NCBI RefSeq assembly: GCF_000013725.1
Contig: NC_007955.1
Span: forward strand, 1,891,579 to 1,955,578
Origin: Methanococcoides burtonii DSM 6242
Lineage (GTDB): Archaea > Halobacteriota > Methanosarcinia > Methanosarcinales > Methanosarcinaceae
Length of the DNA: 64,000 nucleotides
Direction of reading: 5' to 3'
Shown: in pieces, positions 1-64,000 of the stretch
How positions within the stretch are numbered: the first letter of the stretch is position 1
How the letters are laid out: each line of letters begins with the position of its first letter
Made by a program: the position numbers and the translations under genes
The notes under the pieces: model-generated
The model's database searches: none
Seen by the model: only the letters and a program-made list of their open reading frames with translations
Told to the model about the DNA's origin: nothing

Positions 1-504
1 GTCTCTGACTCGGGTTCGGTAGCCCGTAAGCCTGTATGGGGTCTTGCAGAAGGTGAGATCGAAGATGTTGTGCAGCGATACGCCAAAGGTCCGGTGGATG
101 TTGAGATGTTGTCAGATACAAGCGCTGTTGTAAAGGTCCTTGGTAGTGAGATATCTAAGGTGATAGGCAAAAGTGGTGTGACCATCGATGAGATCGAGAA
201 GATAGTCGGAGTTCATATCGATGTGCGTGAACTTGATGAGAAATCTCTAAATAGAGACAATAAGGACCGTTCTCCCGAATTGTCCTACAGGCCTACCATC
301 GAACACACAAAGAAGCACGTTATACTGAACGTCCCGGAAATAGCTTCGCAGGATGTCGAGATATATGCAGGAGATGACTATCTTTTCACTGCAACAGTTG
401 GGCGACATGGAGATGTCAAGGTCCGTAGCAATTCTGCTCTTGCAGGGGATATTATGGATGCAGTGGATGATGGGAACTCGATAATTATCAAAGTAATACA
501 ATAA
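1..504 (+). CDS. C-terminal part of archaeal PIN-domain/KH ATPase (partial)
   Basis: The reading frame is open from base 1 and runs to a TAA at 502-504, so the gene starts outside the window. The GTG at 70 is only an internal codon. About 167 residues are visible. Residues 24-75 resemble the KH-type tail of archaeal PINc-PilT/VapB-type ATPases, with the VIGKSG loop that marks a KH GxxG motif. The rest (about residues 95-167) is a beta-rich C-terminal extension. In the family the upstream part carries a PIN nuclease domain and a PilT-like ATPase; neither is visible here. Role in RNA binding or processing is inferred from family only. Confidence 0.75.
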   Translation, partial: VSDSGSVARKPVWGLAEGEIEDVVQRYAKGPVDVEMLSDTSAVVKVLGSEISKVIGKSGVTIDEIEKIVGVHIDVRELDEKSLNRDNKDRSPELSYRPTIEHTKKHVILNVPEIASQDVEIYAGDDYLFTATVGRHGDVKVRSNSALAGDIMDAVDDGNSIIIKVIQ

Positions 505-510
505 AAAAAT

Positions 511-531
511 ATGAGGGGACTATCCCCTCAT
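511..531. terminator. hairpin between convergent genes
   Basis: A perfect 9-bp inverted repeat (ATGAGGGGA, loop CTA, TCCCCTCAT) lies directly after the stop of the KH ATPase, preceded by an A run and followed by T-rich sequence. It sits between two convergent genes and could end transcription from either side. Confidence 0.6.
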
Positions 532-549
532 TTTCCTCATTCTTTGATA

Positions 550-846
550 TTAGGCTTTGATTATCTTTCCAAGGCCAAAGCTTATTGCCAGAATGCCTAT
601 TGTGCCCAGGCATATTGCGACTATCTCTCCAAGCTTGCCCTTACCTTCGATCGCGTAATCCGGCATTGGTGAATCAATGGTAGCTTCAGTTTCTTCCAGT
701 TCTGCAAATCTTTCTTCTCCGATCACCTTTTCAGCTGCACTTTCCAATCCATCAGGATCGGATGATGCAAGGAATGGTGCGAGTATTGATATCAGGATAG
801 CGAGAGCAAGTACGATGTACAGTAGTTTCATGTTAGGATTGCTCAC
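550..846 (-). CDS. nikN: PDGLE-domain subunit of nickel/cobalt ECF importer (NikN-like)
   Basis: A 98-residue membrane protein with an N-terminal membrane segment (residues 8-27), the DPDGLE motif at about residues 30-35 that names this subunit family, a charged external loop, and a second membrane segment near the C terminus (about 73-95). It overlaps the nikM stop by 4 bases (ATGA), so the two are probably translationally coupled. In NikMN/CbiMN-type energy-coupling-factor transporters this small subunit works with the M subunit in metal capture. Nickel rather than cobalt is suggested by the NikR-type operator upstream of nikM. Confidence 0.8.
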   Translation of the reverse strand: MSNPNMKLLYIVLALAILISILAPFLASSDPDGLESAAEKVIGEERFAELEETEATIDSPMPDYAIEGKGKLGEIVAICLGTIGILAISFGLGKIIKA

Positions 847-1499
847 AATGTTGCCTCCTTTGAACTTTCCACTGCCTTATCATCTACAAGGTCGGGACGT
901 GCTTTTGCAATTGCACCAATGGCGATGGCAGTGATAAGACCTTCTCCGATTATCCCTATCACAAAGTGAAATGTTCCCATTGCAACTATTCCCGGAACAA
1001 GTGGGAATGTACCGGCGATGCTCATCTCTATGGCTGTTGCAATAGATGATATGAACAGACCAAGCCATGCGCCGATAAATGCCGATATCTTTATGTCAAT
1101 GTTCCTTTTCCGGAGTGCGACAAACCCATAGTAGCCAATAAATCCTGAAATAACTCCCATGTTGAGTATGTTCGCACCCATTACGGTGATTCCACCATCT
1201 GCAAATACAATTCCTTGTACTAGTAATACGAGTGTAAGAACAAGCACTCCTGCAAACGGACTGCCCAATATTATTGCTACAAGAGCTGCACCGACCATGT
1301 GGCCGCTGGTTCCCATTCCAATTGGGATGTTGAGTGCCTGAATGGCAAATATCCCTGCAGACAATGCTGCAAGGATTGGTATTTTCATGTCATCCATATC
1401 CCTTCTTGCCCATCTGAGGGACATGAAGATGAATGGGATTGCTATTGCCCAGTAAACAAGTGCTTGTGATAGTGGCATAAATGAATCCGGTATGTGCAT
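843..1499 (-). CDS. nikM: substrate-binding membrane subunit of nickel/cobalt ECF importer (NikM/CbiM)
   Basis: Start chosen at ATG 1499 because the family's N terminus is MHI, the metal-ligand histidine following the initiator: this start gives MHIPDSFMPLSQ, with an AAGGAGA ribosome-binding site just upstream. A longer in-frame extension to 1655 would run through the operator and TATA box and is rejected. The 218-residue protein has about six membrane segments and the family signature around GMGTSGHMVGAAL. It selects Ni2+ or Co2+ for the ECF transporter whose ATPase and T subunits are encoded divergently (nikO, nikQ). Transcription starts from a promoter near 1591-1600 covered by a NikR-like operator. 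Confidence 0.88.
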   Translation of the reverse strand: MHIPDSFMPLSQALVYWAIAIPFIFMSLRWARRDMDDMKIPILAALSAGIFAIQALNIPIGMGTSGHMVGAALVAIILGSPFAGVLVLTLVLLVQGIVFADGGITVMGANILNMGVISGFIGYYGFVALRKRNIDIKISAFIGAWLGLFISSIATAIEMSIAGTFPLVPGIVAMGTFHFVIGIIGEGLITAIAIGAIAKARPDLVDDKAVESSKEATL

Positions 1500-1542
1500 T
1501 TTATCTTTCTCCTTATGGATCTTGGAAATTACGTACACGGAG

Positions 1543-1570
1543 GTGTTACGCAATTGTATTAAAGTAACAC
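1543..1570 (-). promoter_or_regulatory. NikR-type operator upstream of nikM
   Basis: A perfect inverted repeat GTGTTAC-N14-GTAACAC. From memory this matches a NikR operator class described by comparative genomics of nickel regulons. It lies just downstream of the nikM TATA box, over the expected transcription start, which fits repression by Ni-loaded NikR. The N14 spacer and 7-bp arms are read directly from the sequence; the NikR assignment is inference. Confidence 0.65.
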
Positions 1571-1590
1571 TCGCGAAATTAGTTGTAACA

Positions 1591-1600
1591 TATATAAATT
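1591..1600 (-). promoter_or_regulatory. TATA box of nikMN
   Basis: On the minus strand this reads AATTTATATA, an archaeal TATA element. A start about 25-30 bases downstream would fall near 1565, inside the inverted repeat at 1543-1570. Confidence 0.5.
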
Positions 1601-1785
1601 TAATGGTAATACAAAAGATACCTTTCTGATTACTTGCGAACATTTGAAACGACATTCAAAGCAACTCTTTTCAAATTTGTAAGGGGGAATGTTACGTTTG
1701 TGGCATAATTTATTAATAATAATATCTCTTTTTCCTGTCATCTGACTGCTGCCTCTAGTAAAAAAAGCAGCAGGTGAAGGTAATC

Positions 1786-2640
1786 ATGGCTTCTGAAAAC
1801 CCTATTATAGAACTGAATAACCTTTCTTTCAAATATTCTCATAGTGATGTAAAGGCACTTGACGGGATCGATCTAAGCATATATCCCGGTGAGAAAATTG
1901 CTATTCTTGGGGCCAATGGCGCAGGGAAATCTACTCTTTTCAAGCATTTGAACGGCATACTTTCTCCCTCTTCAGGCAATGTGCTAATCAAAGGGGATAC
2001 AATTTCCAAAAAAACGATATATAAAGCAAGGAAAACAGTTGGGATCGTCTTCCAGAATCCCGATGATCAGATATTTTCTCCAACAGTGGAGGAAGATGTG
2101 GCATTTGGTCCTATCAATATGGGACTTTCTGAAGAAGAGGTCGAAGAAAGGATCAGGTCATCCCTTGAACTGGTCAATCTGTCTGGATTTGAGAAGCGAG
2201 CTCCGCATCATTTGAGCGGCGGTCAGAAGAAACTGGTTGCAATTGCAGGCGTTCTTGCAATGCAGCCTGAAGTGGTTGTATTAGATGAACCAACGGCAGG
2301 ACTTGATCCTTTAAACGCAGCCAAGGTTATGAATATCATTGAAAAAATGAACCTTGAACTTGGTATGACAGTTGTGCTTTCAACACACGATGTCGATATT
2401 ATTCCGGCATTCGCTGACCGGATATGCATAATTGACCATGGTAAAATTCAGGCAACAGGCAGTCCTAAGGAAATTTTCAGAGACCATGCACTTATTCAGA
2501 AAGCTCATTTGCGTATGCCAAGAATAGCAGAGGTCTTTGAACTTTTACAGGAAGAGGGCATCGATGTCCAGATACAGATAACTCCTGTAGATGCAAAAGA
2601 CGAGATCGTTCGCGTGATGGATATGCACGCTTCGGAGTAA
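1786..2640 (+). CDS. nikO: ATPase of nickel/cobalt ECF importer (NikO/CbiO)
   Basis: Start ATG 1786 is preferred over GTG 1774 because AGGTGA lies 8 bases before the ATG. The 284-residue ABC ATPase shows Walker A GANGAGKST, Q-loop FQNPDDQIF, signature LSGGQKK, Walker B VVVLDEPTAGLD and an H-loop (STHDVD). It energises uptake through the T subunit NikQ, whose gene follows after 5 bases. The metal-binding subunits NikM and NikN are transcribed divergently, so the importer is split over two facing-away transcripts. The ATPase alone cannot distinguish nickel from cobalt. Confidence 0.9.
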   Translation: MASENPIIELNNLSFKYSHSDVKALDGIDLSIYPGEKIAILGANGAGKSTLFKHLNGILSPSSGNVLIKGDTISKKTIYKARKTVGIVFQNPDDQIFSPTVEEDVAFGPINMGLSEEEVEERIRSSLELVNLSGFEKRAPHHLSGGQKKLVAIAGVLAMQPEVVVLDEPTAGLDPLNAAKVMNIIEKMNLELGMTVVLSTHDVDIIPAFADRICIIDHGKIQATGSPKEIFRDHALIQKAHLRMPRIAEVFELLQEEGIDVQIQITPVDAKDEIVRVMDMHASE

Positions 2641-2645
2641 GATAC

Positions 2646-3458
2646 ATGGGTATTGGCCTGACAGAGATCGAAAGAGAATCTTACAAGGACAGTCCAATTC
2701 ACAGGCTGGATGGGCGAATTAAGATTCTAGCTCTGCTTAGTATCGTATTCTATGTGGCGGCTCTTCCGCGATTGGATGATTCCAACATGATCAAACTTCT
2801 TGTACTCGAGTCCTATCTTTTTGTTTTAATCATTATCGCTCGACTCAATCTTTTCTATGTTCTTGTAAGGTTAGTGGCAGTTCTGCCTTTCGGGCTCGGG
2901 CTGGCAGTATTTCAGCCTTTTATAAGACAGCCCTTCATTGAAACGTTTACTGTCTATCCTGTGTCACTTCCGTTAGGATTGACCATCACTTATGAAGGGC
3001 TTGATTTTGGAATGACGCTGATGGCAAGGTTCCTTGTCTGTGTGACCTCTATTATTGTTCTTTCATCTACCATGAAAATGAACGATTTTGTAGTGTCTGC
3101 AAGAAGACTTGGTGTTCCAAAGGAATTCGTCCTGCTTTTGACCATGATGGTGAGATATCTTTTTGTGTTCTGGAGTGTTCTCAAAAGGATACGTGTGGCA
3201 CAACAATCCCGCCTTTTTGATATCTGGAACAAGAATGTTCCGAGGAAATGGATACTCGAACAGGTAGGCAATACAATAAGTTCATTGTTCGTACAATCAT
3301 ATGAGCAGGGTGAAAGGACTTACATAAGTATGCTTTGCAGGGGCTATAGCAATGACAATAGCAACCTTTTCATTCGCAGGACAAGGGTGCAGGCAAAGGA
3401 TGCAATGTTTGGGATCATCACCATTGGATTGATATTATCGGTCCAGTTCCTTCTGTGA
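2646..3458 (+). CDS. nikQ: transmembrane (T) subunit of nickel/cobalt ECF importer (NikQ/CbiQ)
   Basis: A 270-residue integral membrane protein with about five to six hydrophobic segments. Two conserved coupling motifs of ECF T components are visible: the ARRLGVPKEF region at about 151-160 and the MLCRGY segment at about 229-234, which contact the ATPase. It follows nikO by 5 bases and is surely cotranscribed. The C-terminal segment (about 250-270) is a final membrane helix. Confidence 0.88.
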   Translation: MGIGLTEIERESYKDSPIHRLDGRIKILALLSIVFYVAALPRLDDSNMIKLLVLESYLFVLIIIARLNLFYVLVRLVAVLPFGLGLAVFQPFIRQPFIETFTVYPVSLPLGLTITYEGLDFGMTLMARFLVCVTSIIVLSSTMKMNDFVVSARRLGVPKEFVLLLTMMVRYLFVFWSVLKRIRVAQQSRLFDIWNKNVPRKWILEQVGNTISSLFVQSYEQGERTYISMLCRGYSNDNSNLFIRRTRVQAKDAMFGIITIGLILSVQFLL

Positions 3459-3541
3459 GTCCGAAAAGTGACTGTTATTTTTTTTAAACCATATACTAAT
3501 ATACATTCGTTTACATTTCTTCTACTTAAGGAGAGTTTTTT

Positions 3542-4837
3542 GTGAAAGTATCGATTATTGGTTCAGGTTACGTTGGTTCAGTGTCAGCTGCATGTTTTGC
3601 AGAGCTTGGTCACGAAGTGATATGTATCGACATTGATGAAATGAAAGTGCGGATGATCAATGATGGCATTCCTCCAATTTGGGAAGAAGGACTTGAAGGA
3701 CTGATGCAAAAGCATGCTGAGAAGAATCTTATTGCAACTTCCGATTACGACTATGCAATACAGAACTCGGATATATCCTTTATTTGTGTGGGCACACCTT
3801 CGAACGAACACGGGAACATCGATCTTTCTATTGTTGGCAATGCTTGCAAAAGTCTTGGAATGGCCATGGCAAAAAAAGACGGTTTCCATATCGTGGTTGT
3901 CAAGAGCACAGTGGTTCCCGGGACCACAGAGGATGTTGTGTTGCATCTTCTTGAGGAGCATTCCTGTAAGACTGCCGGGAAGGATTTTGGCTTGGCAATG
4001 AATCCTGAGTTTTTGAGGGAAGGTAAGGCAGTCTATGATTTCATGAACCCTGATAAGATCGTTGTAGGGGGTATCGATGGGCGTACGATTGCTCTTGTTT
4101 CGGAGCTTTATCGTGATCTGGAATGTGAGGTCACAAGTACGAACCCCCGGACCGCTGAGATGATAAAATATGTGAACAATTCTTTCCTTGCTACCAAGAT
4201 CTCATTTTCCAATGAAGTGGGCAATATCTGCAAAAGACTTGGCATTGATACCTATGAGGTCATGAAAGCAGTGGGTAAGGATTTCCGTATATCGGAACAT
4301 TTCCTGAATTCCGGTGCAGGCTTTGGCGGCTCATGTTTCCCTAAAGATGTACGTGCTCTGATAGGAAAAGCAAAGGAACTTGATTATTATCCTGCTCTTC
4401 TTGAATCTGTAGTTGAAGTAAATGATCTGCAGCCCATCCAGATGTTTGAACTTCTCGAGGAGAATGTGGGGGACGTGAAGGGCAAACGTATTGCTGTACT
4501 CGGACTGGCTTTTAAGAACGATACCGATGATATCCGTGAATCCCGCTCAATTCCGGTTATACGCAAACTTCTTGAGAAAGGTGCTTTAGTGACCGCTTAT
4601 GATCCAATGGCATCGGAGCACATGAAAGCTGTCTTTGAGGATATTACATATTGTGAGAGTTCTGAAGATGCCCTTAATGGAGCGGATGCCTGCCTTATCA
4701 TGACGGAATGGACCGAGTTCAGAAAGCTCGATAGTGAGTTCAGTGGCATGAAGAGCAAGGTTGTCATTGATGGCAGAAAGATGATCGATCCTGATAATCT
4801 GGAACAGGATATAGTTTACGAAGGCCTTTGCTGGTGA
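3542..4837 (+). CDS. UDP-glucose/UDP-sugar 6-dehydrogenase
   Basis: GTG start 3542 with an AAGGAGAG ribosome-binding site at about 3528-3535. The 431-residue protein has the N-terminal Rossmann motif GSGYVGSVSAACFAELGH, the central dimerisation domain, and the catalytic cysteine motif GAGFGGSCFPKD (about residues 257-268), typical of NAD-dependent UDP-glucose, UDP-GlcNAc or GDP-mannose dehydrogenases. Products are UDP-uronic acids used for N-glycans or surface polysaccharide. The exact sugar cannot be decided by reading. The gene is apparently monocistronic, between nikQ and an accessory stretch. Confidence 0.85.
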   Translation: MKVSIIGSGYVGSVSAACFAELGHEVICIDIDEMKVRMINDGIPPIWEEGLEGLMQKHAEKNLIATSDYDYAIQNSDISFICVGTPSNEHGNIDLSIVGNACKSLGMAMAKKDGFHIVVVKSTVVPGTTEDVVLHLLEEHSCKTAGKDFGLAMNPEFLREGKAVYDFMNPDKIVVGGIDGRTIALVSELYRDLECEVTSTNPRTAEMIKYVNNSFLATKISFSNEVGNICKRLGIDTYEVMKAVGKDFRISEHFLNSGAGFGGSCFPKDVRALIGKAKELDYYPALLESVVEVNDLQPIQMFELLEENVGDVKGKRIAVLGLAFKNDTDDIRESRSIPVIRKLLEKGALVTAYDPMASEHMKAVFEDITYCESSEDALNGADACLIMTEWTEFRKLDSEFSGMKSKVVIDGRKMIDPDNLEQDIVYEGLCW

Positions 4838-4987
4838 TATTGATGAGTGGGGGCTATTTCCACATCCTTTTCTTTTTACGTCCTCATGGTTGATTGTGGT
4901 GCTGTATATGGCTTCATTTTGCCTATAGACCACACAATTTGATTAAATCAACAGCAAAGGAGGTATAATCAATCCTCTTCTATGCGA

Positions 4988-5410
4988 TTAGAGGGCTAAT
5001 ATCAGGGCGCATCCTATTCCATACACTATCACTGATTTTGGATCAAGATATTTCCAATTGGGTACCGTATTGTTTACTGCGATCATTCCTATAATTAAAG
5101 CTGCACCTATCAAATCGAACATGCTGAAATTGAGCTGTGTTACAATTTCTGCCCAAAAGGATTGTACTGATAATGTGGCCCATCCTGTTATGACCATAGC
5201 GCCCAGAAAAATAACAAGAGCCTCGAACTTGTTTCGGAACTGTCCATTGAAGATGAATACAGTATCAATTACCTTATACACTGTTCCTCCGATCAACGCC
5301 ATAGTCGAGCCGGTTAGCATTAGGGTTAATTCATTGTTGATTATTTCGAACATATTTGATATTGTAAGGATTGTATTTAGTCCTTTCAATGTGTCAATAT
5401 CGATATCCAT
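4988..5410 (-). CDS. small multi-pass membrane protein, unknown
   Basis: A 140-residue protein with three to four hydrophobic segments (about 33-52, 64-82, 97-112, 125-140) and no motif I recognise. Its start overlaps the end of the upstream gene (5394-5750) by 17 bases, so the two are an operon with probable translational coupling. A short inverted repeat CCTCT/AGAGG at 4974-4994 lies at the stop and may assist termination. The pair sits between core genes and an IS1-like element, so it may be acquired. Confidence 0.55.
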   Translation of the reverse strand: MDIDIDTLKGLNTILTISNMFEIINNELTLMLTGSTMALIGGTVYKVIDTVFIFNGQFRNKFEALVIFLGAMVITGWATLSVQSFWAEIVTQLNFSMFDLIGAALIIGMIAVNNTVPNWKYLDPKSVIVYGIGCALILAL

Positions 5411-5750
5411 AATTTGGGTATTCGTTCACTTTTCTTACTTTATAAAATCCATATGCTACAAACAACGAGAACAATGATATTAATACTGTGATCCAATCCC
5501 ATGTGATTCCTGGAGAGATTACATTTATTGAAATGAATGGAACTGGATTCGCAGCATTTATTGCGATTTCCATACCTTCCGTAATTCCAGATTGTAGCAC
5601 TTTGAAATTTTGTGAGATATCACTAGTATAAACGCTAGGTAAAAGATACTTACTTCTGTATGCCAGAATTGTTAAGAATGCTTTCATTCCCATGAATATT
5701 GCAAATGTGAATGTTGTATCTGAGTAGAACACCTTCAATACTTTTAACAT
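5394..5750 (-). CDS. small membrane protein, unknown, first gene of a two-gene operon
   Basis: A 118-residue protein with a hydrophobic N-terminal stretch (about 12-30) and a C-terminal membrane helix (about 84-102) followed by a basic, tyrosine-rich tail. No ribosome-binding site precedes the ATG, but a TATATA element lies at about 5771-5779 on the minus strand, consistent with a nearly leaderless transcript. No family is recognised. It overlaps the next gene by 17 bases. Confidence 0.5.
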   Translation of the reverse strand: MLKVLKVFYSDTTFTFAIFMGMKAFLTILAYRSKYLLPSVYTSDISQNFKVLQSGITEGMEIAINAANPVPFISINVISPGITWDWITVLISLFSLFVAYGFYKVRKVNEYPNYGYRY

Positions 5751-5812
5751 AAATCGTGAATGAAATTCAATGTATATATCTTTTCACTGTTTTTCAGAGT
5801 GAATAGTATATC

Positions 5813-6001
5813 ATGTGGCTACGAGGGGACAGTCTGGATCAACGTGCTTGGCAGATCTATAACCACATAGATATTGAAACAGTTCGAGAAGAGTATGGGG
5901 GATGTGTTATGCAAACAGAATGCACTGGAATTAGTCCGAGATATGCAGCAGACCGGGAAGCAAATAAAAAACGTTTATACAACAAGCTAAGGAATTCATA
6001 A
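5813..6001 (+). CDS. possible small protein of 62 residues, unknown
   Basis: An ATG-started frame rich in Arg/Glu/Tyr and without a membrane segment. A symmetric TATATA element at about 5771-5779 could serve this gene and the minus-strand membrane pair. An inverted repeat (TTCACT / AGTGAA) lies between TATA and start. No homologue is recognised; it could be a chance ORF or a remnant beside the IS element. Confidence 0.3.
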   Translation: MWLRGDSLDQRAWQIYNHIDIETVREEYGGCVMQTECTGISPRYAADREANKKRLYNKLRNS

Positions 6002-6111
6002 CCATACCATTGCCCTTTAACCAAACTTTTATTAAACATATTAATCCGCTTTTCTCTCTGAATTTTGGTATTGGTATTTAAGTAGAGTTTATATGTTATC
6101 AGGACCTATAT

Positions 6112-6799
6112 TTGTGCATGAACTGTCCCAGGTGCAAGAGCTCCAATCATAAAAAGAACGGTAAAATCGATGGACGTCAACGCTACAAATGCCATGATTG
6201 TGAGTATAACTATTCAGTGGAGCTAAAATCAACTGCTAGCCCCATGTCTGTTAAACGGCAGGCTTTACAGCTCTATCTCGAAGGATTAGGATTTCGCTCA
6301 ATTGGACGTTTATTAGGAGTTAGCCACGTTTCTGTCCAAAAATGGATAAAGAAGTTTGGTCGTGAATTAGAGGATATAAAGAGCGAAAATGAAATATCGA
6401 TCGTTGAATTAGATGAAATGCACACTTACATCGGGAACAAAAAAATATTGTTGGATCTGGATTGCTGTTGATAGAGATGGAAAAAGGTTCATCGACTGCT
6501 CTTTTGGTAGCAGGGGGAAGGAAACAGGACTAAAGCTCTGGAAAAAGTTAAAGGGGAAGGAGATTGGAGAAGTGATGACTGATCACTGGAGGGCATATGC
6601 AGAGTTTCTTCCAGAGAAAATTCATACTCAATCCAAAGCTGAAACATATACTGTTGAAGGATATAACAGCATAATTAGGCACTTTCTGGCAAGATTGAGA
6701 AGAAAGTCAAAGTGTTATACTAAGAGTCTTGAAATGCTGAAGTACTCTGTTCTTCTTTTGATGAAGTACAGAAATAAAGAATTAGCTATGTTTAATTAA
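6112..6799 (+). mobile_element. IS1-family-like insertion element (coding part)
   Basis: The transposase reading frames define the element. I could not find convincing terminal inverted repeats or a target duplication in 6002-6111 or 6800-6925, so the true ends are undefined. The flanks are A/T-rich and non-coding up to hisH. Confidence 0.7.
6112..6799 (+). pseudogene. IS1-like transposase in two frames (InsA-like zinc finger/HTH, then catalytic part)
   Basis: Frame 1 (6112-6471) encodes a CPRC...CHDC zinc finger and an HTH segment (about residues 62-84), then the ELDEMHTYIG motif with the first catalytic Asp. The rest (VMTDHWRAY, then VEGYNSIIRHFLARLRRKSK with the catalytic Glu) continues in another frame ending at 6799. 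The two frames join exactly if one A is removed from the run of seven A near 6439-6445, giving GNKKYCWIW. This is either a homopolymer insertion that inactivates the gene or a site of +1 / transcriptional slippage. Classical IS1 uses -1 slippage, which would not join these frames. Confidence 0.75.
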
Positions 6800-6968
6800 C
6801 AATGCCCTATTTTTCATACATTACCTTAGCTATTATTGTACTACCTAGCTTTTTGGATGAAAGTTAAAAATAAATATAAGGCTCACTATATTTCATAATA
6901 ATGCAAATAATTTTTGATAGAATCCATTGATTCGTTACATTGATGTACCAAAACTGTATGTACTCCCC

Positions 6969-7577
6969 ATGAAAAAAATAGTGATAATTGATTATGGGCT
7001 TGGTAATCTTCGCAGTGTTCAGAAAGGACTGGAGCATGCAGGTGCAGAAGTCCTCATCTCAAAGGACCCTGCAGACATTGGAAATGCCGATGGTATCATT
7101 CTTCCAGGTGTGGGTGCATTTTCCGATGCAATGAAGAACATCGTGCCTTTTTTGGATCCCATAACTGATTATGTGGCATCAGGCAAGCCACTTCTCGGTA
7201 TATGTCTGGGAATGCAAATGCTTATGACCAGGTCTGAAGAAGGTGGTCTTACAGAAGGACTTGACCTTGTTCCAGGAAATGTTGTGAGGTTTCCAAGATC
7301 TGAGTTGAAGGTCCCTCAAATGGGCTGGAACTCTTTAAAGATCGAACATGACCATCCCTTCTATGAGGGTGTGTCTGATGGGGCTTTTGTATATTTTGTA
7401 CATTCCTATTATGTTGATACCGATTCATCCCACATGCTTGCATCATGTGATTACGGCATAGACTTTGCTGCATCGGTAGTAAATTCGGCAGGCAATGTTA
7501 TAGGCACTCAGTTCCATCCTGAAAAAAGTGGCGATATTGGTTTGAAAATGCTCACAAACTTTGTAGACATGTGCTGA
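6969..7577 (+). CDS. hisH: imidazole glycerol phosphate synthase, glutaminase subunit
   Basis: Start ATG 6969 gives MKKIVIIDYGLGNLRSVQ, the standard HisH N terminus; the longer in-frame start at 6927 adds 14 non-conserved residues. The 202-residue class I glutamine amidotransferase has the nucleophile motif LLGICLGMQ and the catalytic His/Glu in GTQFHPEKSG. It feeds ammonia to HisF for histidine and AICAR formation. Its partner hisF starts at 63643, far away in this window, so the two are not in one operon. No clear Shine-Dalgarno site precedes the start. Confidence 0.93.
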   Translation: MKKIVIIDYGLGNLRSVQKGLEHAGAEVLISKDPADIGNADGIILPGVGAFSDAMKNIVPFLDPITDYVASGKPLLGICLGMQMLMTRSEEGGLTEGLDLVPGNVVRFPRSELKVPQMGWNSLKIEHDHPFYEGVSDGAFVYFVHSYYVDTDSSHMLASCDYGIDFAASVVNSAGNVIGTQFHPEKSGDIGLKMLTNFVDMC

Positions 7578-7591
7578 TAAGGAGCGATTGT

Positions 7592-8914
7592 ATGGATATA
7601 GAAGGTTATGCAAGAAAAGGACTGCGAAATAATGATCCCGGGCTTGAAGACAAGTTGACAGAAAGGATACTCGAGATTAAGAACTCATCTGAAAAACACG
7701 CACGCAATCTTGCAAAAGCAGCTATTGTGGAAGCAAAGGCAACTTTGAATGTCGAAGGGGATGTGCTGACATCAACTGTCTCAGGGGTGACCATGGGTGA
7801 ATTTGGTGTGGGCTCCCGGGGACTGGGAGATTTCTATGCACACGAAAAGATCGCTGAGGTAATAGGCAAGACCAGTGCAGCGGTGGACACGTCCCATCTC
7901 GATGATTCCGGAGCTGTCCTGAACGAAAAGGGCGATGGGTACATCATTGTCACTATAGATGGTATTCATTCCCGATTGAGCGATTTTCCTTTCCTTGCGG
8001 GTTTCCACGTAGCCCGTGCATCCCTGCGTGATGTCTATGCCATGGGTTCCCGTCCGGTTGCACTCTTGTCCGATATTCATGTTGCCGATGATGGCGATGT
8101 GGCAAAGATATTCGACCACATTGCAGGCATAACCACAGTATCGGAACTTACTGGCATTCCTCTTGTTACTGGAAGTACATTACGCATCGGCGGCGATATG
8201 GACATCGGCGAACGCATGACCGGTGGTGTTGGTGCAGTAGGCACGTCTACTGAACTGACCGCCCGTGTGCAGACACAGGTCGGAGATGTCATATTGATGA
8301 GCGAAGGTGCAGGTGGAGGAACTGTTTCCACAGCAGCGCTCTATTATGGGATGCATGATGTGGTGGATGAAACTATAAACATCAAGTTTCTGGAAGCATG
8401 TGAGGCTCTGATAGCTTCAGGTCTTACCAAACACGTCCATGCAATGACCGATGTGACCAATGGCGGTATTCGTGGTGATGCAAAAGAGATATCAAGAACA
8501 GCTGGCGTAAAACTTGTCTTTGATGAATCAAAGATGCGTCCTCTTGTCAATCCGAAGGTCCTTGAGATGCTGGAAAAGCTGGAGATCGACTATCTTGGCG
8601 TATCCCTGGATGCTTTGCTTGTGATCGCTCCACCGGAATATGCAGAACAGATCATTCAGGTGGTAAAGGACGTAGGGGTTGATATTGATGTCATCGGTGA
8701 GATCGTGGAAGGCAGCGGTGCCGAGATAGTCATTGATGGCAAGGTATGTGATTTCACTCCTCGGTTCAGGGAATCCGCTTACACTCCCATCAAGAAGATG
8801 ATCGGTGAGGAAGAACCCAGGGACTTTGAAGAGATGAAAGAAGCTATCGACAAAGCTGCAAAAGAAGCTTCTGATAAAAAGAAAAGGGTTATGGAAATGA
8901 TAAGAGGAAAGTGA
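7592..8914 (+). CDS. AIR synthase-related protein (PurM/HypE/SelD superfamily), methanogen type
   Basis: Start ATG 7592 has AAGGAG at 7579-7584 upstream; the frame extends further but without support. The 440-residue protein has an N-terminal helical extension (about 1-75), a PurM-like ATP-binding core with conserved Gly/Asp loops (GDGYIIVTIDG; DVYAMGSRPVALLSD; GEGAGGGTVS-like segment) and a charged C-terminal helix. This superfamily activates carbonyl/carboxylate groups with ATP. Similar proteins are widespread in methanogens with no proven reaction. It lies 14 bases after hisH and is probably cotranscribed. Confidence 0.7.
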   Translation: MDIEGYARKGLRNNDPGLEDKLTERILEIKNSSEKHARNLAKAAIVEAKATLNVEGDVLTSTVSGVTMGEFGVGSRGLGDFYAHEKIAEVIGKTSAAVDTSHLDDSGAVLNEKGDGYIIVTIDGIHSRLSDFPFLAGFHVARASLRDVYAMGSRPVALLSDIHVADDGDVAKIFDHIAGITTVSELTGIPLVTGSTLRIGGDMDIGERMTGGVGAVGTSTELTARVQTQVGDVILMSEGAGGGTVSTAALYYGMHDVVDETINIKFLEACEALIASGLTKHVHAMTDVTNGGIRGDAKEISRTAGVKLVFDESKMRPLVNPKVLEMLEKLEIDYLGVSLDALLVIAPPEYAEQIIQVVKDVGVDIDVIGEIVEGSGAEIVIDGKVCDFTPRFRESAYTPIKKMIGEEEPRDFEEMKEAIDKAAKEASDKKKRVMEMIRGK

Positions 8915-8917
8915 GTA

Positions 8918-10240
8918 TCATTCTCCCTCCTCTTCTATTTTTTTAACAGTAAAGAGAGGTCCCTGTACATCAGTGATCTCTACTTTGTCTCCATCGCTGA
9001 TCTCTTCTTCCACTTTTGCTTTCCAGTATTCTCCTTTGTACTTGACAAATCCTTCTTCTCCTGCTTTGATGTCCTCTATAGCATTCGCCATCTCCCCGAT
9101 AGGGTCTTCGCCGATCACAGGTTTTTTGTGTCTGACCTCGAGCACTTTATAGAAGACGAACACAAAGAGGATCCCCATCACGATCGTGGGTGTAACGATC
9201 GCGATTATCATCGACCGCTGTACGTCAGCAGGGCTGTACCATCTGGGAAAGTCCATAGGTACCAGGAAGATACTTCCGGCTATCAGGCATACAAGTCCGG
9301 CAAGTCCAAAGATGCCAAATCCAGGTGCCTGCAATTCGAGAACGAACAGTATCACCCCGAGCAATATAAGGAAAATAGCTGCGATATTCACATCGAATCC
9401 CATTCCCACAAGTCCCAGTGATATTGCAACAATTCCAAATATCTCTGCACCTGCTCCAGGATTAGAAATTCCTATCACGATACCGTATATGCCGAGCATA
9501 ATGAGAAGTGAGGAAATTATCGGATCCGATATAATGTCCATAAAGCTCAATCTCAGGGACGGTCTATAGTTCTCAATAGCAGCACCTTTGGTGTTCAGTA
9601 CCTTTCCTTTAATCATCTGACCATTCACTTGCTCAAGAAGGTCATCAATGTCAGATGCAACATACTCGATAATTCCTGCTTCCAATGCTTCTTCATCATT
9701 CAGGTTCAGATTTTCTGTAATGAACTTCTCTGCAGTTGTTTCATTGCGACCGTGCTGTTTTGCTTTTGTTTTTGCAAGAGCCACGAGTGCATTTACTATC
9801 TTATCGTCCTCTATGGGCTCTATACCCTGAGGTGACACTGATACAGGTTGGGCAGAACCGATAATCGTATTTGGTGACATTGCCGCAATGTCTGTTCCGA
9901 TCAAGATAAGTGTCCCTGCCGACCATGCTTTTGTTCCTCCGGGATATACATAACCTATTACCGGGATATCCGATCTGTCAATGGCTTCGATTATCTTGAG
10001 GGTCTCATCAACCCCTCCGCCAGGGGTGTTGAGGGTGATAATAAGGGCTTCGTATTCATTTTGTTCTGCTAGCTGCAATGCATCTATCACAAGATCGTCT
10101 GCTACAGGTGTGATCGAATCGGAGATGTCCAGTACCAGAACTGTCTGCTCTGCAGAAGCAACTGAGGGTATTAACAGTAATAGTACCAAAAAAAAGAAAG
10201 GAAGGATAGGTGATCCTTTGTTCAATATCATCACCTTCAT
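8918..10240 (-). CDS. nfeD: NfeD-family membrane serine protease (ClpP-class)
   Basis: A 440-residue protein: signal/anchor segment (about 11-30), ClpP-like protease domain with TPGGGVDET, catalytic Ser in KAWSAGTLI (about residue 107) and a likely catalytic Lys in the ALAKTKAKQHGRN segment, four to five membrane helices (about 235-370), and a C-terminal NfeD OB-fold (about 385-440). In Pyrococcus the equivalent protease cleaves its stomatin partner; here the slipin gene lies 6 bases upstream in the same operon. An alternative start is ATG 10231. Likely role is membrane-protein quality control. Confidence 0.85.
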   Translation of the reverse strand: MKVMILNKGSPILPFFFLVLLLLIPSVASAEQTVLVLDISDSITPVADDLVIDALQLAEQNEYEALIITLNTPGGGVDETLKIIEAIDRSDIPVIGYVYPGGTKAWSAGTLILIGTDIAAMSPNTIIGSAQPVSVSPQGIEPIEDDKIVNALVALAKTKAKQHGRNETTAEKFITENLNLNDEEALEAGIIEYVASDIDDLLEQVNGQMIKGKVLNTKGAAIENYRPSLRLSFMDIISDPIISSLLIMLGIYGIVIGISNPGAGAEIFGIVAISLGLVGMGFDVNIAAIFLILLGVILFVLELQAPGFGIFGLAGLVCLIAGSIFLVPMDFPRWYSPADVQRSMIIAIVTPTIVMGILFVFVFYKVLEVRHKKPVIGEDPIGEMANAIEDIKAGEEGFVKYKGEYWKAKVEEEISDGDKVEITDVQGPLFTVKKIEEEGE

Positions 10241-10246
10241 CCTGGT

Positions 10247-11005
10247 TTATTTCTGCGAGAATGCTTTTGAAAGGGCAGCGATCTCTGCAGTGTTCGATGA
10301 AGTTGAAATTACAATGAGGTTCTTCTCACGTGCAACTTCAGCAATTGTCTGAAACTCTCTCAACTTAATTGCTGCTGGCATATCCTGGTAGAGCTGTGCT
10401 GCCTGTCTCATCTTCTCTGCTGCCAAGAACTCTCCTTCGGAGAGGATGATACGTGCACGCTTTTCCCTTTCTGCTTCTGCCTGTTTTGCAATAGCACGTA
10501 GCATTGTCTCATCAATACTAACATCTCTGAGAGTTACTGCGGTGACCTTGATACCCCAGGGGTCTGTGGACGCGTCAAGTAATTCCTGTATGTCCTTGTT
10601 TATGGTATCACGTTTAGACAGCACGTCATCGAGCTCTATCTGGCCGATCACATCCCTGAGCGTTGTCTGTGAAAGCATTGCAGTTGCGAATTTGTAGTTC
10701 TCAACTTCAGTTACAGCTGCAGCAGGCTTGAGGACCCTGTAGTAAATAACTGCATCAACAGCGACAGTAACATTGTCCTTTGTTATGACCGCCTGCTTTG
10801 GTACATCGATGGTGACCACACGAAGATCGATCTTTACGACAGAATCAATTATAGGGATGATCAGGAAAAGTCCCGGACCTTTCACGCCGCTGAGCCTTCC
10901 TAGCCTGAAAATAACAACCCTTTCGTATTCCTTTACCATCTTAAGTGATTGTGACAAGATGATAACTGCAATGACAAGTATAGGTATGATGTATTCTTCT
11001 ATCAT
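10247..11005 (-). CDS. slipin/stomatin-like SPFH protein
   Basis: A 252-residue protein with an N-terminal membrane helix (about 4-22), an SPFH/Band 7 domain (VKEYERVVIFRLGR to about residue 190) and a coiled region (KQAEAEREKRARIILSEGEF). The hydrophobic C terminus (NLIVISTSS region) matches the site that NfeD-type proteases cleave in studied homologues. First gene of the slipin-nfeD operon, which is divergent from the RecJ-like gene. Confidence 0.88.
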   Translation of the reverse strand: MIEEYIIPILVIAVIILSQSLKMVKEYERVVIFRLGRLSGVKGPGLFLIIPIIDSVVKIDLRVVTIDVPKQAVITKDNVTVAVDAVIYYRVLKPAAAVTEVENYKFATAMLSQTTLRDVIGQIELDDVLSKRDTINKDIQELLDASTDPWGIKVTAVTLRDVSIDETMLRAIAKQAEAEREKRARIILSEGEFLAAEKMRQAAQLYQDMPAAIKLREFQTIAEVAREKNLIVISTSSNTAEIAALSKAFSQK

Positions 11006-11119
11006 GTTTCACTTCTCCCAAATTAAATGGAAGAGACTGTGATAAAAAACTATTGCTTGTGGCAATCCAATGTTACGCAAAGACATAAATCTAACATAAA
11101 CAATTAAGACTTGATACAA

Positions 11120-13243
11120 ATGAGAGATGAGTGCAACGAATGTGGAGGAAAAGGATACGAGGTCCTTTCTACTGAAAAATGTCCTGAATGTAAAGGTTCA
11201 GGAAAAATAAAATCCGTAAATCTAATGGATCTTTCTCAAAATGATGTGAAAAATTTCTTGAATGAGGGTTCAGTATGTTCCAAATGCGGTGGAAGCGGAG
11301 AAATTGAAGTAAGAAAACAATGTCCTGCATGTAGTGGTAAGGGTGCTTCTTATAGATGTGATGTCTGTGACAAGCCTATTGCTGGACCCATAGATGGCAA
11401 GGAAGCTTGTATTGCCTGCGGTAAGATCGAGATCGTACATGTTCTGGACAATTCCTGTAATCAGGATGAGCTGGAAGTAGGCAAGATGTACCTTGCTAAA
11501 GTAAATAATCATGCGGACTTTGGTGTATTCGTTGATCTGAATTCAAATTTACGTGGTTTGATCCATTCAAGCAATCTCAACATCAAGCTTGAAGAAAAAG
11601 CTCCGGTGATCGTGCAGGTAAAAGAGATCAGACGTGATGGTAAAATGGATCTGATCCCCCGTGTTATAAAAGATTATCAGACAGTAGAGGTCGAGAAGAG
11701 TATCTCCATCAGAAGATCGACCGAACTTGGCAGTTTTACTGGTAAACTTGTAAAGATTGAAGGTGAGGTAATTCAGGTAAAGCAGACCGCAGGCCCCACT
11801 ATCTTCACAATTTCCGATGAAGACGGGCTTATTTCCTGTGCTGCTTTTGAGAGTGCCGGTACACGTGCTTTTCCAGAAATAGATGCAGACATGATAATTA
11901 CTGCAACCGGTGAAGTTACCTCCCGTGGTGACAGACTCCAGTTGGAGGTCAGAAGTATGAAACATCTGATCGGTGAAAAAGAAGTAGCTGTCAAGAAGCG
12001 CATCGATGATGCCATTGATCAGAGAGCTGAGCCTTCCGACATTGAGTTCCTTGTTGAGAGCGAGATCCTTGAAAAGCTTCGACCTGCAATGCGTAAGGTC
12101 GCAAAGGAGATCAAGAGGGCTATTATAAGGTCAAAACCAATCCTTTTACGTCACCATGCCGATGCTGATGGAATGACCGCGGCAGTAGCTATCGAAAAGG
12201 CTATCCTCCCTATGATAAGGGAAGTGAACGGCCCTGATGCGGAATATCATTATTACAAGAGAGCACCCTCAAAGGCTCCATTTTATGAACTTCCGGATGT
12301 TACCAAGGATATATCCTTTGCACTTGAGGATGCTGCAAGACACGGACAGAAACTTCCACTGGTCGTAATGGTGGACAACGGTTCCACAGAAGAGGATGTT
12401 CCGGCCATGAGGCAGGCACAGGTCTATGGTATCGACATGGTCGTAGTTGATCACCACCATCCCGATGAGATCGTTGACCAGTATCTGCTTGGTCATGTGA
12501 ATCCTGCTCATGTGGGCGGGGATTTCGGTATGACTGCAGGAATGCTGGCCACGGAAGTTGCCCGTATGATCAACCCGGATGTGACAGATGTGATCAAACA
12601 TCTTCCTGCTATTGCTGCAGTGGGTGACCGTTCTGAAGCACCGGAAGCTGAAGTTTACAAGCAGCTTGTGGCTGACAGGTATTCTCTTCAGGACCTTAAA
12701 GAGATGGCACTTGCACTTGATTTTGAAGCATACTGGCTCAAGTTCGCTAGTGGAAGGGGCATCGTTGATGATCTGATGGACCTTGGGGACCACAAGAGGC
12801 ACAACGATATAGTAAAACTGTTATGTGAACAGGCAAATGCCATGATCTCAGAACAGCTCGATGCCTGTATGCCGAACGTGAAGTCGGAGGATCTACCCAA
12901 CACTGCTGTACTAAACGTGCTGGATGTTGAGAACTACGCTCATAAGTTCACATTCCCGGCACCGGGCAAGACCTCAGGTGAAGTGCATGACCTTATGTGT
13001 AAGAAACTCGAAGGAAGGCCGGTAATTACCATCGGTTACGGTCCTGATTTTGCAGTGATACGCTCAAAAGGAGTTCTGATGAACATTCCACAGATGGTCC
13101 GTGAACTTCACGAAGAGATCGTAGGCGCTGGTGTGAATGGCGGCGGACACCTTGTAGTTGGAAGTATCAAGTTCGTAGAAGGTATGCGTACCGAAGTACT
13201 TTCCAAACTGGTCGAGAAGATTGGTTCCGTGGGTGTAGAGTGA
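11120..13243 (+). CDS. RecJ-like DHH phosphoesterase with DnaJ-type zinc finger, S1 and OB domains
   Basis: ATG 11120 is chosen over TTG 11111. Domains in order in the 707-residue protein: DnaJ-like zinc finger with CxxCxGxG repeats (about 4-80), a second short C4 segment (about 84-101), S1 RNA-binding domain (about 119-165), OB-fold nucleic-acid-binding domain (about 195-275), DHH domain with HHADADGMTAA, VDNGSTEEDV and VVDHHHPDE metal motifs (about 335-520), and a C-terminal DHHA1 domain with GGGH (about 676-679). It is probably a single-strand-specific exonuclease or GAN/Cdc45-like replication or repair factor. It is transcribed divergently from slipin-nfeD. Confidence 0.85.
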   Translation: MRDECNECGGKGYEVLSTEKCPECKGSGKIKSVNLMDLSQNDVKNFLNEGSVCSKCGGSGEIEVRKQCPACSGKGASYRCDVCDKPIAGPIDGKEACIACGKIEIVHVLDNSCNQDELEVGKMYLAKVNNHADFGVFVDLNSNLRGLIHSSNLNIKLEEKAPVIVQVKEIRRDGKMDLIPRVIKDYQTVEVEKSISIRRSTELGSFTGKLVKIEGEVIQVKQTAGPTIFTISDEDGLISCAAFESAGTRAFPEIDADMIITATGEVTSRGDRLQLEVRSMKHLIGEKEVAVKKRIDDAIDQRAEPSDIEFLVESEILEKLRPAMRKVAKEIKRAIIRSKPILLRHHADADGMTAAVAIEKAILPMIREVNGPDAEYHYYKRAPSKAPFYELPDVTKDISFALEDAARHGQKLPLVVMVDNGSTEEDVPAMRQAQVYGIDMVVVDHHHPDEIVDQYLLGHVNPAHVGGDFGMTAGMLATEVARMINPDVTDVIKHLPAIAAVGDRSEAPEAEVYKQLVADRYSLQDLKEMALALDFEAYWLKFASGRGIVDDLMDLGDHKRHNDIVKLLCEQANAMISEQLDACMPNVKSEDLPNTAVLNVLDVENYAHKFTFPAPGKTSGEVHDLMCKKLEGRPVITIGYGPDFAVIRSKGVLMNIPQMVRELHEEIVGAGVNGGGHLVVGSIKFVEGMRTEVLSKLVEKIGSVGVE

Positions 13244-13290
13244 CATCTCTCATCCATTTCTTATTCTAAAAAATAAAAGGAACAAAAAAG

Positions 13291-13310
13291 AAAAGGGAGC
13301 TTTCCCTTTT
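13291..13310. terminator. hairpin between convergent recJ-like gene and gfcR
   Basis: An 8-bp perfect inverted repeat (AAAAGGGA / TCCCTTTT) with T-rich flank follows the stop of the DHH gene and touches the stop of gfcR, so it may serve both transcripts. Confidence 0.55.
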
Positions 13311-13921
13311 TAATCTACACGTGTGATACGGACCAGTGAGCTCATAGGCACATTGGCGATCATATCAGCATTCATCTTGTCAACGATAACTGCAACTGCG
13401 ATCGGGGTTGCACCAACCTCACGAAGCTGTTCAGCAACGTCTGTAACAGTAGCTCCGGATGACACTACATCGTCCACGATGATGCACTTCTTTCCCTCGA
13501 CATCAGCGAAGTTCCGGCTAAAGATGCCTCTTTGATTGGTCTTTCCCTTCTGGTCATCATAGTCATGGAAGATCGCGAAATCGATCTCCAGTTCTTCGGC
13601 CATCATGGTGGCAATAGGAATCCCACTAAGCCCGATGCCGATTACAAGGTCAGCATCCTGTTGTGTCCTCTCCAGTTTCTCTATCACCATATCACAAAGT
13701 GCCTGCGAGATACATCTTAATCTGTATGAACTCTGTCCGACACTGTTCCATGTAACAGAGATATCCTTTGGTGCAGGTGCTACAACATCTTTCTTTGAGC
13801 GTGTCAAAAGCCATGTGACCGTTTCCCTGGACACGTTAAGCTCATTTGCGATCTGGCCTGTAACAAGGCCATTTGACTGCAATTCAACCGCTTTTAGGAT
13901 CAATTCTTCTATGTTCTTCAT
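13310..13921 (-). CDS. gfcR: GfcR-type regulator: HTH plus orotate-PRTase-like domain
   Basis: A 203-residue protein. Residues 1-45 form a helix-turn-helix ([21 protein letters not shown]); residues about 65-203 are a type I phosphoribosyltransferase fold with the PRPP motif [13 protein letters not shown]. Archaeal members were long annotated as PyrE-like; the haloarchaeal homologue GfcR is a transcription regulator. It is not followed by pyrimidine genes here. A small ligand such as PRPP or a nucleotide is a likely effector, by inference. Confidence 0.82.
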
Positions 13922-13985
13922 ATTATCCCATCTGAAATATTAATTAGTTTTAACCTTTTAAAATAGGTATAGTACATCTCTATGG

Positions 13986-14465
13986 TTATAGTTTTCTTTT
14001 CCTGACCTTTTTCAAAAGAGAACCGCAGACTGGGCAATCATCTCCCTCATCGAATTTGCGATAGCATGCAGTACATTTTTTTCCCCATACAAGTACGTCC
14101 TTTATCTTTTTCTGATTGATGGGCTTAACTTCAATACCAAGCACTGAAGCCATGTTCTGCACAGCATAGTCATCCGTGAGAAGGACTCCGGTCTCCTTGT
14201 ATTCAAGAGCCTTCGTTAGAATGTCTATATCTGTGGATGAGAGCTCTTCAACATCCCTCGTCTTTTTTGCAATCGAAAGTACCTCTTTTCGAACCTGTGG
14301 GTCAGGTGTTTCGATTCTTGTACCTGTCTCACAAGCGATCTCGAATCGCATCATGGCTTCCCGGCTCTTCATTTCTTCCTTTACGGAAGGCACAGTGATG
14401 AACAGCGATGTGTCACCATCATATCCATAGATGAAAACTGCGGAATCTGTAATATAGAATGTCAT
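13986..14465 (-). CDS. nob1: rRNA maturation endonuclease NOB1
   Basis: A 159-residue protein with an N-terminal PIN domain (Asp at residue 7, Glu in VPSVKEE, and LLTDDYAVQ near residue 96) and a C-terminal zinc ribbon (CTAC...CPVC, about 132-148) with a basic tail. Archaeal NOB1 makes the 3' end of 16S rRNA. Length and domain order fit the family. The next upstream gene on this strand starts 70 bases away. Confidence 0.88.
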   Translation of the reverse strand: MTFYITDSAVFIYGYDGDTSLFITVPSVKEEMKSREAMMRFEIACETGTRIETPDPQVRKEVLSIAKKTRDVEELSSTDIDILTKALEYKETGVLLTDDYAVQNMASVLGIEVKPINQKKIKDVLVWGKKCTACYRKFDEGDDCPVCGSLLKKVRKRKL

Positions 14466-14535
14466 GTTCGTGTAGTTTCAAGCCAGTTTGATACTATAGA
14501 TATTTCTTCAGGCTTATATGTATGGCTATCATCAT

Positions 14536-15900
14536 TTAATCAGATGATGGTAGCATAATGTCTACACCGGTTTCCCTTATTTCGAATTGTCTTATTCCTG
14601 TGTCATGAGAGCTTCCACGCATCTTGATGACCGTTAGTGTTTTGTCGATATGGTTCTCTTCCTCTTTTAGCGAAAGCAGCACTGAAGCATCCATGCCGTA
14701 ATCTTCGACATTCTGTATTCCATTAATGTTATCTGTCCTTTGTGCGAATATCGATGTAACTCCGTTTGATCTGAACATCTCTGAAAGCAGTCTTATATGA
14801 TCCTTTGCATCCAGAGGTGTCATAAGGTCGGAGAATACGTTCACATCATCTATAAAAATGCGTTTGATGTTCTCTTTTTTGATTATTGAACGCAAGTTGA
14901 TGGCATGTTCTCCGGCTTCAAGACATGACATGCTGGTGAAGATGACCTTTATAACGCCGGAACTGACAAAGTCCCTTATGTCATGACCAATGGAACTTGC
15001 ATTTGCAATTGTTTGTCCTTCTGATTCTATAAATGAAACTATCATCCCGGGCTCTTCAGCCTTTGCACCTTCTGCAATGAACTGTGTTCCAATTGTGGTT
15101 TTTCCGGCACCACTACATCCAGAGATCAGGGTTGAGGTCCCTCGGATAACACCATTTCCGGTCATGATGTCAAGTCCTTCTATTCCTGTTGATACACGGT
15201 CTGTAAAGTGTGGTATCTCCATTTCGGTAAGTTCCTGCCGGTGGAGTACAATGCCTTCTTCAGTTATTGAAAATGGTTGTTTCCCACTTATATATCCCTG
15301 ACCTCTGAGCTTTAAGACCTCGAGGTGGTGTACTCTTCTTTTGTTGTTTTCATCATTAGAAAGATAAATAACACCATCTGCTACGTGGCTTAAGTCACTT
15401 TTCAGTAGCTCATCCTCGGTGAACTCCCCGGTCGCTATCACAAGAGCATCCCACTTTTTCATACGCAAAAACAGGTCATAGTAGAAGCGACGCTTTGCTT
15501 CTTCGTCAAGAGTGCTTCCTATGGTCGTTATTGGGTCAATGACAATTCGGTCGGGTTTTATTTTTTCAATGGATTCTTCCAGATTCCACATGAATGTGTA
15601 TATCCCTTTATCAAGGGATTCGGTGCCGATCGGTATGTAGTTCATTGTTCCTGAAGAAAGCAATGAGATATTATAGAAATTCAATTTTGACATGAATTTA
15701 TTGACCATTGTTATTGGCTCATTCAATGATGTAACATACATGCAGACCTCTTTTTTCTCAGAGGCGCTGAAGATGGATTGCATTGCAAGCGTGGTCTTTC
15801 CTGAACCTGCCGGACCTGCTATCAGGATCGCAGAGGGCTTTGGGAATCCGCCTTTCAAAATAGTATCAAGAGCATCTATCTCTGAACTCATTTGTTTCAT
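14536..15900 (-). CDS. KaiC-type double RecA ATPase
   Basis: A 454-residue protein with two RecA/KaiC domains: Walker A GPAGSGKTTLA at about residue 29 and Walker B-like RIVIDPITT at about 138; second Walker A GCSGAGKTTIG at about 262 and RIFIDDVNV near 348. Archaeal KaiC-like proteins with two domains are not clock proteins by default; many are signalling ATPases in chemotaxis/archaellum or gene control. No kinase, receiver or archaellum gene is adjacent, so no role is assigned. Confidence 0.8.
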   Translation of the reverse strand: MKQMSSEIDALDTILKGGFPKPSAILIAGPAGSGKTTLAMQSIFSASEKKEVCMYVTSLNEPITMVNKFMSKLNFYNISLLSSGTMNYIPIGTESLDKGIYTFMWNLEESIEKIKPDRIVIDPITTIGSTLDEEAKRRFYYDLFLRMKKWDALVIATGEFTEDELLKSDLSHVADGVIYLSNDENNKRRVHHLEVLKLRGQGYISGKQPFSITEEGIVLHRQELTEMEIPHFTDRVSTGIEGLDIMTGNGVIRGTSTLISGCSGAGKTTIGTQFIAEGAKAEEPGMIVSFIESEGQTIANASSIGHDIRDFVSSGVIKVIFTSMSCLEAGEHAINLRSIIKKENIKRIFIDDVNVFSDLMTPLDAKDHIRLLSEMFRSNGVTSIFAQRTDNINGIQNVEDYGMDASVLLSLKEEENHIDKTLTVIKMRGSSHDTGIRQFEIRETGVDIMLPSSD

Positions 15901-16070
15901 TGTAGCACCTAATGAATATATTTATAGAATCATTCTCTCGACTGTATTTATATCTATGTTTGCTCATTTTTGAAAAACAGTTTAACAGGAAATCTAAATA
16001 TGCACTGTGAATATAGTAGAGAGCATTATCATATACACAAATAATCTATTATCACCAAGGCCTTGATATT

Positions 16071-16862
16071 ATGGATATTATACAAGCAAAGGACATTATC
16101 ATTGATTTTATAGGGACGAAACTTGAAGGCACAGGAATTGAAGGTGCGGTTGTGGGTATAAGTGGTGGCATCGATTCTGCTTTGGTGGCATACTTGTCCG
16201 TTGAAGCGTTGGGTGCAGAGAACGTTCTTGGCATACACATGCCGGAAGCTTCAACTCCGAAGTCCGAAATCGAGGATGCTTCAAAGGTTGCAGAAGCTCT
16301 TGGTATTGACTTTAAGGTGATAAACATCACCAATGTTCTTGAAGTCTACCGAACAGCAATGCCGGATATTGATGGTGCATCGGCTCATGTCGATGGCAAT
16401 CTTAAGGCAAGGATTAGGATGTCTATGCTTTACTACTATGCGAACATGTTTGGCAGAGTTGTGATGGGGACCGGGAACAAGAGTGAGATATTGCTTGGAT
16501 ATTTCACAAAATACGGGGATGGCGGTGTTGACATAGAACCCATAGGCGATCTTTACAAGACCGAAGTAAGGGAAATGTCAAAAATGCTGGGTGTTCCTGA
16601 AAGCATTCTGGAGAAAGCACCATCTGCAGGACTTTGGGAAGGTCAGACCGATGAGGACGATCTTGGTGTCACTTATGAAACCATCGATAAAGTTCTTCAG
16701 CCAATCCTTGCAGGTGAAGGGCAGGAACGGGTACACTTAAAACTCGGGGTTCCAATGGAGGAGATCAGTTCCATTTTGCTACGTGTCAGGAGTAATCTTC
16801 ACAAAAGGACCACTCCTCAGATAGCATATCTTGATGATCTTCGTGGCGACTGGTTATCTTGA
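16071..16862 (+). CDS. nadE: NH3-dependent NAD+ synthetase
   Basis: A 263-residue protein with the PP-loop VVGISGGIDSALVAYL (about residues 26-41), GTGNKSEILLGYFTKYGDGG and the substrate-binding C-terminal half. It converts nicotinic-acid adenine dinucleotide to NAD+ using ATP and free ammonia; no glutaminase domain is fused. Its 3' end overlaps the convergent tiaS gene by 9 bases. Confidence 0.92.
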   Translation: MDIIQAKDIIIDFIGTKLEGTGIEGAVVGISGGIDSALVAYLSVEALGAENVLGIHMPEASTPKSEIEDASKVAEALGIDFKVINITNVLEVYRTAMPDIDGASAHVDGNLKARIRMSMLYYYANMFGRVVMGTGNKSEILLGYFTKYGDGGVDIEPIGDLYKTEVREMSKMLGVPESILEKAPSAGLWEGQTDEDDLGVTYETIDKVLQPILAGEGQERVHLKLGVPMEEISSILLRVRSNLHKRTTPQIAYLDDLRGDWLS

Positions 16863-18149
16863 TGGGAACACTTTCCCATCCTTTTTGCTCTCTTTTTCCT
16901 GGCATCGGGCAAGGGGTTTTGCAAGGTGCCTTCTTGCACAGGGCGGAACTTCATACATTCCTATGGGAATTCCTCTCTCTATCTCGACAAGTTCAGCAGA
17001 ATCCGCTTTAGTGCCACACTTCTTGCAGCGGTAACCCTGCCCCTTTCCTGCGGACTTCATCTTCTTTCCACATTCGGAACAGGTTGGATTGACCGACTCG
17101 TGTTCCTGGACAAGGCTTATTATCTTCAGTTTTTCAATGTTCAGGGTGTTGTTCTTTACACTTCCTGAAAAGACCATCCTGTCCCCGGGCAGGAACTTGC
17201 GTACCAATTCGCGGAAGTTCTTGGTAGGTTCGTAGGCTGCACAGTCCATCTCATCCCCTCCATCGTCACGAACTGATAAAATTGTATGTCCTCCCCTTAT
17301 TGTTTCTGGGCAAGTGGACACGGTTACTTCAATGGAATAGGAGTGCATCTCCTTTATGTCTGCTATCCTCTCTACTGGGATAAGGTGCAGGTCAGTTCCC
17401 TGATCGGTCATATAGATGGCATGTCTCTCAACAGGTTCAGAGCTTATCATCTGGGATGTTATGGTGACAGGCTCAATGCCATTTCCTCGCACTCCAAAAA
17501 GAACTGGGTCTCCTGCATGGGGTATGCATACCACTGCATTGTTCGCAATGTCTACTGTATCCCATGTATTCGGATAGGTCGCGATGTCTGCTTTTCTCAC
17601 ACTATCCTCATCGACCTGTCGTTTCGTTCCCCATGCATCCTTTTCGCGATATGCGAGATATTCATAAGTATGGTCCCATCCCAGGTTCAGCATGGCTCCG
17701 CAGGCAGCAAGAGCACCGATAAGTCCTCTTCCGTTCTTCCATCCTTTTGAATGCAGGCCAAGTGTTGCGATAAGGCTCTTTGCATCTTCTATCTGCAATA
17801 CTTCACGCACTGCTTTCAGAAAGAATTCACCTAGCTGTTCTTTCACTTTCTCCGAGTGTTCATCAGATATGAAAACTACTCCGGGATTTGTCATTTCACT
17901 TTGCAGTTGCGCAAGTTCGTTAACCCTTGAGATGACATGTTCCATTACTTTTACCGGTTCTGATGTTGTTATCTCAAAAGCAGTTGAAGCATTTCCGCGG
18001 GTCTTGTAAGGAATGGTTGGATTAAGACGTATAAGTATAGGACATCCTTTGATATTTCCGTATTCTTTCAGTTCATCCATTAATAATGCACAAAGGTAAG
18101 TAGTGCACATCCCTTCTCTGGAATCGGTGTCGTCTATACTTATTATCAT
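16854..18149 (-). CDS. tiaS: tRNA(Ile2) 2-agmatinylcytidine synthetase
   Basis: A 431-residue protein starting MIISIDDTDSREGMCTTYL, typical of TiaS. It has an N-terminal kinase-like domain, an OB-fold segment near 265-345 and a C-terminal zinc ribbon (CSECGKKM...CKKCG, about 358-381). It attaches agmatine to C34 of tRNA-Ile so that the CAU anticodon reads AUA, an essential archaeal function. The gene is convergent with nadE (9-base overlap) and divergent from the HTH regulator at 18224. Confidence 0.92.
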   Translation of the reverse strand: MIISIDDTDSREGMCTTYLCALLMDELKEYGNIKGCPILIRLNPTIPYKTRGNASTAFEITTSEPVKVMEHVISRVNELAQLQSEMTNPGVVFISDEHSEKVKEQLGEFFLKAVREVLQIEDAKSLIATLGLHSKGWKNGRGLIGALAACGAMLNLGWDHTYEYLAYREKDAWGTKRQVDEDSVRKADIATYPNTWDTVDIANNAVVCIPHAGDPVLFGVRGNGIEPVTITSQMISSEPVERHAIYMTDQGTDLHLIPVERIADIKEMHSYSIEVTVSTCPETIRGGHTILSVRDDGGDEMDCAAYEPTKNFRELVRKFLPGDRMVFSGSVKNNTLNIEKLKIISLVQEHESVNPTCSECGKKMKSAGKGQGYRCKKCGTKADSAELVEIERGIPIGMYEVPPCARRHLAKPLARCQEKESKKDGKVFPSR

Positions 18150-18165
18150 GGTATTTCAATCCGTG

Positions 18166-18199
18166 TTTGTTCATATACTAACAAATACATTTATATAGA
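18166..18199. promoter_or_regulatory. divergent promoter with inverted repeat between tiaS and HTH regulator
   Basis: A perfect inverted repeat TTTGTT-N8-AACAAA (18166-18185) is followed by a TATA box (CATTTATATAG, about 18188-18198) for the plus-strand regulator gene, whose ATG at 18224 lies about where transcription should start. The repeat may be an autoregulatory operator of that regulator; this is inference. Confidence 0.4.
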
Positions 18200-18223
18200 T
18201 GTGCAAACAATGGTTTTATTGTT

Positions 18224-19195
18224 ATGGCAAAGGATATTCTGATACATCAGATAATTGAAGTATTGGAACGCGCTGGTTTTATGGTGTCAAATCAATGTAA
18301 TATCCGGCCTCGCAGCTTTGACCTCGCTGCACGTCAGGGTAATACGCTCCTATTCTGTAAGGTCTTATACAATATTGACGGTCTGAACGAAGAAACTGCT
18401 CGTGAAATGAAATCTCTGGCAAAATACTTGAATGGATATCCCATCCTCATAGGTGCAAAAACACGCGACCAGTTGCTTGAGGACAGCGTAGTTTATATGA
18501 GATATGATATTCCTGCATTGAGTATTCAGACACTTTACGATTATTTTGTAGAAAATGTACCTCCGCTTGTATCTGCAGCACCTGGAGGTTTGTATGTATC
18601 TATTGACGGTGATGTGCTCAAGGAAGCTAGGATGAATGTCTCTATGTCTCTGGGGGCGCTTGCTTCTGAGCTGGGTGTATCCAGACGTACTATCAGCAAG
18701 TACGAAGAAGGCCAAATGGATGCATCTATCGATATTGTGCTTCATCTGGAGGAGATCCTGGATATGGCACTTGCAAAGTCCATCGATATACTTCGTAGTT
18801 TTGAAAAAGAACTGGACCCTGCAAATGTAAAGGAAGAAGCACATGAAATGAAAACACCGCCTAATGACAATATTCTGAATCTTATCTACACTCTTGGATA
18901 TGATGTCCTTTCAACGAACCAGGCTCCGTTCAAGGCGGTTTCAAAAGATACTTCCAGTACGTTTCTGACAGGTGTCAGTGAATATAGCAACGCAATGGTC
19001 AAACGTGCTCATTTGATGAGTAGCATCTCCAACGTCATTGAGACACAATCAGTTTTTATCATTGAGGGTAAGAGTAGGTATAAGTTTGTTGAGGATACTG
19101 TGCTTATCGAAAGGGATGAACTTAATACTATAGCAGATTCGGATGACCTTGATACTCTCATTCACGAAAGGGCTAAGCGGCATAAAGAGGAATGA
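18224..19195 (+). CDS. archaeal HTH-type transcriptional regulator
   Basis: A 323-residue protein. The N-terminal 110 residues look like a nuclease-fold-like domain of the kind in archaeal COG1395 regulators; an HTH_3/XRE-type helix-turn-helix occupies about 132-190 (LGALASELGVSRRTISKYEEG); the C-terminal 100 residues form a second conserved domain. The start lies about 30 bases after a TATA box, so the mRNA is probably leaderless or nearly so. Targets are unknown; an inverted repeat over its promoter suggests autoregulation. Confidence 0.78.
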   Translation: MAKDILIHQIIEVLERAGFMVSNQCNIRPRSFDLAARQGNTLLFCKVLYNIDGLNEETAREMKSLAKYLNGYPILIGAKTRDQLLEDSVVYMRYDIPALSIQTLYDYFVENVPPLVSAAPGGLYVSIDGDVLKEARMNVSMSLGALASELGVSRRTISKYEEGQMDASIDIVLHLEEILDMALAKSIDILRSFEKELDPANVKEEAHEMKTPPNDNILNLIYTLGYDVLSTNQAPFKAVSKDTSSTFLTGVSEYSNAMVKRAHLMSSISNVIETQSVFIIEGKSRYKFVEDTVLIERDELNTIADSDDLDTLIHERAKRHKEE

Positions 19196-19260
19196 ACATT
19201 TTTGAGGTTCCATTCTTTATATGGTCGAATGTTTTTCTGTACAATATGTTGAGTGTTTGG

Positions 19261-19269
19261 ATATATAAG
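19261..19269 (+). promoter_or_regulatory. TATA box of purN
   Basis: ATATATAAG lies 42-50 bases before the purN ATG, giving an expected transcript start near 19290. Confidence 0.4.
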
Positions 19270-19310
19270 CCCAAAACTCTAATATATAGCAATCTCGTAT
19301 GATGTGAGCA

Positions 19311-19919
19311 ATGACTCTCAATATTGCAGTTCTTGTATCTGGACGTGGTTCGAATCTACAGTCCATTATCGATAATATTGAAAATGGCTACATCCCTAAT
19401 GCTGCTGTCAAGGTTGTTATCAGTGACAAGGGAGACGCTTATGCACTTGAGAGAGCAGAAGTACATGACATTGTTCCCGTTTTTGTGGACCCTTCCTCTT
19501 TCGGGGATAAAAAAGATTATGAAAATAAGATTTTAGAGGTTCTTGGTAAATATGATACCAACCTTGTCCTTCTTGCAGGATATATGCGTATTCTCGGTAG
19601 CAGGATAATTGGGAAATACCGGAATAGTATAATGAACATCCATCCGGCTTTATTACCTTCTTTCATGGGACTTCATGCACAGAAGCAGACGTTGGATTAT
19701 GGTGTGAAGGTGGCGGGGTGTACAGTTCATTTCGTTGATGAAGGAATGGACACCGGCCCGATAGTTCTTCAGAGGTGTGTACCTGTGCTTGAAGGAGATG
19801 ATGAGGAATCGCTTTCAGAACGTATCCTTGAACAGGAACATATAATATATCCTGAAGCTGTTAAGCTGTTCGTTGAGAACAGGCTTGTGGTGGATGGAAG
19901 AAAAGTATCGATCACATGA
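19311..19919 (+). CDS. purN: phosphoribosylglycinamide formyltransferase (formyl-THF-dependent)
   Basis: A 202-residue protein with N-terminal VLVSGRGSNLQSII (GAR binding) and the catalytic region MNIHPALLPSFMGLHAQ with the conserved Asn/His and a later Asp in DEGMDTGPI. It transfers a formyl group from 10-formyltetrahydrofolate to GAR in purine synthesis. Its position ahead of glyA-folD-folP-like-metV links it to a true tetrahydrofolate one-carbon pathway rather than tetrahydromethanopterin. Confidence 0.92.
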   Translation: MTLNIAVLVSGRGSNLQSIIDNIENGYIPNAAVKVVISDKGDAYALERAEVHDIVPVFVDPSSFGDKKDYENKILEVLGKYDTNLVLLAGYMRILGSRIIGKYRNSIMNIHPALLPSFMGLHAQKQTLDYGVKVAGCTVHFVDEGMDTGPIVLQRCVPVLEGDDEESLSERILEQEHIIYPEAVKLFVENRLVVDGRKVSIT

Positions 19920-19922
19920 TGT

Positions 19923-19941
19923 ATGATATAATTAATATCAT
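19923..19941. promoter_or_regulatory. palindrome between purN and glyA
   Basis: A perfect 7-bp inverted repeat ATGATAT-N5-ATATCAT lies just after the purN stop. It could be a weak terminator hairpin or an operator for glyA; the sequence alone does not decide. Confidence 0.3.
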
Positions 19942-20027
19942 GCATCTCCATCACGTCATTAACATCATATAATCACATCACTTAACAATTGATCAATTAA
20001 ACTATAATTTTCAAGGAACGATATAAT

Positions 20028-21272
20028 ATGTCTTACATTTCAGAGATTGACCCGGAAATTGCCAATGCATTGTCATTGGAGGCACAGCGTCAGGATTTCA
20101 AGTTGAACTTGATCGCTTCAGAGAACTACACCAGCCGCGCTGTTATGGAAGCACAGGGTTCCATAATGACCAACAAGTACGCAGAAGGCTATTCCGGAAA
20201 GCGTTATTATGGTGGTTGCGAATTTGTCGATATGGCAGAGGACCTTGCTATCTCAAGAGCAAAGCAGATCTTCGGTGCAGAGCATGTTAATGTCCAGCCT
20301 CATTCAGGCTCAGGAGCTAACATGGCTGTCTATTTTTCTGTTATCAAGCCAGGCGACAAGATCATGTCAATGGACCTTTCCCACGGTGGTCATCTTTCCC
20401 ACGGAAGTCCTGTGAGCTTTTCAGGTCAGTTGTACAACATCGTTCCATACGGTGTTTCCCAGGATACCGAGATGCTTGATTATAACGAGCTCATGGAAAT
20501 AGCAAAGAAAGAGAAGCCACAGATGATCGTTGTCGGAGCATCTGCATATTCCCGTATTATCGATTTCAAGGCATTCAGGGAAATTGCTGACGAGGTTGGA
20601 GCATACCTTCTCGCAGATGTTGCACACATTGCCGGACTTATTGCTGCCGGTGTACACCCAAATCCATTCCCATATGCTGACTTTGTGACAACAACCACTC
20701 ATAAGACACTTCGTGGTCCAAGGGGTGGAATGGTAATGTGCAAGGAAGAGTACGCAAAAGCTATCAACAAGTCTGTATTCCCCGGAATTCAGGGCGGTCC
20801 TCTTATGCACATAATCGCTGCAAAGGCAGTTGCATTCAAGGAAGCATTGAGTGACAGTTTCAAAAAGGATCAGGAACAAACCGTCAAGAACGCAAAAGCA
20901 CTTTGTGCAGCGCTTCAGGACAGGGAATTCGATATAGTCTCTGATGGAACTGACAACCATCTTATGCTTATCAACCTTAACAAATACGACCTTACAGGAA
21001 AGGATGCTGAGGTCATTATGAGCAAAGCTGGTATTGTTATCAACAAGAATACCATTCCATTCGAGACAAGAGGACCTTTCATTACAAGTGGTCTCAGGGC
21101 AGGTACACCTGCTTGTACTACACGTGGTATGAAGGAATCAGCAATGGATGAGATTGCAGACTTTTTCAAGACCATTATTGACAACAGGGAGAACAATGCA
21201 GTCCTTGAGACTGTCAATGCAGATGTTCAGGAACTTTGCAGTCGCTTCCCTATCTATGAGCATCTTAGATAA
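20028..21272 (+). CDS. glyA: serine hydroxymethyltransferase
   Basis: A 414-residue PLP enzyme with the Schiff-base lysine in [14 protein letters not shown] (about residue 226) and conserved [16 protein letters not shown]. It interconverts serine and glycine with a C1 carrier. An AAGGA site lies about 9 bases before the ATG. folD follows after 28 bases. In Methanosarcina barkeri the corresponding enzyme set is tetrahydrofolate-specific; the same is inferred here from the neighbours. Confidence 0.95.
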
Positions 21273-21300
21273 TTTATTAGATAATAGAAGGTGATCTTCA

Positions 21301-22161
21301 ATGCCTGATACTGATAATACAAAGATCATTGATGGAAGGGCCATCGCAAAGAAAGTGGAAGCTGAGGTCAAAGCTGATGTCGAAAGACTTGTCCGTGAAA
21401 AAGGGATTACTCCTGGACTTTCAGCAATACTTGTGGGGGAGGACCCTGCATCAAAGATGTACGTGAGGCTGAAACACAAGGCATGTGGGCGAGTCGGTAT
21501 CTTTGCAGAGGATCAGCATCTTCCTGAGGATATCACTCAGGAGGAACTTCTTGAGGCTATCAGTTCCCTGAACGCAAGGAAAGATATCCACGGTATCCTC
21601 CTGCAACTGCCATTGCCTAAACATCTCAATGAACAGGAAGCAATGAACGCCATCGATCCTGCAAAGGATGCGGATGGTTTCCACCCCTTCAATATGGGGC
21701 AGTTGCTCATCGGTGTTGAAGAACTCGTTCCATGCACTCCCAAGGGAATCATCCGTGCTCTTGAGGAATACGGTGTCGAGATACAGGGCAAGCATGCGGT
21801 AATTGTCGGTCACAGCAATGTTGTGGGTAAACCCATGGCTGCAATGCTTGTGAACAGGAACGCTACCGTGAGCATCTGCCATGTGTTCACCAAGGACGTC
21901 ACGAAGTTCACCAGAGATGCAGATATTCTCGTTGTCGCCACAGGCGTCAAACATCTTATCAAAGAGGATATGGTCAAGGAAGGTTCTGTGATCTTCGATG
22001 TGGGTATCACCGAAGAGAATGGCAAGGTCTACGGAGATGTTGATTTCGAGAACGTTATCAAAAAGGCATCCCGCGTGACCCCTGTTCCGGGTGGTGTCGG
22101 ACCGGTGACCATTGCAACCCTTATGCAGCATGTCCTTATGTCCGCTCAGAAGACTGCATAA
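21301..22161 (+). CDS. folD: methylene-THF dehydrogenase / methenyl-THF cyclohydrolase
   Basis: A 286-residue bifunctional FolD with the substrate/catalytic motif [14 protein letters not shown] (Lys at about residue 59), QLPLPKHL, and the dinucleotide-binding [14 protein letters not shown]. It is preceded by AAGGTGAT (21289-21296). It oxidises methylene-THF and forms 10-formyl-THF for purN. The gene ends in a strong hairpin, so the downstream folP-like gene probably uses its own promoter. Confidence 0.95.
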
Positions 22162-22171
22162 GATGCAGTCT
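22151..22171 (+). terminator. folD terminator hairpin
   Basis: A perfect 9-bp stem (AGACTGCAT, loop AAG, ATGCAGTCT) overlaps the folD stop codon and is followed by a T-rich stretch to about 22190. Confidence 0.65.
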
Positions 22172-22198
22172 GTATTTTCTTTCTCTTTTTCAGTCGAA

Positions 22199-22208
22199 TT
22201 ATATATAA
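22199..22208 (+). promoter_or_regulatory. TATA box of the folP-like gene
   Basis: TTATATATAA lies about 32-41 bases before the ATG at 22240; expected transcript start near 22230, giving a short leader. Confidence 0.45.
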
Positions 22209-22239
22209 TCCATGAAAACTCATAATTGTTGGTTATACA

Positions 22240-23472
22240 ATGGTCGTTGATGTTGACATATGTGGCTTGAAGGTAGGCGATGAGCATCCCGTACGCTTAA
22301 TGGGTGTTATAAACCTGAGCCGCGAATCCTTTTACAAAGGCTCCGTAGTTGATACGGATTCTCTTCTTGATGTTGCTCATAAGATGATAGACGATGGTGC
22401 AACAATTATTGATCTTGGTGCACGGTCAACCTGGCCGCTTGCTGATCCCATCACAAAGGAAGTGGAATGTGGTCGTCTTCTTCCTGCACTGGAACTTTTG
22501 AAGGACAACGTTGATGCTGTGATCTCAGTGGATACCGTGTTTGCAGATATTGCGGAAAAGGCCATTGAAAACGGTGCAGATGTGGTGAACGATGTTGCAG
22601 GTTTCGCAACTGATGGCGGTATGCTTGATGTGGTGGCTGAACATGGCTGTCCTGCAGTAGTGATGGCAGCGGGCAAACTTCCCGGCGATCCGCTGGGGAT
22701 GGATGCCATCATGCATTCCCTTGATGATATTCTCATTCGCTCTGAAGAACGTGGTATTGATACTGATCAGCTCATACTGGACCCTGCAATCGGTAAATGG
22801 GTGCCGGAAAAATCAGCGATGTACGATCTTGAGACCATCGACCAGTTCGAACGTCTGAAGATTTTCGAGAAACCCTTGCTTGCAGCCATTTCACGCAAGT
22901 CCTTCATTGGGGACCTGCTCGACAAACCCGCAACTGAGCGTCTGTACGGAAGTCTGGCGGCAGCAGCCATCGTTGTGCAGAAAGGGGCTCACATCATCCG
23001 TACCCACGATGTGGCAGAGACATCTGATGTGGTTCAAATTGCGGCTGCAATTCGAAGCAGGCAGCCCGTTGTGGAAGAGAACGGTTTTGAGGTAAGTGTT
23101 CTGGACATTCCCTATCCTGATGATGCTGCTCTTTCCATGCGAAATATGGGTGTTACCGGCACAGGTTCTAAGATAATGAAGAACAAGACGGTGTCCCGTG
23201 TGCTGCGTATCAGTAATATCACAACCACAGAGGCGTTGATAATCAAACAGGAGATCCTGGCAAGGGGCGGAGATGCAGCACTGGAAAGAGATGCAGTGTC
23301 CCATGAGGTCGAAAAGACCGATGTCATCGTCATTGGTACATTGCTACAGGTAAGAAAACTTGCAGATAAGCTCGAGTGTCAGGCAAGGAACCTTCCCCTG
23401 ATCTCAAAGATGATAAAGGATGCACTGAATCAGGAATCTGACATTGAATTCCGCTATTTGAGGCAATCATGA
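22240..23472 (+). CDS. dihydropteroate synthase-like protein, archaeal long form
   Basis: A 410-residue protein. Residues about 1-265 form a TIM-barrel like dihydropteroate synthase (GVINLSRESFYKGS; IIDLGARSTWP; ISVDTVF; ISRKSFIG). The last 140 residues are an archaeal extension absent from bacterial FolP. The true reaction may be in folate or methanopterin synthesis and is not settled for this family. The stop overlaps the metV start by 4 bases (ATGA). Its 3' 770 bases are duplicated at 31372-32116 in a broken form. Confidence 0.8.
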   Translation: MVVDVDICGLKVGDEHPVRLMGVINLSRESFYKGSVVDTDSLLDVAHKMIDDGATIIDLGARSTWPLADPITKEVECGRLLPALELLKDNVDAVISVDTVFADIAEKAIENGADVVNDVAGFATDGGMLDVVAEHGCPAVVMAAGKLPGDPLGMDAIMHSLDDILIRSEERGIDTDQLILDPAIGKWVPEKSAMYDLETIDQFERLKIFEKPLLAAISRKSFIGDLLDKPATERLYGSLAAAAIVVQKGAHIIRTHDVAETSDVVQIAAAIRSRQPVVEENGFEVSVLDIPYPDDAALSMRNMGVTGTGSKIMKNKTVSRVLRISNITTTEALIIKQEILARGGDAALERDAVSHEVEKTDVIVIGTLLQVRKLADKLECQARNLPLISKMIKDALNQESDIEFRYLRQS

Positions 23473-24085
23473 TAATCTCATCTTCCAAACCTTTCAACGA
23501 GATCCTTGAAATGCTCATGGACAAGGATGCTGTCTATATTATTGGATGCAGCGTGTGTGCCGCCAAACAGCACGTAGGTGGGGAGCCCGAGGTCGCAGAG
23601 ATGGTATCTCTTCTCTCTGATGCCGGAGTAAATGTTATTGGGGGGGCCGTGGCAAAAGCTGCATGCAGTGTTCGTTCATGTGAGTATCTTATGGAGCTTG
23701 CCCCGAACATCAAAGATGCTACTGCTGTTCTGGTAATGGCATGTGGCAGCGGCACTTCGAACATTGCACGTTTTGTGGATGTGGATGTTTATCCTGCCAA
23801 CAACACCGACTCGCTGGGTGCCATGACAGGGGATAAGGTCATCCATAATCTGTGTGCTATGTGTGGTCAGTGTTCGATCGCCGATTTTGGCGGCATCTGT
23901 CCCACAGCGCAGTGTCCCAAGGAATTGCTTAACGGTCCCTGTGGCGGTTCAATGGATGGCAAGTGCGAGGTCGACCCTGAGAAGGATTGTGCGTGGGAGT
24001 TGATCTATGAACGTCTTGAGAGGCTAGGCAGGCTGGACCTTCTGGAAGAGGTTCGGGATGCTAAGGATAGATTGGTGAAGTGAGT
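22703..24085 (+). repeat. direct duplication, copy 1 (folP-like 3' part plus metV)
   Basis: This 1383-base segment recurs at 31372-32729 (1358 bases). The 25-base difference is explained exactly by one 24-base deletion and one single-base deletion in the second copy. Copy 1 is the intact one in its native gene context. Most differences between copies are at silent codon positions. Confidence 0.85.
23469..24083 (+). CDS. metV: MetV, zinc/iron-sulfur partner of methylene-THF reductase
   Basis: A 204-residue protein of the methylene-THF reductase C-terminal family with many cysteines: CSVCAAKQH near the N terminus and CAMCGQC...CPTAQCPKELLNGPCGGSMDGKC near 128-165. In acetogens MetV pairs with MetF in a heteromeric methylene-THF reductase. 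The metF gene lies at 54172, about 30 kb away, with the accessory island between. A second, nearly identical metV lies at 32113. Confidence 0.88.
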   Translation: MIISSSKPFNEILEMLMDKDAVYIIGCSVCAAKQHVGGEPEVAEMVSLLSDAGVNVIGGAVAKAACSVRSCEYLMELAPNIKDATAVLVMACGSGTSNIARFVDVDVYPANNTDSLGAMTGDKVIHNLCAMCGQCSIADFGGICPTAQCPKELLNGPCGGSMDGKCEVDPEKDCAWELIYERLERLGRLDLLEEVRDAKDRLVK

Positions 24086-24225
24086 TCTATTTTTATTCAA
24101 TTCTGAAGAATATGAGTTTTTTGTTTGCCCACGTTTAATTTATGGTCTGTACAGGAGAAAAGAAGACCTGGTATCACCTTCCATTTCTTTGATACTGGGC
24201 TCATCCTGACATCACGATCTGATGA

Positions 24226-24957
24226 TTAACTTGCTGAAATGGCAGGTTCCGATTCTGATATGGCCTTTTTCAAGTCTACTTCGATTGCCGGGTTAATAAA
24301 GTATCTTTTGTATTTTCCATCGTTCTCAAAATCTACTAACCCTTCGTTGTACATATCATTGATATGCCAGTGTACAGTGCCTTTATCCAGATGGAAAGTC
24401 TGTGTAAGGTCCTGATTTGTTATTCCCGGTTTATGCAGTATGTAAATCAAAATTGATTTTCCCGTATCATTTCGCAGGAAAAAGATGATTTTCTTTTCTG
24501 TAGCCGTATATTTGCATGAATTCTTAAAAAGCAGCACTAACTTCCCTTTTTCCAATCGGGTTATTTTGTTGTTAAATTGAAGCACTTTCAAATGATATCT
24601 TACATTACTTCTTTTCATCCCAAGGGCCTTTTCTATATCAGATATTGTGCTCCCGGGATTAGTTGTTATGTAGTAAAGAATTCGATCTCTGTTGGGGTTT
24701 TCATATTTTTGTTTTATCCTTCCTAAAAGAAGGGGTAAAAATTTGTAAACGACTAATGAGGCACCCAATAACCCCGAGATGTAGACTGCCTGAAGGGATA
24801 ACGGTAGTTCCCAGAAAGATAGGGTGGTGGTGGCGCCACCCCTATACATATCCATTTCAGGATCTGGATCTAAAATAATTTCATACTCACTTGCAGTGGC
24901 TAAAGTGGAACTGCAAACGAGTGTGAATAGCAAAAACAGAGTCCATAACTTTCTCAT
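24226..24957 (-). CDS. membrane-anchored double winged-helix regulator, paralogue A
   Basis: A 243-residue protein: N-terminal signal-like segment (about 4-23), short external region, membrane helix (about 53-76), then two winged-helix domains in the cytoplasm (about 85-150, with DIEKALGMKRSNVRYHLKVL; and about 155-230, with LTQTFHLDKGTVHWHINDM). This layout suggests a one-component sensor that reads the membrane or outside and binds DNA. It is downstream of a small exported protein (17-base gap) and opposite an exported-protein gene. A paralogue of the same length class lies at 35501. The likely target is the inverted repeat at 25467-25490, by inference. Confidence 0.75.
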   Translation of the reverse strand: MRKLWTLFLLFTLVCSSTLATASEYEIILDPDPEMDMYRGGATTTLSFWELPLSLQAVYISGLLGASLVVYKFLPLLLGRIKQKYENPNRDRILYYITTNPGSTISDIEKALGMKRSNVRYHLKVLQFNNKITRLEKGKLVLLFKNSCKYTATEKKIIFFLRNDTGKSILIYILHKPGITNQDLTQTFHLDKGTVHWHINDMYNEGLVDFENDGKYKRYFINPAIEVDLKKAISESEPAISAS

Positions 24958-24974
24958 AACAATGGAAACAATTT

Positions 24975-25397
24975 TCAGATATAATAATCTTCTGTGCCCG
25001 AAACACTATGGCCATAAACCTCATGATGCCAGGTTCCGATGTCAATTCCATTTGAGTTTCTTATTGCAAATTCAATTCTTCCATCGATGACACCGTCGGA
25101 ACTGTCATAGAATGTCTCGATTAGCTGGTTGCTCGGGTTGTACACTTTTAACCTGAGTGAATCACTTGTATCTCCCCAATTCAGATCAACATATAATGCA
25201 GTGGTGTAGGAACTGATAGGTACACCGTGCCAGTTTGTTTCTCCCTGTGTGATAGTATCGCCAATCCATCTGGGTGTAATCGTAATGTCTGATTTGACAG
25301 GAACGATGGTATATCCGTTGTCTTGACTGGCGGTAGCTGCAGCAAAAGATACCGATATAAGCATTATTATTAGCAAAAATCCTATTTTTTTGATCAT
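24975..25397 (-). CDS. small exported beta-rich protein, paralogue A
   Basis: A 140-residue protein with a clear signal peptide (about 1-22, ending SFAAATA). The mature part is rich in beta-strand pattern, with WGDTSDSLRLKVYNPSNQL and a terminal YGHSVSGTEDYYI resembling PPC-type domains. An AGGAG site precedes the ATG. It is cotranscribed with the wHTH regulator and may be its external sensing partner. Paralogue at 36253 differs by scattered substitutions. Confidence 0.68.
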   Translation of the reverse strand: MIKKIGFLLIIMLISVSFAAATASQDNGYTIVPVKSDITITPRWIGDTITQGETNWHGVPISSYTTALYVDLNWGDTSDSLRLKVYNPSNQLIETFYDSSDGVIDGRIEFAIRNSNGIDIGTWHHEVYGHSVSGTEDYYI

Positions 25398-25454
25398 AAA
25401 TTTACTCCTATTATTCTATCAAACTTTGATGTGAAAAAAGAGAATATAAGTTTT

Positions 25455-25514
25455 GTGACCATATCGTCCAACTGAAAGAAAACAGTTGGATGATGTGGTT
25501 AGAAAGTATTTATA
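25455..25514 (+). promoter_or_regulatory. operator-promoter module, copy 1
   Basis: GTGACCATAT at 25455, then a perfect inverted repeat TCCAACTG-N8-CAGTTGGA (25467-25490), exactly 16 bases, then TATTTATA (25507-25514) with a BRE-like AGAAAG before it. Compared with copy 3 the second arm position changes on both sides (C/G to G/C), so symmetry is preserved. It also lies near a minus-strand TATA (CTTATATT, about 25442-25449) for the exported protein/regulator pair. Confidence 0.75.
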
Positions 25515-25530
25515 CTGTCTCTCATCTAGG

Positions 25531-25686
25531 ATATATTGCAACATCGTAAAGATGTTCGGGAGTGGGATCAGCTTGATTTTACGGCGATGGCTGAACTACA
25601 TTCTCTGGGGACAGGTTAGGCTTTTAGTTTACACTATATGGGCGTAGCTTTGCTTCTGAAGCAATTGAACAAATGAGGTAAATAAA
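25531..25686 (+). promoter_or_regulatory. structured 5' leader, copy 1 (diverged)
   Basis: Shared with copies at 32921 and 36810: hairpin AACATC-GTAAA-GATGTT (25540-25556), the TTACACTAT strand (25629-25637), GCGTAGCTTTGC, and a hairpin TTGCTT-CTG-AAGCAA (25650-25664, 7-base spacing aside perfect) just ahead of the GAGGT ribosome-binding site. The long closing stem has two mismatches here and the G/A-rich strand of the putative pseudoknot is lost, so this is the most diverged copy. Confidence 0.55.
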
Positions 25687-26496
25687 ATGAAAACAAATGT
25701 GAAATCTGGAATTGGAGTGATTCTAACAGCAATGTTGCTTGTTAGTATGTTGCTTATGCCAGCTGTGAGTGCAAAAGCCGAAACTACATGGCATAGCCAA
25801 ATGCTAGAATCGAATGGAATTTCTACTAACGATTTTGATGTTAAATTGACCAGCTACGAAAAAATAGGAGAGGAAATTCACTATACTGGTGATTTTAAAA
25901 TTGATGTCGAAAAAATGATAGATGGAAAACTCAAAACATTGAAATCAAAAGGAACTATTTCAGGAATAGTAAACCAAGATGGTACAATAAATGTTGAATA
26001 TAGTGGAAACAACTTCAACTTTGTCTTGAATTCAATGAAGATTGGGGATGATCAAGAAAATGTTCTGTACCAATTTGATCAAGTTTTGACGGTTGATGGT
26101 AAAACAGAAAACTCAAAGGATATCATAAAAGTTCCCAAAAACCAAATTACTCTTATAGATAAAGAAATGCAAGCTTCTTTAACAGAAGATCAGGTTTCTA
26201 GCTTCCTCAAATCAAAAACAAAGGTTGATTTGCCAAGCACTGCACCTGGGGGATCTCTCCTAATCTATAATGATGTGCAATATGCAGATCTCTTAGTAAC
26301 AGGCGGAATTATCATCGCAATATTAGTATTTTTCAGTATGGGTACTACTGCTGGATTAGGTGCTATAGTTCTTGCAGTTGCTGTCGCAGTACCGGAGTAC
26401 TATGATGTTGACACTCGAGATATATATATAGACTTCTTCTTGACTCTATATCCACTTAGTACAATGCATGTTGAAGTTGACTATTTCTACTATTAA
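25687..26496 (+). CDS. exported/membrane-attached protein, unknown
   Basis: A 269-residue protein with a signal peptide (about 8-30, PAVSAKA), a lysine-rich beta-type domain (about 33-190) and a hydrophobic stretch (about 200-238) followed by an aromatic tail. It follows a GAGGT site and the structured leader. It is the plus-strand product of cassette A; no family recognised. It ends at a strong hairpin. Confidence 0.62.
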   Translation: MKTNVKSGIGVILTAMLLVSMLLMPAVSAKAETTWHSQMLESNGISTNDFDVKLTSYEKIGEEIHYTGDFKIDVEKMIDGKLKTLKSKGTISGIVNQDGTINVEYSGNNFNFVLNSMKIGDDQENVLYQFDQVLTVDGKTENSKDIIKVPKNQITLIDKEMQASLTEDQVSSFLKSKTKVDLPSTAPGGSLLIYNDVQYADLLVTGGIIIAILVFFSMGTTAGLGAIVLAVAVAVPEYYDVDTRDIYIDFFLTLYPLSTMHVEVDYFYY

Positions 26497-26497
26497 A

Positions 26498-26517
26498 AGG
26501 AGAAGATTTCTTCTCCT
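26498..26517 (+). terminator. terminator hairpin
   Basis: Perfect inverted repeat AGGAGAAGA / TCTTCTCCT with two loop bases, followed by ACATTTTT, right after the stop of the exported protein gene. Confidence 0.65.
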
Positions 26518-26567
26518 ACATTTTTAAACAAAATCTGAAATAATATATAACTACTGGAGAACAAAGA

Positions 26568-26756
26568 ATGAATGAAAAATATATTCAATTATCCTTTTAT
26601 TTTTTAATAGTTTTAGCCTTCATAGCAGCATTTTACAATGCTTATATGCAGTGGTTCAGAAATGATTTTAATTTACTTCTACTAATTCTTACAGTGCTTT
26701 TTTCATTGAGTGCAATAGTGGTAAAAAAATACATTAGGGCGAACAATATTAATTGA
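26568..26756 (+). CDS. small two-helix membrane protein
   Basis: A 62-residue protein with two hydrophobic segments (about 8-26, 33-50). The YNAYMQWFRNDFNLLLLILTVLF stretch resembles YNGYQAWFYYNLSLTLVYLTLILV in the protein at 52946, so the two are distant paralogues. Function unknown. Confidence 0.5.
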   Translation: MNEKYIQLSFYFLIVLAFIAAFYNAYMQWFRNDFNLLLLILTVLFSLSAIVVKKYIRANNIN

Positions 26757-26786
26757 ACAACTCCAAGTATCAGTGGATTATGAAGG

Positions 26787-26975
26787 ATGGACTACAATAT
26801 TTCTGTTTACCCCCGAAGAAATATTGTGCTAGGACATGAGACGGCAGCTACCGGCATATTTATTGGTTTCATAATGATTTCAATTATTTTCTATTCGTTA
26901 CTCGGGTCATTTTGTGCATTTTCCACATTTAACCTGAAAACAGACAATCAGGATAGTAGTGGGGAGCAATTATGA
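26787..26975 (+). CDS. small single-helix membrane protein
   Basis: A 62-residue frame with one hydrophobic helix (about 22-46). Its stop overlaps the next ATG (ATGA, 26972-26975), the same junction that links the PLDc_N-type gene to its partner at 52680. No family recognised; coupling to the next gene supports translation. Confidence 0.4.
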   Translation: MDYNISVYPRRNIVLGHETAATGIFIGFIMISIIFYSLLGSFCAFSTFNLKTDNQDSSGEQL

Positions 26976-27439
26976 TAAAAGAAGTTCAAAATTTAAGTCA
27001 CAATATCGCAAAATATCTTTCTCGCAGATATGCAAATGCACATACCAACTTTGGATACGCAAGTCACTATCTTTCAGATCCTGGCATTCCTTTCCATAGC
27101 ACAGGAGCAACTGACTATTTAGGTGGTTTCGTTGTCGCTTTATTTAATGCTGCATTACACATCAGTTATGAGAGTTACGTGGCTGATGAATGGACAAGTG
27201 GGTATGATTATAGCTACTACGTGACAGACAATTCTCAATCAAACACTGTAACCGACCCGGCACAGGCCGTAAAAGATAATGCAGAACACAGTGCTCAGTA
27301 TTATTCATACATTACAAATGAAATGACCACCAATCCAACAGGTTGGAAAACGGACATGATGCTGGCATATTACACTGCACAGTGTGTACAAGAAACTTCG
27401 AAGTATAATCACGGACTATATGACTATATCATGTCCTGA
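26972..27439 (+). pseudogene. chimeric fragment: small membrane-protein N terminus joined to zinc phospholipase C/P1-nuclease-like C terminus
   Basis: The first 23 residues (MIKEVQNLSHNIAKYLSRRYA) match the N terminus of the protein at 52680, and the DNA is nearly identical over about 40 bases up to about 27039. The rest (HTNFGYASHYLSDPGIPFHS; a later His-rich/Tyr-rich region) resembles the C-terminal part of zinc-dependent phospholipase C/S1-P1 nuclease proteins, without the N-terminal half and the signal peptide that such exported enzymes need. It is most simply a recombination product, though the frame is open. Confidence 0.6.
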
Positions 27440-27446
27440 GGTTGAA

Positions 27447-28220
27447 ATGGCTTCAATTGGTGAATTCGTGTCGAAAGTTAAGAAGAAGATGCCTTTAGAG
27501 GCTCTTCTTTTCTTTATGTATCATATATGGATTTCCGTTATAGGTTTGACGATGATTGTCGTGATTGGAACAGGAATCCAGTATGGCCTGCATACATATA
27601 CATTGGTAATGACGCTAGGGTTATTTGTTCTGTTTTTTGTGCCGATTACCGCCATCGGGCAGAATATTGTAAGAAACATGAAGGATGCTAGGAGGGTTTG
27701 GTGCTGTATACCTTTGCTAATTGTTGGTATAATTCAGACTATGGCGGCTATAATTGGACATGCTAAAGTCATGGTCTATGAAACTCATCCTGATTCGTTG
27801 ATATATGCCTTGATGTTCCCTATCCAGAGATTTGCACAAATTGCAATTGATCCTATAATTGAGGATGTTTTCGATATGGGCTTCCCGTATAATCAGCTGC
27901 CTCTGATTATATTCTATATTATCTTTCTTCCTCTCAGTCTGTTTATTTACTTGCTGCCTTCCATAGGCTATGATAGGATGAAGGTCACAAAAGAGATGAA
28001 ACTAATTGCCGTATTACCATTACTTTGTATTGCTATTCCAATAATTATACAGACAATTAAAATGAGTTTAGGATTGATCGATGAAATTATGATTAAATTT
28101 TTCTGGTTTGAGATATCCTCAAATATCCTCCGAATGGGATTTCTATTAATGCCGATTTTGGGTATTTTGTATATCAAACACCACAATAAACTTATGAGAG
28201 TCCACGCAGAAGAATCTTAA
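27447..28220 (+). CDS. multi-pass membrane protein, unknown, paralogue 1
   Basis: ATG 27447 with GAGGTTG just before it is chosen; an upstream in-frame start at 27384 lies inside the preceding frame. The 257-residue protein has about seven hydrophobic segments. Its N terminus (MPLEALLFFMYHIWISVIGLTM) resembles that of the protein at 28364 (APWEVSLFFMGWIWLGWSVFG), so they form a diverged pair. No catalytic motif seen. Confidence 0.5.
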   Translation: MASIGEFVSKVKKKMPLEALLFFMYHIWISVIGLTMIVVIGTGIQYGLHTYTLVMTLGLFVLFFVPITAIGQNIVRNMKDARRVWCCIPLLIVGIIQTMAAIIGHAKVMVYETHPDSLIYALMFPIQRFAQIAIDPIIEDVFDMGFPYNQLPLIIFYIIFLPLSLFIYLLPSIGYDRMKVTKEMKLIAVLPLLCIAIPIIIQTIKMSLGLIDEIMIKFFWFEISSNILRMGFLLMPILGILYIKHHNKLMRVHAEES

Positions 28221-28363
28221 ATTCGTTGTTAATTGAAACGAGGTCTATGGAATACTGAAAAAATCGGCTAAGGAATGCGGGGAATTTGGTATCGTCGTAT
28301 CGTAACTGACGTAACGCAATCATAAATTAGTAAGTATGACTACATAATGGGTTTTGATCTTAT

Positions 28364-28951
28364 ATGAGAAGTGAAATTAAAGAGGCGCCTTGGGAGGTAT
28401 CTCTTTTCTTTATGGGGTGGATTTGGTTAGGGTGGTCAGTATTCGGAATGACTTTAGCCAACATGTACTTGTCTGATCAGTTTTTAGATGTTTATCACTC
28501 AACCATAGGTGCTATATACATGCTTCCAATGCTCATGATTGGGCTTAAAGTACTTAAGGGTAAAAATGTTGCTGGTCTGCCTTTGTTTGTCTGTTCATGT
28601 ATAATTGGAGTTTTGGCAATTATTTCGCACTCAAAGCTCAATTTGGGAATTGAGAATGAATTTGATTTTTTACAAGGAATTGCAGTTGTATTGCTTGCAT
28701 TACAGCTAGTAGCAATGCCTATAAGTTTCTACATTTATGCTCGTTCTATCGGATGCGACAATACTAGGAATCTGAAGATAATTCTAATTTTTTCTGCAAT
28801 GAATGGATTAGTGCTTGTTTTCAATGGGTTAAGCAGTTCCCATGGTGTTAATAGTGAATTCATTAGCGTTTTGATGCTATCTTTTTTGTTTGTGATTGGA
28901 CCTATATTGGGGGGATTGTACATCTGGGAGGTTATGTCAAAGAGTAGCTAA
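28364..28951 (+). CDS. multi-pass membrane protein, unknown, paralogue 2
   Basis: A 195-residue protein with about six hydrophobic segments and the N-terminal motif shared with the 27447 product. No Shine-Dalgarno site is seen before the ATG. The 143 bases between the pair hold no recognisable feature. Confidence 0.48.
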   Translation: MRSEIKEAPWEVSLFFMGWIWLGWSVFGMTLANMYLSDQFLDVYHSTIGAIYMLPMLMIGLKVLKGKNVAGLPLFVCSCIIGVLAIISHSKLNLGIENEFDFLQGIAVVLLALQLVAMPISFYIYARSIGCDNTRNLKIILIFSAMNGLVLVFNGLSSSHGVNSEFISVLMLSFLFVIGPILGGLYIWEVMSKSS

Positions 28952-29050
28952 GTTATGGTAATTTAGATCCGGACTATGCAAGGTATTAGTAAATGTAACT
29001 AAAACAGGGATGGAATCAAATATATTTTTGAATAATATGGGGATGGAAAT

Positions 29051-29335
29051 TTGAAAAAGAACACAATCGAATGGATAATCATTGGAATTATAGCTGTAAC
29101 AATAATTACAATGGCATTTTATATGGGTCAATTACTATGGGGAATCGTTGCAATAGCGACTGTTTTCTGGCTCTTCATGTTATGTGACTGCCTTCAAAGG
29201 GACACAGGGGATTTTCCCAGCAAGGGGATAATAAAAAACTGATCTGGTCGCTTATTCTAATTTTCCTGAATTTCATAGGTGCGATACTGTATTATTATCT
29301 GGTTAAGGTGCAAAATAATGATGGGACTCGCTCTT
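29051..29335 (+). pseudogene. PLDc_N-type small membrane protein with frameshift
   Basis: The first 57 residues after TTG 29051 match the proteins at 44265 and 52393 (MGQLLWGIVAIATVFWLFMLCDCLQR). A one-base loss near 29222-29226 shifts the frame to an early TGA at 29240, but the downstream DNA still encodes LIWSLILIFLNFIGAILYYYLV in the shifted frame up to about 29335. The PLDc_N second helix is therefore cut off. Confidence 0.7.
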
Positions 29336-29457
29336 AAATTTTTAGATTTTGGTGAAGGGAGGCTCAACCGCCAAATCCAGTTGAAGAGCTAAAAGCCCTT
29401 TCTTCTTAGATCAGGCCATAAGGTAAACAAAAAATATGTCTTAATTGAGGTAAACAA

Positions 29458-30018
29458 ATGAAGAGTAAATTCAAAAGACATTCAATGCTCATCTTGTTCA
29501 TGATACTCTTGTCCGTTTTTATTTCAGGTTGCGGAGAAGAGCCCAGCGCGGAAGAAGTTGTATCTAATATGCAGGTGAAAATGGATGGTCTCGAAGACTA
29601 CTCTTTTACAATGTTCAGTCATTCAAGTTTCCAGGAACAGGGCGTGGGAACACAGAAAGTCATATGGAAAAAACCTGATCTTATGAAAACGATTATCAGA
29701 GTCCCGGATAAAGGTACGGAAGTAATTATGATCTCTGATAGAGAATTCCAGTGGATCTATGATTCCGAATCTGAGACTGTTTTCAAAACGGATATTTCTG
29801 ATGGTCTTGATGGTTTGAAAATATTTGAGCCTAATGTTTTTGCTGAGTTTCTGAATGGAACTCTAATGGGGAAGACGGCTTCTCTGCTTGGAGTAGAGGA
29901 CTTGGATGGAAACAATGCATATTTGCTTGAACTCACTCCTTCCGAGAACAATAAAAGTTCTCTTCAAGGGAGATCGATGATCTGGGTTGATAGGGATACC
30001 TGGATGCCTATCAGATAG
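29458..30018 (+). CDS. LolA/RseB-like lipoprotein with C terminus cut by TAG
   Basis: A 186-residue protein with signal peptide and lipobox (SVFISGCGEE, Cys at about residue 26), then a beta-rich domain of the outer-membrane-lipoprotein-carrier/sigma-regulator type (QVKMDGLEDYSFTM; WKKPDLMKTIIRV; WVDRDTWMPIR). The family normally goes on after this motif. Here TAG 30016-30018 ends it, the next codons (ELYESSDLAK) continue the expected sequence to a TGA at 30049, and a second frame (EDIDVTILSSLDKVELLDIAENIT) carries the end to 30123. So the tail is decayed, or TAG is read as pyrrolysine and only the last part is lost. Confidence 0.6.
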   Translation: MKSKFKRHSMLILFMILLSVFISGCGEEPSAEEVVSNMQVKMDGLEDYSFTMFSHSSFQEQGVGTQKVIWKKPDLMKTIIRVPDKGTEVIMISDREFQWIYDSESETVFKTDISDGLDGLKIFEPNVFAEFLNGTLMGKTASLLGVEDLDGNNAYLLELTPSENNKSSLQGRSMIWVDRDTWMPIR

Positions 30019-30160
30019 GAGCTATATGAAAGCTCTGACCTGGCAAAATGAAGATATTGATGTTACTATTCTTTCTTCCCTTGATAAGGTGGAGCTATTG
30101 GATATTGCAGAAAATATTACCTGATCTATTTAGTGAAGTTGTAAAAAACTCCTTGATCTT

Positions 30161-30220
30161 GTGACTATATTTTCCAACCGAAATGAAACAGTTTGATGGT
30201 ATGGCTAGAAAATATTTATA
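30161..30220 (+). promoter_or_regulatory. operator-promoter module, copy 4
   Basis: GTGACTATAT at 30161, an imperfect inverted repeat TCCAACCG-N8-CAGTTTGA (30173-30196), exactly 16 bases, then TATTTATA (30213-30220). The leader from here to the ATG at 30392 is strongly diverged; only the CTAGAATA segment after the TATA box and the TTGCC...GAGG end resemble the other copies. The 30019-30160 stretch holds only the decayed end of the lipoprotein gene. Confidence 0.65.
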
Positions 30221-30391
30221 GGGTGAGTTCCTAGAATAACCTATACATCCGAAAAAATACTAAGTGAGGTCTAATTAATTTTCCTGGGTGAATTTAAACT
30301 CCACCTACAGAGGCATGGATGTGTTTTCCTTGTACTTATTTAGAGCTTACCTGATCTTGCCTTTGGGGTGAATGAAATAAAGAGGTAAAAG

Positions 30392-31288
30392 ATGAAATTA
30401 AAACTACTTTTAGGACTGCTTATTGTAGTCGGTATGATCGGATTCGGATTGGCAACTGAAGAAAGTGAAGAACAATTACTCGGAAGAGTCCTGACACCGG
30501 ACGAAGTAATGGCAGTTTTTGGCAATGCTTCATGGGATTATCAAATACCTGAAGAATTACGGCAGGATTCAATTAAAAGAACAATAGCATCTGAAAAAGA
30601 AGATAAAAAACCACTAACACCTGAAGAAATTGCTGAAATAAATGCTAATGCTCCTGAAGGGATGTTTTTGGTAAGTGGAATTGAAGATGTTTCTATGAAT
30701 AGAGCATCATCAGGAAATACGGGAATTGAAAACCATGATGAACCTTTTTCCTATGTAACTTACGGAAAAGTTCCTTATTTTGATATAGAAGATGAGAGGG
30801 GTGAGTGGCTTTACAATCTCAAGATTATTATCAGTGCTTCAGAAACAGAAATGGAAAGCCACATCCGACCCGAAGGTTCTGTATATTCTTATGGACACAG
30901 CTATGACGGATACATTTCAATTGGAATTGTAGCAGATTCAGGAATTAATGACTCCTTGATGGATGAAATCTATGATATTTTTGATCAACATGCACAGGAA
31001 ATTGGTATTGAAGATGTGCCTGTTTTGTTTGAGTACGGAGATATCGAGGCTGGCGAAGCTATTGATGAAGAAGATGGTATTGTTGACAGAACCATTGCAG
31101 TGATAGATGATGATGGAAATGTTATCATCTATGCAGAGGATGAAGCATATTTCGACGAAGAGGGAAATCTTGTGATCATAGGCAATGAAACAACACAAGA
31201 AGAAAACGGGACAAATAAGCAAACACCAGGATTTACCTCAATAATGCTCATTATCGGACTGTTGTTATCGGCAAGGAGTAGAAAGTGA
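30392..31288 (+). CDS. PGF-CTERM surface protein with one copy of the repeated exported domain
   Basis: A 298-residue protein preceded by AGAGGT. Signal peptide about 3-22; acidic linker with CPxE-like LTPEEIAEINANAPEG; shared domain at about 115-220 (YGKVPYF...MESHI...SYDGYISIGI...INDSLMDEIYDIFDQHAQEIGIEDVPVLFEYG); acidic stretch (DDDGNVIIYAEDEAYFDEEG); then TPGFTSIMLIIGLLLSARSRK, a PGF-CTERM tail for archaeosortase processing. The last 60 residues are almost identical to those of the TAG-interrupted gene ending at 35374. Driven by module copy 4. Confidence 0.7.
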   Translation: MKLKLLLGLLIVVGMIGFGLATEESEEQLLGRVLTPDEVMAVFGNASWDYQIPEELRQDSIKRTIASEKEDKKPLTPEEIAEINANAPEGMFLVSGIEDVSMNRASSGNTGIENHDEPFSYVTYGKVPYFDIEDERGEWLYNLKIIISASETEMESHIRPEGSVYSYGHSYDGYISIGIVADSGINDSLMDEIYDIFDQHAQEIGIEDVPVLFEYGDIEAGEAIDEEDGIVDRTIAVIDDDGNVIIYAEDEAYFDEEGNLVIIGNETTQEENGTNKQTPGFTSIMLIIGLLLSARSRK

Positions 31289-31296
31289 TAGTTTTT

Positions 31297-31355
31297 GTGG
31301 TCATATCTCCAACCAAAAAGGAACATTACGATGATGTGAGCTGAGAATATTCATT
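31297..31355 (+). promoter_or_regulatory. operator-promoter module, decayed copy 5
   Basis: TCCAACCA-N8-CATTACGA (31308-31331), 16 bases, then TATTCATT (31348-31355). Spacing is identical to the four better copies, but the second arm has two changes and the TATA box two. It directly abuts the duplicated folP'-metV segment that starts at 31372, so that segment replaced whatever gene it once served. Confidence 0.55.
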
Positions 31356-31371
31356 CTGGTGTTCTCTATAC

Positions 31372-32116
31372 ATGCCATCATGCGTTCGGAATAGCGTAGA
31401 ATTGATACTGATCAGCTCATACTGGACCCTGCCATCGGTAAATGGGTGCCGGAAAAATCAGCGATGTACGATCTTGAGATCATCGATAGTTCGAACGCCT
31501 GAAAGTGTTCGAAAAACCATTGCTTGCAGCCATCTCACGCAAATCTTTCATTGGGGACCTGCTCGACAAACCCGCAACTGAGCGTCTGTACGGAAGTCTG
31601 GCGGCAGCCGCCATCGTTGTGCAGAAAGGGGCTCACATCATCCGCACTCACGATGTTGCAGAGACATTCGACGTTGTGCAAATTGCGGCCGCTGTACGAA
31701 GCAGGCAGCCCGTTGTGGAAGAGAACGGTTTTGAGGTAAGTGTTCTGGACATTCCCTATCCTGATGATGCTGCTCTTTCCATGCGAAATATAGGTGTTAC
31801 CGGCACAGGTTCTAAGATAATGAAGAACAAGACGGTGTCCCGTGTGCTGCGTATCAGTAATATCACAACTACAGAGGCATTGATAATCAAACAGGAGATC
31901 CTGGCAAGGGGCGGGGATGCAGCACTGGAAAGGGATGCGGTTTCCCATGAGGTAGAAAAGACCGATGTCATTGTCATTGGTACACTGTTGCAGGTCAGAA
32001 AACTTGCAGACAAGCTCGAGTGTCAGGCAAGGAACCTTCCTCTTATCTCAAAGATGATAAAGGATACACTGAAGAAGGAATCAGACATTGAATACCGTTA
32101 TTTGAGGCAATCATGA
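31372..32116 (+). pseudogene. truncated folP-like gene (duplicate)
   Basis: The segment matches 22703-23472 of the intact gene. It lacks the N-terminal half, has a 24-base deletion near 31386-31400 and a one-base deletion near 31487 (CATCGATAGTTCG against CATCGACCAGTTCG). An open frame from GTG 31505 still covers the end of the barrel and the whole C-terminal extension with only a few amino-acid changes, so a C-terminal fragment could still be made. It overlaps metV copy 2 by 4 bases. Confidence 0.8.
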
Positions 32117-32727
32117 TAATCTCATCTTCCAAACCATTTAATGAGATCCTTGAAATGCTCATGGACAAGGATGCCGTTTATATTATCGGTTGCAGCGTCT
32201 GTGCTGCCAAACAGCACGTAGGCGGTGAGCCCGAGGTTGCAGAGATGTCATCTCTTCTCTCTGATGCCGGAGTAAATGTTATCGGGGGAGTCGTGGCGAA
32301 AGCTGCATGCAGTGTCCGGTCCTGTGAGTATCTTATGGAGCTTGCCCCGAACATCAAAGATGCTACTGCTGTTCTGGTAATGGCATGCGGAAGCGGTACT
32401 TCCAACATCGCACGCTTTGTGGACGTTGATGTCTATCCGGCCAACAACACCGAATCCCTGGGTGCCATGACAGGGGACAAGGTCATCCATCATCTGTGTG
32501 CCATGTGCGGTCAGTGTACGATCGCCGATTTTGGTGGCATCTGTCCCACAGCACAGTGTCCCAAGGAATTGCTTAACGGTCCTTGTGGTGGTTCAATGGA
32601 CGGCAAGTGCGAAGTCGATCCAGAGAAGGATTGCGCGTGGGAACTTATCTATGAACGTCTTGAGAGGATAGGCAGGCTGGACCTTCTGGATGAGGTTCGG
32701 GATGCCAAGGATAGATTGGTGAAGTGA
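32113..32727 (+). CDS. metV: second MetV (methylene-THF reductase partner), intact duplicate
   Basis: A 204-residue protein that differs from the 23469 copy at 7 residues by my count (about 97% identical), all mild except one V-to-S. All cysteines of the two clusters are kept. The DNA has many more silent than replacement changes, which suggests selection after duplication or gene conversion. It has no evident promoter of its own beyond the remnant at 31297-31355. Confidence 0.8.
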   Translation: MIISSSKPFNEILEMLMDKDAVYIIGCSVCAAKQHVGGEPEVAEMSSLLSDAGVNVIGGVVAKAACSVRSCEYLMELAPNIKDATAVLVMACGSGTSNIARFVDVDVYPANNTESLGAMTGDKVIHHLCAMCGQCTIADFGGICPTAQCPKELLNGPCGGSMDGKCEVDPEKDCAWELIYERLERIGRLDLLDEVRDAKDRLVK

Positions 32728-32845
32728 GCTTTCCCGGTCTTTCTGCAATTGGAGATGCTTTTTGTTGGTCGACTTCAGAGTTGGGTCTCGCACTTTTCTC
32801 CTGATTTCTACCACATCTTCTGTAAAAAATATGATCTATGTATCA

Positions 32846-32904
32846 TGACCATGTAATCCAACTGTTCTCTTTCAGTTCGATGATGTGGCTAGAAAATATT
32901 TATA
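32846..32904 (+). promoter_or_regulatory. operator-promoter module, copy 2
   Basis: TGACCATG at 32846, inverted repeat TCCAACTG-N8-CAGTTCGA (32857-32880, one mismatched pair), exactly 16 bases, then TATTTATA (32897-32904) with BRE-like AGAAAA. It drives the secreted protease gene. The 32728-32845 stretch before it holds nothing I recognise. Confidence 0.72.
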
Positions 32905-32918
32905 CTGCTTCTTGCCTA

Positions 32919-33070
32919 GGACATAGTGTAACATCGTAAAGATGTTAGTGGGGATTCAGCCAGTCTTGACGGAATAACTGAACCCCGTGCCCGGAGGCAA
33001 AGTTAGGTTTTGCTGTTTACACTATATAAGCGTAGCTTTGCTCCTGGAGTAAATAAATGAGGTCTGTCTT
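32919..33070 (+). promoter_or_regulatory. structured 5' leader, copy 2
   Basis: Readable pairings: closing stem ATAGTGTAA (32923-32931) with TTACACTAT (33017-33025), perfect 9 bp; hairpin AACATC/GATGTT (32930-32946); stem GGGG-TTCAG (32950-32959, one bulged A) with CTGAACCCC (32978-32986); GGAGGCAAAG (32993-33002) complementary to CTTTGCTCC (33036-33044) outside the closing stem, a pseudoknot geometry; and a hairpin TTGCTC/GAGTAA (33038-33052) that uses the same bases as the pseudoknot. GAGGT at 33059-33063 follows. The mutually exclusive pairings next to the ribosome-binding site are riboswitch-like. The estimated transcript start (about 32924-32930) may clip the first bases of the closing stem. 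Confidence 0.6.
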
Positions 33071-34162
33071 ATGAAAAATATGTTAAAGATAAGCTTGAGT
33101 ATAATGATAATAAGCATTATGATCACTGGCTTTGCATGGGCGGGATCATCCGATTCCAGTCAAAATGAATCTTTTGAAGAAGAATACTATTTCCCGGAAT
33201 ATGGTTCAGTCACATTTGATTCCCTAAAAGAAGATTCAAATGTGATTGAAAGTCGAGGAACGGTACCTGAAATTACAGAGGATAAAGCAAAAGTGGAATG
33301 GTTGGATACGATTAAGGAGAGTATCAATGATTCTGAAAATGAACTTCATCCCTACATGAAAGAACATGGAGGGCCTTTGACTGGTTTTGGTGTAAACTAT
33401 GGAGGATATTTATTTGTAGAGTTTGATGAGGAAGTAAAAGATATTGATAAATCTACAATTGACAAATTCTACAATATAATAGATGCAAATGCAAAAAAAG
33501 CAGAATTATCTGATGTTCCAGTAGTTTTCAGAAAAGGAGAAAAAGTGTATCTTGACTCACGTACTTCTGTATGGAATAATCTAATTGGTGGTATACAGAT
33601 AGTAAGATTAAGTGGTACAGCCTCAACACTATCATTTGCTGCAGAAGATAGTAGCGGCACAAAAGGATTTGTAATGTCTGGGCATGCAGCTTATAATGCA
33701 GGTGGTGTTGGTGCAAGCATTTATCAACCTACAACTGCAAGAAAAGTAGGTGAAGTCGATTATTACACATGTCATTTTGCAGATGCTGCATGGGTGGAAG
33801 CCAGTAATGTCGAAGATGATATTTATTATGGCGACATTAATGATGTTAGAGATGTACGCAGTTATTATGATCCATCCTTAGGCAGCCAAGTCTACATGTC
33901 AGGAATAACAAGTGGTCTGACATCTGGCAATGTTAAAGAGACATATATAAATAAAAACAGCGCCACTTTTGGAACTCTTTATGATCAATTTGTTGCAGAT
34001 TATCCCTGCGCTGGTGGCGATAGTGGTGCTCCTGTCTTTACGATGTATGGGGATCAGGTAATAATTCGTGGTGTACACTGGGGACATAATACCACTAATT
34101 CCTTTTTCTCACCAATTAGTGGTGTTGAGCTGGATTTAGATGTAACTCCTCTGAAAGCTTGA
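33071..34162 (+). CDS. secreted trypsin/streptogrisin-like serine protease with N-terminal repeat domain
   Basis: A 363-residue protein: signal peptide (about 4-25), one copy of the island's shared domain (about 60-158: SRGTVPEI...LHPYMKEHGG...GGYLFVEF...TIDKFYNIIDANAKKAELSDVPVVFRKG), then a chymotrypsin-fold protease with His in FVMSGHAAY (about 202), Asp in HFADAAWVE (about 238) and Ser in CAGGDSGAPVF (about 318). The N-terminal domain occupies the place of the propeptide in alpha-lytic/streptogrisin proteases. No PGF-CTERM tail, so the product is probably released. Under module copy 2 and its leader. Confidence 0.78.
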   Translation: MKNMLKISLSIMIISIMITGFAWAGSSDSSQNESFEEEYYFPEYGSVTFDSLKEDSNVIESRGTVPEITEDKAKVEWLDTIKESINDSENELHPYMKEHGGPLTGFGVNYGGYLFVEFDEEVKDIDKSTIDKFYNIIDANAKKAELSDVPVVFRKGEKVYLDSRTSVWNNLIGGIQIVRLSGTASTLSFAAEDSSGTKGFVMSGHAAYNAGGVGASIYQPTTARKVGEVDYYTCHFADAAWVEASNVEDDIYYGDINDVRDVRSYYDPSLGSQVYMSGITSGLTSGNVKETYINKNSATFGTLYDQFVADYPCAGGDSGAPVFTMYGDQVIIRGVHWGHNTTNSFFSPISGVELDLDVTPLKA

Positions 34163-34189
34163 ATACAAAGAATATTTTAAATTTTTTGT

Positions 34190-34210
34190 CAAATTACGAG
34201 TTGTAATTTG
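34190..34210 (+). terminator. hairpin after protease gene
   Basis: Perfect 8-bp stem CAAATTAC-GAGTT-GTAATTTG followed by a T-rich run, 28 bases after the protease stop. Confidence 0.5.
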
Positions 34211-34300
34211 GCATTTCTTTATTTCAACTAACATTATTAATATTTCACACTATTGTTTTAATATGTTACAACACACATTGATATTTGCTGGGGCCATAAA

Positions 34301-35374
34301 ATGCTAGAGAAAAGGAAAATAGGAATATTAGTGATAATTGCATTATTTGTTTGTTTTTTGTCATTTGATTCTGCAAATGCTGCTAATGAAGCATTAAATA
34401 ATTCTGACTATAATGACAAAGTTTCTGATTCAAATAACTCAAATATCGCTTTTGAAGAATATGAGGGCGACCCATTGTTCATAGATAACAGAGGAACCTT
34501 TCCAAAAACAATTAACCAAGAGTGGGAAAACTCGATTAATAGGTGTTGGCTTTCTCTTACTAAAAATGCACCATCATATACAATTGATAGCTCTATAAAA
34601 ACCATTGGTACAAATGGTGAATTTATTATAGCAAATTTAGGTTCTGATTAGCAGGGAAAGATAAATGAGTCAAAAATTGATGAAATCTACCGGAAAATCG
34701 ATGAACAATGTGAGCAGGAAGTGGGAATCAGTGATATACCCGTGGTCTTTATGTGGGCACAGGATGATGAGGATATGCCCCTTCCTGACTATGGCCCTGA
34801 GATATTTGAAGAAGCTAAAAGCAGTCCATCGTTTATAGCTGCCTACGGGACAATGCCCGTAATCAAGCAGGAAAGTGAAAAAAGAAGCTGGACGGATCAG
34901 CTTGGCCATTCCAAGGGCAGGGAACTGGATCCGTTTTTTGCTGAATTTGGCGGGCTTGTAATAGGTTATGGGGTAAGCATTAATGGATATCTGTCTGTGG
35001 GTCTGGACTCAGAAAATTCGGAAAAAGTAAATGAGTCCGTAATTGATGAAATATATCAGACAATAGACAGCCACTTTGAACAGGAAGCAGGCATAAATGA
35101 AGTTCCCGTAGTATTTGAATGGGAGGGACGTGCTGTTGAAGACGAACTAGAATATACTTCTTCACCAGATGAGGAAGATATTATAGTGATAGGTGATGAT
35201 GGAAATCTTATAACCTATACCAAGGATGAAGCCTATTTCGACGAAGATGGGAATCTTGTGATCACAGGCAATGAAACAACACAAGAAGAACCTGGGACAA
35301 ACAAGCAAACACCAGGTTTTATCTCAATAATGCTCATTATCGGACTGTTGTTATCGGCAAGGAGTAGAAAGTGA
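34301..35374 (+). CDS. PGF-CTERM surface protein with two repeat domains, interrupted by one in-frame TAG
   Basis: One frame runs from ATG 34301 (signal peptide about 8-27) to TGA 35374, broken only by TAG at 34649-34651. The TAG falls inside the first copy of the shared domain, between EFIIANLGSD and QGKINESKIDEIY; the second copy follows (about 180-280) and then the TPGFISIMLIIGLL PGF-CTERM tail. Signal peptide and sorting tail are thus on opposite sides of the TAG. Methanosarcinaceae can read UAG as pyrrolysine, so this is either a 357-residue read-through product or a gene with a recent nonsense mutation. The frame on both sides remains intact. Confidence 0.65.
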
Positions 35375-35437
35375 TGGGTTTTGGGGTTCTTTGTTACATT
35401 TGCCCACGTTTCATTTATGGTCTGGTACAGGAGAAAA

Positions 35438-35457
35438 GAAGGGGTGGTGTCCCCTTC
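35438..35457. terminator. hairpin between convergent genes
   Basis: Perfect 7-bp stem GAAGGGG-TGGTGT-CCCCTTC between the PGF-CTERM gene and the minus-strand wHTH gene. The matching place in cassette A (about 24160-24185) keeps the flanks but has a weaker stem. Confidence 0.5.
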
Positions 35458-35500
35458 TATTTCTTTAATAGTGGATTATATTCTGAAATCACGATGTTAA

Positions 35501-36238
35501 TTAACTAGCTGAAATGATAGGTGCGGCTTCCGATATGATATTTTCCAAGTCCACTTCGATTGTCGGGTTAATAAAGCATCTTTTGTATTTTCCTTCGTTC
35601 TCAAAATCTACAAGGCCTTCATTGTGCATATCATCAATATACCAATGCACGGTGCTTTTAGCCAGATCAAAAGCGTGTGTGAGATCCTGATTTGTTATTC
35701 CCGGTTCATGAAGAATGGAGATCAAAATGGATTTCCCTGTGTCATTTCGCAGGAAGAAAATAATTTTCTTTTCTGTATCCGTATATTTGTACGAATTTTT
35801 AAAAAGCAGTACAGAGTTTCTTTTTTCAAATCGGGTTATTTTGTTGTTAAATTGAAGCACTTTCAAGTGATATCTTATATTGCTTCTTTTAATTCCCAAG
35901 TTTTTTTCAATATCAGTTATTGTGCTTCCGGGATTAGCTGTTATGTAGTAAAGAATTCGATCTCTGCTGGGGTTCTCGCATTTTTGCCTTATCCTTCCTA
36001 AAAGGAGGGGTAAGAATTTGTAAGCGATTAATGAGGCACCCAATAACCCGGAGATATAGGCTATTTGAAGGGATAACGGTAGTTCCCAGAAAGATAAGGT
36101 GCCGGTGAAACCACCACCTTCATACATACCTCTTTCTGGACTCGTATATGGAACTACTTCATACTCGCTTGCACTAGCCAAGGCTGGACTGCAAACGAGT
36201 ATAAAAATCAAAAATGGAATCCATAAATTTCTCATCAC
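35501..36238 (-). CDS. membrane-anchored double winged-helix regulator, paralogue B
   Basis: A 245-residue protein close to the 24226 product along its whole length: signal-like segment, membrane helix (about 55-78), and two winged helices (DIEKNLGIKRSNIRYHLKVL; LTHAFDLAKSTVHWYIDDM). Recognition helices of the second domain differ (LDKGTVHWH against LAKSTVHWY), so the two may prefer the two operator variants found beside them. It follows the small exported gene after 14 bases. Confidence 0.75.
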   Translation of the reverse strand: MMRNLWIPFLIFILVCSPALASASEYEVVPYTSPERGMYEGGGFTGTLSFWELPLSLQIAYISGLLGASLIAYKFLPLLLGRIRQKCENPSRDRILYYITANPGSTITDIEKNLGIKRSNIRYHLKVLQFNNKITRFEKRNSVLLFKNSYKYTDTEKKIIFFLRNDTGKSILISILHEPGITNQDLTHAFDLAKSTVHWYIDDMHNEGLVDFENEGKYKRCFINPTIEVDLENIISEAAPIISAS

Positions 36239-36252
36239 AATGGAAATAATTT

Positions 36253-36675
36253 TCAGATATAATAATCTTCTGTACCTGTGACACTATAGCCGTAAACCTC
36301 AGCATGCCATGTTCCGAGTTCAATTCCATTTGAATTTGTTATTTCAATATTAATTCTTCCATCGATAGCACCGTCGGCACTGTCATAGAATGTCCCGATT
36401 AGCTGATTGCTTGGGGTGTACACTTTAAGCCTGAGTGAATCGCTTGTGTCACCCCAATTTAGATCTACGTGAAGGGAAGTTGTGTAAGAACTGACTGGTT
36501 TATCATGCCAGTTTGTTTCTCCCTGTGTGATGGTGTCAGCAATCCATCTGGGTGTAATTGTATCGTCTGATTTGACAGGGGCAATGGTATATCCGTTATC
36601 CTGACTGGTGGTAGCTGCAGCAAAAGATACTGATATAAGCATTACCATTAGTAATAATCCTATTTTCTTGATCAT
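36253..36675 (-). CDS. small exported beta-rich protein, paralogue B
   Basis: A 140-residue protein with signal peptide (about 1-22) and the same length and C terminus (GTEDYYI) as the 24975 product; substitutions are scattered over the mature part. AGGAG precedes the ATG. Cotranscribed with wHTH paralogue B from a promoter facing away from module copy 3. Confidence 0.68.
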   Translation of the reverse strand: MIKKIGLLLMVMLISVSFAAATTSQDNGYTIAPVKSDDTITPRWIADTITQGETNWHDKPVSSYTTSLHVDLNWGDTSDSLRLKVYTPSNQLIGTFYDSADGAIDGRINIEITNSNGIELGTWHAEVYGYSVTGTEDYYI

Positions 36676-36733
36676 AATTTTTCTCCTATGATTTTATCAA
36701 ATTGACATGTGAAAAAAACAGGATATAAGTTTT

Positions 36734-36793
36734 GTGACCATATCGTCGAACTGAAAGAAAACAGTTCGATGATGTGGTTAGAAAGTATTTATA
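36734..36793 (+). promoter_or_regulatory. operator-promoter module, copy 3
   Basis: GTGACCATAT at 36734, perfect inverted repeat TCGAACTG-N8-CAGTTCGA (36746-36769), exactly 16 bases, then TATTTATA (36786-36793) with AGAAAG before it. The outer arm base pair differs from copy 1 on both sides, so the palindrome itself is conserved. Confidence 0.75.
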
Positions 36794-36808
36794 CCACCCA
36801 TCATCTAG

Positions 36809-36964
36809 AATATAGTGCAACATCGTAAAGATGTTAGTGGGGGTCCAGCTTAATCTTACAGTGATATCTGAACCCCGTGCCCGGAGGCAAGGTTAGGTTT
36901 GTAGTTTACACTATATAAGCGTAGCTTTGCCTCTGGAGTAATTGAACAAAGAGGAAAAGAAAGA
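36809..36964 (+). promoter_or_regulatory. structured 5' leader, copy 3
   Basis: Closing stem ATAGTGCAA (36812-36820) with TTACACTAT (36906-36914), one mismatch; hairpin AACATC/GATGTT (36819-36835); GGGG...CCAG (36839-36848) with CTGAACCCC (36868-36876); GGAGGCAAGG (36883-36892) fully complementary, with wobbles, to CTTTGCCTCT (36925-36934) beyond the closing stem; and a competing hairpin TTGCCT/GAGTAA (36927-36941), weaker than in copies 1 and 2. GAGG at 36951-36954 precedes the ATG. Confidence 0.6.
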
Positions 36965-37369
36965 ATGAAAATAAGTATAATTGGAAAGCTTGGAATTGCG
37001 ATGCTAGTAATGTTGCTAGCTGCTGGAACAGTTTCAGCATCTGGTGGCTCATCGTATTCCAGTCCAGAAACGATCTATGTTCCACTAGGAACTATTGACA
37101 TATGGTCAGGAGACTGTGATAATGAGGACTGGTATCGGTTTGGTACCAATCATTGGGAGGATGTTTACATAGATTTGGACAACACATTTGCACAGGATGG
37201 CGGTGAGATGAACCTACATGATGATGCTGAGAATGATATTATCGCGTGGGTTAGCAGTTCAAGCTCCAACCATTGGTGCGATCCATCAAATGCGCTGCCT
37301 TGTATTGAAATCGAGGAGGGGACTACATCTGACTACGACTTCATTGTAGGTAGATACGACTTTAGTTGA
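36965..37369 (+). CDS. small exported protein, unknown
   Basis: A 134-residue protein with signal peptide (about 8-26, AGTVSA) and an acidic mature part (YVPLGTIDIWSGDCDNEDWYRFGTN; FAQDGGEMNLHDDAEND) resembling a PPC/beta-sandwich domain by pattern only. Two Cys pairs could form disulfides outside. It is the plus-strand product of cassette B. Confidence 0.55.
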   Translation: MKISIIGKLGIAMLVMLLAAGTVSASGGSSYSSPETIYVPLGTIDIWSGDCDNEDWYRFGTNHWEDVYIDLDNTFAQDGGEMNLHDDAENDIIAWVSSSSSNHWCDPSNALPCIEIEEGTTSDYDFIVGRYDFS

Positions 37370-37397
37370 ATACAGTTCAATAATTTCAGAAAAGATT

Positions 37398-37426
37398 GGG
37401 AAAATATCCCCTCTCTTCTTTTTTTA
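37398..37426 (+). terminator. hairpin plus T tract
   Basis: GGGA-AAATA-TCCC followed by CTCTCTTCTTTTTTT after the small exported gene; it separates cassette B from the ABC operon. Confidence 0.55.
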
Positions 37427-37478
37427 TGAAGTGGGGACATAGCAAAATGCACAAAGACACATCGAAATAGGTAATCAA

Positions 37479-39065
37479 ATGTTCAAGAAACAAATCAAAC
37501 TAATATTAATGTTGATTGCACTGGTTTGCCTATCTCTTCAACCGGTTTCTGCAACCACTAGTCTAAACGAAACGAATGTAACCTTGGTGTCCGATCTGAA
37601 CCAGACTGTAGGTAAAGACATCAGAAGTCTTGTGGACACAAATCGCCTTGATATCGGTAACTCCCTTGTTTTTGATGTTCTCTGGAGCCCTGACGGCAGC
37701 AATATGCTGACTGATGTATTTATCGGTGCATATCCGAAAGGGAATCCCCGACTTGGTGGTGTATCCGCACTATATGCAGCAAATTCAGATGGTTCCGGGA
37801 TAACACGTATTGCGTGGGGAGAATGCACTTCCAGTAACGGCGGGCAAATAGTTACAACGCCGGTATGGAGTCAATCTGGTGATTATTTTGCATATCTGGA
37901 ATTGTTGGAAGGAAGCATGCATAAGATAAAATCTGCTCAACTTTTAGTTATGTCAAGTGATCTCAAACTAGTTGAAAAAATAGATTGTGATCCCAAAAAT
38001 GTCCGATGTAGTCCAGAATGGACTCCAAAATGGTCTCCAAAAGAAAATAAAATAGCTGCAATTGTGTCTGGAAAAATTACCGTTTATGACTTGGATGAAA
38101 AAACGGATTTCAGCTTTGAAATGCCCGATGATACCGTACGTGTAGAAGATATGGAATGGTCTCCGGATGGCGAGAAAATCGTATTTTTACAAAACAACCA
38201 CGATGTTATTACTTTGGATATTGAAAACAGAGAACTTAACCAGCTTTATTCCAGAGATTTTGTTGCGATGTATGGTGCACAATGGAGCCCTGACAGTAAA
38301 AAACTACTTTTTTTTGAAAAGAAAGGATCTGAATTAAGTGGTGATCTCAGTTACGATGTGTATGTTATGGATGAAGAAGGGAATAATCCTTCTAAAATTA
38401 TAACTTTTAACTCGGGTTCGTCAAAGGTGATACAGTGGTATCCAGACAGTGAAAGGCTTCTGGTTAAAAAAAGGCATGGTGATGATTCATATGTACTGTA
38501 CTCACTCTCAATGACCGGAGACATGAATAAACTGATCGATGGGGATCATGATCTTGATGGGATGGTGGGTCCGAATGGTTATATTTTAGCGTCTGTTCCC
38601 AATCCCGGTTCTAGGATCCCGCCTTACATAGAAACATATGATCTGTACTTGCTCAATGGATCAGATAAATTGACGATCGAAAATGTGACCTATTACACCT
38701 GGAAAGGCACAGATCTGCTATTCGTCAAAGATAATGAGATCTCAGTACTGAACACCAGCACACATGATACCCGGGATATACCAATATCATCAAAGAATTC
38801 TGGCAGGATAAGTTTGGCCCCTTCCGGACGCTTCATTGCCGTGGATAATAATATTTTAGAATTATATGAACAGTCCCTTCCTCTCACAACTGCAGGAAAT
38901 TGTATGAACAGTACAGCAGGCGAAGTGGTGATACTCAATAATGACACGGACGACCATTCGGGGGTAAGCACCACACAAAAAACTTCTGAATTGCCCGGAT
39001 TTACTGCGATTATTGCATTTATGGGAGTACTAATTGCATTTGCTGGTACAAAGAGAAAACTATGA
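37479..39065 (+). CDS. exported TolB-like beta-propeller with PGF-CTERM tail
   Basis: A 528-residue protein: signal peptide (about 5-26), then a chain of WD40-like/TolB-type blades marked by WSPDGSNML, WSQSGDYFAY, WSPKENKIAA, WSPDGEKIVF, WSPDSKKLLF and WYPDSERLLV, and a C-terminal LPGFTAIIAFMGVLIAFAGTKRK sorting tail. It is the first gene of an operon with two ABC-2 permeases, a NEW3 protein and an ATPase (overlap of 4 bases with the next gene). It is probably the surface-bound binding part of that transporter. Confidence 0.75.
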   Translation: MFKKQIKLILMLIALVCLSLQPVSATTSLNETNVTLVSDLNQTVGKDIRSLVDTNRLDIGNSLVFDVLWSPDGSNMLTDVFIGAYPKGNPRLGGVSALYAANSDGSGITRIAWGECTSSNGGQIVTTPVWSQSGDYFAYLELLEGSMHKIKSAQLLVMSSDLKLVEKIDCDPKNVRCSPEWTPKWSPKENKIAAIVSGKITVYDLDEKTDFSFEMPDDTVRVEDMEWSPDGEKIVFLQNNHDVITLDIENRELNQLYSRDFVAMYGAQWSPDSKKLLFFEKKGSELSGDLSYDVYVMDEEGNNPSKIITFNSGSSKVIQWYPDSERLLVKKRHGDDSYVLYSLSMTGDMNKLIDGDHDLDGMVGPNGYILASVPNPGSRIPPYIETYDLYLLNGSDKLTIENVTYYTWKGTDLLFVKDNEISVLNTSTHDTRDIPISSKNSGRISLAPSGRFIAVDNNILELYEQSLPLTTAGNCMNSTAGEVVILNNDTDDHSGVSTTQKTSELPGFTAIIAFMGVLIAFAGTKRKL

Positions 39066-39985
39066 CGGTAGGCTCAATAATGAAAACAAATCGAAATGTG
39101 TTTGTGATAGCACAAAAAGAATTTGCGGATAATATGTGGAGTTCGAGGCTAATAATGCTGATGTTGGTGTTCACGGTGATTGTTTTTTCGAAAAGTTATG
39201 TTACTATAATTGGCGCAGAGAGCAACATATTCAGAGGGTTGTTTATTGATGTCGCCCAAGTTATTGCCCTCTTTCTGCCATTTATGGGAATTGTACTTGG
39301 TTTCGATGCAATGACCAAAGAGAGGGAAAGCGGTTCTCTGAATGTGCTTCTGACGCATCCGCTGTACAGGGATAACATAATTGCCGGAAAAACACTGGGA
39401 GCAATGGTTACATTAGCGCTGGTGGTATTTCTATCAATAGTCACAGTGGTAGGAACAAGACTTGTAGCATCGGGAGCTGAGTTTAGCTCACTGATGCTAA
39501 ACCGATTGGTAATCTTTACAATCCTCACATACCTCTATTTATCCATATTCATGGCACTTGGTATACTTGGGTCGATCATTACAAAAAATGCAACAAAGTC
39601 ACTAATATACAACATAGCTATCTGGCTTGTTTTATGTGTTGCATTTGGCATGATTTTCACTACCACTGCTTCCATTATAGCTGGTCATAAGCCTCTGGAT
39701 CTGACTGACAATGATAACTTTTTAGAACTCAATGCAGACATTCAAAAATTATCACCAACCCACCATTATGCTATGGCGGTAAGCGGTGTGCCTAGTTTGA
39801 GTCCGTTAGGTGTTTCAAGTGAGAGACCGACTGTACGAGGGATCTTTGATACAGAACATACGCTGGAACAGTGGTGGAACGAACTCTGGACAAATGTCAT
39901 AATCCTGACCATTACTCCTGTTTTCTTAATGATAATGGCATTTATGGCATTTTTGCGTCAGGATATATCAAAGGACATGGGGTGA
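39062..39985 (+). CDS. ABC-2 type permease 1 (NosY-like)
   Basis: A 307-residue protein with six hydrophobic segments and the permease motif GFDAMTKERESGSLNVLLTHP (about 80-100). The ATG overlaps the previous stop by 4 bases; an internal ATG at 39080 is an alternative. Paired with the next permease, to which it is clearly related. Confidence 0.78.
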   Translation: MTVGSIMKTNRNVFVIAQKEFADNMWSSRLIMLMLVFTVIVFSKSYVTIIGAESNIFRGLFIDVAQVIALFLPFMGIVLGFDAMTKERESGSLNVLLTHPLYRDNIIAGKTLGAMVTLALVVFLSIVTVVGTRLVASGAEFSSLMLNRLVIFTILTYLYLSIFMALGILGSIITKNATKSLIYNIAIWLVLCVAFGMIFTTTASIIAGHKPLDLTDNDNFLELNADIQKLSPTHHYAMAVSGVPSLSPLGVSSERPTVRGIFDTEHTLEQWWNELWTNVIILTITPVFLMIMAFMAFLRQDISKDMG

Positions 39986-39990
39986 TTTGA

Positions 39991-40860
39991 ATGAAAAGCA
40001 GGAACGTATTTGTGATCGCACAGAAAGAAGTTTCCGATCATCTTCGGGATTCAGGGTTTTTGGTGTTGCTTGCAACATATACCTTGATAGTATTTGCCTC
40101 TACATACATGTACGGCTCCATGAAGCATGAGGCAAGCTCATTACTCCTGAGCAGCATCAATGTTCAAATGATATCCCTGTTTGGTCCGTTGAGCGGTATA
40201 GTGCTGGGTTTCGATGCGGTCGTCAGAGAGCGGAAGTCCGGGTCACTGAATGTGTTATTGACCCATCCGGTATTCAGGGATAACATTATCGCAGGAAAAT
40301 TACTTGGATCAATGCTGGTTCTGGCTGCAATCATCGTGTTTTCGGTATTTGTGTCCGTGGGAACATTGCTGATCTTCTACGGGGTAGGGATAGGACAGAC
40401 AGAACTGATCAGAATAGCGGTGTTCACTATTCTCACATTTCTCTATGTGTCGATATTTCTGGGAATTGCAGTTCTCGTCTCAACGATGGTCAAGGATGCC
40501 ACCGATTCTCTGACCTATAACGTTGTTATATGGCTTTTTATCGGCATACTGTTTGGTGCAGTTCTCAAGGCCGTTGTTGTGATATTGACAGGTGATACAT
40601 CGAACGAAGGGGCACTGATCACACAACTTTTGAGTGTGTCACCACTACATCACTACGCTGAGGCTGTACTGGGTAAATTGGATCTTAGTTTTGGCGGATT
40701 TAACAGTGACCCGGTCATCGGTGGTATTTTCGATACTGGCTATACCCTCACCCGATGCTTAAAAGAATTCTGGATGAATATTGTAGTGCTGATAGTTACC
40801 CCGGTTGTATTGTTCATTGCAGCCTTTATCACATTTCTCAGAAGGGACATTACTTTGTAA
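39991..40860 (+). CDS. ABC-2 type permease 2 (NosY-like)
   Basis: A 289-residue protein with six hydrophobic segments and GFDAVVRERKSGSLNVLLTHP, so a tandem relative of permease 1 (start 5 bases after its stop). The two presumably form the membrane channel with the ATPase at 42085. Confidence 0.78.
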   Translation: MKSRNVFVIAQKEVSDHLRDSGFLVLLATYTLIVFASTYMYGSMKHEASSLLLSSINVQMISLFGPLSGIVLGFDAVVRERKSGSLNVLLTHPVFRDNIIAGKLLGSMLVLAAIIVFSVFVSVGTLLIFYGVGIGQTELIRIAVFTILTFLYVSIFLGIAVLVSTMVKDATDSLTYNVVIWLFIGILFGAVLKAVVVILTGDTSNEGALITQLLSVSPLHHYAEAVLGKLDLSFGGFNSDPVIGGIFDTGYTLTRCLKEFWMNIVVLIVTPVVLFIAAFITFLRRDITL

Positions 40861-40869
40861 AGTGATAAA

Positions 40870-42078
40870 ATGGTATACAATAAACAAAATCTCAGGAAAA
40901 CGGGGATTGTCCTCATACTCATCATTTTACTGACAGTCCCTACTGCAAGTGCAGACTGGTCTTCAATTGCGGTAATGACCAGCATAACAGGTAAGGTTGT
41001 CCTGCCCGGGGACACCGTGGAATTTCCGATTACCATTGAGAAGGGACACAACAATAGTGATGAAGCCTGGTGTTCCCTCTCCATCAAAGACAAAAACGAT
41101 GGTTGGAGTGCAGGCTTCTATGATGACGGTGACCAGATCACCTGTTTAACTTTCCCGGAGGACAAAAACAGTCCAGAAGAGGTCATACTGAGGGTCAAGC
41201 CGCCGATAGATACTCCAAACGGTGCATATACCATATGGGCTGATTTCAAGCCGAATGATGGTGATACCATTTCACATGAATTTGTGGTCAACGTTGATAA
41301 TGAGGCAGTTCTGGACCTTGATATTTACTCGGATATGCCGGGTCTGGAGACAAGGCCAAACGATCCGGTAGAATTCTATGTTACCCTGGAGAATGACTAC
41401 GATCATCGTGTGACTGCCGATATTAATGTTGTTGAGAAACCCGATAATTGGGATGTTGAATTTCTGGAAGAAGGTAATGGAAAATACAGGATCACAAAAA
41501 CAAGCATAGCAGCCAATGATAAACAGAATTTCATTGTAAAGGTTCGTCCTTCTACAAATTCAAGTGATGGTACTTACCCTGTTATTGTGGACGTTGCTTT
41601 GGAAAATAGCCAGATGGGTGTTTCCCAGCAACTTGATCTTACTATCAACAGGGGAATCGAGGAAGAAAAGATGCTGACAATATTCCCGGAATCGAAAAGT
41701 ATCAACTTAAACCCCGGCTCCTCTAGGGAAATTGTGGTTAATTTGCGAAATTCAGGTGATAGAACCCTCAATAATGTCGAGCTAAAAATACAGGGTGTTT
41801 CTGGAATCACTACTTTTGTAAGAAGTTTTGGTGCTATAGATGAACTGGAGCCGGGTGAATCCCGGGAAATCCCGGTGGAAATCAAAGTGAGGGCAGACAC
41901 GAGCTCTGACACGAAAGAAATCCTGATGCGGGCTGTAAGCGATGAGGCAGAAAGTGAAGACGAACGGGTGGAAGTCTCTGTGGTTAAATCAAGTAGTGGT
42001 GGCTTCATCGGTATTGGAATGATAATCGGAGCTCTCCTTTTGCTGGTTTTCATTGTTTCTAAATTCGGAAGGAGGTAA
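40870..42078 (+). CDS. exported NEW3/CARDB-type Ig-fold protein with C-terminal membrane anchor
   Basis: A 402-residue protein with signal peptide (about 10-27), three Ig-like NEW3-type domains (for instance GDTVEFPITIEKGHNN; RPNDPVEFYVTLEND; LNPGSSREIVVNLRNSG) and a C-terminal helix followed by FGRR. It lies 9 bases after permease 2 and ends 6 bases before the ATPase, so it is part of the exporter complex. Similar NEW3-ABC-2 operons are common in archaea; substrate unknown. Confidence 0.72.
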   Translation: MVYNKQNLRKTGIVLILIILLTVPTASADWSSIAVMTSITGKVVLPGDTVEFPITIEKGHNNSDEAWCSLSIKDKNDGWSAGFYDDGDQITCLTFPEDKNSPEEVILRVKPPIDTPNGAYTIWADFKPNDGDTISHEFVVNVDNEAVLDLDIYSDMPGLETRPNDPVEFYVTLENDYDHRVTADINVVEKPDNWDVEFLEEGNGKYRITKTSIAANDKQNFIVKVRPSTNSSDGTYPVIVDVALENSQMGVSQQLDLTINRGIEEEKMLTIFPESKSINLNPGSSREIVVNLRNSGDRTLNNVELKIQGVSGITTFVRSFGAIDELEPGESREIPVEIKVRADTSSDTKEILMRAVSDEAESEDERVEVSVVKSSSGGFIGIGMIIGALLLLVFIVSKFGRR

Positions 42079-42084
42079 ATACAT

Positions 42085-43068
42085 ATGGAAAATTCACAGG
42101 ATATATCCGGTGTCAGTAAAACAGGTAATGAAAATATTTTAGAAATCCGGAATCTTACCAAACAATTTGGCAAGCAAGGAGAGATTGTAGCGGTTGATTC
42201 ACTTTCACTTGATGTCAAGAAGGGAGAAGTTTTTGGTTTCGTAGGACCAAATGGTGCAGGCAAGACAACAACCATGAAGATGCTGATCGGGCTGCTGGAA
42301 CCCACAAGCGGTACCGGCAAGGTTGCGGGTTTTGACATTGTTAGGGAAATCATCAATATCCGGGAAGTTACAGGGGTACTCCCGGAACCGGCTGGATTTT
42401 ATGATAATCTCACTGCCAGACAGAATCTGAGATTTTATGCAAAATTGTATAATATTGAAACAGGTACCCGGGAAAAGCGAATAGTTGAATTGTTGGAAAT
42501 GGTGGGGCTTAATGGTGCCATAGACCAGAAAATAGGTGGCTTTTCAACTGGTATGCTTAAACGCTTTGGACTTGCCCAGGCATTGATCAATGAGCCCGGC
42601 ATCCTATTTCTTGATGAGCCGACAAGCGGTATTGATCCGAAAGGGGCACAAATGATGCGTGACCTGATAAAGAAACTCAGCAGGGAAAATGATGTGACTA
42701 TTTTCTTAAGTTCTCATTCAATGTCTGAGGTGGAAGAGATCTGCAACAGGATAGCGGTGATTGAGAAAGGTAAACTGCTGGCTGTGGGAACCGTAGAAGA
42801 GTTGCAGGATATGGTAAGAGAAAAAGAAGGAGTACAATATATTCTGGAAATATCAGATTTTCCTCTTCAGTATGCTGCTGATAAATTAAATGAGATCGAT
42901 GGTGTCTTTGAAACGCGTATCAGAGATGGTGTGTTACATGTGCATGCAGACGCGGGGATGCGTGCCGAAATTGCAAAGAGCATCAAACTGATGGACGGGA
43001 CCGTGTCCAGATTCGAGGAAGACCGGATGGATTTGCAGAAAGTATTTCTGAAACTGATAGGGAGTTGA
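42085..43068 (+). CDS. ABC transporter ATPase of the ABC-2 operon
   Basis: A 327-residue protein with Walker A GPNGAGKTTTMK, signature region FSTGMLKRFGLAQAL, Walker B ILFLDEPTSGIDP and a C-terminal accessory domain (about 240-327). GGAGG lies about 10 bases before the ATG. It powers the two permeases encoded upstream. Confidence 0.88.
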   Translation: MENSQDISGVSKTGNENILEIRNLTKQFGKQGEIVAVDSLSLDVKKGEVFGFVGPNGAGKTTTMKMLIGLLEPTSGTGKVAGFDIVREIINIREVTGVLPEPAGFYDNLTARQNLRFYAKLYNIETGTREKRIVELLEMVGLNGAIDQKIGGFSTGMLKRFGLAQALINEPGILFLDEPTSGIDPKGAQMMRDLIKKLSRENDVTIFLSSHSMSEVEEICNRIAVIEKGKLLAVGTVEELQDMVREKEGVQYILEISDFPLQYAADKLNEIDGVFETRIRDGVLHVHADAGMRAEIAKSIKLMDGTVSRFEEDRMDLQKVFLKLIGS

Positions 43069-43142
43069 AAAATAACGGTTCGGCTAAAATCTGATAAATG
43101 CGAGATAAAGATGTATTAAGCTAACAATATGGGGGTATAACT

Positions 43143-44228
43143 GTGAGCAAAATAAAACTAAAATTTGGAATGAATGTATTATTTGTGTTGCTGCTACTTA
43201 TTGGAGTTGCATTTGTTGGATCTGCAAACTCAAACGACAGTCTTTGTGAATCAGTGGAATACAACGCTGAAGACAATACATTGGACATTGATCAAACAAA
43301 TAGTGCAGAATACACATTCATTTTCGGCTTAAGTCCTTCAGAGCATGAAGTAATTGCCAGTGTAGGGATACTTCCCGAGTTCAATACTGAAGAACAGAAA
43401 AAAGAATGGACTCTTAGGCTAGAGGAACTGAATGAGAGATTAAAAGATGAAATGGTCTCTTCCCACATGTATCCTTATGGAGAAGTGCTGACATGCGGAT
43501 ATAATTCAAATGGATATCTTGTGATATTGTTCGAGAATAAGACAATCGAACAGGAGACAATGGATGAAATATACACATATGTGGATGAAAAAGCAAGAGA
43601 CTTAAACATCAAGGATGTGCCGGTAGAGTTTGGGCGTGGGGAATACTGGCAACAGTATGAACTTGATCTGGATATTTTAAATAAAGCAGAGATCGAAGCC
43701 GATAAGGAATACATGAAAAGTGGGAGGGGAACATATCAATCAATAGTCATTGCAAGCTATGGAAAATTACCGCTTCTCACAACGGATGAACAAAGATCGG
43801 ATTTTGGCAAGGATTTGATGGATATCCTATATGAGGTCAGGACGGAAATGGAACCTTATATGTATAACGGACAAGTTGTAGAATATAGTGTATTTGGTTC
43901 TTCAGTTGAAGTTGGGATCAACAAAAATGAAACTGATAATGTACAAATGTTATGTGATGATGTATACAGGATATTTGACGAGGAAGCAATACAAATAGGT
44001 ATTAATGAAATTCCGGTAACTTTCATCGAAACTGGAACAATTGTAGATGATGTACTTGTAGTAGAGCCTGATGTTAAAAAAGTCAGTACTGAAGAACAAG
44101 ATGTGGAAGTTCATCTTAATAATAATGAATCGCAGCTTGATAATGTATCCGATAGGCAAGTTCCGGGTTTTGGTATTCTTGGTGGATTTGTTTGCTTTTT
44201 TTGTGGGTGGATATTCAGAAGAAATTAA
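43143..44228 (+). CDS. surface protein with two repeat domains and PGF-type tail
   Basis: A 361-residue protein from GTG 43143 (GGGGG site upstream). Signal peptide about 10-28; shared domain copy 1 about 70-172 (VGILPEF...SNGYLVILF...TMDEIYTYVDEKARDLNIKDVPVEFGRG), copy 2 about 200-300 (YGKLPLL...VEVGINKN...DDVYRIFDEEAIQIGINEIPVTF), acidic linker and VPGFGILGGFVCFFCGWIFRRN, a short PGF-CTERM-like tail. Not preceded by the operator module. Confidence 0.68.
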   Translation: MSKIKLKFGMNVLFVLLLLIGVAFVGSANSNDSLCESVEYNAEDNTLDIDQTNSAEYTFIFGLSPSEHEVIASVGILPEFNTEEQKKEWTLRLEELNERLKDEMVSSHMYPYGEVLTCGYNSNGYLVILFENKTIEQETMDEIYTYVDEKARDLNIKDVPVEFGRGEYWQQYELDLDILNKAEIEADKEYMKSGRGTYQSIVIASYGKLPLLTTDEQRSDFGKDLMDILYEVRTEMEPYMYNGQVVEYSVFGSSVEVGINKNETDNVQMLCDDVYRIFDEEAIQIGINEIPVTFIETGTIVDDVLVVEPDVKKVSTEEQDVEVHLNNNESQLDNVSDRQVPGFGILGGFVCFFCGWIFRRN

Positions 44229-44264
44229 GTAATGTTATTTTTTTAAATTTAGGGGGTTATAAAT

Positions 44265-44546
44265 TTGAACAAGAGAATGTCAGAATGGGCAATTATTGGA
44301 CTTATAATATTCTTTACGATACTTATAGGTCAGCTATTATGGGGAATTATTGCAATAGCGACGGTTTTCTGGATCTTCATGTTATGTGACTGCCTTCAAA
44401 GGAACACAGAGGATTTTCCCAGCAAAGGAGATAATGAAAAACTAATCTGGGCGCTTGTCCTAATTTTCCTGAATTTCATAGGTGCTGTACTCTATTACTA
44501 TCTGGTCAGGATGCAGGGTCTGGATGGTTACAATCGGAAAGGGTAA
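44265..44546 (+). CDS. small PLDc_N-type membrane protein
   Basis: A 93-residue protein from TTG 44265 with GGGGGTT upstream. Two membrane helices (about 8-42 and 60-81) and LIWALVLIFLNFIGAVLYYYLVR, the pattern of the PLDc_N (cardiolipin synthase N-terminal) family, here without an enzyme domain. Homologues at 52393 (intact) and 29051 (frameshifted). Confidence 0.65.
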   Translation: MNKRMSEWAIIGLIIFFTILIGQLLWGIIAIATVFWIFMLCDCLQRNTEDFPSKGDNEKLIWALVLIFLNFIGAVLYYYLVRMQGLDGYNRKG

Positions 44547-44570
44547 ATTGTTGTTAGGAACTATTTCGTA

Positions 44571-44620
44571 TGTTCTTAGTTTTGTTTGCATTTTTGTCGA
44601 TATGAACATGACTAAGAACA
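44571..44620. repeat. inverted repeat TGTTCTTAGT / ACTAAGAACA
   Basis: Two perfect 10-base arms (44571-44580, 44611-44620) with a 30-base spacer, in a gene-free stretch (44547-44776) between the PLDc_N-type gene and the convergent AAA ATPase. It may be a terminator arm pair or remnant of an element; nothing else is seen in the stretch. Confidence 0.4.
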
Positions 44621-44776
44621 CTTATATTAATTTTGACTGTCAAACTTGGGATTTAACGATTATAGACTAAGTTTAGATAGGTACGGGACAAAATTACAGC
44701 AAAATAGTGACACTATCTGTGTTGTGAATGAGTGGTGTTCTTCACAACAAAGTGATTAATTTTAAGGTAACAATTA

Positions 44777-46249
44777 TCATATTAGTAATAGGAAGAGAGA
44801 AACGGGAATTGTAAGATAATTGCCAGACTCAAAGTCATTTTTAGAGAGCATTATACCCTTTGAAAATGAGGATAAACCTTTATAGTCACTTTTTTGGAGT
44901 TTATTTTGATATTTTAATTCAATAGACAACAATTCATTGTCTTTTGACTTTAATACATAATCGACTTCTTTTCCACCTTTGCCTCTCCAATAGAAAAGAT
45001 GCTCTTCAGGAGAAAAAATATCACTTGGAAATGTATTGTACATAAATCTAACAAAATGGCTTTGGACAACAGATTCAACTAGTTTACTTTTATTTTCCGG
45101 GCTAGAAAGATATTCAAGACTGGATTCAAAATAATTTACTGAAGCAGAAGTCCATGATCTTAGGGAATGAAAAATAAATGGATCTTGTGGATATATCTTT
45201 TTTTCTTTTCTAAAGCTTGGAATCTTCTTGTTAAGGTCAAGAGCATATAATATATTTAGTACGAATGAACTTTCAAGACTCTGTACATATTTAGATATTG
45301 TATTATGTGAGGAAATATCAGTCTCATTAACTAAGCTCTGCCAGCTTACATTTGTGGTGAGTTTTTGAAATAAAGAACTTAGAATTTGCTTCACGGCAAT
45401 TTCCGGAATTTGCCATCTTGCAAGATCACCCATAAGAGAGCGCACATATATTTCATAGGTACTATTGTTGATAGTTCCATTAGAAAAGAACTCATTTACC
45501 GGTCTTGGAATACCTCCTGTCATGAGATATTGGTCAAATAGAGTGTTTATATCATCCTGATAAAGTTGTAAAATATTGAGAATAGGATCTATCTCTCCTT
45601 CAAATAGGCCGTGAATTATTTCCTGCCTTTTAGAATTACGGAGAAGACCATGTTTTTTAAATAAATTCTTTATTTCAGGACTTACGCTTTCAGCAAATTC
45701 AGCGAATTTCATTGGCAAAAGAATTTTGTCAATGGTCTCATTAGATTCACCTCTTCTTCCTGGAAGCCTTTCAATACTCTTTTTTATGTCTATGGAGTGA
45801 GAGCCTGTTAGCATAATTGAAGTATTTTTTAAAGCAGCTGTATCTATCAAGTGCTTTAAACCTTTTTCCCAATTTTTGACAGAGGAAATTTCATCAAGGA
45901 AGAGGTATTTCCGATTAAGGTCAAAAGCTGATGACCAGTCCATATATTGGTGAATTACATCAAATAATTCCTTTTCATTGGATACCAGATCACAACTATA
46001 ATAGAAAATGCTTTTTGGATCATTCTCTGTCAGTAGATCCTGTATCAATGTCTTGCATAATGTTGTTTTACCTACCTGTCTTGGACCACGGAGAGTATAG
46101 ACTTTATCACAGTCAAATTTAAAATAATATTTCAAGCGTGGTTTCCACTGGATATCAGATGCATCGAATTGCTTTATTTTTTCATCATTAAATATTTCAG
46201 ATGCATTTTTCCACCAGGGATTCTGCCGGGATAGTTCCAAAAAGTTCAT
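44777..46249 (-). CDS. AAA ATPase with DUF4143-type C-terminal domain
   Basis: Start ATG 46249 (MNFLELSRQNPWW) is preferred to 46282 because a TATA box at 46272-46283 lies only about 25-30 bases before it, so the longer start would be upstream of the transcript. The 490-residue protein has Walker A LRGPRQVGKTTL (about residue 53), Walker B KYLFLDEISSV, sensor LTGSHS, and a C-terminal DUF4143/nuclease-like part (EVDYVLKSKDNELLSIELKYQNK). The family is common on archaeal mobile islands; its function is unproven. Confidence 0.78.
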   Translation of the reverse strand: MNFLELSRQNPWWKNASEIFNDEKIKQFDASDIQWKPRLKYYFKFDCDKVYTLRGPRQVGKTTLCKTLIQDLLTENDPKSIFYYSCDLVSNEKELFDVIHQYMDWSSAFDLNRKYLFLDEISSVKNWEKGLKHLIDTAALKNTSIMLTGSHSIDIKKSIERLPGRRGESNETIDKILLPMKFAEFAESVSPEIKNLFKKHGLLRNSKRQEIIHGLFEGEIDPILNILQLYQDDINTLFDQYLMTGGIPRPVNEFFSNGTINNSTYEIYVRSLMGDLARWQIPEIAVKQILSSLFQKLTTNVSWQSLVNETDISSHNTISKYVQSLESSFVLNILYALDLNKKIPSFRKEKKIYPQDPFIFHSLRSWTSASVNYFESSLEYLSSPENKSKLVESVVQSHFVRFMYNTFPSDIFSPEEHLFYWRGKGGKEVDYVLKSKDNELLSIELKYQNKLQKSDYKGLSSFSKGIMLSKNDFESGNYLTIPVSLFLLLI

Positions 46250-46271
46250 GTATATAAATATATGTTTCTTA

Positions 46272-46283
46272 TATATAAGCATA
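46272..46283 (-). promoter_or_regulatory. TATA box of the AAA ATPase gene
   Basis: A symmetric CTTATATATAAG, placed so that transcription would start within a few bases of ATG 46249: a leaderless mRNA. Confidence 0.45.
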
Positions 46284-46301
46284 CTTAATTACATATAAAT
46301 G

Positions 46302-46355
46302 ACTGGTCAAACGTTTGACTAGTTCTTTATATACTCATGGTCACGGACGTGACCA
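46302..46355. promoter_or_regulatory. two adjacent palindromes upstream of the AAA ATPase gene
   Basis: First, a 22-base palindrome with one mismatched pair, core GTCAAACGTTTGAC (46306-46319). Second, TGGTCAC-GGAC-GTGACCA (46338-46355), perfect. They lie just upstream of the AAA ATPase TATA box and after the hsdR gene end. The first looks like a dimer-binding operator; the second could be an operator or the hsdR terminator hairpin, though hsdR ends at 46418 and is followed by about 60 bases first. Confidence 0.45.
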
Positions 46356-46417
46356 ACAGTTTATATGCAAACAAACAAAATTAAAATTTATGACTGGAAT
46401 TTTGCGATAAATGCAGA

Positions 46418-49279
46418 TCAATTTGAATCCATACCATCAATGAAAGTATCAATAAAATCCTTTATCTTTTCCAATATTCTAGCACCTATCTTTTTGCGCT
46501 TCAGTACGGATGGTTGTGCACCTTCTATTAATTCCAATATCTCATCTAATAGTGGTTCTTGTTCAGCGTATAGATAGTTTTCTATGAGTTTTTGGGTTCG
46601 CTCTTCTGATAGAACTTCGTCTTTTACCAGTTGCTCAAAGGCCTTTTGCTGTTCATTGTTCCAGAATTGATCAAATTCTTCTGAAACACTATCGCTTGTA
46701 TGGATATCAGGGAGATTCTCTTGAATGAATTTCTCTATCAATTCTTTTTTGCTTCTGAGAGTTGATTCAGAACTTAATACTCTGGATATTTCCTTTTCGA
46801 CTTGATCCACATCTTTTTGAGCATCGAATTTTAGCTGGATGAGTAACTGGATGATGTAATTAACGTTTATTTCATCACGGTGAATTAATTCCAGTTCGAA
46901 ATCCACATCTTCTAAGATGGAAACTTTCTCTTTTTGATGATCGCTTTTTACTTTGTCGTAAAGGTCGAGATATTTACTTTTGTAGTCTTCGAAAAGTTGC
47001 TCTGTCATTGAAAGGTCTGACCATTTGAAGTCTGCAAATGCTTTAGTGATATTTAATATACGCATTATTTCTCTGAATGTGGTAATGAATTCCAGTTCTT
47101 CATTTTCAGAGGATAATGTATTTACACTTTCTACGGTTGGTGTTATTCTTTGAAGTGCATCATATTTTTCATCGAATTTTGCAATATAGTCCTCGTAGGG
47201 TTGCATTATAATGACTTCGATGGCTTCGGTGTTGCTAAATAATGTAATAGCAGCATCTGTTGCTTTTTTCAGGTTCCTGAATGCTACTACATTACCCTGT
47301 GATTTCTGTTCGTTGAGTATCCGGTTGGTACGTGAATATGCCTGAATAAGTCCGTGATATTTCAGGTTCTTATCTACATAGATAGTGTTCAGGAATGGAC
47401 TATCAAAACCTGTGAGGAACATGTTCACGACTATCAGAATGTCGATTTTTTTCTCTTTTACTTTTTTAGAGATATCATTGTAGTAGTTGTAGAAGGATTG
47501 GCTGTCTTTGGTGGAGAATTTACTGTTAAAGAGCTTGTTGTAGTCTTCGATATATTCATCCAGTTTTTCACGGCTGTGTTTGGATATTGTGCTGCCGTAT
47601 TTTGCCTTTGGATCTAATATTTGAGTGTCATCACTGAAGAAGCCGTTAGCATCGGGATCTTCTTCGTTGGCGGTATAACTGAAGATTGTCGCAATTTTTA
47701 GATCATGCTTGCCTTCTGCTTTCTTTCTTTGCAGTATATCATAGTAATTTATCAGGGTTTTTATGCTGCTTACGGTAAATATTGCGGTGAATTCCCTGTT
47801 GTGTGTTTTACGGGAGTGATGGGCTATTATATAATCTGATATTTTCTCCAGACGCTCAGGGGATTCCATTAACTCATTTGTATCGATGTCCTCTACCTCT
47901 ATGTCAATGCTGGTTTCCCGACCTTCTTTTTGTTTGTAGCGTCCTACGTATTCTACGGAGAATTTCAGGACGTTCTCATCGGCTATTGCATCGGTTATGA
48001 CGTATTTATGAAGACATTCGCCAAAGAGATCTTTGGTGGTGCGTCTTCCAGATTCGTTCTTGATGGCGTTTTCGGCAAATATGGGTGTGCCTGTGAAACC
48101 GAACATTTGAGGATTCTTGAAGAATTGATTTATGCGTTTGTGGGTTTCGCCAAATTGTGAGCGGTGGCATTCGTCAAAGATGAAGACTATACGCTGGTCT
48201 CTGAGCTGCTCCATTTTTTCAAGATATTGTTTTTTGCTGATGGCAACATTTAGTTTTTGAATGGTGGTGACAATGAGTGCTGTGTCGTCACTAAGTTGTT
48301 TGACCAGTTGTTTTGTGTTGTCCGTACCATCGATGCAGCCTTTGCTAAAACTGTTGAATTCTTTTGTTGTTTGATAGTCGAGGTCTTTTCTATCGACTAC
48401 AAAGACTACTTTTTTGACTGTGGGCAGTTTTGTTAATATCTGACTGGCTTTAAAGGATGTCAGTGTTTTTCCTGAGCCGGTTGTGTGCCAGATGTAAGCG
48501 TTCTTATGGCTGTGTTTTACTCTGTCAATGAGGGCTTCTACTGCATAGAACTGATAGGGGCGAAGTACCATGAGTATTTTCTGGGCTTCGTTCAGTACGA
48601 TGTAGCGACATATCATTTTGGAGAGGTTGCAAGGGTCCAGAAAATCCCTTGTGAAGCCGTTAAGGATATTGCTGAGACGCTGGTTCTCTTCGTCTGTCCA
48701 GTAGAATGTCTGCTTGAAGGATTGCTTACGATTGTTGGCGTAGTATTTTGTGTTCACACCGTTGCTGATGACAAATATCTGAATATACTGGAATAATGCA
48801 GCGTGTGAGCCAAATGAGTGCTTTTGATAGCGTTGTATCTGATTGAACGCCTCTTTTAGTTCAAGTCCACGCCTTTTGAGTTCTATCTGTACCAATGGCA
48901 GACCATTGACCAATAACGTCACATCATAGCGGTTCTTATATTTCCCTTCCATCGCTACCTGATGCGTCACCTGATATTCATTCTGACACCAATGTTCCGT
49001 GTTCAGGAAGTCAAAATAAAGGTCATCCCCATTATCACGCAGAATATGTTGCTTTTCCCGCAAGTTCTTAGCCTTCTCGAACACACTACCCTTGCTAAGT
49101 AAGTTCATCACTTTTTTGAACTCATTATCCGAGAACACGATCTCATTATGCTTCTCCAATTGCCCCTTCAAATTAGCAATCAGCTCCGCCTCATCCTTTA
49201 TCCTCACTAAAGAATAACCCAATTCACAAAGTTGCCCGACCAACTGCTCTTCCAATACAGCTTCCGATTGTGTGCTCAT
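46418..49279 (-). CDS. hsdR: type I restriction enzyme, R subunit
   Basis: Start ATG 49279 (MSTQSEAVLEEQLV) has GGGAG 8 bases upstream and is preferred to 49294. The 953-residue protein has an N-terminal PD-(D/E)xK nuclease (DVTLLVNGLPLVQIELKRRG, about 125-145), SF2 helicase motifs (TTGSGKTLTS; DECHRSQFG; FTGTP; QAYSRTNR) and a C-terminal helical assembly domain. It translocates and cuts unmodified DNA with HsdM/HsdS. Third gene of hsdM-hsdS-hsdR; gap to hsdS 28 bases. Confidence 0.93.
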   Translation of the reverse strand: MSTQSEAVLEEQLVGQLCELGYSLVRIKDEAELIANLKGQLEKHNEIVFSDNEFKKVMNLLSKGSVFEKAKNLREKQHILRDNGDDLYFDFLNTEHWCQNEYQVTHQVAMEGKYKNRYDVTLLVNGLPLVQIELKRRGLELKEAFNQIQRYQKHSFGSHAALFQYIQIFVISNGVNTKYYANNRKQSFKQTFYWTDEENQRLSNILNGFTRDFLDPCNLSKMICRYIVLNEAQKILMVLRPYQFYAVEALIDRVKHSHKNAYIWHTTGSGKTLTSFKASQILTKLPTVKKVVFVVDRKDLDYQTTKEFNSFSKGCIDGTDNTKQLVKQLSDDTALIVTTIQKLNVAISKKQYLEKMEQLRDQRIVFIFDECHRSQFGETHKRINQFFKNPQMFGFTGTPIFAENAIKNESGRRTTKDLFGECLHKYVITDAIADENVLKFSVEYVGRYKQKEGRETSIDIEVEDIDTNELMESPERLEKISDYIIAHHSRKTHNREFTAIFTVSSIKTLINYYDILQRKKAEGKHDLKIATIFSYTANEEDPDANGFFSDDTQILDPKAKYGSTISKHSREKLDEYIEDYNKLFNSKFSTKDSQSFYNYYNDISKKVKEKKIDILIVVNMFLTGFDSPFLNTIYVDKNLKYHGLIQAYSRTNRILNEQKSQGNVVAFRNLKKATDAAITLFSNTEAIEVIIMQPYEDYIAKFDEKYDALQRITPTVESVNTLSSENEELEFITTFREIMRILNITKAFADFKWSDLSMTEQLFEDYKSKYLDLYDKVKSDHQKEKVSILEDVDFELELIHRDEINVNYIIQLLIQLKFDAQKDVDQVEKEISRVLSSESTLRSKKELIEKFIQENLPDIHTSDSVSEEFDQFWNNEQQKAFEQLVKDEVLSEERTQKLIENYLYAEQEPLLDEILELIEGAQPSVLKRKKIGARILEKIKDFIDTFIDGMDSN

Positions 49280-49307
49280 GCTCTCTACTCCCACATCCCC
49301 ATTTCAT

Positions 49308-50483
49308 TCAGACGAACATTTTCTGCAGCAAGCCCTTCTTCCACTCCTGCGATGCCTCAATCTGTTTCCCAACATTTTCTATTGATCCATCAATGGAAGA
49401 TAAGAAATCTGCGATTTTTTCTTGTTCGGTGAAAGAAGGGTAATGTACTTTATAACTTGAAATTTGTGGACTTGTTAATTGAGGAACACCTGTACTCTCA
49501 ATTGCAAAATTCAATTGATTAATAATATTTTCGTAGAACACTACATTTGCTGGAATTTTTGGTATTAAAACTAACAATCTGACTATTGGATAAAAATTTT
49601 CAAACCTTGCATGAGCAATTCCTAAACGACCCCTGCCAGTAACTGTTAAACATTTCTCAGATATTGAATATGAATTGGAATAACCAAAAAGTCCTTTTTC
49701 TTTTTCTGAATTTGAGTAAATGGGATATCGATAAAGTCCTGTTTTTATATCCGAGACCTTTGATTTATCAATATCACCACCTGCTTTTATATCAAATATA
49801 TCCCCCAACTTCTTCTCTTCCCAATCAGGAAACGCACTGCCATCATCCTGCTTAAACCTCAATTCTTGAGAGAATAACTTCTGCATCGCCCCTTTTTTGT
49901 ATTGCTCTAAAAGTTCTTTTTTCTTTTTTAGAGCTTGTAGTTTTTCATCTACTGAAGTTAAGAAGATGGCGATTTTATGTTGTTCTGGGGTTGTGGGTAC
50001 TATTATTTTTAGTTGGAAAAAATATTTCTTATTGACATTCAGAAGCCCATCCATTCTCGCTGAACTGGAAATAATTTGACGCAATCCTTTATCAAGATAA
50101 TGGTTTTCAAATAGTTTTGCATAAAAGACAGAACTCATTTCGTTGTCAATTAACTTAAAGCTTATAAAAACATTAGGGACTGCTATTTGCTTGTCAGTTG
50201 TATTTAAGTAAACACAGCCATACTTGTATTTTTTAGAATTGCCTTTGTTGTATGCAAACTGGTTTACCTGAAGAGCTGTATATTTTGCATTTTGTTGTCC
50301 CGATATATCTCTCCCAAATTTTTCTTTTTGAGATACAAAACCTTGTCCTGCGGTTATACTGTATGTCTCCAAATTACGTTGGCCTACTTTTTCATTAACT
50401 TCGATGAAAACTTCTCCCAACTTCTTCTCTTCCCACTCTTCCTCAAATTCAGGAAATCTTAACTGTGGTACATTGCTGCTCAT
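49308..50483 (-). CDS. hsdS: type I restriction enzyme, specificity subunit
   Basis: A 391-residue protein with two target-recognition halves, each opened by an EEKKLG(E/D) motif (about 17 and 217) and closed by a helical conserved segment (HKIAIFLTSVDEKLQALKKKKELLEQYKKG; QEKIADFLSSIDG...KKGLLQKMF). The two target domains are unrelated to each other, as usual for bipartite recognition. There is one intact S gene and no silent cassette in view. Confidence 0.9.
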   Translation of the reverse strand: MSSNVPQLRFPEFEEEWEEKKLGEVFIEVNEKVGQRNLETYSITAGQGFVSQKEKFGRDISGQQNAKYTALQVNQFAYNKGNSKKYKYGCVYLNTTDKQIAVPNVFISFKLIDNEMSSVFYAKLFENHYLDKGLRQIISSSARMDGLLNVNKKYFFQLKIIVPTTPEQHKIAIFLTSVDEKLQALKKKKELLEQYKKGAMQKLFSQELRFKQDDGSAFPDWEEKKLGDIFDIKAGGDIDKSKVSDIKTGLYRYPIYSNSEKEKGLFGYSNSYSISEKCLTVTGRGRLGIAHARFENFYPIVRLLVLIPKIPANVVFYENIINQLNFAIESTGVPQLTSPQISSYKVHYPSFTEQEKIADFLSSIDGSIENVGKQIEASQEWKKGLLQKMFV

Positions 50484-50510
50484 TTTAGCTCACCTGCTCA
50501 GACAAAGACA

Positions 50511-52175
50511 TTAGAATGGTTTACTGATTCCTAATTCTTCACAGAAACCGGCGATGTTTTCATCGATTTTGGACATTTTTTCGTCGAGTTCAAGCAGACT
50601 GGCAGCCACAGCATCAATGTCGATGGGCTCTTCTTCTTCAAAGGTGTCCACATATCTTGGAATATTGAGATTGTAATCGTTCTCTTTGATCTCATCAAGG
50701 CTTGCAACGTGGCTGTATTTCTCAATTTCCTTGCGGTTGCGGTAGGTGTCCACTATCTTGTCAATGTCGCATGGGCGTAATTGGTTTTGAGTTTTTACCT
50801 TCTCGTAATCCTGACTTGCATCGATGAACAGAATATCATCGGGATTCTCACGGCACTTCTTAAAGACCAGAACACAGGTTGGGATACTGGTTCCATAGAA
50901 AACATTGGCAGGCAGACCAATAACAGCATCAAGGTAATTCTTCTCTTCGATGAGGAACTGGCGGATATGTCCCTCTGCTGCACCACGGAAAAGCACACCG
51001 TGGGGCAGGACAATGGCCATACTGCCATTCTCTGCTAAGTGGTGGATCATGTGCTGTACAAAAGCATAATCCGCCTTACTTTTAGGTGCAAGTTTGCCAT
51101 ACTGGGAAAAACGCTCATCACTGCTAAAAAGCGGATTAGCACTCCACTGGGCAGAAAAAGGCGGATTAGCAACAATAGCCTCAAACTGCATCCCTAAATG
51201 TTGTGGATACTCCAGAGTATCCTCCTGCTTAATATCGAACTTACGATAATGCACATTATGCAAGATCATATTCATTCTCGCAAGATTGTAAGTAGTACGA
51301 TTAAGCTCCTGACCATAAAAAGCACTAACATCCTCCACTTCACGAGCAACCCTTAAAAGCAGGGAACCAGAGCCACAAGTAGGATCATAAACCGACCTCA
51401 ACCTCTTCTTACCGGTAGTCACCAACTTAGCAAGAATAGTACTGACCTGCTGAGGAGTATAGAACTCACCAGCCTTCTTTCCCGCTCCACTGGCAAACTG
51501 CCCGATCAAATACTCATAAGCATCACCCAGAACATCAAGCTCCGTATGCTCAAGCTGGAAATCGATCTTATCAAGATGGGAAAGCACCTTAGAGATCAAA
51601 GCATTCCTGGCAGCCGGAGTCTTCCCAAGTTTGCTGCTATTGAGATCCATATCCTCAAAAAGATTCTCAAAATCATCCTCACTCTCAGTTCCCATAGTCG
51701 AAGACTGAATATTATTCAAAATACCCTGCAGGTCCTCAAGAATAAACTCATCACCATAAGATGACTCTGCAACTGCCATAGCGTTCTGCCCGGTAACAAA
51801 CGGCTCAACACTCAGTGAAGAATTGGAATAATTAGAAGAGCCAGAAGAAGCAGAATAACTGGAAGAACCACGCCTGGCAACTTCACTGAACAGCTCAGAA
51901 GGCTTCAAAAAATAACCCAGTTTCTCAACAGAAGCCTCGGAAATAGCCTCGATAAACTCCTTCCCAAGTTCAGTATCCTCTTTAATATCCTTAAAAGCAA
52001 TTCCATCCGGCTTTAGGATCTCATCAGCATAAATTTCGATCTTATTAGAAAGATACTTGTAAAAAATAAAACCCAGAATATAATCACGAAACTCATCCGC
52101 ATTCATTTTTCCACGCAACTCATTAGCGATATTCCAGAGTTGCTGCTCAAGTTGTTTTTTGTGATCTATACTCAT
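50511..52175 (-). CDS. hsdM: type I restriction enzyme, methyltransferase subunit
   Basis: Start ATG 52175 (MSIDHKKQLEQQLW) fits the family and lies after a TATA box at about 52233-52249; the frame is open to 52211. The 554-residue protein has the N-terminal HsdM helical domain, GEFYTPQQVS, SAM-binding DPTCGSGSLLL and catalytic NPPF (ANPPFSAQW), the N6-adenine methylase signature. A Ser/Tyr-rich insert (about 115-130) is unusual. First gene of the operon. Confidence 0.93.
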   Translation of the reverse strand: MSIDHKKQLEQQLWNIANELRGKMNADEFRDYILGFIFYKYLSNKIEIYADEILKPDGIAFKDIKEDTELGKEFIEAISEASVEKLGYFLKPSELFSEVARRGSSSYSASSGSSNYSNSSLSVEPFVTGQNAMAVAESSYGDEFILEDLQGILNNIQSSTMGTESEDDFENLFEDMDLNSSKLGKTPAARNALISKVLSHLDKIDFQLEHTELDVLGDAYEYLIGQFASGAGKKAGEFYTPQQVSTILAKLVTTGKKRLRSVYDPTCGSGSLLLRVAREVEDVSAFYGQELNRTTYNLARMNMILHNVHYRKFDIKQEDTLEYPQHLGMQFEAIVANPPFSAQWSANPLFSSDERFSQYGKLAPKSKADYAFVQHMIHHLAENGSMAIVLPHGVLFRGAAEGHIRQFLIEEKNYLDAVIGLPANVFYGTSIPTCVLVFKKCRENPDDILFIDASQDYEKVKTQNQLRPCDIDKIVDTYRNRKEIEKYSHVASLDEIKENDYNLNIPRYVDTFEEEEPIDIDAVAASLLELDEKMSKIDENIAGFCEELGISKPF

Positions 52176-52392
52176 AAATTCCAATTCCGTGTTCTTCCAA
52201 GAATAAAACAATTGTCAATACAATATCTCACTAATTATATAGTATATATCATTAGAACTTAAGATTTTTACCTAAAGAGAATTGCTTTTAACTTTAATTT
52301 TTCGCGTCATTGTTCTGTTTTCCACCCACACATTTTAAATATCATTGTAGCATTTACAATTTGTTTTCTAATGTATTCATGGATCTATTAAC

Positions 52393-52683
52393 GTGAGCAA
52401 AATAAGATCAGAATGGACAATAGTTGGACTTATGGTATTCTTTACCATACTTGTTTTTACATATCACATAGGCCAGCTATTATGGGGGATCATTGCAATA
52501 GCTATTCTTTTCTGGGTATTCATGTTATTTGACTGCCTCCAGAGGAATGCAGATGATTTTCCACACAAAGGAGATACTGATAAACTGATCTGGTCGCTTG
52601 TCCTAATTTTTCTGACTTTCATAGGTGCGGTGCTGTATTATTATCTTGTAAGGATACAGGTTCGTGAGGTTGATCAATTATGA
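52393..52683 (+). CDS. small PLDc_N-type membrane protein
   Basis: A 96-residue protein from GTG 52393, closely similar to the 44265 product (IGQLLWGIIAIAILFWVFMLFDCLQRN; KLIWSLVLIFLTFIGAVLYYYLV). Its stop overlaps the next ATG by 4 bases (ATGA). Likely a small membrane-spanning partner protein; function unknown. Confidence 0.65.
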   Translation: MSKIRSEWTIVGLMVFFTILVFTYHIGQLLWGIIAIAILFWVFMLFDCLQRNADDFPHKGDTDKLIWSLVLIFLTFIGAVLYYYLVRIQVREVDQL

Positions 52684-52928
52684 TCCCAGAAGTTCAGGAT
52701 TTAATGCACAATATCGCAAAATATCTTTCTCGCAGATATGCAAGTGCATTATTTGGGTTGTTGTTGGTTGTTACAATTTTATACTATTACATGGAGTATT
52801 TTTATCCAAATAAATATGACCTGTTGTTTATGCTTACAGGACAGATCATTGGTAGTGTCCTTTTTGGGTTGGCAATAATTGCTATGATCGCTTTTATTCT
52901 ATTATTATTTAGAAAAGTCAATAAGTAA
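52680..52928 (+). CDS. small two-helix membrane protein
   Basis: An 82-residue protein: amphipathic N terminus MIPEVQDLMHNIAKYLSRRYA, then helices at about 24-41 and 50-78. The N-terminal 40 bases of coding DNA recur at the start of the chimera at 26972, and this copy appears to be the intact form. Confidence 0.55.
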   Translation: MIPEVQDLMHNIAKYLSRRYASALFGLLLVVTILYYYMEYFYPNKYDLLFMLTGQIIGSVLFGLAIIAMIAFILLLFRKVNK

Positions 52929-52945
52929 TATTGGGGGAATTCATC

Positions 52946-53134
52946 ATGAAACTATTTAGAAAAATATACCGTACATTACCACTCATACTGGCACTATATA
53001 ATGGTTATCAAGCGTGGTTTTATTATAATCTGAGCTTAACGTTGGTATACCTCACATTGATACTTGTGGTGGTAGTTGGTTTAACAGACCCAATCATTAA
53101 AAGAAAACAACTCACAGGAATCAAAATTAAGTAA
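52946..53134 (+). CDS. small two-helix membrane protein
   Basis: ATG 52946 with GGGGGA about 7 bases upstream is preferred to TTG 52931. The 62-residue protein (two helices, YNGYQAWFYYNLSLTLVYLTLILV) is a relative of the 26568 product. With the two genes before it, it forms a compact three-gene unit. Confidence 0.52.
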   Translation: MKLFRKIYRTLPLILALYNGYQAWFYYNLSLTLVYLTLILVVVVGLTDPIIKRKQLTGIKIK

Positions 53135-53255
53135 GTACCATCTAAAGTGTAATATTATTGTGATCTTTGCTCTGTGTGTATCTTTCGTATGGGCAGTTCT
53201 GAATTATGATCAAAAGTGGTAACCTGTTATTAGTATACTTTAAAGTGGTGTTAAA

Positions 53256-54113
53256 ATAAACAAAAATATAATTTTAGTATTACTCTCCCTGTTGGTGCTG
53301 GTAATTCTTGCGGGTTTTGCTTTATTGGTCGATTTCCATAATTCTGGTCTTCAGGAACCACCTCTTGCAGATATGGGTTCTGAAAATCTGTTCATTGAAG
53401 CTCATGCTCCAGATGTTTTAGATAAATACCCTGTTTATAGGGTGCTGAATGAGAGTGTTATCCATGAAGAGAACTCGAATCGTTATCGTATTCGAAGTTC
53501 AGTCCCAGATGAAGAAGAAGCAAAAGAACTGGCAGATTCCTATTTGACCTCGATCGATGAATTGCCTGATGATTCTTACATCGATAGGGTACATACAACG
53601 CAGATAGAATACCTCAATAATGAAAGCAGGTCGATTGTTATAGATTCTGTTGTTCCCATGTTTGTGGAAGTCTCATACAGTCGTCTCATTGATGGTTATC
53701 CGGTGGTGGGTCCGGGAGATTCGATTTCCGTGTGTTTTGGTGATGATGGGGAAGTTCTGTCCTTCTCCAAGACCTGGAGGGAGTTAGAGAGGTCGGGAGA
53801 TGTGGCGATAGTTCCTGTTGAGGTGGCTATTAAAAGATTGAACGATGGAAACGGTGTTCTAAGGTCTGGAAATTTTATAGGATCGGTATCTTATGTGGAT
53901 GAGATACAGGTCGGATACTTTTCGGATATTTCTGGTGCAGATCAGGAATTTTACTATCCGGTATGGGTTTTTAGAGGAACTGATAGTTGTGGAAATCCTG
54001 CCGAAAAATATGTTAGTGCAACAGAAGAAATATATCAGCAAGCGGTTGGGGTGGGGGACGAATACATAGATGGTTTCTATTATTCACTTGATGAAGAAGA
54101 ACTAATAGTTTGA
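53256..54113 (+). CDS. membrane-anchored extracellular protein, start codon uncertain
   Basis: The open frame begins after TAA at 53241 and encodes a plausible signal-anchor (INKNIILVLLSLLVLVILAGFALLV) from an ATA codon at 53256, but no ATG, GTG or TTG is available there; the first usable start is TTG 53292, which trims the anchor and has no ribosome-binding site. The roughly 260-residue outer part has two alpha/beta repeats (EEAKELADSYL; LIDGYPVVGPGDSISVCFGDDGEVLSF) reminiscent of YycI/PepSY-type domains. Either ATA is used, or the start codon was lost. Confidence 0.5.
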   Translation: MNKNIILVLLSLLVLVILAGFALLVDFHNSGLQEPPLADMGSENLFIEAHAPDVLDKYPVYRVLNESVIHEENSNRYRIRSSVPDEEEAKELADSYLTSIDELPDDSYIDRVHTTQIEYLNNESRSIVIDSVVPMFVEVSYSRLIDGYPVVGPGDSISVCFGDDGEVLSFSKTWRELERSGDVAIVPVEVAIKRLNDGNGVLRSGNFIGSVSYVDEIQVGYFSDISGADQEFYYPVWVFRGTDSCGNPAEKYVSATEEIYQQAVGVGDEYIDGFYYSLDEEELIV

Positions 54114-54139
54114 TTATCTCCCTTTCCTGTCTCGATGCC

Positions 54140-54147
54140 TTTAAAAA
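54140..54147 (+). promoter_or_regulatory. TATA-like element of metF
   Basis: TTTAAAAA 25-32 bases before the ATG at 54172 suggests a leaderless metF-thiC-cofE transcript with its own promoter at the island's right edge. Confidence 0.35.
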
Positions 54148-54171
54148 CAAATCCCCCATATTTATCCCACG

Positions 54172-55056
54172 ATGCTTTCAACTTTCAACGATGTCCTCAA
54201 CTCAGACCGCTTCATTGTGACCGCTGAGGTGGCACCTCCAAAGGGTACTGACATTTCGGCTACACTTGAGGATGCAGAACTTATCAGAGGGTTGGTGGAT
54301 GCCATCAACATCACGGACAATCAGCGTGCGGTAATGCGCATGAGTCCTATCGCTGTCGGCAAACTGCTCATGGATGCAGGGCATGAAGTGATAGTGCAGC
54401 TCACCTGTCGTGACCGCAATAGATTGGCATTACAATCTGATATTCTGGCGGCATCGGCTCTGGGTATTGAGAATCTCTGTGTGATGACAGGGGATTATAC
54501 CACCAAAGGTGACCACGTGGGCGCAAAGGCCGTTTATGATCTGGATTCTGTGCAGCTTCTCTCCCTTATCACTAAGATGATGGGTGGGTCTGATATGGCA
54601 GGCAATGAGCTTGCAGGTGCTCCGTCTTTCACTGTTGGTGCAGTTTCCAATACCGATGTGACAAAACGGATGCAGATGCTCAAGCTTAAGAAAAAGATAA
54701 ATGCCGGTGCCCGGTTCATTCAGACACAGGCGGTCTATGACGTTGAAAGTTTTAAGGATTTCAGTGACCTTATGGGTCAAATAGGTCCGAACGTTCTGGT
54801 CCTGGCCGGTATAATTCCTCTCAGGTCTGCCGCAATGGCACATTTTATGAACAATAACATTCCTGGAATACGGGTCGGGGATGAACTTATAAAGCGCATG
54901 GAAAATGCAAAGGACCCGATACAGGAAGGGCTTGAGATAGCTGCCGAAAGTATCCTTGAACTTCGGGATCTGTGCAGGGGCATTCATCTTATGCCCATCG
55001 GCGGTCATGGCAATACACAAAGGCTTCTTGAGATGGCAGGCCTTGATAACAGATAA
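54172..55056 (+). CDS. metF: methylenetetrahydrofolate reductase, catalytic subunit
   Basis: A 294-residue TIM-barrel MetF with FIVTAEVAPPKGTD (catalytic Glu), NITDNQRAVMRMSP, CVMTGDY and GARFIQTQAVYD. It forms methyl-THF and probably works with MetV as in acetogens. The metV genes lie at 23469 and 32113, so an insertion of about 30 kb between ancestral neighbours is likely. thiC follows after 31 bases. Confidence 0.9.
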   Translation: MLSTFNDVLNSDRFIVTAEVAPPKGTDISATLEDAELIRGLVDAINITDNQRAVMRMSPIAVGKLLMDAGHEVIVQLTCRDRNRLALQSDILAASALGIENLCVMTGDYTTKGDHVGAKAVYDLDSVQLLSLITKMMGGSDMAGNELAGAPSFTVGAVSNTDVTKRMQMLKLKKKINAGARFIQTQAVYDVESFKDFSDLMGQIGPNVLVLAGIIPLRSAAMAHFMNNNIPGIRVGDELIKRMENAKDPIQEGLEIAAESILELRDLCRGIHLMPIGGHGNTQRLLEMAGLDNR

Positions 55057-55087
55057 TACATAAAAACGATTTTAAGAGTCGAATACT

Positions 55088-56335
55088 ATGAGACCCACAC
55101 AGGTAGAATACGCAAAGAACGGTACGATAACCCCGGAAATGGAATATGTGGCCGAACACGAGTCCATTTATGTGGAAACTGTAATGTCAAGGGTTGCAGA
55201 TGGCAGCCTTGTAATAATGGTTCGTGATGGCTGTCCTCCGGTAGCTATTGGAAGAGGGGCTAAGACGAAGATTAATGTCAATCTCGGAACCTCTTCTGCG
55301 AGCATCGATCCCGATGCTGAACTGGAAAAAGTGAAGATCGCGGAAAAATACGGTGCAGATACCATAACGGACCTGTCAATGGGTGGCGATATCTCTGCTA
55401 TAAGGAAAATTGTCTTTGATAACACCACTTTACCTATCACAACCGTGCCGGTTTATCAGGCGGTCGTTGAGTGTGGGATGAAGGATACCTCCAGCGACGA
55501 TGTGCTTTCCTATCTTAAGAAACAGGTCGATGAAGGTGTCAGTTCTGTTGTGGTCCATTGTGTGGAAAAGCAGATGCTTGAAAAGCTCAAAGGTACAGGA
55601 CGTATCATGGGTATGGTCTCAAAGGGCGGTTCCTTCACCAGTGTTCTTATGCTGAAGGACGGTTGTGAGAACCCCTATCTTGAGAATTTCGATGAGGTCC
55701 TTTCTATACTAAAGAAGAACGATGTCGTACTCTCCCTTGGAAATACAATGCGTAGTGGCTGTGTCCATGATGTGTGTGATAATCCGCAGATGATGGAGAT
55801 AAGGACGAACGCAAAACTTGCAAAGCAGGCTAATGAGGCTGGTGTCCAGGTTATCATCGAGGGCATGGGCGGTCATGTGCAGGCGAATGATATCGTTCCA
55901 CATATTCAGGCACACCGTGCTCTTTCCGATTTCCCTCTCTTTGTGGCAGGGCCATTGCCTACTGATGTTGGTATGGGCTATGATCACATCTCTGGAGCAG
56001 TCGGTGCGAGCATTGCAAGTGGCAATGGTGCTGATTATCTTTGTTACATAACTCCGGCAGAACATCTTTCCCTTCCAACACCTGAGCAAGTGCGTGAAGG
56101 CCTTATTGCTTTCAAGATCGCGGCACATATAGGTGATTCCATGAAATATGGTCTCGATGAACGGGACAAATTGCTTGCTGACAGGCGTGCCAATTTCGAT
56201 TGGGAAGGGCAGATGGCACTGGCACTGGACCCTGACAAACCAAAGGGAATGTGTCCCATGACAGGTCCCTGTTCAATGTGTGGGGAATATTGTGCCATCA
56301 AGATAATGGCTGATTATTTGTCGGAAGGTGTCTGA
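55088..56335 (+). CDS. thiC: phosphomethylpyrimidine synthase (HMP-P synthase)
   Basis: A 415-residue radical-SAM enzyme with the C-terminal cluster motif CSMCGEYC preceded by MCPMTGP (about 390-405), and conserved GADTITDLSMGGDI and EGMGGHVQAN. It rearranges AIR to the thiamine pyrimidine. It is of the shorter archaeal length. The stop TGA overlaps the region of the cofE start. Confidence 0.93.
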   Translation: MRPTQVEYAKNGTITPEMEYVAEHESIYVETVMSRVADGSLVIMVRDGCPPVAIGRGAKTKINVNLGTSSASIDPDAELEKVKIAEKYGADTITDLSMGGDISAIRKIVFDNTTLPITTVPVYQAVVECGMKDTSSDDVLSYLKKQVDEGVSSVVVHCVEKQMLEKLKGTGRIMGMVSKGGSFTSVLMLKDGCENPYLENFDEVLSILKKNDVVLSLGNTMRSGCVHDVCDNPQMMEIRTNAKLAKQANEAGVQVIIEGMGGHVQANDIVPHIQAHRALSDFPLFVAGPLPTDVGMGYDHISGAVGASIASGNGADYLCYITPAEHLSLPTPEQVREGLIAFKIAAHIGDSMKYGLDERDKLLADRRANFDWEGQMALALDPDKPKGMCPMTGPCSMCGEYCAIKIMADYLSEGV

Positions 56336-56339
56336 ATTG

Positions 56340-57113
56340 GTGTCAGAGCTCCCCTCTATACAGATGCTCGGTATCCGAACTTCTCTCATCGGGGTAGGTG
56401 ACGATATGGTGAAAGTACTATGTGATGCACTCGAAAAGCATGGGGTATTTCTGGAAGATCGCGATATTCTCGTTCTTGCCGAATCTGCAGTAGCAACTGC
56501 AGAAGGTCGTTTGGTGAACTTATCGTCTGTGGTTCCGGGTAAAATTGCAGAAGAACTTGCAGGCAATTATTGTCTTGATCCCAGGGAAATGGAGCTCGTT
56601 CTTTGTGAATGTGATGAGGTCATAGGGGGTGTACCGGGAGCTGCTCTTACTCTGACCAATGGCACATTATCTCCTAATGCAGGTATTGACGGTTCCAATG
56701 CACCTGAAGGGCATGTTGTACTTTTGCCCAAGGATGCTCAGAGAAGTGCTGCTGACATCAGGAAGGGAATTGAAGAGTACTCTGCATGTCATGTGGGTGT
56801 TATCATTGGTGATAGCCGCACCCAGCCTTTGCGGCTTGGGTGTATGGGAGTTGCACTTGGTACTTCAGGTATGGTCCCGGTCGAAGATGCACGGGGCTCG
56901 CATGACCTTTTTGGAAAACCTCTACATATAACACGCAAGGCGGTTGCGGATAATCTGGTATCTGCTGCCCAGCTTTTGATGGGCGAGGCAGATGAATGTA
57001 TTCCATGTGTGCTCATTCGCGGAGCTCCTGTGGAAATGTGTGAAGGGTCTGAGGAGATGCCACTGTTCACACCGGAAGAGTGTATGTATTACAGTAATAT
57101 AAAAAGGACTTGA
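56340..57113 (+). CDS. cofE: coenzyme F420-0:L-glutamate ligase
   Basis: A protein of about 257 residues with LAESAVATAEGRLVNL, IDGSNAPEGHVVLLPKD, VIIGDSRTQPLRLGCMGVALG and IPCVLIRG, typical of CofE, which adds the glutamates of coenzyme F420. Start is uncertain: GTG 56340 or TTG 56337 follow GGAAGG at 56323-56328, while GTG 56328 overlaps thiC. F420 is a central electron carrier of methanogens. Confidence 0.9.
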   Translation: MSELPSIQMLGIRTSLIGVGDDMVKVLCDALEKHGVFLEDRDILVLAESAVATAEGRLVNLSSVVPGKIAEELAGNYCLDPREMELVLCECDEVIGGVPGAALTLTNGTLSPNAGIDGSNAPEGHVVLLPKDAQRSAADIRKGIEEYSACHVGVIIGDSRTQPLRLGCMGVALGTSGMVPVEDARGSHDLFGKPLHITRKAVADNLVSAAQLLMGEADECIPCVLIRGAPVEMCEGSEEMPLFTPEECMYYSNIKRT

Positions 57114-57115
57114 GA

Positions 57116-57586
57116 ATGCCCTTTACCCCCTTCCATCTTGGACCAGCATTCCTTTTAGGAATGGTCTTTAAAAAAAAGATCGATATCATAGCTGTCCTTT
57201 TGGCAAGTGTTGTAATTGATATCAGGGCAACAATTTATCTGTTTCTTGGTCATGAACCACTGCATGGCCCGTTTCATACTTTTATAGGTGCTACTGTTCT
57301 GGCTCTTCTGCTTAGCTATGTGCTAAGTTACATATTTTATCGATTGGGTATGAACATCGAGATGAAGCATATTATTCTTGGTTCGTTGATCGGAGCATGG
57401 AGTCATGTATTTTTGGATTCTTTTCTCTATACAGATATCATACCGTTCTGGCCTATGATGTCAAATCCATTGTTTGGGGCTATCAGTAGTCCCGATATCT
57501 ATGGTCTTTGTGTTCTGTCAGGAATGGCTGGTTTAGGAATCTTTGCTTTCAATTATATGTTTTGCAATCAAAAGTTATTTATGTAA
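57116..57586 (+). CDS. small membrane metal-dependent hydrolase-like protein
   Basis: ATG 57116 (MPFTPFHLGPAFLLG) is the family-like start; the in-frame TTG 57110 overlaps cofE. The 156-residue protein has four membrane segments and conserved His residues (FTPFHLG; GHEPLHGPFHTF; HVFLD) as in YdjM/DUF4184-type putative hydrolases. Reaction unknown. Probably coupled to cofE. Confidence 0.62.
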   Translation: MPFTPFHLGPAFLLGMVFKKKIDIIAVLLASVVIDIRATIYLFLGHEPLHGPFHTFIGATVLALLLSYVLSYIFYRLGMNIEMKHIILGSLIGAWSHVFLDSFLYTDIIPFWPMMSNPLFGAISSPDIYGLCVLSGMAGLGIFAFNYMFCNQKLFM

Positions 57587-57658
57587 TGCAACCAATGGTT
57601 TTGTATAAAGCGTACAATACCGCTAACCTCTAATTTATAATTACAAAGGTGATTTTCA

Positions 57659-57928
57659 ATGAGCAATGTAGTAATAATGGATTTTACAGCAACGTGGTGT
57701 GGGCCTTGCCAGATACAGAAACCTATCCTTGAACAGCTCGAGGGTGAACTGGGGGACAAGGTAGAGTTCAAGATGGTCGATGTTGACCAGAACAATGCCC
57801 TTGCGGGCAAGTATGGGGTCAGTGCAGTACCTACTCTCATCATTGAGAAAGATGGCGAAGTTGTAAAGCGTTATACAGGCGTTACCAGCGCTGACGTCCT
57901 TCGTGCAGAGCTGAATACTCTTATCTGA
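57659..57928 (+). CDS. thioredoxin
   Basis: An 89-residue thioredoxin with active site WCGPCQ (about 15-20) and cis-Pro AVPTLI. GGTGAT precedes the ATG. Short N terminus compared with bacterial thioredoxins but complete fold. Confidence 0.9.
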   Translation: MSNVVIMDFTATWCGPCQIQKPILEQLEGELGDKVEFKMVDVDQNNALAGKYGVSAVPTLIIEKDGEVVKRYTGVTSADVLRAELNTLI

Positions 57929-58024
57929 ACTTTCTTTTCATTAATTCTTCCTCTATTTTTTTATTGTTTCTTCTTCTGACAACATGTAAATAACTTGAAC
58001 TCGTCCATTGCCCAGAGGTATCAT

Positions 58025-59038
58025 TTGAACAGATTTGCAGACATGGGAGTTCTGGCATTCCGCCAGACAAATTCACGAGGAACGTTCAAACCCCATCTTG
58101 CCGTGAAATTTCGGGCAGATGATGAGAACCTTTGCACATTTTCCATCGATTCCACGCGTCTTCCTAATAAACAGCCGCAACCGGATGCTTATCTTGTCAC
58201 TCATGCTCATTCTGACCATAACGGAAAGTCTGCAATGCTCTCTGACCTCTCAGTTTCTACAGAAAAGACAGCTAAAGCACTTGAGATACGTCATGACCGT
58301 GATTTTAAGGGGCGTACTGTAGCATGTGGGGATTCCATCGATATCAATGGTGTTACCGTAAAGACCTATCAGACGGGACATACTGCGGGAGCGGTTGGCT
58401 TCTATTGGGTGAACGATGTGGGTACCCGTATCCTTGTCACCGGGGATGTTAAGGATGCTTCTGCACTGCCAAAATGTGACGTACTGATAACTGAAGCGAA
58501 CTATGGGGATCATTCTGACCCGTCCTGTCATTTTGAGGATGATCTTGAAGGGTTTAGAAATGTCATGGAATGTGGTTCTCAGGTTGCTTTCGGTGCTTAT
58601 GCTTTCGGGAAGGCGCAACGTGCAGTGGAGCTTTTGCGTGGCATTGGCTATCATGGGACTATCGCAATGGAAGAAAAATCATTGCTTCTGACACGCAGCC
58701 TTGTAGATAATGCCGGGGATATAGTGGCCATCGGGGAATGCGATGAAGACGAGGTGTGCATCGTACCGCCTTGGGATTTTAAGAAGTTGCCTCATTCGAT
58801 GAAAAAATATGTGCTGACAGGAAGGCTGGACTATAGTTATCCTGCTTTGCAGGTAAGTGACCATCTTGACGCTAATGGGCTTGCTAAGATGGTGGAAGAT
58901 ATAGATCCTGAGTTGACAATTGTGTATCATCCTTCAGGAGAAAGGCCGGAAAAGTTCGCTTCATATTTGAATAGTGTAGGTAGAGAGGCTGTATCCCTTG
59001 ATCAGGTCAGCAATGTACTGAGTAATGAGTTTCTTTGA
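58025..59038 (+). CDS. metallo-beta-lactamase-fold hydrolase (RNA/DNA-processing exonuclease type)
   Basis: Start TTG 58025 follows AGAGGT (58014-58019) by 5 bases; TTG 57995 lacks a site and ATG 58043 is a shorter option. The 337-residue protein has the metal motif THAHSDHNG (about 60-68), HTAGAVGFYW, GDVKDA and a late LDYSYPALQVSDHLDANG segment as in beta-CASP/Artemis-like exonucleases. Acts in the cytoplasm on nucleic acid, by inference. Confidence 0.72.
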   Translation: MNRFADMGVLAFRQTNSRGTFKPHLAVKFRADDENLCTFSIDSTRLPNKQPQPDAYLVTHAHSDHNGKSAMLSDLSVSTEKTAKALEIRHDRDFKGRTVACGDSIDINGVTVKTYQTGHTAGAVGFYWVNDVGTRILVTGDVKDASALPKCDVLITEANYGDHSDPSCHFEDDLEGFRNVMECGSQVAFGAYAFGKAQRAVELLRGIGYHGTIAMEEKSLLLTRSLVDNAGDIVAIGECDEDEVCIVPPWDFKKLPHSMKKYVLTGRLDYSYPALQVSDHLDANGLAKMVEDIDPELTIVYHPSGERPEKFASYLNSVGREAVSLDQVSNVLSNEFL

Positions 59039-59124
59039 TCATCCTCTCCGCAGGATAAACGTTTATATATGTTCTAATGATTATAACAACCAATCTTAAT
59101 AACTAACTCAGGAGAAGATGCCAA

Positions 59125-59514
59125 TTGAAAAAGGAAAGCAAAGGGAAGTCGGATGGTACCAAAAAGGTAGTTCAGACTGACGCTCCTGCAGTGTCCAAAA
59201 AACCCGCTGCGATCAAAGTAAAAACTCCGGAAGAGCGCAAGGTAGCACATATACAGGGTATAATCAAGACTGCTGTTGCAGCATTCCTTGGTATGATCGC
59301 TGGATTTGGGGCATTTCACCAATTCGGTGCAGGTACCGAAACCAAATGGTATGCAGTACTGGTCATTGTCGGTGTGTTGGCATATTATGCGCAGCGCTTG
59401 ATCTATCCCGCTATCAAGATAAACACGAAAGAGTTCGGACCAAAGGATTGGTTCTATGTTGAATTCATCGTTATCGACTTCTGCCTTGTGACATGGACAT
59501 TGCTGTTGAACTGA
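59125..59514 (+). CDS. archaeal EMC6-like membrane protein
   Basis: A 129-residue protein from TTG 59125 with a Lys/Pro-rich cytosolic N terminus (1-50) and three helices (about 52-70, 76-92, 108-126). The KEFGPKDWFYVEFIVIDFCLVTWTLLLN end fits archaeal EMC6-type proteins, which may aid membrane insertion. The assignment rests on pattern only. Confidence 0.55.
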   Translation: MKKESKGKSDGTKKVVQTDAPAVSKKPAAIKVKTPEERKVAHIQGIIKTAVAAFLGMIAGFGAFHQFGAGTETKWYAVLVIVGVLAYYAQRLIYPAIKINTKEFGPKDWFYVEFIVIDFCLVTWTLLLN

Positions 59515-59588
59515 CAGTATTCATGCTACTTTTTTCTATTGTATTATCAGCTTATTAAATATCCCATTAACAACTTCAGTGATCCATC

Positions 59589-61358
59589 ATGCGAATTGCA
59601 ATATTGAATAAGGATAGGTGCCAGCCAAGGCGATGTAGCCACGAATGTGAGAAATACTGTCCTAGGGTCAGGACAGGATACGAGACTATCGTGTTCGGAG
59701 ATGATGGTAAGGCCATTATATCTGAGGAACTGTGTGTCGGCTGTGGTATCTGTGTCAACAAATGTCCTTTTAGCGCGATTATGATAATCGGTCTGCCTGA
59801 GGCTCTTGATAAGCCAACCCACAGGTACGGCCAGAACGGTTTTGCCCTTTATGGATTACCAACACCTCAGGTAGGTAAGGTAACCGGTATTCTTGGTCCG
59901 AACGGTATTGGTAAGAGTACTTCGGTACAGATACTTTCAGGTGCTCTTGTTCCTAACTTCGGGGAAGATATCGGTGACTGGGACACAGTATTGGAACACT
60001 ATGCCGGTACCGGGATGTATGATTATTTCAAGAATGTTGTCGATGGCAAGATCAAAGTATCCCAGAAACCGCAGTATGTGGATATGATCCCTAAGGCCTT
60101 CAACGGCAAGACTCGTGATCTTCTTGAAGGTACCGACGAGCGCGGTGTAATGGATGAACTTGTGGAGAAGCTTGATCTGGGTCACATAATCAACCGAAAT
60201 ATCGGTGAGCTCAGTGGTGGAGAATTGCAGAGGGTAGCCATTGCTGCATGTGCTGCAAGGGATGCAGACTTTTACTTCTTTGATGAGATAAGTCCATATC
60301 TGGATATCTACCAGCGCATCAATTCCTCAAAGCTTATACAGGATCTCGCAAAGGACAAGGCCGTTCTTGTAGTTGAGCACGACCTTGCAATTCTGGATAT
60401 GCTCTCTGATGTTGTTCAGGTAGCATACGGTATGCCAAGCGGGTATGGTGTGATCACACATCCAAAAGGTGTCAGGATCGCTATCAACCAATATCTCAAG
60501 GGTTATCTTCCTGAAGAGAACGTCCGTGTCAGGCCGGATGCTATTACCTTTGAAGTACATCCTCCACGCGTTGCAACTGACATTGCTACTCTTCTGGATT
60601 ACAATGCTTTCTCCAAAAAGTACGGTGATGGCTTCTCACTTAGATCAGATAGCGGTTCTTTAAAAGAAGGTGAAGTGATCGGAATTGTCGGTCCTAATGG
60701 TATTGGTAAATCCACTTTTGTAAAGATACTTGCAGGAGAGGTCGAACCTGATGAGGGTGAGCTGGAATCTGAAGTATCCATCTCCTATAAACCTCAGTAC
60801 ATCAAAGTGGATTCGTTCATGCAGGTGCGACAGTTCTTAAGGAGCATCACCCGCAGGTTCGATACCAGCTATTATGAAGCTGAGATAATTAAGCCACTTC
60901 AGCTTGAGCCTTTATTTGATAAAATGCTGAACGACCTGAGTGGCGGTGAGTTGCAGAGGGTTGCCATCGCTGCCTGTCTTTCAAAGGATGCTGATCTGTA
61001 CATTCTCGATGAACCAAGTGCGCATCTTGATGTGGAGCAGCGTTCCCTTGCAACGAAGGCGATAAAGAGATTTGCAGAGAATAACGGTAAGACCGCAATG
61101 GTCGTAGACCATGACATCTACATGATCGATATGCTCAGTGAACGCCTGATAGTCTTCGAAGGCGAACCGGCAGTCTTTGGTATAGCACATCCTCCCTCTT
61201 CAATGCAGAAAGGAATGAACAAATTCCTCTCAGATCTTGGTATCACTTTCAGAAGGGATGAAGAGACCATAAGACCAAGGGTAAATAAAAAAGATTCGCG
61301 TCTTGACAGAGAACAGAAAGCAAAAGGTGAATATTATTACTACAAGGTGGATGAGTGA
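59589..61358 (+). CDS. ribosome recycling ATPase RLI/ABCE1
   Basis: A 589-residue protein with an N-terminal Fe-S domain (about 1-75, CRPR-type motif CQPRRCSHECEKYC and CVGCGICVNKCPF), two ABC domains (GPNGIGKST at about 103 and 373; signatures LSGGELQRVAIAA twice; Walker B FFDEIS and ILDEPSAHLD) and a hinge between. It splits post-termination ribosomes in Archaea and Eukarya. Full family length. Confidence 0.96.
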   Translation: MRIAILNKDRCQPRRCSHECEKYCPRVRTGYETIVFGDDGKAIISEELCVGCGICVNKCPFSAIMIIGLPEALDKPTHRYGQNGFALYGLPTPQVGKVTGILGPNGIGKSTSVQILSGALVPNFGEDIGDWDTVLEHYAGTGMYDYFKNVVDGKIKVSQKPQYVDMIPKAFNGKTRDLLEGTDERGVMDELVEKLDLGHIINRNIGELSGGELQRVAIAACAARDADFYFFDEISPYLDIYQRINSSKLIQDLAKDKAVLVVEHDLAILDMLSDVVQVAYGMPSGYGVITHPKGVRIAINQYLKGYLPEENVRVRPDAITFEVHPPRVATDIATLLDYNAFSKKYGDGFSLRSDSGSLKEGEVIGIVGPNGIGKSTFVKILAGEVEPDEGELESEVSISYKPQYIKVDSFMQVRQFLRSITRRFDTSYYEAEIIKPLQLEPLFDKMLNDLSGGELQRVAIAACLSKDADLYILDEPSAHLDVEQRSLATKAIKRFAENNGKTAMVVDHDIYMIDMLSERLIVFEGEPAVFGIAHPPSSMQKGMNKFLSDLGITFRRDEETIRPRVNKKDSRLDREQKAKGEYYYYKVDE

Positions 61359-61385
61359 ATATCTCGTCCTTTTTATTTCTATTAT

Positions 61386-61676
61386 TTAATTCGATCTTTT
61401 TTTCTTCGAAAGGTACCATGTAAGGAATTCGGTATAGAGTATGATGCCGATGATCGTGGACCATGTGAACAATAGAATATGGTAATTGTTGATCGGTACG
61501 GTCCCGCCTGCAAGCCGTACATGCTCGTGGGCTAAAAACCCAGTGGCTATATTAGGACTGACCAACATGGTCCCCAGTGGAATTCCAAGAAGTACGAGTC
61601 CTGCTACCAAAGAAGAGTAGTTAACGAGCAGGTACAGCACAATAGTGGAAAGAAGCCCGAATATTATAACTGCCAA
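61386..61676 (-). CDS. small membrane protein, unknown
   Basis: A 96-residue protein with three helices (about 2-20, 23-40, 66-88). The start at TTG 61676 is tentative; an AGGAGGGGG site lies 20-28 bases further upstream, next to other non-ATG codons, so the true N terminus may be a few residues longer. It follows the large exported protein at 61742 on the same strand. Confidence 0.5.
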   Translation of the reverse strand: MAVIIFGLLSTIVLYLLVNYSSLVAGLVLLGIPLGTMLVSPNIATGFLAHEHVRLAGGTVPINNYHILLFTWSTIIGIILYTEFLTWYLSKKKRSN

Positions 61677-61741
61677 TGCTATTCCAATGCTGTCCGTTCA
61701 AACCCCCTCCTTTCGTCTTTGGACCCTATTCATAAATGACT

Positions 61742-63544
61742 TCATTGTGTCCTCTTCCTTCTATTAGACTGTTGTCTGCTAATATATAAATATACAATTA
61801 ATGGGATTGTGGAAAGAACACACAGAATTGTGATAAATGAGGATATAAGGAATAATATGTTCTCTTTCATTGTGAGTGGTTGGTATTCAATTCCCTGATC
61901 CTTGCTGCTATCAATTGGTCCGAACGAATACACATATAGTCTCATCGGTTTTGATTCAAATGTTCCTTTTGTACCACTTTCATCTTCAAATGCTACTTTA
62001 GTGACAGGCAGTTCATAGGTCGCTTCTTCCTTTGCAAACATCGTATAGACGATCTGTTCTTCTTCCCCTACACCAATATGTCCTTCCCAGCTTCTTTGCC
62101 CACTGACAAATTCAAATCCTGTAGGTATGTTCTCTGTAAAGGATACGGTTGCATCCCTGGTGCCAACATTACGTATATTTATGGTGATATCTACTTCTTC
62201 TCCTGTATAGATATCAGTTAAACTAACATCCTTCTCAACTTCAAGCATTGTACCGTTAACAGTGATTTCACCACTCTCTTCTGAATTGACGCTATAAGTC
62301 TCTCCCTGTGAATACCAGTTTGCAAATGCCGGTAATATCTCAAAATTACCAGGAGCCGTGGGTATAACACTGTATGTTATCGTTTTTGACTTTCCGGAAC
62401 CGATAAAGAAATTCCATTGGGTAGAAGCTATGTCTACGGGCAGGAATGAGGGAGGTATTGGATCATTCACAGTTACTTCATGTCCAATGCTTGCATTGTT
62501 GAATATCAGTAGGGTGAAAAATATCTCAGGTACATCTATCTCTTCTTGCAACTGGCTGTCATCATATGTTTTTGAGATCGCGATATACGGTTCGACAAAG
62601 GTAACTGCGTTTGTTGATGTCTGGTAGTTGTTCCCTTTGTAGTCATAGCCTTCAACTAGAACACTGATCTCTACATCTGTTCCAGTCGGAGTCTCCGGGA
62701 TCGTAAGAATTACGGGGGTAATCTGGTAATTTGAAGTGTCTAATATTGGGATCTCAAAGCTATCAGTTTCGATCTGTGCATTGGTTGCAGAAGATGTGAC
62801 CGTCATCCCTCTGGCTGGTATGGTTCCCTCATTTTTTACAAGAATGTTAAAGACAGGTTCTTCATTTGGAAAATATGTCATGTCAAGATCCTGTATCTCA
62901 AGGTTAAGTGCTGGCTTACCAGGCTGGTATGGTAGTATTGTGATAGTCTGTCCTATCTTATCAATGTAGGTCAATCGAATAAGAACTTCCTCGAAGTAGC
63001 GATGGTGGTTACCTGTAATATACTCGTCACTATGGCTTTGTTCATCCTTTGTGACCTCTATGGATGCAACATCATCGTTAATTTCAACAGCTTTGATATT
63101 GATCCCATTCATTTCATAGCTTTCTCCAACACCTATATTAATTATTCTTTCAGGTATCCATACAAGCTCGTATTCATGAATGTACATCTCAAGGGCTATC
63201 ATGGTCTCGTTTATTGCTAGTGTTCTGACCTTGAGGTTTTCGTCATAGAGGAACTCATTGTTCAAGTCAGCATCTGCAAAGAAAGTCTCTTTGAATTCCC
63301 CGTCAACATAAAAGAGAACCGTTGCGGAATATTCACTATCTTCTGGTCGTATCTCATGCAATTTCACAGTGTACTTTCCAGCAGAAGCTTTGTCATCATC
63401 TGAAAGTTCAAAGACTCCCTGATGTACCCATATCTCTTCATATTGAAATTCAAAGGCAGAAACTGTCGTGCACATTAAAAAAAATACTATAATAACTGTG
63501 AGGACAGCACGGTTCAAATGCATTAGGCTTTTTATGTGCTTCAT
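61742..63544 (-). CDS. large exported protein with DUF11/CARDB-like repeats and C-terminal anchor
   Basis: A 600-residue protein: signal peptide (about 14-32), an N-terminal beta-rich region (about 33-210), several Ig-like repeats (FNILVKNEGTIPARGMTV; VTVNDPIPPSFL; INIRNVGTRDATVSFTENIPTGF), a membrane helix (about 568-590) and a basic tail. Typical of archaeal surface proteins; partner unknown. A/T-rich promoter-like sequence (about 63545-63570) lies before the ATG. Confidence 0.68.
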   Translation of the reverse strand: MKHIKSLMHLNRAVLTVIIVFFLMCTTVSAFEFQYEEIWVHQGVFELSDDDKASAGKYTVKLHEIRPEDSEYSATVLFYVDGEFKETFFADADLNNEFLYDENLKVRTLAINETMIALEMYIHEYELVWIPERIINIGVGESYEMNGINIKAVEINDDVASIEVTKDEQSHSDEYITGNHHRYFEEVLIRLTYIDKIGQTITILPYQPGKPALNLEIQDLDMTYFPNEEPVFNILVKNEGTIPARGMTVTSSATNAQIETDSFEIPILDTSNYQITPVILTIPETPTGTDVEISVLVEGYDYKGNNYQTSTNAVTFVEPYIAISKTYDDSQLQEEIDVPEIFFTLLIFNNASIGHEVTVNDPIPPSFLPVDIASTQWNFFIGSGKSKTITYSVIPTAPGNFEILPAFANWYSQGETYSVNSEESGEITVNGTMLEVEKDVSLTDIYTGEEVDITINIRNVGTRDATVSFTENIPTGFEFVSGQRSWEGHIGVGEEEQIVYTMFAKEEATYELPVTKVAFEDESGTKGTFESKPMRLYVYSFGPIDSSKDQGIEYQPLTMKENILFLISSFITILCVLSTIPLIVYLYISRQQSNRRKRTQ

Positions 63545-63642
63545 ACCGTTTAAATATACCGTTTATATTCCAACACACATATACTGCTTTGTTGGTTTAT
63601 CTCTCAATAACATTTAATTATAGAACATTCATTACGTAAACT

Positions 63643-64000
63643 ATGCTAACAAAAAGGATAATTCCTTGTCTTGATGTTACGCTTGATGCGTCAGGTGGGA
63701 CCGTTGTCAAGGGCGTTGAATTCGTTGACCTGAAAAAAGCAGGTGACCCTGTGGACCTTGCAAAGCGCTATAATGAGCAGGGTGCGGATGAGCTTGTTTT
63801 CCTTGATATTACCGCATCCCACGAAGGCCGTTCCACAATGATAGATGTCATCGAGCGGACTGCGAATGAGGTATTCATTCCTTTGACGGTCGGGGGAGGC
63901 ATAAATTCTGTCGAAGATGTCAGGCAGATCCTCCGGGCAGGTGCTGATAAGGTATCTGTCAATACAGCAGCAGTAAAGAACCCGGAATTTATTCGCGAGG
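63643..64000 (+). CDS. hisF: imidazole glycerol phosphate synthase, cyclase subunit (partial)
   Basis: From ATG 63643 the frame reads [19 protein letters not shown]..., with [29 protein letters not shown] and LTVGGGINS, the TIM barrel of HisF. The gene runs off the window after 119 codons. Partner of HisH (6969). A TATA-like stretch at about 63612-63622 suggests a short leader. Confidence 0.93.

Follow-up and report, generated by a model that had tools for sequence, protein, structure and literature searches.

A stretch of 64,000 nucleotides of the Methanococcoides burtonii DSM 6242 genome (the window) contains four promoters at which directional operator half-sites lie upstream of the TATA box and a conserved structured RNA leader lies downstream of it, each ahead of a gene for an exported protein. 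Together they probably constitute a unit that controls exported proteins in two layers, with a regulator and its half-site on the DNA and a structured leader on the RNA. To our knowledge, only few regulons of archaeal cell-surface proteins have been described and natural structured regulatory RNAs are rare in archaea. The analysis yields a defined operator, a membrane-bound candidate regulator along with its secreted partner, and ~16 target promoters in one genome, besides an uncatalogued RNA element ahead of >100 exported-protein genes; such a unit would be a way for methanogens to control their secretome as a whole, and operator and covariance model (CM) offer a sequence handle to find exported proteins.

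Operator half-sites in the window

The initial annotation had described four operator-promoter modules, each with an 8-base inverted repeat, an N8 spacer and a fixed distance of 16 bases to TATTTATA. The pattern scan recovered all four: TATTTATA is located at 25507, 30213, 32897 and 36786, in each case exactly 16 bases 3' of an 8-N8-8 inverted repeat with arm matches of 8/8, 6/8, 7/8 and 8/8, respectively, while the remaining five TATTTATA occurrences in the window showed arm matches of just 1-4/8. In a scan of the whole genome (2.575 Mb) that tolerated up to 3 mismatches in the complete pattern, the four window modules were the sole matches, and the reversed control of this pattern gave zero matches at the same threshold. 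TATTTATA alone was rejected as a marker, as it is unspecific (340 genomic copies).

The repeat is present in the window, but its arms are longer than 8 bp and are parts of 19-bp half-sites: the inverted repeat represents two divergent copies of the half-site CAGTTSGATGAWRTGGNCA, each having its own BRE/TATA box at a constant distance; elsewhere in the genome, half-sites also exist singly. The claim of an obligatory N8 spacer did not hold, the half-site being directional and used either singly or as divergent pairs with varying gaps (8 nt in most Methanococcoides and in genera g9 and g14; ~47 nt at C1:1833.8k; ~58 nt in several g13 genomes); an inverted repeat with fixed 8-nt spacer as the binding unit is ruled out by the single half-sites and the other gaps. 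A transcribed RNA hairpin is ruled out as well, since the repeat is positioned upstream of the TATA box. The reported conservation of arm symmetry despite a changed base pair was confirmed: within the window, both arms change together at the S position (C or G), and most paired sites beside regulators in the relatives share the identical S base on both sides.

Two modules, at 25467 and 36746, have a left half-site that is directed at a TATA box of its own (TTATAT) ahead of a minus-strand operon. At the former (25444..25474, minus strand), half-site CAGTTGGACGATATGGTCA (25456-25474) with its TTATAT box (25444-25449) faces the operon of regulator 1 and the protein termed P140, and half-site CAGTTGGATGATGTGGTTA (25483-25501) with TATTTATA at 25507-25514 occupies the plus strand (25483..25514). 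At the latter (36723..36753, minus strand), half-site CAGTTCGACGATATGGTCA (36735-36753) with the TTATAT box at 36723-36728 faces operon 2, and half-site CAGTTCGATGATGTGGTTA (36762-36780) with TATTTATA at 36786-36793 reads in plus direction (36762..36793). These back-to-back half-sites would form a symmetric divergent promoter that serves the regulator operon and, in the opposite direction, the exported gene. The module at 32846..32904 (plus strand) comprises the right half-site CAGTTCGATGATGTGGCTA (32873-32891) with TATTTATA at 32897 and the left, minus-strand half-site CAGTTGGATTACATGGTCA (32846-32864) with no clear TATA box. At 30189..30220 (plus strand), a weaker half-site, CAGTTTGATGGTATGGCTA, precedes the TATTTATA at 30213 and the left half is decayed. 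The decayed copy noted near 31308 was found as an operator-promoter remnant (31308..31355, plus strand), in which TATTCATT replaces TATTTATA at the box position and which has no leader (no CM match).

Structured RNA leader

The earlier view of the module as operator plus promoter captured real elements but overlooked a ~130-nt structured 5' leader with strong compensatory base changes 3' of the TATA box. All four copies are on the plus strand, as are the genes behind them. Copy 1 (P1, P2 and SD region; 25559..25689; CM R1, 95.7 bits) precedes an exported protein of 269 aa with a signal-type N-terminus and no Pfam family (25687..26496); copy 2 (30262..30396; CM, 84.2 bits) an exported protein with a C-terminal PGF...TM...RSRK anchor (30392..31288); copy 3 (32947..33073; CM, 102.8 bits) an exported trypsin-like protease candidate with a GGDSGAPV motif and a weak Trypsin_2 match (E 0.07; 33071..34162), a paralog of which has the same leader at C1:1437.6k; and copy 4, the top match to the model (36836..36965; CM, 131.2 bits), a small exported protein of 134 aa that is PPC-like by eye (36965..37369). 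A hydrophobic, signal-peptide-like N-terminus was present in 105/108 leader-downstream proteins tested versus 48% of nearby ORFs.

Within the order, 101/186 genomes contain the leader. MAFFT/RNAalifold on the 12 leaders of the M. burtonii genome alone recovered P2 only; P1 was drawn by hand and later supported with 118 sequences. In the resulting fold, 87.8% of cells are paired (35-50% when slid), and two-sided changes affect 23/28 pairs compared with 14.3 in shuffles (score.263 versus.171, 0/500). The leader thereby combines the conserved fold, the compensatory changes and the position ahead of genes that mark a structured cis-regulatory RNA. Against Rfam 15, the leader remained unmatched both in the window (E<=1) and in six leader-rich loci (gathering threshold); the sRNA162 matches at 25386-25508 and 36690-36787 are at chance level (26 bits, cut-off 78).

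The 3' arm of the P2 hairpin (UUGCCUC) pairs with its own 5' arm (GAGGCAA) and can alternatively pair with the Shine-Dalgarno (SD) region (GAGGUAA), and this SD-masking helix covaries. The arms pair more stably with their own SD partners than with swapped ones (-8.87 versus -7.76 kcal/mol, 0/1000; restricted within genus and within genome, 0/2000 in each), own-partner scores being inflated where arm and SD were copied jointly by recent duplication. The single pair adjoining CCUC/GAGG is modestly non-random (47/79 versus 35.8 +/- 3.9). A mini-ORF (AUG AGG UAA) over the SD of some leaders was discarded, as it is not conserved.

According to the proposed second layer, the mRNA would start with the leader, P1 lying near the predicted 5' end, and the P2 3' arm would pair with either the P2 5' arm or the SD region, so that translation would be masked or unmasked; the SD masking may, however, be constitutive instead of switching. 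It is rather doubtful, on the other hand, that the leader acts chiefly as a non-switching stabiliser of abundant surface-protein mRNAs, with a 5'-terminal hairpin opposing a 5'-3' exonuclease. Such a role would agree with P1, or an extra hairpin ahead of it, starting near the expected start site (~26-29 nt past the TATA start) and with exported products that may require abundant, stable mRNA, an argument for which the S-layer and ompA leaders provide the general basis; it leaves the covariation between the P2 3' arm and the SD flank unexplained, even between paralogs of the same genome.

As ~42% of the sampled leaders have other upstream elements instead of the half-site operator, the leader is independent of the latter. 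We consider, tentatively and at somewhat less than even chance, a class-wide leader of exported proteins in Methanosarcinales and other families of the phylum, in which the exchange of P2 and SD helix would switch translation and couple secreted-protein synthesis to a surface or export signal, and interchangeable operators, one of them read by the membrane-anchored regulator, would pick the transcribed subset.

Membrane-anchored regulators and half-site distribution

Pfam matches and an AlphaFold model describe regulator 1 (24226..24957, minus strand; 243 aa) as a membrane-anchored protein with a signal-type helix, a short outside segment, one TM helix and two C-terminal winged helices (model: helices 2-21 and 53-84; wHTH 88-145 and 152-221; Pfam: HTH_24, 58.9 bits; HTH_HVO_0163_N, 46.3 bits). 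Regulator 2 (35501..36238, minus strand) is 77% identical to it, and just five paralogs exist in the whole genome. The HVO_0163-type HTH (PF24266) exceeds its gathering cut-off of 31 in the window copy (46.3 bits) and in the copy at C1:209 kb (53.7 bits). Assignment of the window regulator to the ArsR/SmtB metalloregulators (NF033788) was rejected, its 43.2 bits being below the NCBIfam cut-off of 55; the 209-kb paralog scores 62.2, from the wHTH only. Upstream of regulator 1, the same operon encodes the secreted partner P140 (24975..25397, minus strand) with a predicted jelly-roll/PPC-like domain (Foldseek top matches: Tk-SP subtilase chains, E 9.5e-5). Its paralog, the partner of regulator 2 (36253..36675, minus strand), has the position conserved in related loci, most of which encode a P140 homolog directly upstream of the regulator.

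At <=3 mismatches, the half-site gave 46 genomic matches versus 4 for the reversed pattern. With 0-1 mismatch, 14 half-sites remained genome-wide; all 14 have a TATA box at fixed distance and, 3' of them, a gene for an exported protein, a membrane protein or a regulator, the targets including the regulator operon itself, and 11/14 are located <=3 kb from one of the five tandem-wHTH regulator genes. The class I sites C1:1800.6k, 1833.8k, 1836.4k and 1839.1k have no regulator gene close by. The genome-wide scan proposed at the outset thus revealed a non-random distribution: sites are rare, have a TATA box and then a gene of the exported type 3' of them, and cluster near regulator genes.

This clustering, together with the co-distribution across 112 genomes, supports the suggestion that the exported proteins belong to one regulon linked to the wHTH regulators. 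Because half-sites precede regulator operons, co-location alone is compatible with a second reading, in which an unlinked transcription factor binds the half-site and the membrane wHTH genes are merely members of the regulon; some sites are indeed distant from any regulator gene. That reading is unlikely in view of the 112 relatives, among which 204/212 operator sites belong to the 66 regulator-carrying genomes and sites are present in 27/27 genomes with a close regulator ortholog (Fisher 1.7e-12). Half-sites lie beside the regulator at 27/29 regulator loci of the relatives (0.14 per locus expected by chance); in several g10 genomes with distant regulator homologs no site was found. Moreover, among the loci searched, those in which other operator types accompany this leader and exported genes of the same kind have no regulator homolog.

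For the first layer, we infer that the wHTH proteins bind the half-site: the membrane-anchored regulator would contact CAGTTSGATGAWRTGGNCA just upstream of BRE/TATA and, since the half-site abuts these elements without covering them, would most likely recruit the basal machinery, i.e. activate transcription. The co-encoded P140 may assist in sensing the cell surface.

Duplication and recombination

Parts of the window arose by duplication (24124-25696 versus 35399-36974, 83% identity; 32794-33052 versus 36679-36941, 77% identity), so that the four copies do not represent four independent observations and the identity of their promoters is partly due to duplication; the independence of module recurrence rests on the other genomic loci and the other genera. 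It is quite improbable that leader and signal peptide form a shuffling cassette which is spread by recombination between exported-protein genes and owes its conservation to recent copying instead of selection. Near-identical promoter-leader blocks, often including the signal peptide, do precede unrelated mature proteins (promoter and leader are near identical at C1:1437.5k and 2165.6k), but compensatory changes and order-wide spread indicate that the fold has long been under selection; a cassette may both spread and be functional. The view of the modules as mere leftovers of local duplication without regulatory meaning, to which the 83% identical blocks and further duplicated ones would point, is largely refuted and very remote, as half-site, spacing and leader recur ahead of unrelated genes, both at distant loci and across many genera, and the leader shows compensatory changes.

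Comparison with known systems

Among the most similar systems described are ArnR/ArnR1 from Sulfolobus acidocaldarius, likewise membrane-bound one-component HTH regulators with inverted repeats upstream of BRE/TATA and cell-surface targets (PMC6396743). ArnR carries its HTH at the N-terminus and two TM helices at the C-terminus, besides HAMP and sensor domains (PMC6396743), whereas the M. burtonii regulator has the signal/TM part N-terminally and two wHTH C-terminally, a comparison of layouts and not of homology; membership in ArnR/ArnR1 was rejected on account of the opposite topology in alignment and model. The M. burtonii system further differs in its motif, its many diverse exported targets and its RNA leader. 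The half-site position upstream of BRE/TATA fits an ArnR-like mode, binding being predicted.

With a hydrophobic helix (53-84) ahead of the wHTH in the model and Pfam wHTH matches above cut-off, the regulator conforms to the transmembrane transcription regulators (TTRs), which combine a predicted TM region and a DNA-binding domain in one protein and, in the accessible sections of the survey, are enriched in methanogen-containing classes (PMC10269533); for the present subgroup, these sections describe neither an operator or target regulon nor a secreted partner or RNA leader.

The leader shares the mutually exclusive helices (P2 and anti-SD) and the conserved 5' UTR with SD-masking translational riboswitches and RNA thermometers, but lacks a known aptamer or Rfam match, and its genes have export in common instead of a pathway; of a riboswitch, the alternative SD helix is the one element that the sequence appears to support, and of an RNA thermometer it is the SD-masking helix. 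In the related methanogen Methanolobus psychrophilus, the accessible sections of a study describe temperature-selected 5' UTRs, with a predicted stem-loop that hides the RBS, and two TSSs for the cell-surface gene Mpsy_1554 (PMC5378194); the masked RBS in the 5' UTR resembles the present case, but those sections report single genes and describe no common structured leader.

The winged-helix domains shared with Pfam HTH_HVO_0163_N and HTH_24 above the curated cut-offs indicate domain families only. HVO_0163 itself has reportedly been named in a haloarchaeal lysine-acetylome study.

Operator and promoter architecture

The four operator-promoter modules (25467, 30173, 32857, 36746) and the decayed copy (31308) of the initial annotation were found at the positions and with the fixed spacing claimed for them; in a scan of the source genome (single contig C1; 2,575,032 bases) for arms, N8, 16 bases and TATTTATA with up to 3 mismatches, the four modules were the only matches (reversed control with the same threshold, whole genome: 0). 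The 8-N8-8 inverted repeat formerly taken as the unit has to be abandoned: The weak matches obtained elsewhere by BLAST with one module had in common one arm and its outer flank, and the actual unit is a directional 19-base half-site, CAGTTSGATGAWRTGGNCA, which occurs singly or in pairs with varying gaps and is followed by (T/C/G)AAA and, at a fixed distance, by a TATA box. The genome contains 46 half-sites with up to 3 mismatches (versus 4 with the reversed pattern), 14 of them with 0-1 mismatch; a TATA-like box lies at about equal distance downstream of all 14, and in every case the next gene either belongs to a regulator operon or codes for a lipoprotein, a membrane protein or an exported protein.

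The left arms at 25467 and 36746 are half-sites in reverse direction, each with its own TTATAT box before a minus-strand operon, which makes the module palindrome a symmetric divergent promoter. At 30173 and 32857, no divergent gene is left and the left half-site is decaying. A pair at C1:1833.8k is separated by 47 nt, and single half-sites are present at 210102, 692934, 693818 and 1800664. The gene behind this 47-nt-gap divergent pair (C1:1832383-1833756) encodes a lipoprotein that, by eye, resembles a serpin.

The four modules are non-independent copies, since blocks of this region are duplicated (24124-25696 versus 35399-36974, 83%; 22733-24084 versus 31378-32728, 92%; 32794-33052 versus 36679-36941, 77% alike). 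In block 31378-32728, a truncated dihydropteroate-synthase-like gene is accompanied by an intact gene for a 204-aa protein; the block, preceded by the decayed promoter, appears to have arisen by partial duplication. A separate repeat of ~290 bp (74-81% identical) has four genomic copies (window 29021-29312, 44236-44515 and 52386-52663; C1:2162122-2162402).

Association with membrane-anchored wHTH regulators

The window regulators (24226..24957 and 35501..36238, minus strand; 243-245 aa) begin with a signal-type helix; a short outside segment links it to a single membrane helix, after which come two winged helices. The genome has only five paralogs: besides the two window genes there are two at 206-210 kb and a fifth at 693 kb, which is split by a frameshift. 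For 11 of the 14 best half-sites, the nearest of these five genes is no more than 3 kb away. The half-sites flanking the split paralog (C1:692957-693714) at 692934 (-) and 693818 (+) are perfect.

Among the 112 family genomes, 66 encode regulator homologs; the family-wide half-site pattern yielded 212 sites (reversed control: 1), of which 204 fall into regulator-bearing genomes (mean 3.1 versus 0.17 per genome without regulator), and sites are present in 27/27 genomes with a close regulator ortholog. Half-sites with TATA were found in the regulator flank at 27 of 29 loci examined (0.14 per locus in shuffled sequence). Of the genome groups, we take g1 to be Methanococcoides, and genus names are likewise presumed, as leads, for g9, g10 and g13 (Methanosarcina). 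Next to the regulator, most Methanococcoides as well as g9 and g14 retain the pair with the 8-nt gap; g13 uses CAGTTGGATGATTTGGYCA there, with larger gaps.

Half-site and regulator are thus strongly associated in their distribution. The half-site could be read by another factor, with the regulator genes as mere targets of it; our preferred reading is that the wHTH regulators themselves bind the half-site and that transcription would be activated through it. The exported-protein regulon proposed initially, tied to these regulators, is supported by the comparative evidence, its operator being redefined.

The same operons encode, directly upstream of each regulator, the secreted ~140-aa protein P140 (24975-25397) and its paralog (36253-36675), conserved beside the regulator in most relatives. 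Tk-SP, a subtilase from archaea, has a jelly-roll/PPC-type domain to which the P140 model (mean pLDDT 78) is similar (TM-score 0.55, E 9.5e-5); P140 may take part in sensing a putative signal. The outside segment (regulator residues 23-57) and the mature P140 N-terminus share a G-Y-x-V-x-P stretch, and a conserved F-W-E-x-P-L motif precedes the membrane helix.

Closest in presumed mode of action are ArnR/ArnR1, which are membrane-bound, with repeats upstream of BRE/TATA and surface-structure targets (PMC6396743); the window regulators differ in domain order and are not counted as members. They fall under the definition of transmembrane transcription regulators (PMC10269533). The literature searched, with most subscription journals outside it, contained no description of operator or leader.

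Leader RNA of exported-protein genes

The newest element of the system is a leader RNA: About 130 nt ahead of the start codon are conserved downstream of every intact module, and comparable leaders are also present at loci where the operator is absent. A covariance model built from 12 copies matched 18 leaders in this genome and detected the leader in 67/112 family and 101/186 order genomes; other families of the phylum gave weaker but coherent matches, mostly before genes beginning with a signal-type segment. Rfam 15 gave no match to the leader. Across 118 distinct sequences, pairing held for 87.8% of cells (35-50% with slid partners), both-side changes affected 23 of 28 pairs (14.3 in shuffles), and no shuffle reached the observed covariation score. 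By a crude measure, 105 of 108 downstream proteins carry a hydrophobic N-terminal segment, compared with 48% of nearby ORFs; their mature parts are diverse. At L004/L005, L007/L010 and many other loci, promoter and leader are near identical before unrelated mature proteins, often together with the signal peptide MK.N.K.GIG.LL.AMLLVSMAF.PAVSA, as if promoter and leader, often with signal peptide, were shuffled as a cassette.

Leaders that have the operator carry its half-site start at -50 to -52 or at -70 to -77 relative to the leader (68/118 leaders, up to 4 mismatches; expected 0.2%). Hairpin P1 starts close to the expected transcription start in the -50 class; in the other class it is instead a small hairpin that starts there, with the sequence AACATCGTAAAGATGTT in this genome. 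The closing pairs of hairpin P2 are GAGGCAA/TTGCCTC, and the ribosome-binding region GAGGTAA nearly copies the P2 5′ arm, so that the P2 3′ arm has two possible partners. Complementarity between arm and SD is higher for a leader's own partners than for swapped ones (-8.87 versus -7.76 kcal/mol; 0/1000), also with swaps within genus or within genome only (0/2000 each), an excess somewhat inflated by recent paralogs that have both parts in common; at the single pair that flanks CCTC/GAGG, 47/79 are complementary, versus 35.8 +/- 3.9. As an alternative, the SD might be masked by a static hairpin with no switch; we favor P2/SD-helix switching, in which the SD-masking helix would compete with P2 for the P2 3′ arm. 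SD-masking is predicted for single genes in the 5′ UTR of a related methanogen (PMC5378194).

Leaders without half-site have recurring upstream classes, e.g. CTGATGAATATTCATCACCGTAAT (18), GTTAACAAGAAAGCTAATATGTGTAACCC (6) and ATATTCGCAAATCACGGTCACCAATTATAAATA (5), and no regulator homolog was found in the loci searched for them. Since other operator classes precede the same leader there, it seems to be the leader that exported-protein mRNAs have in common, and the operator that is interchangeable. As a second operator class, CTGATGAATATTCATCACCGTAAT stands before a TAATGTATA box upstream of the leader at C1:1190.8k, 1201.8k and loci L154-L156, with no wHTH homolog there. Rfam matches in related genomes were a PYLIS_5 pyrrolysine insertion element (L154:16982-17081) and a group II intron end (L164:2886-2994).
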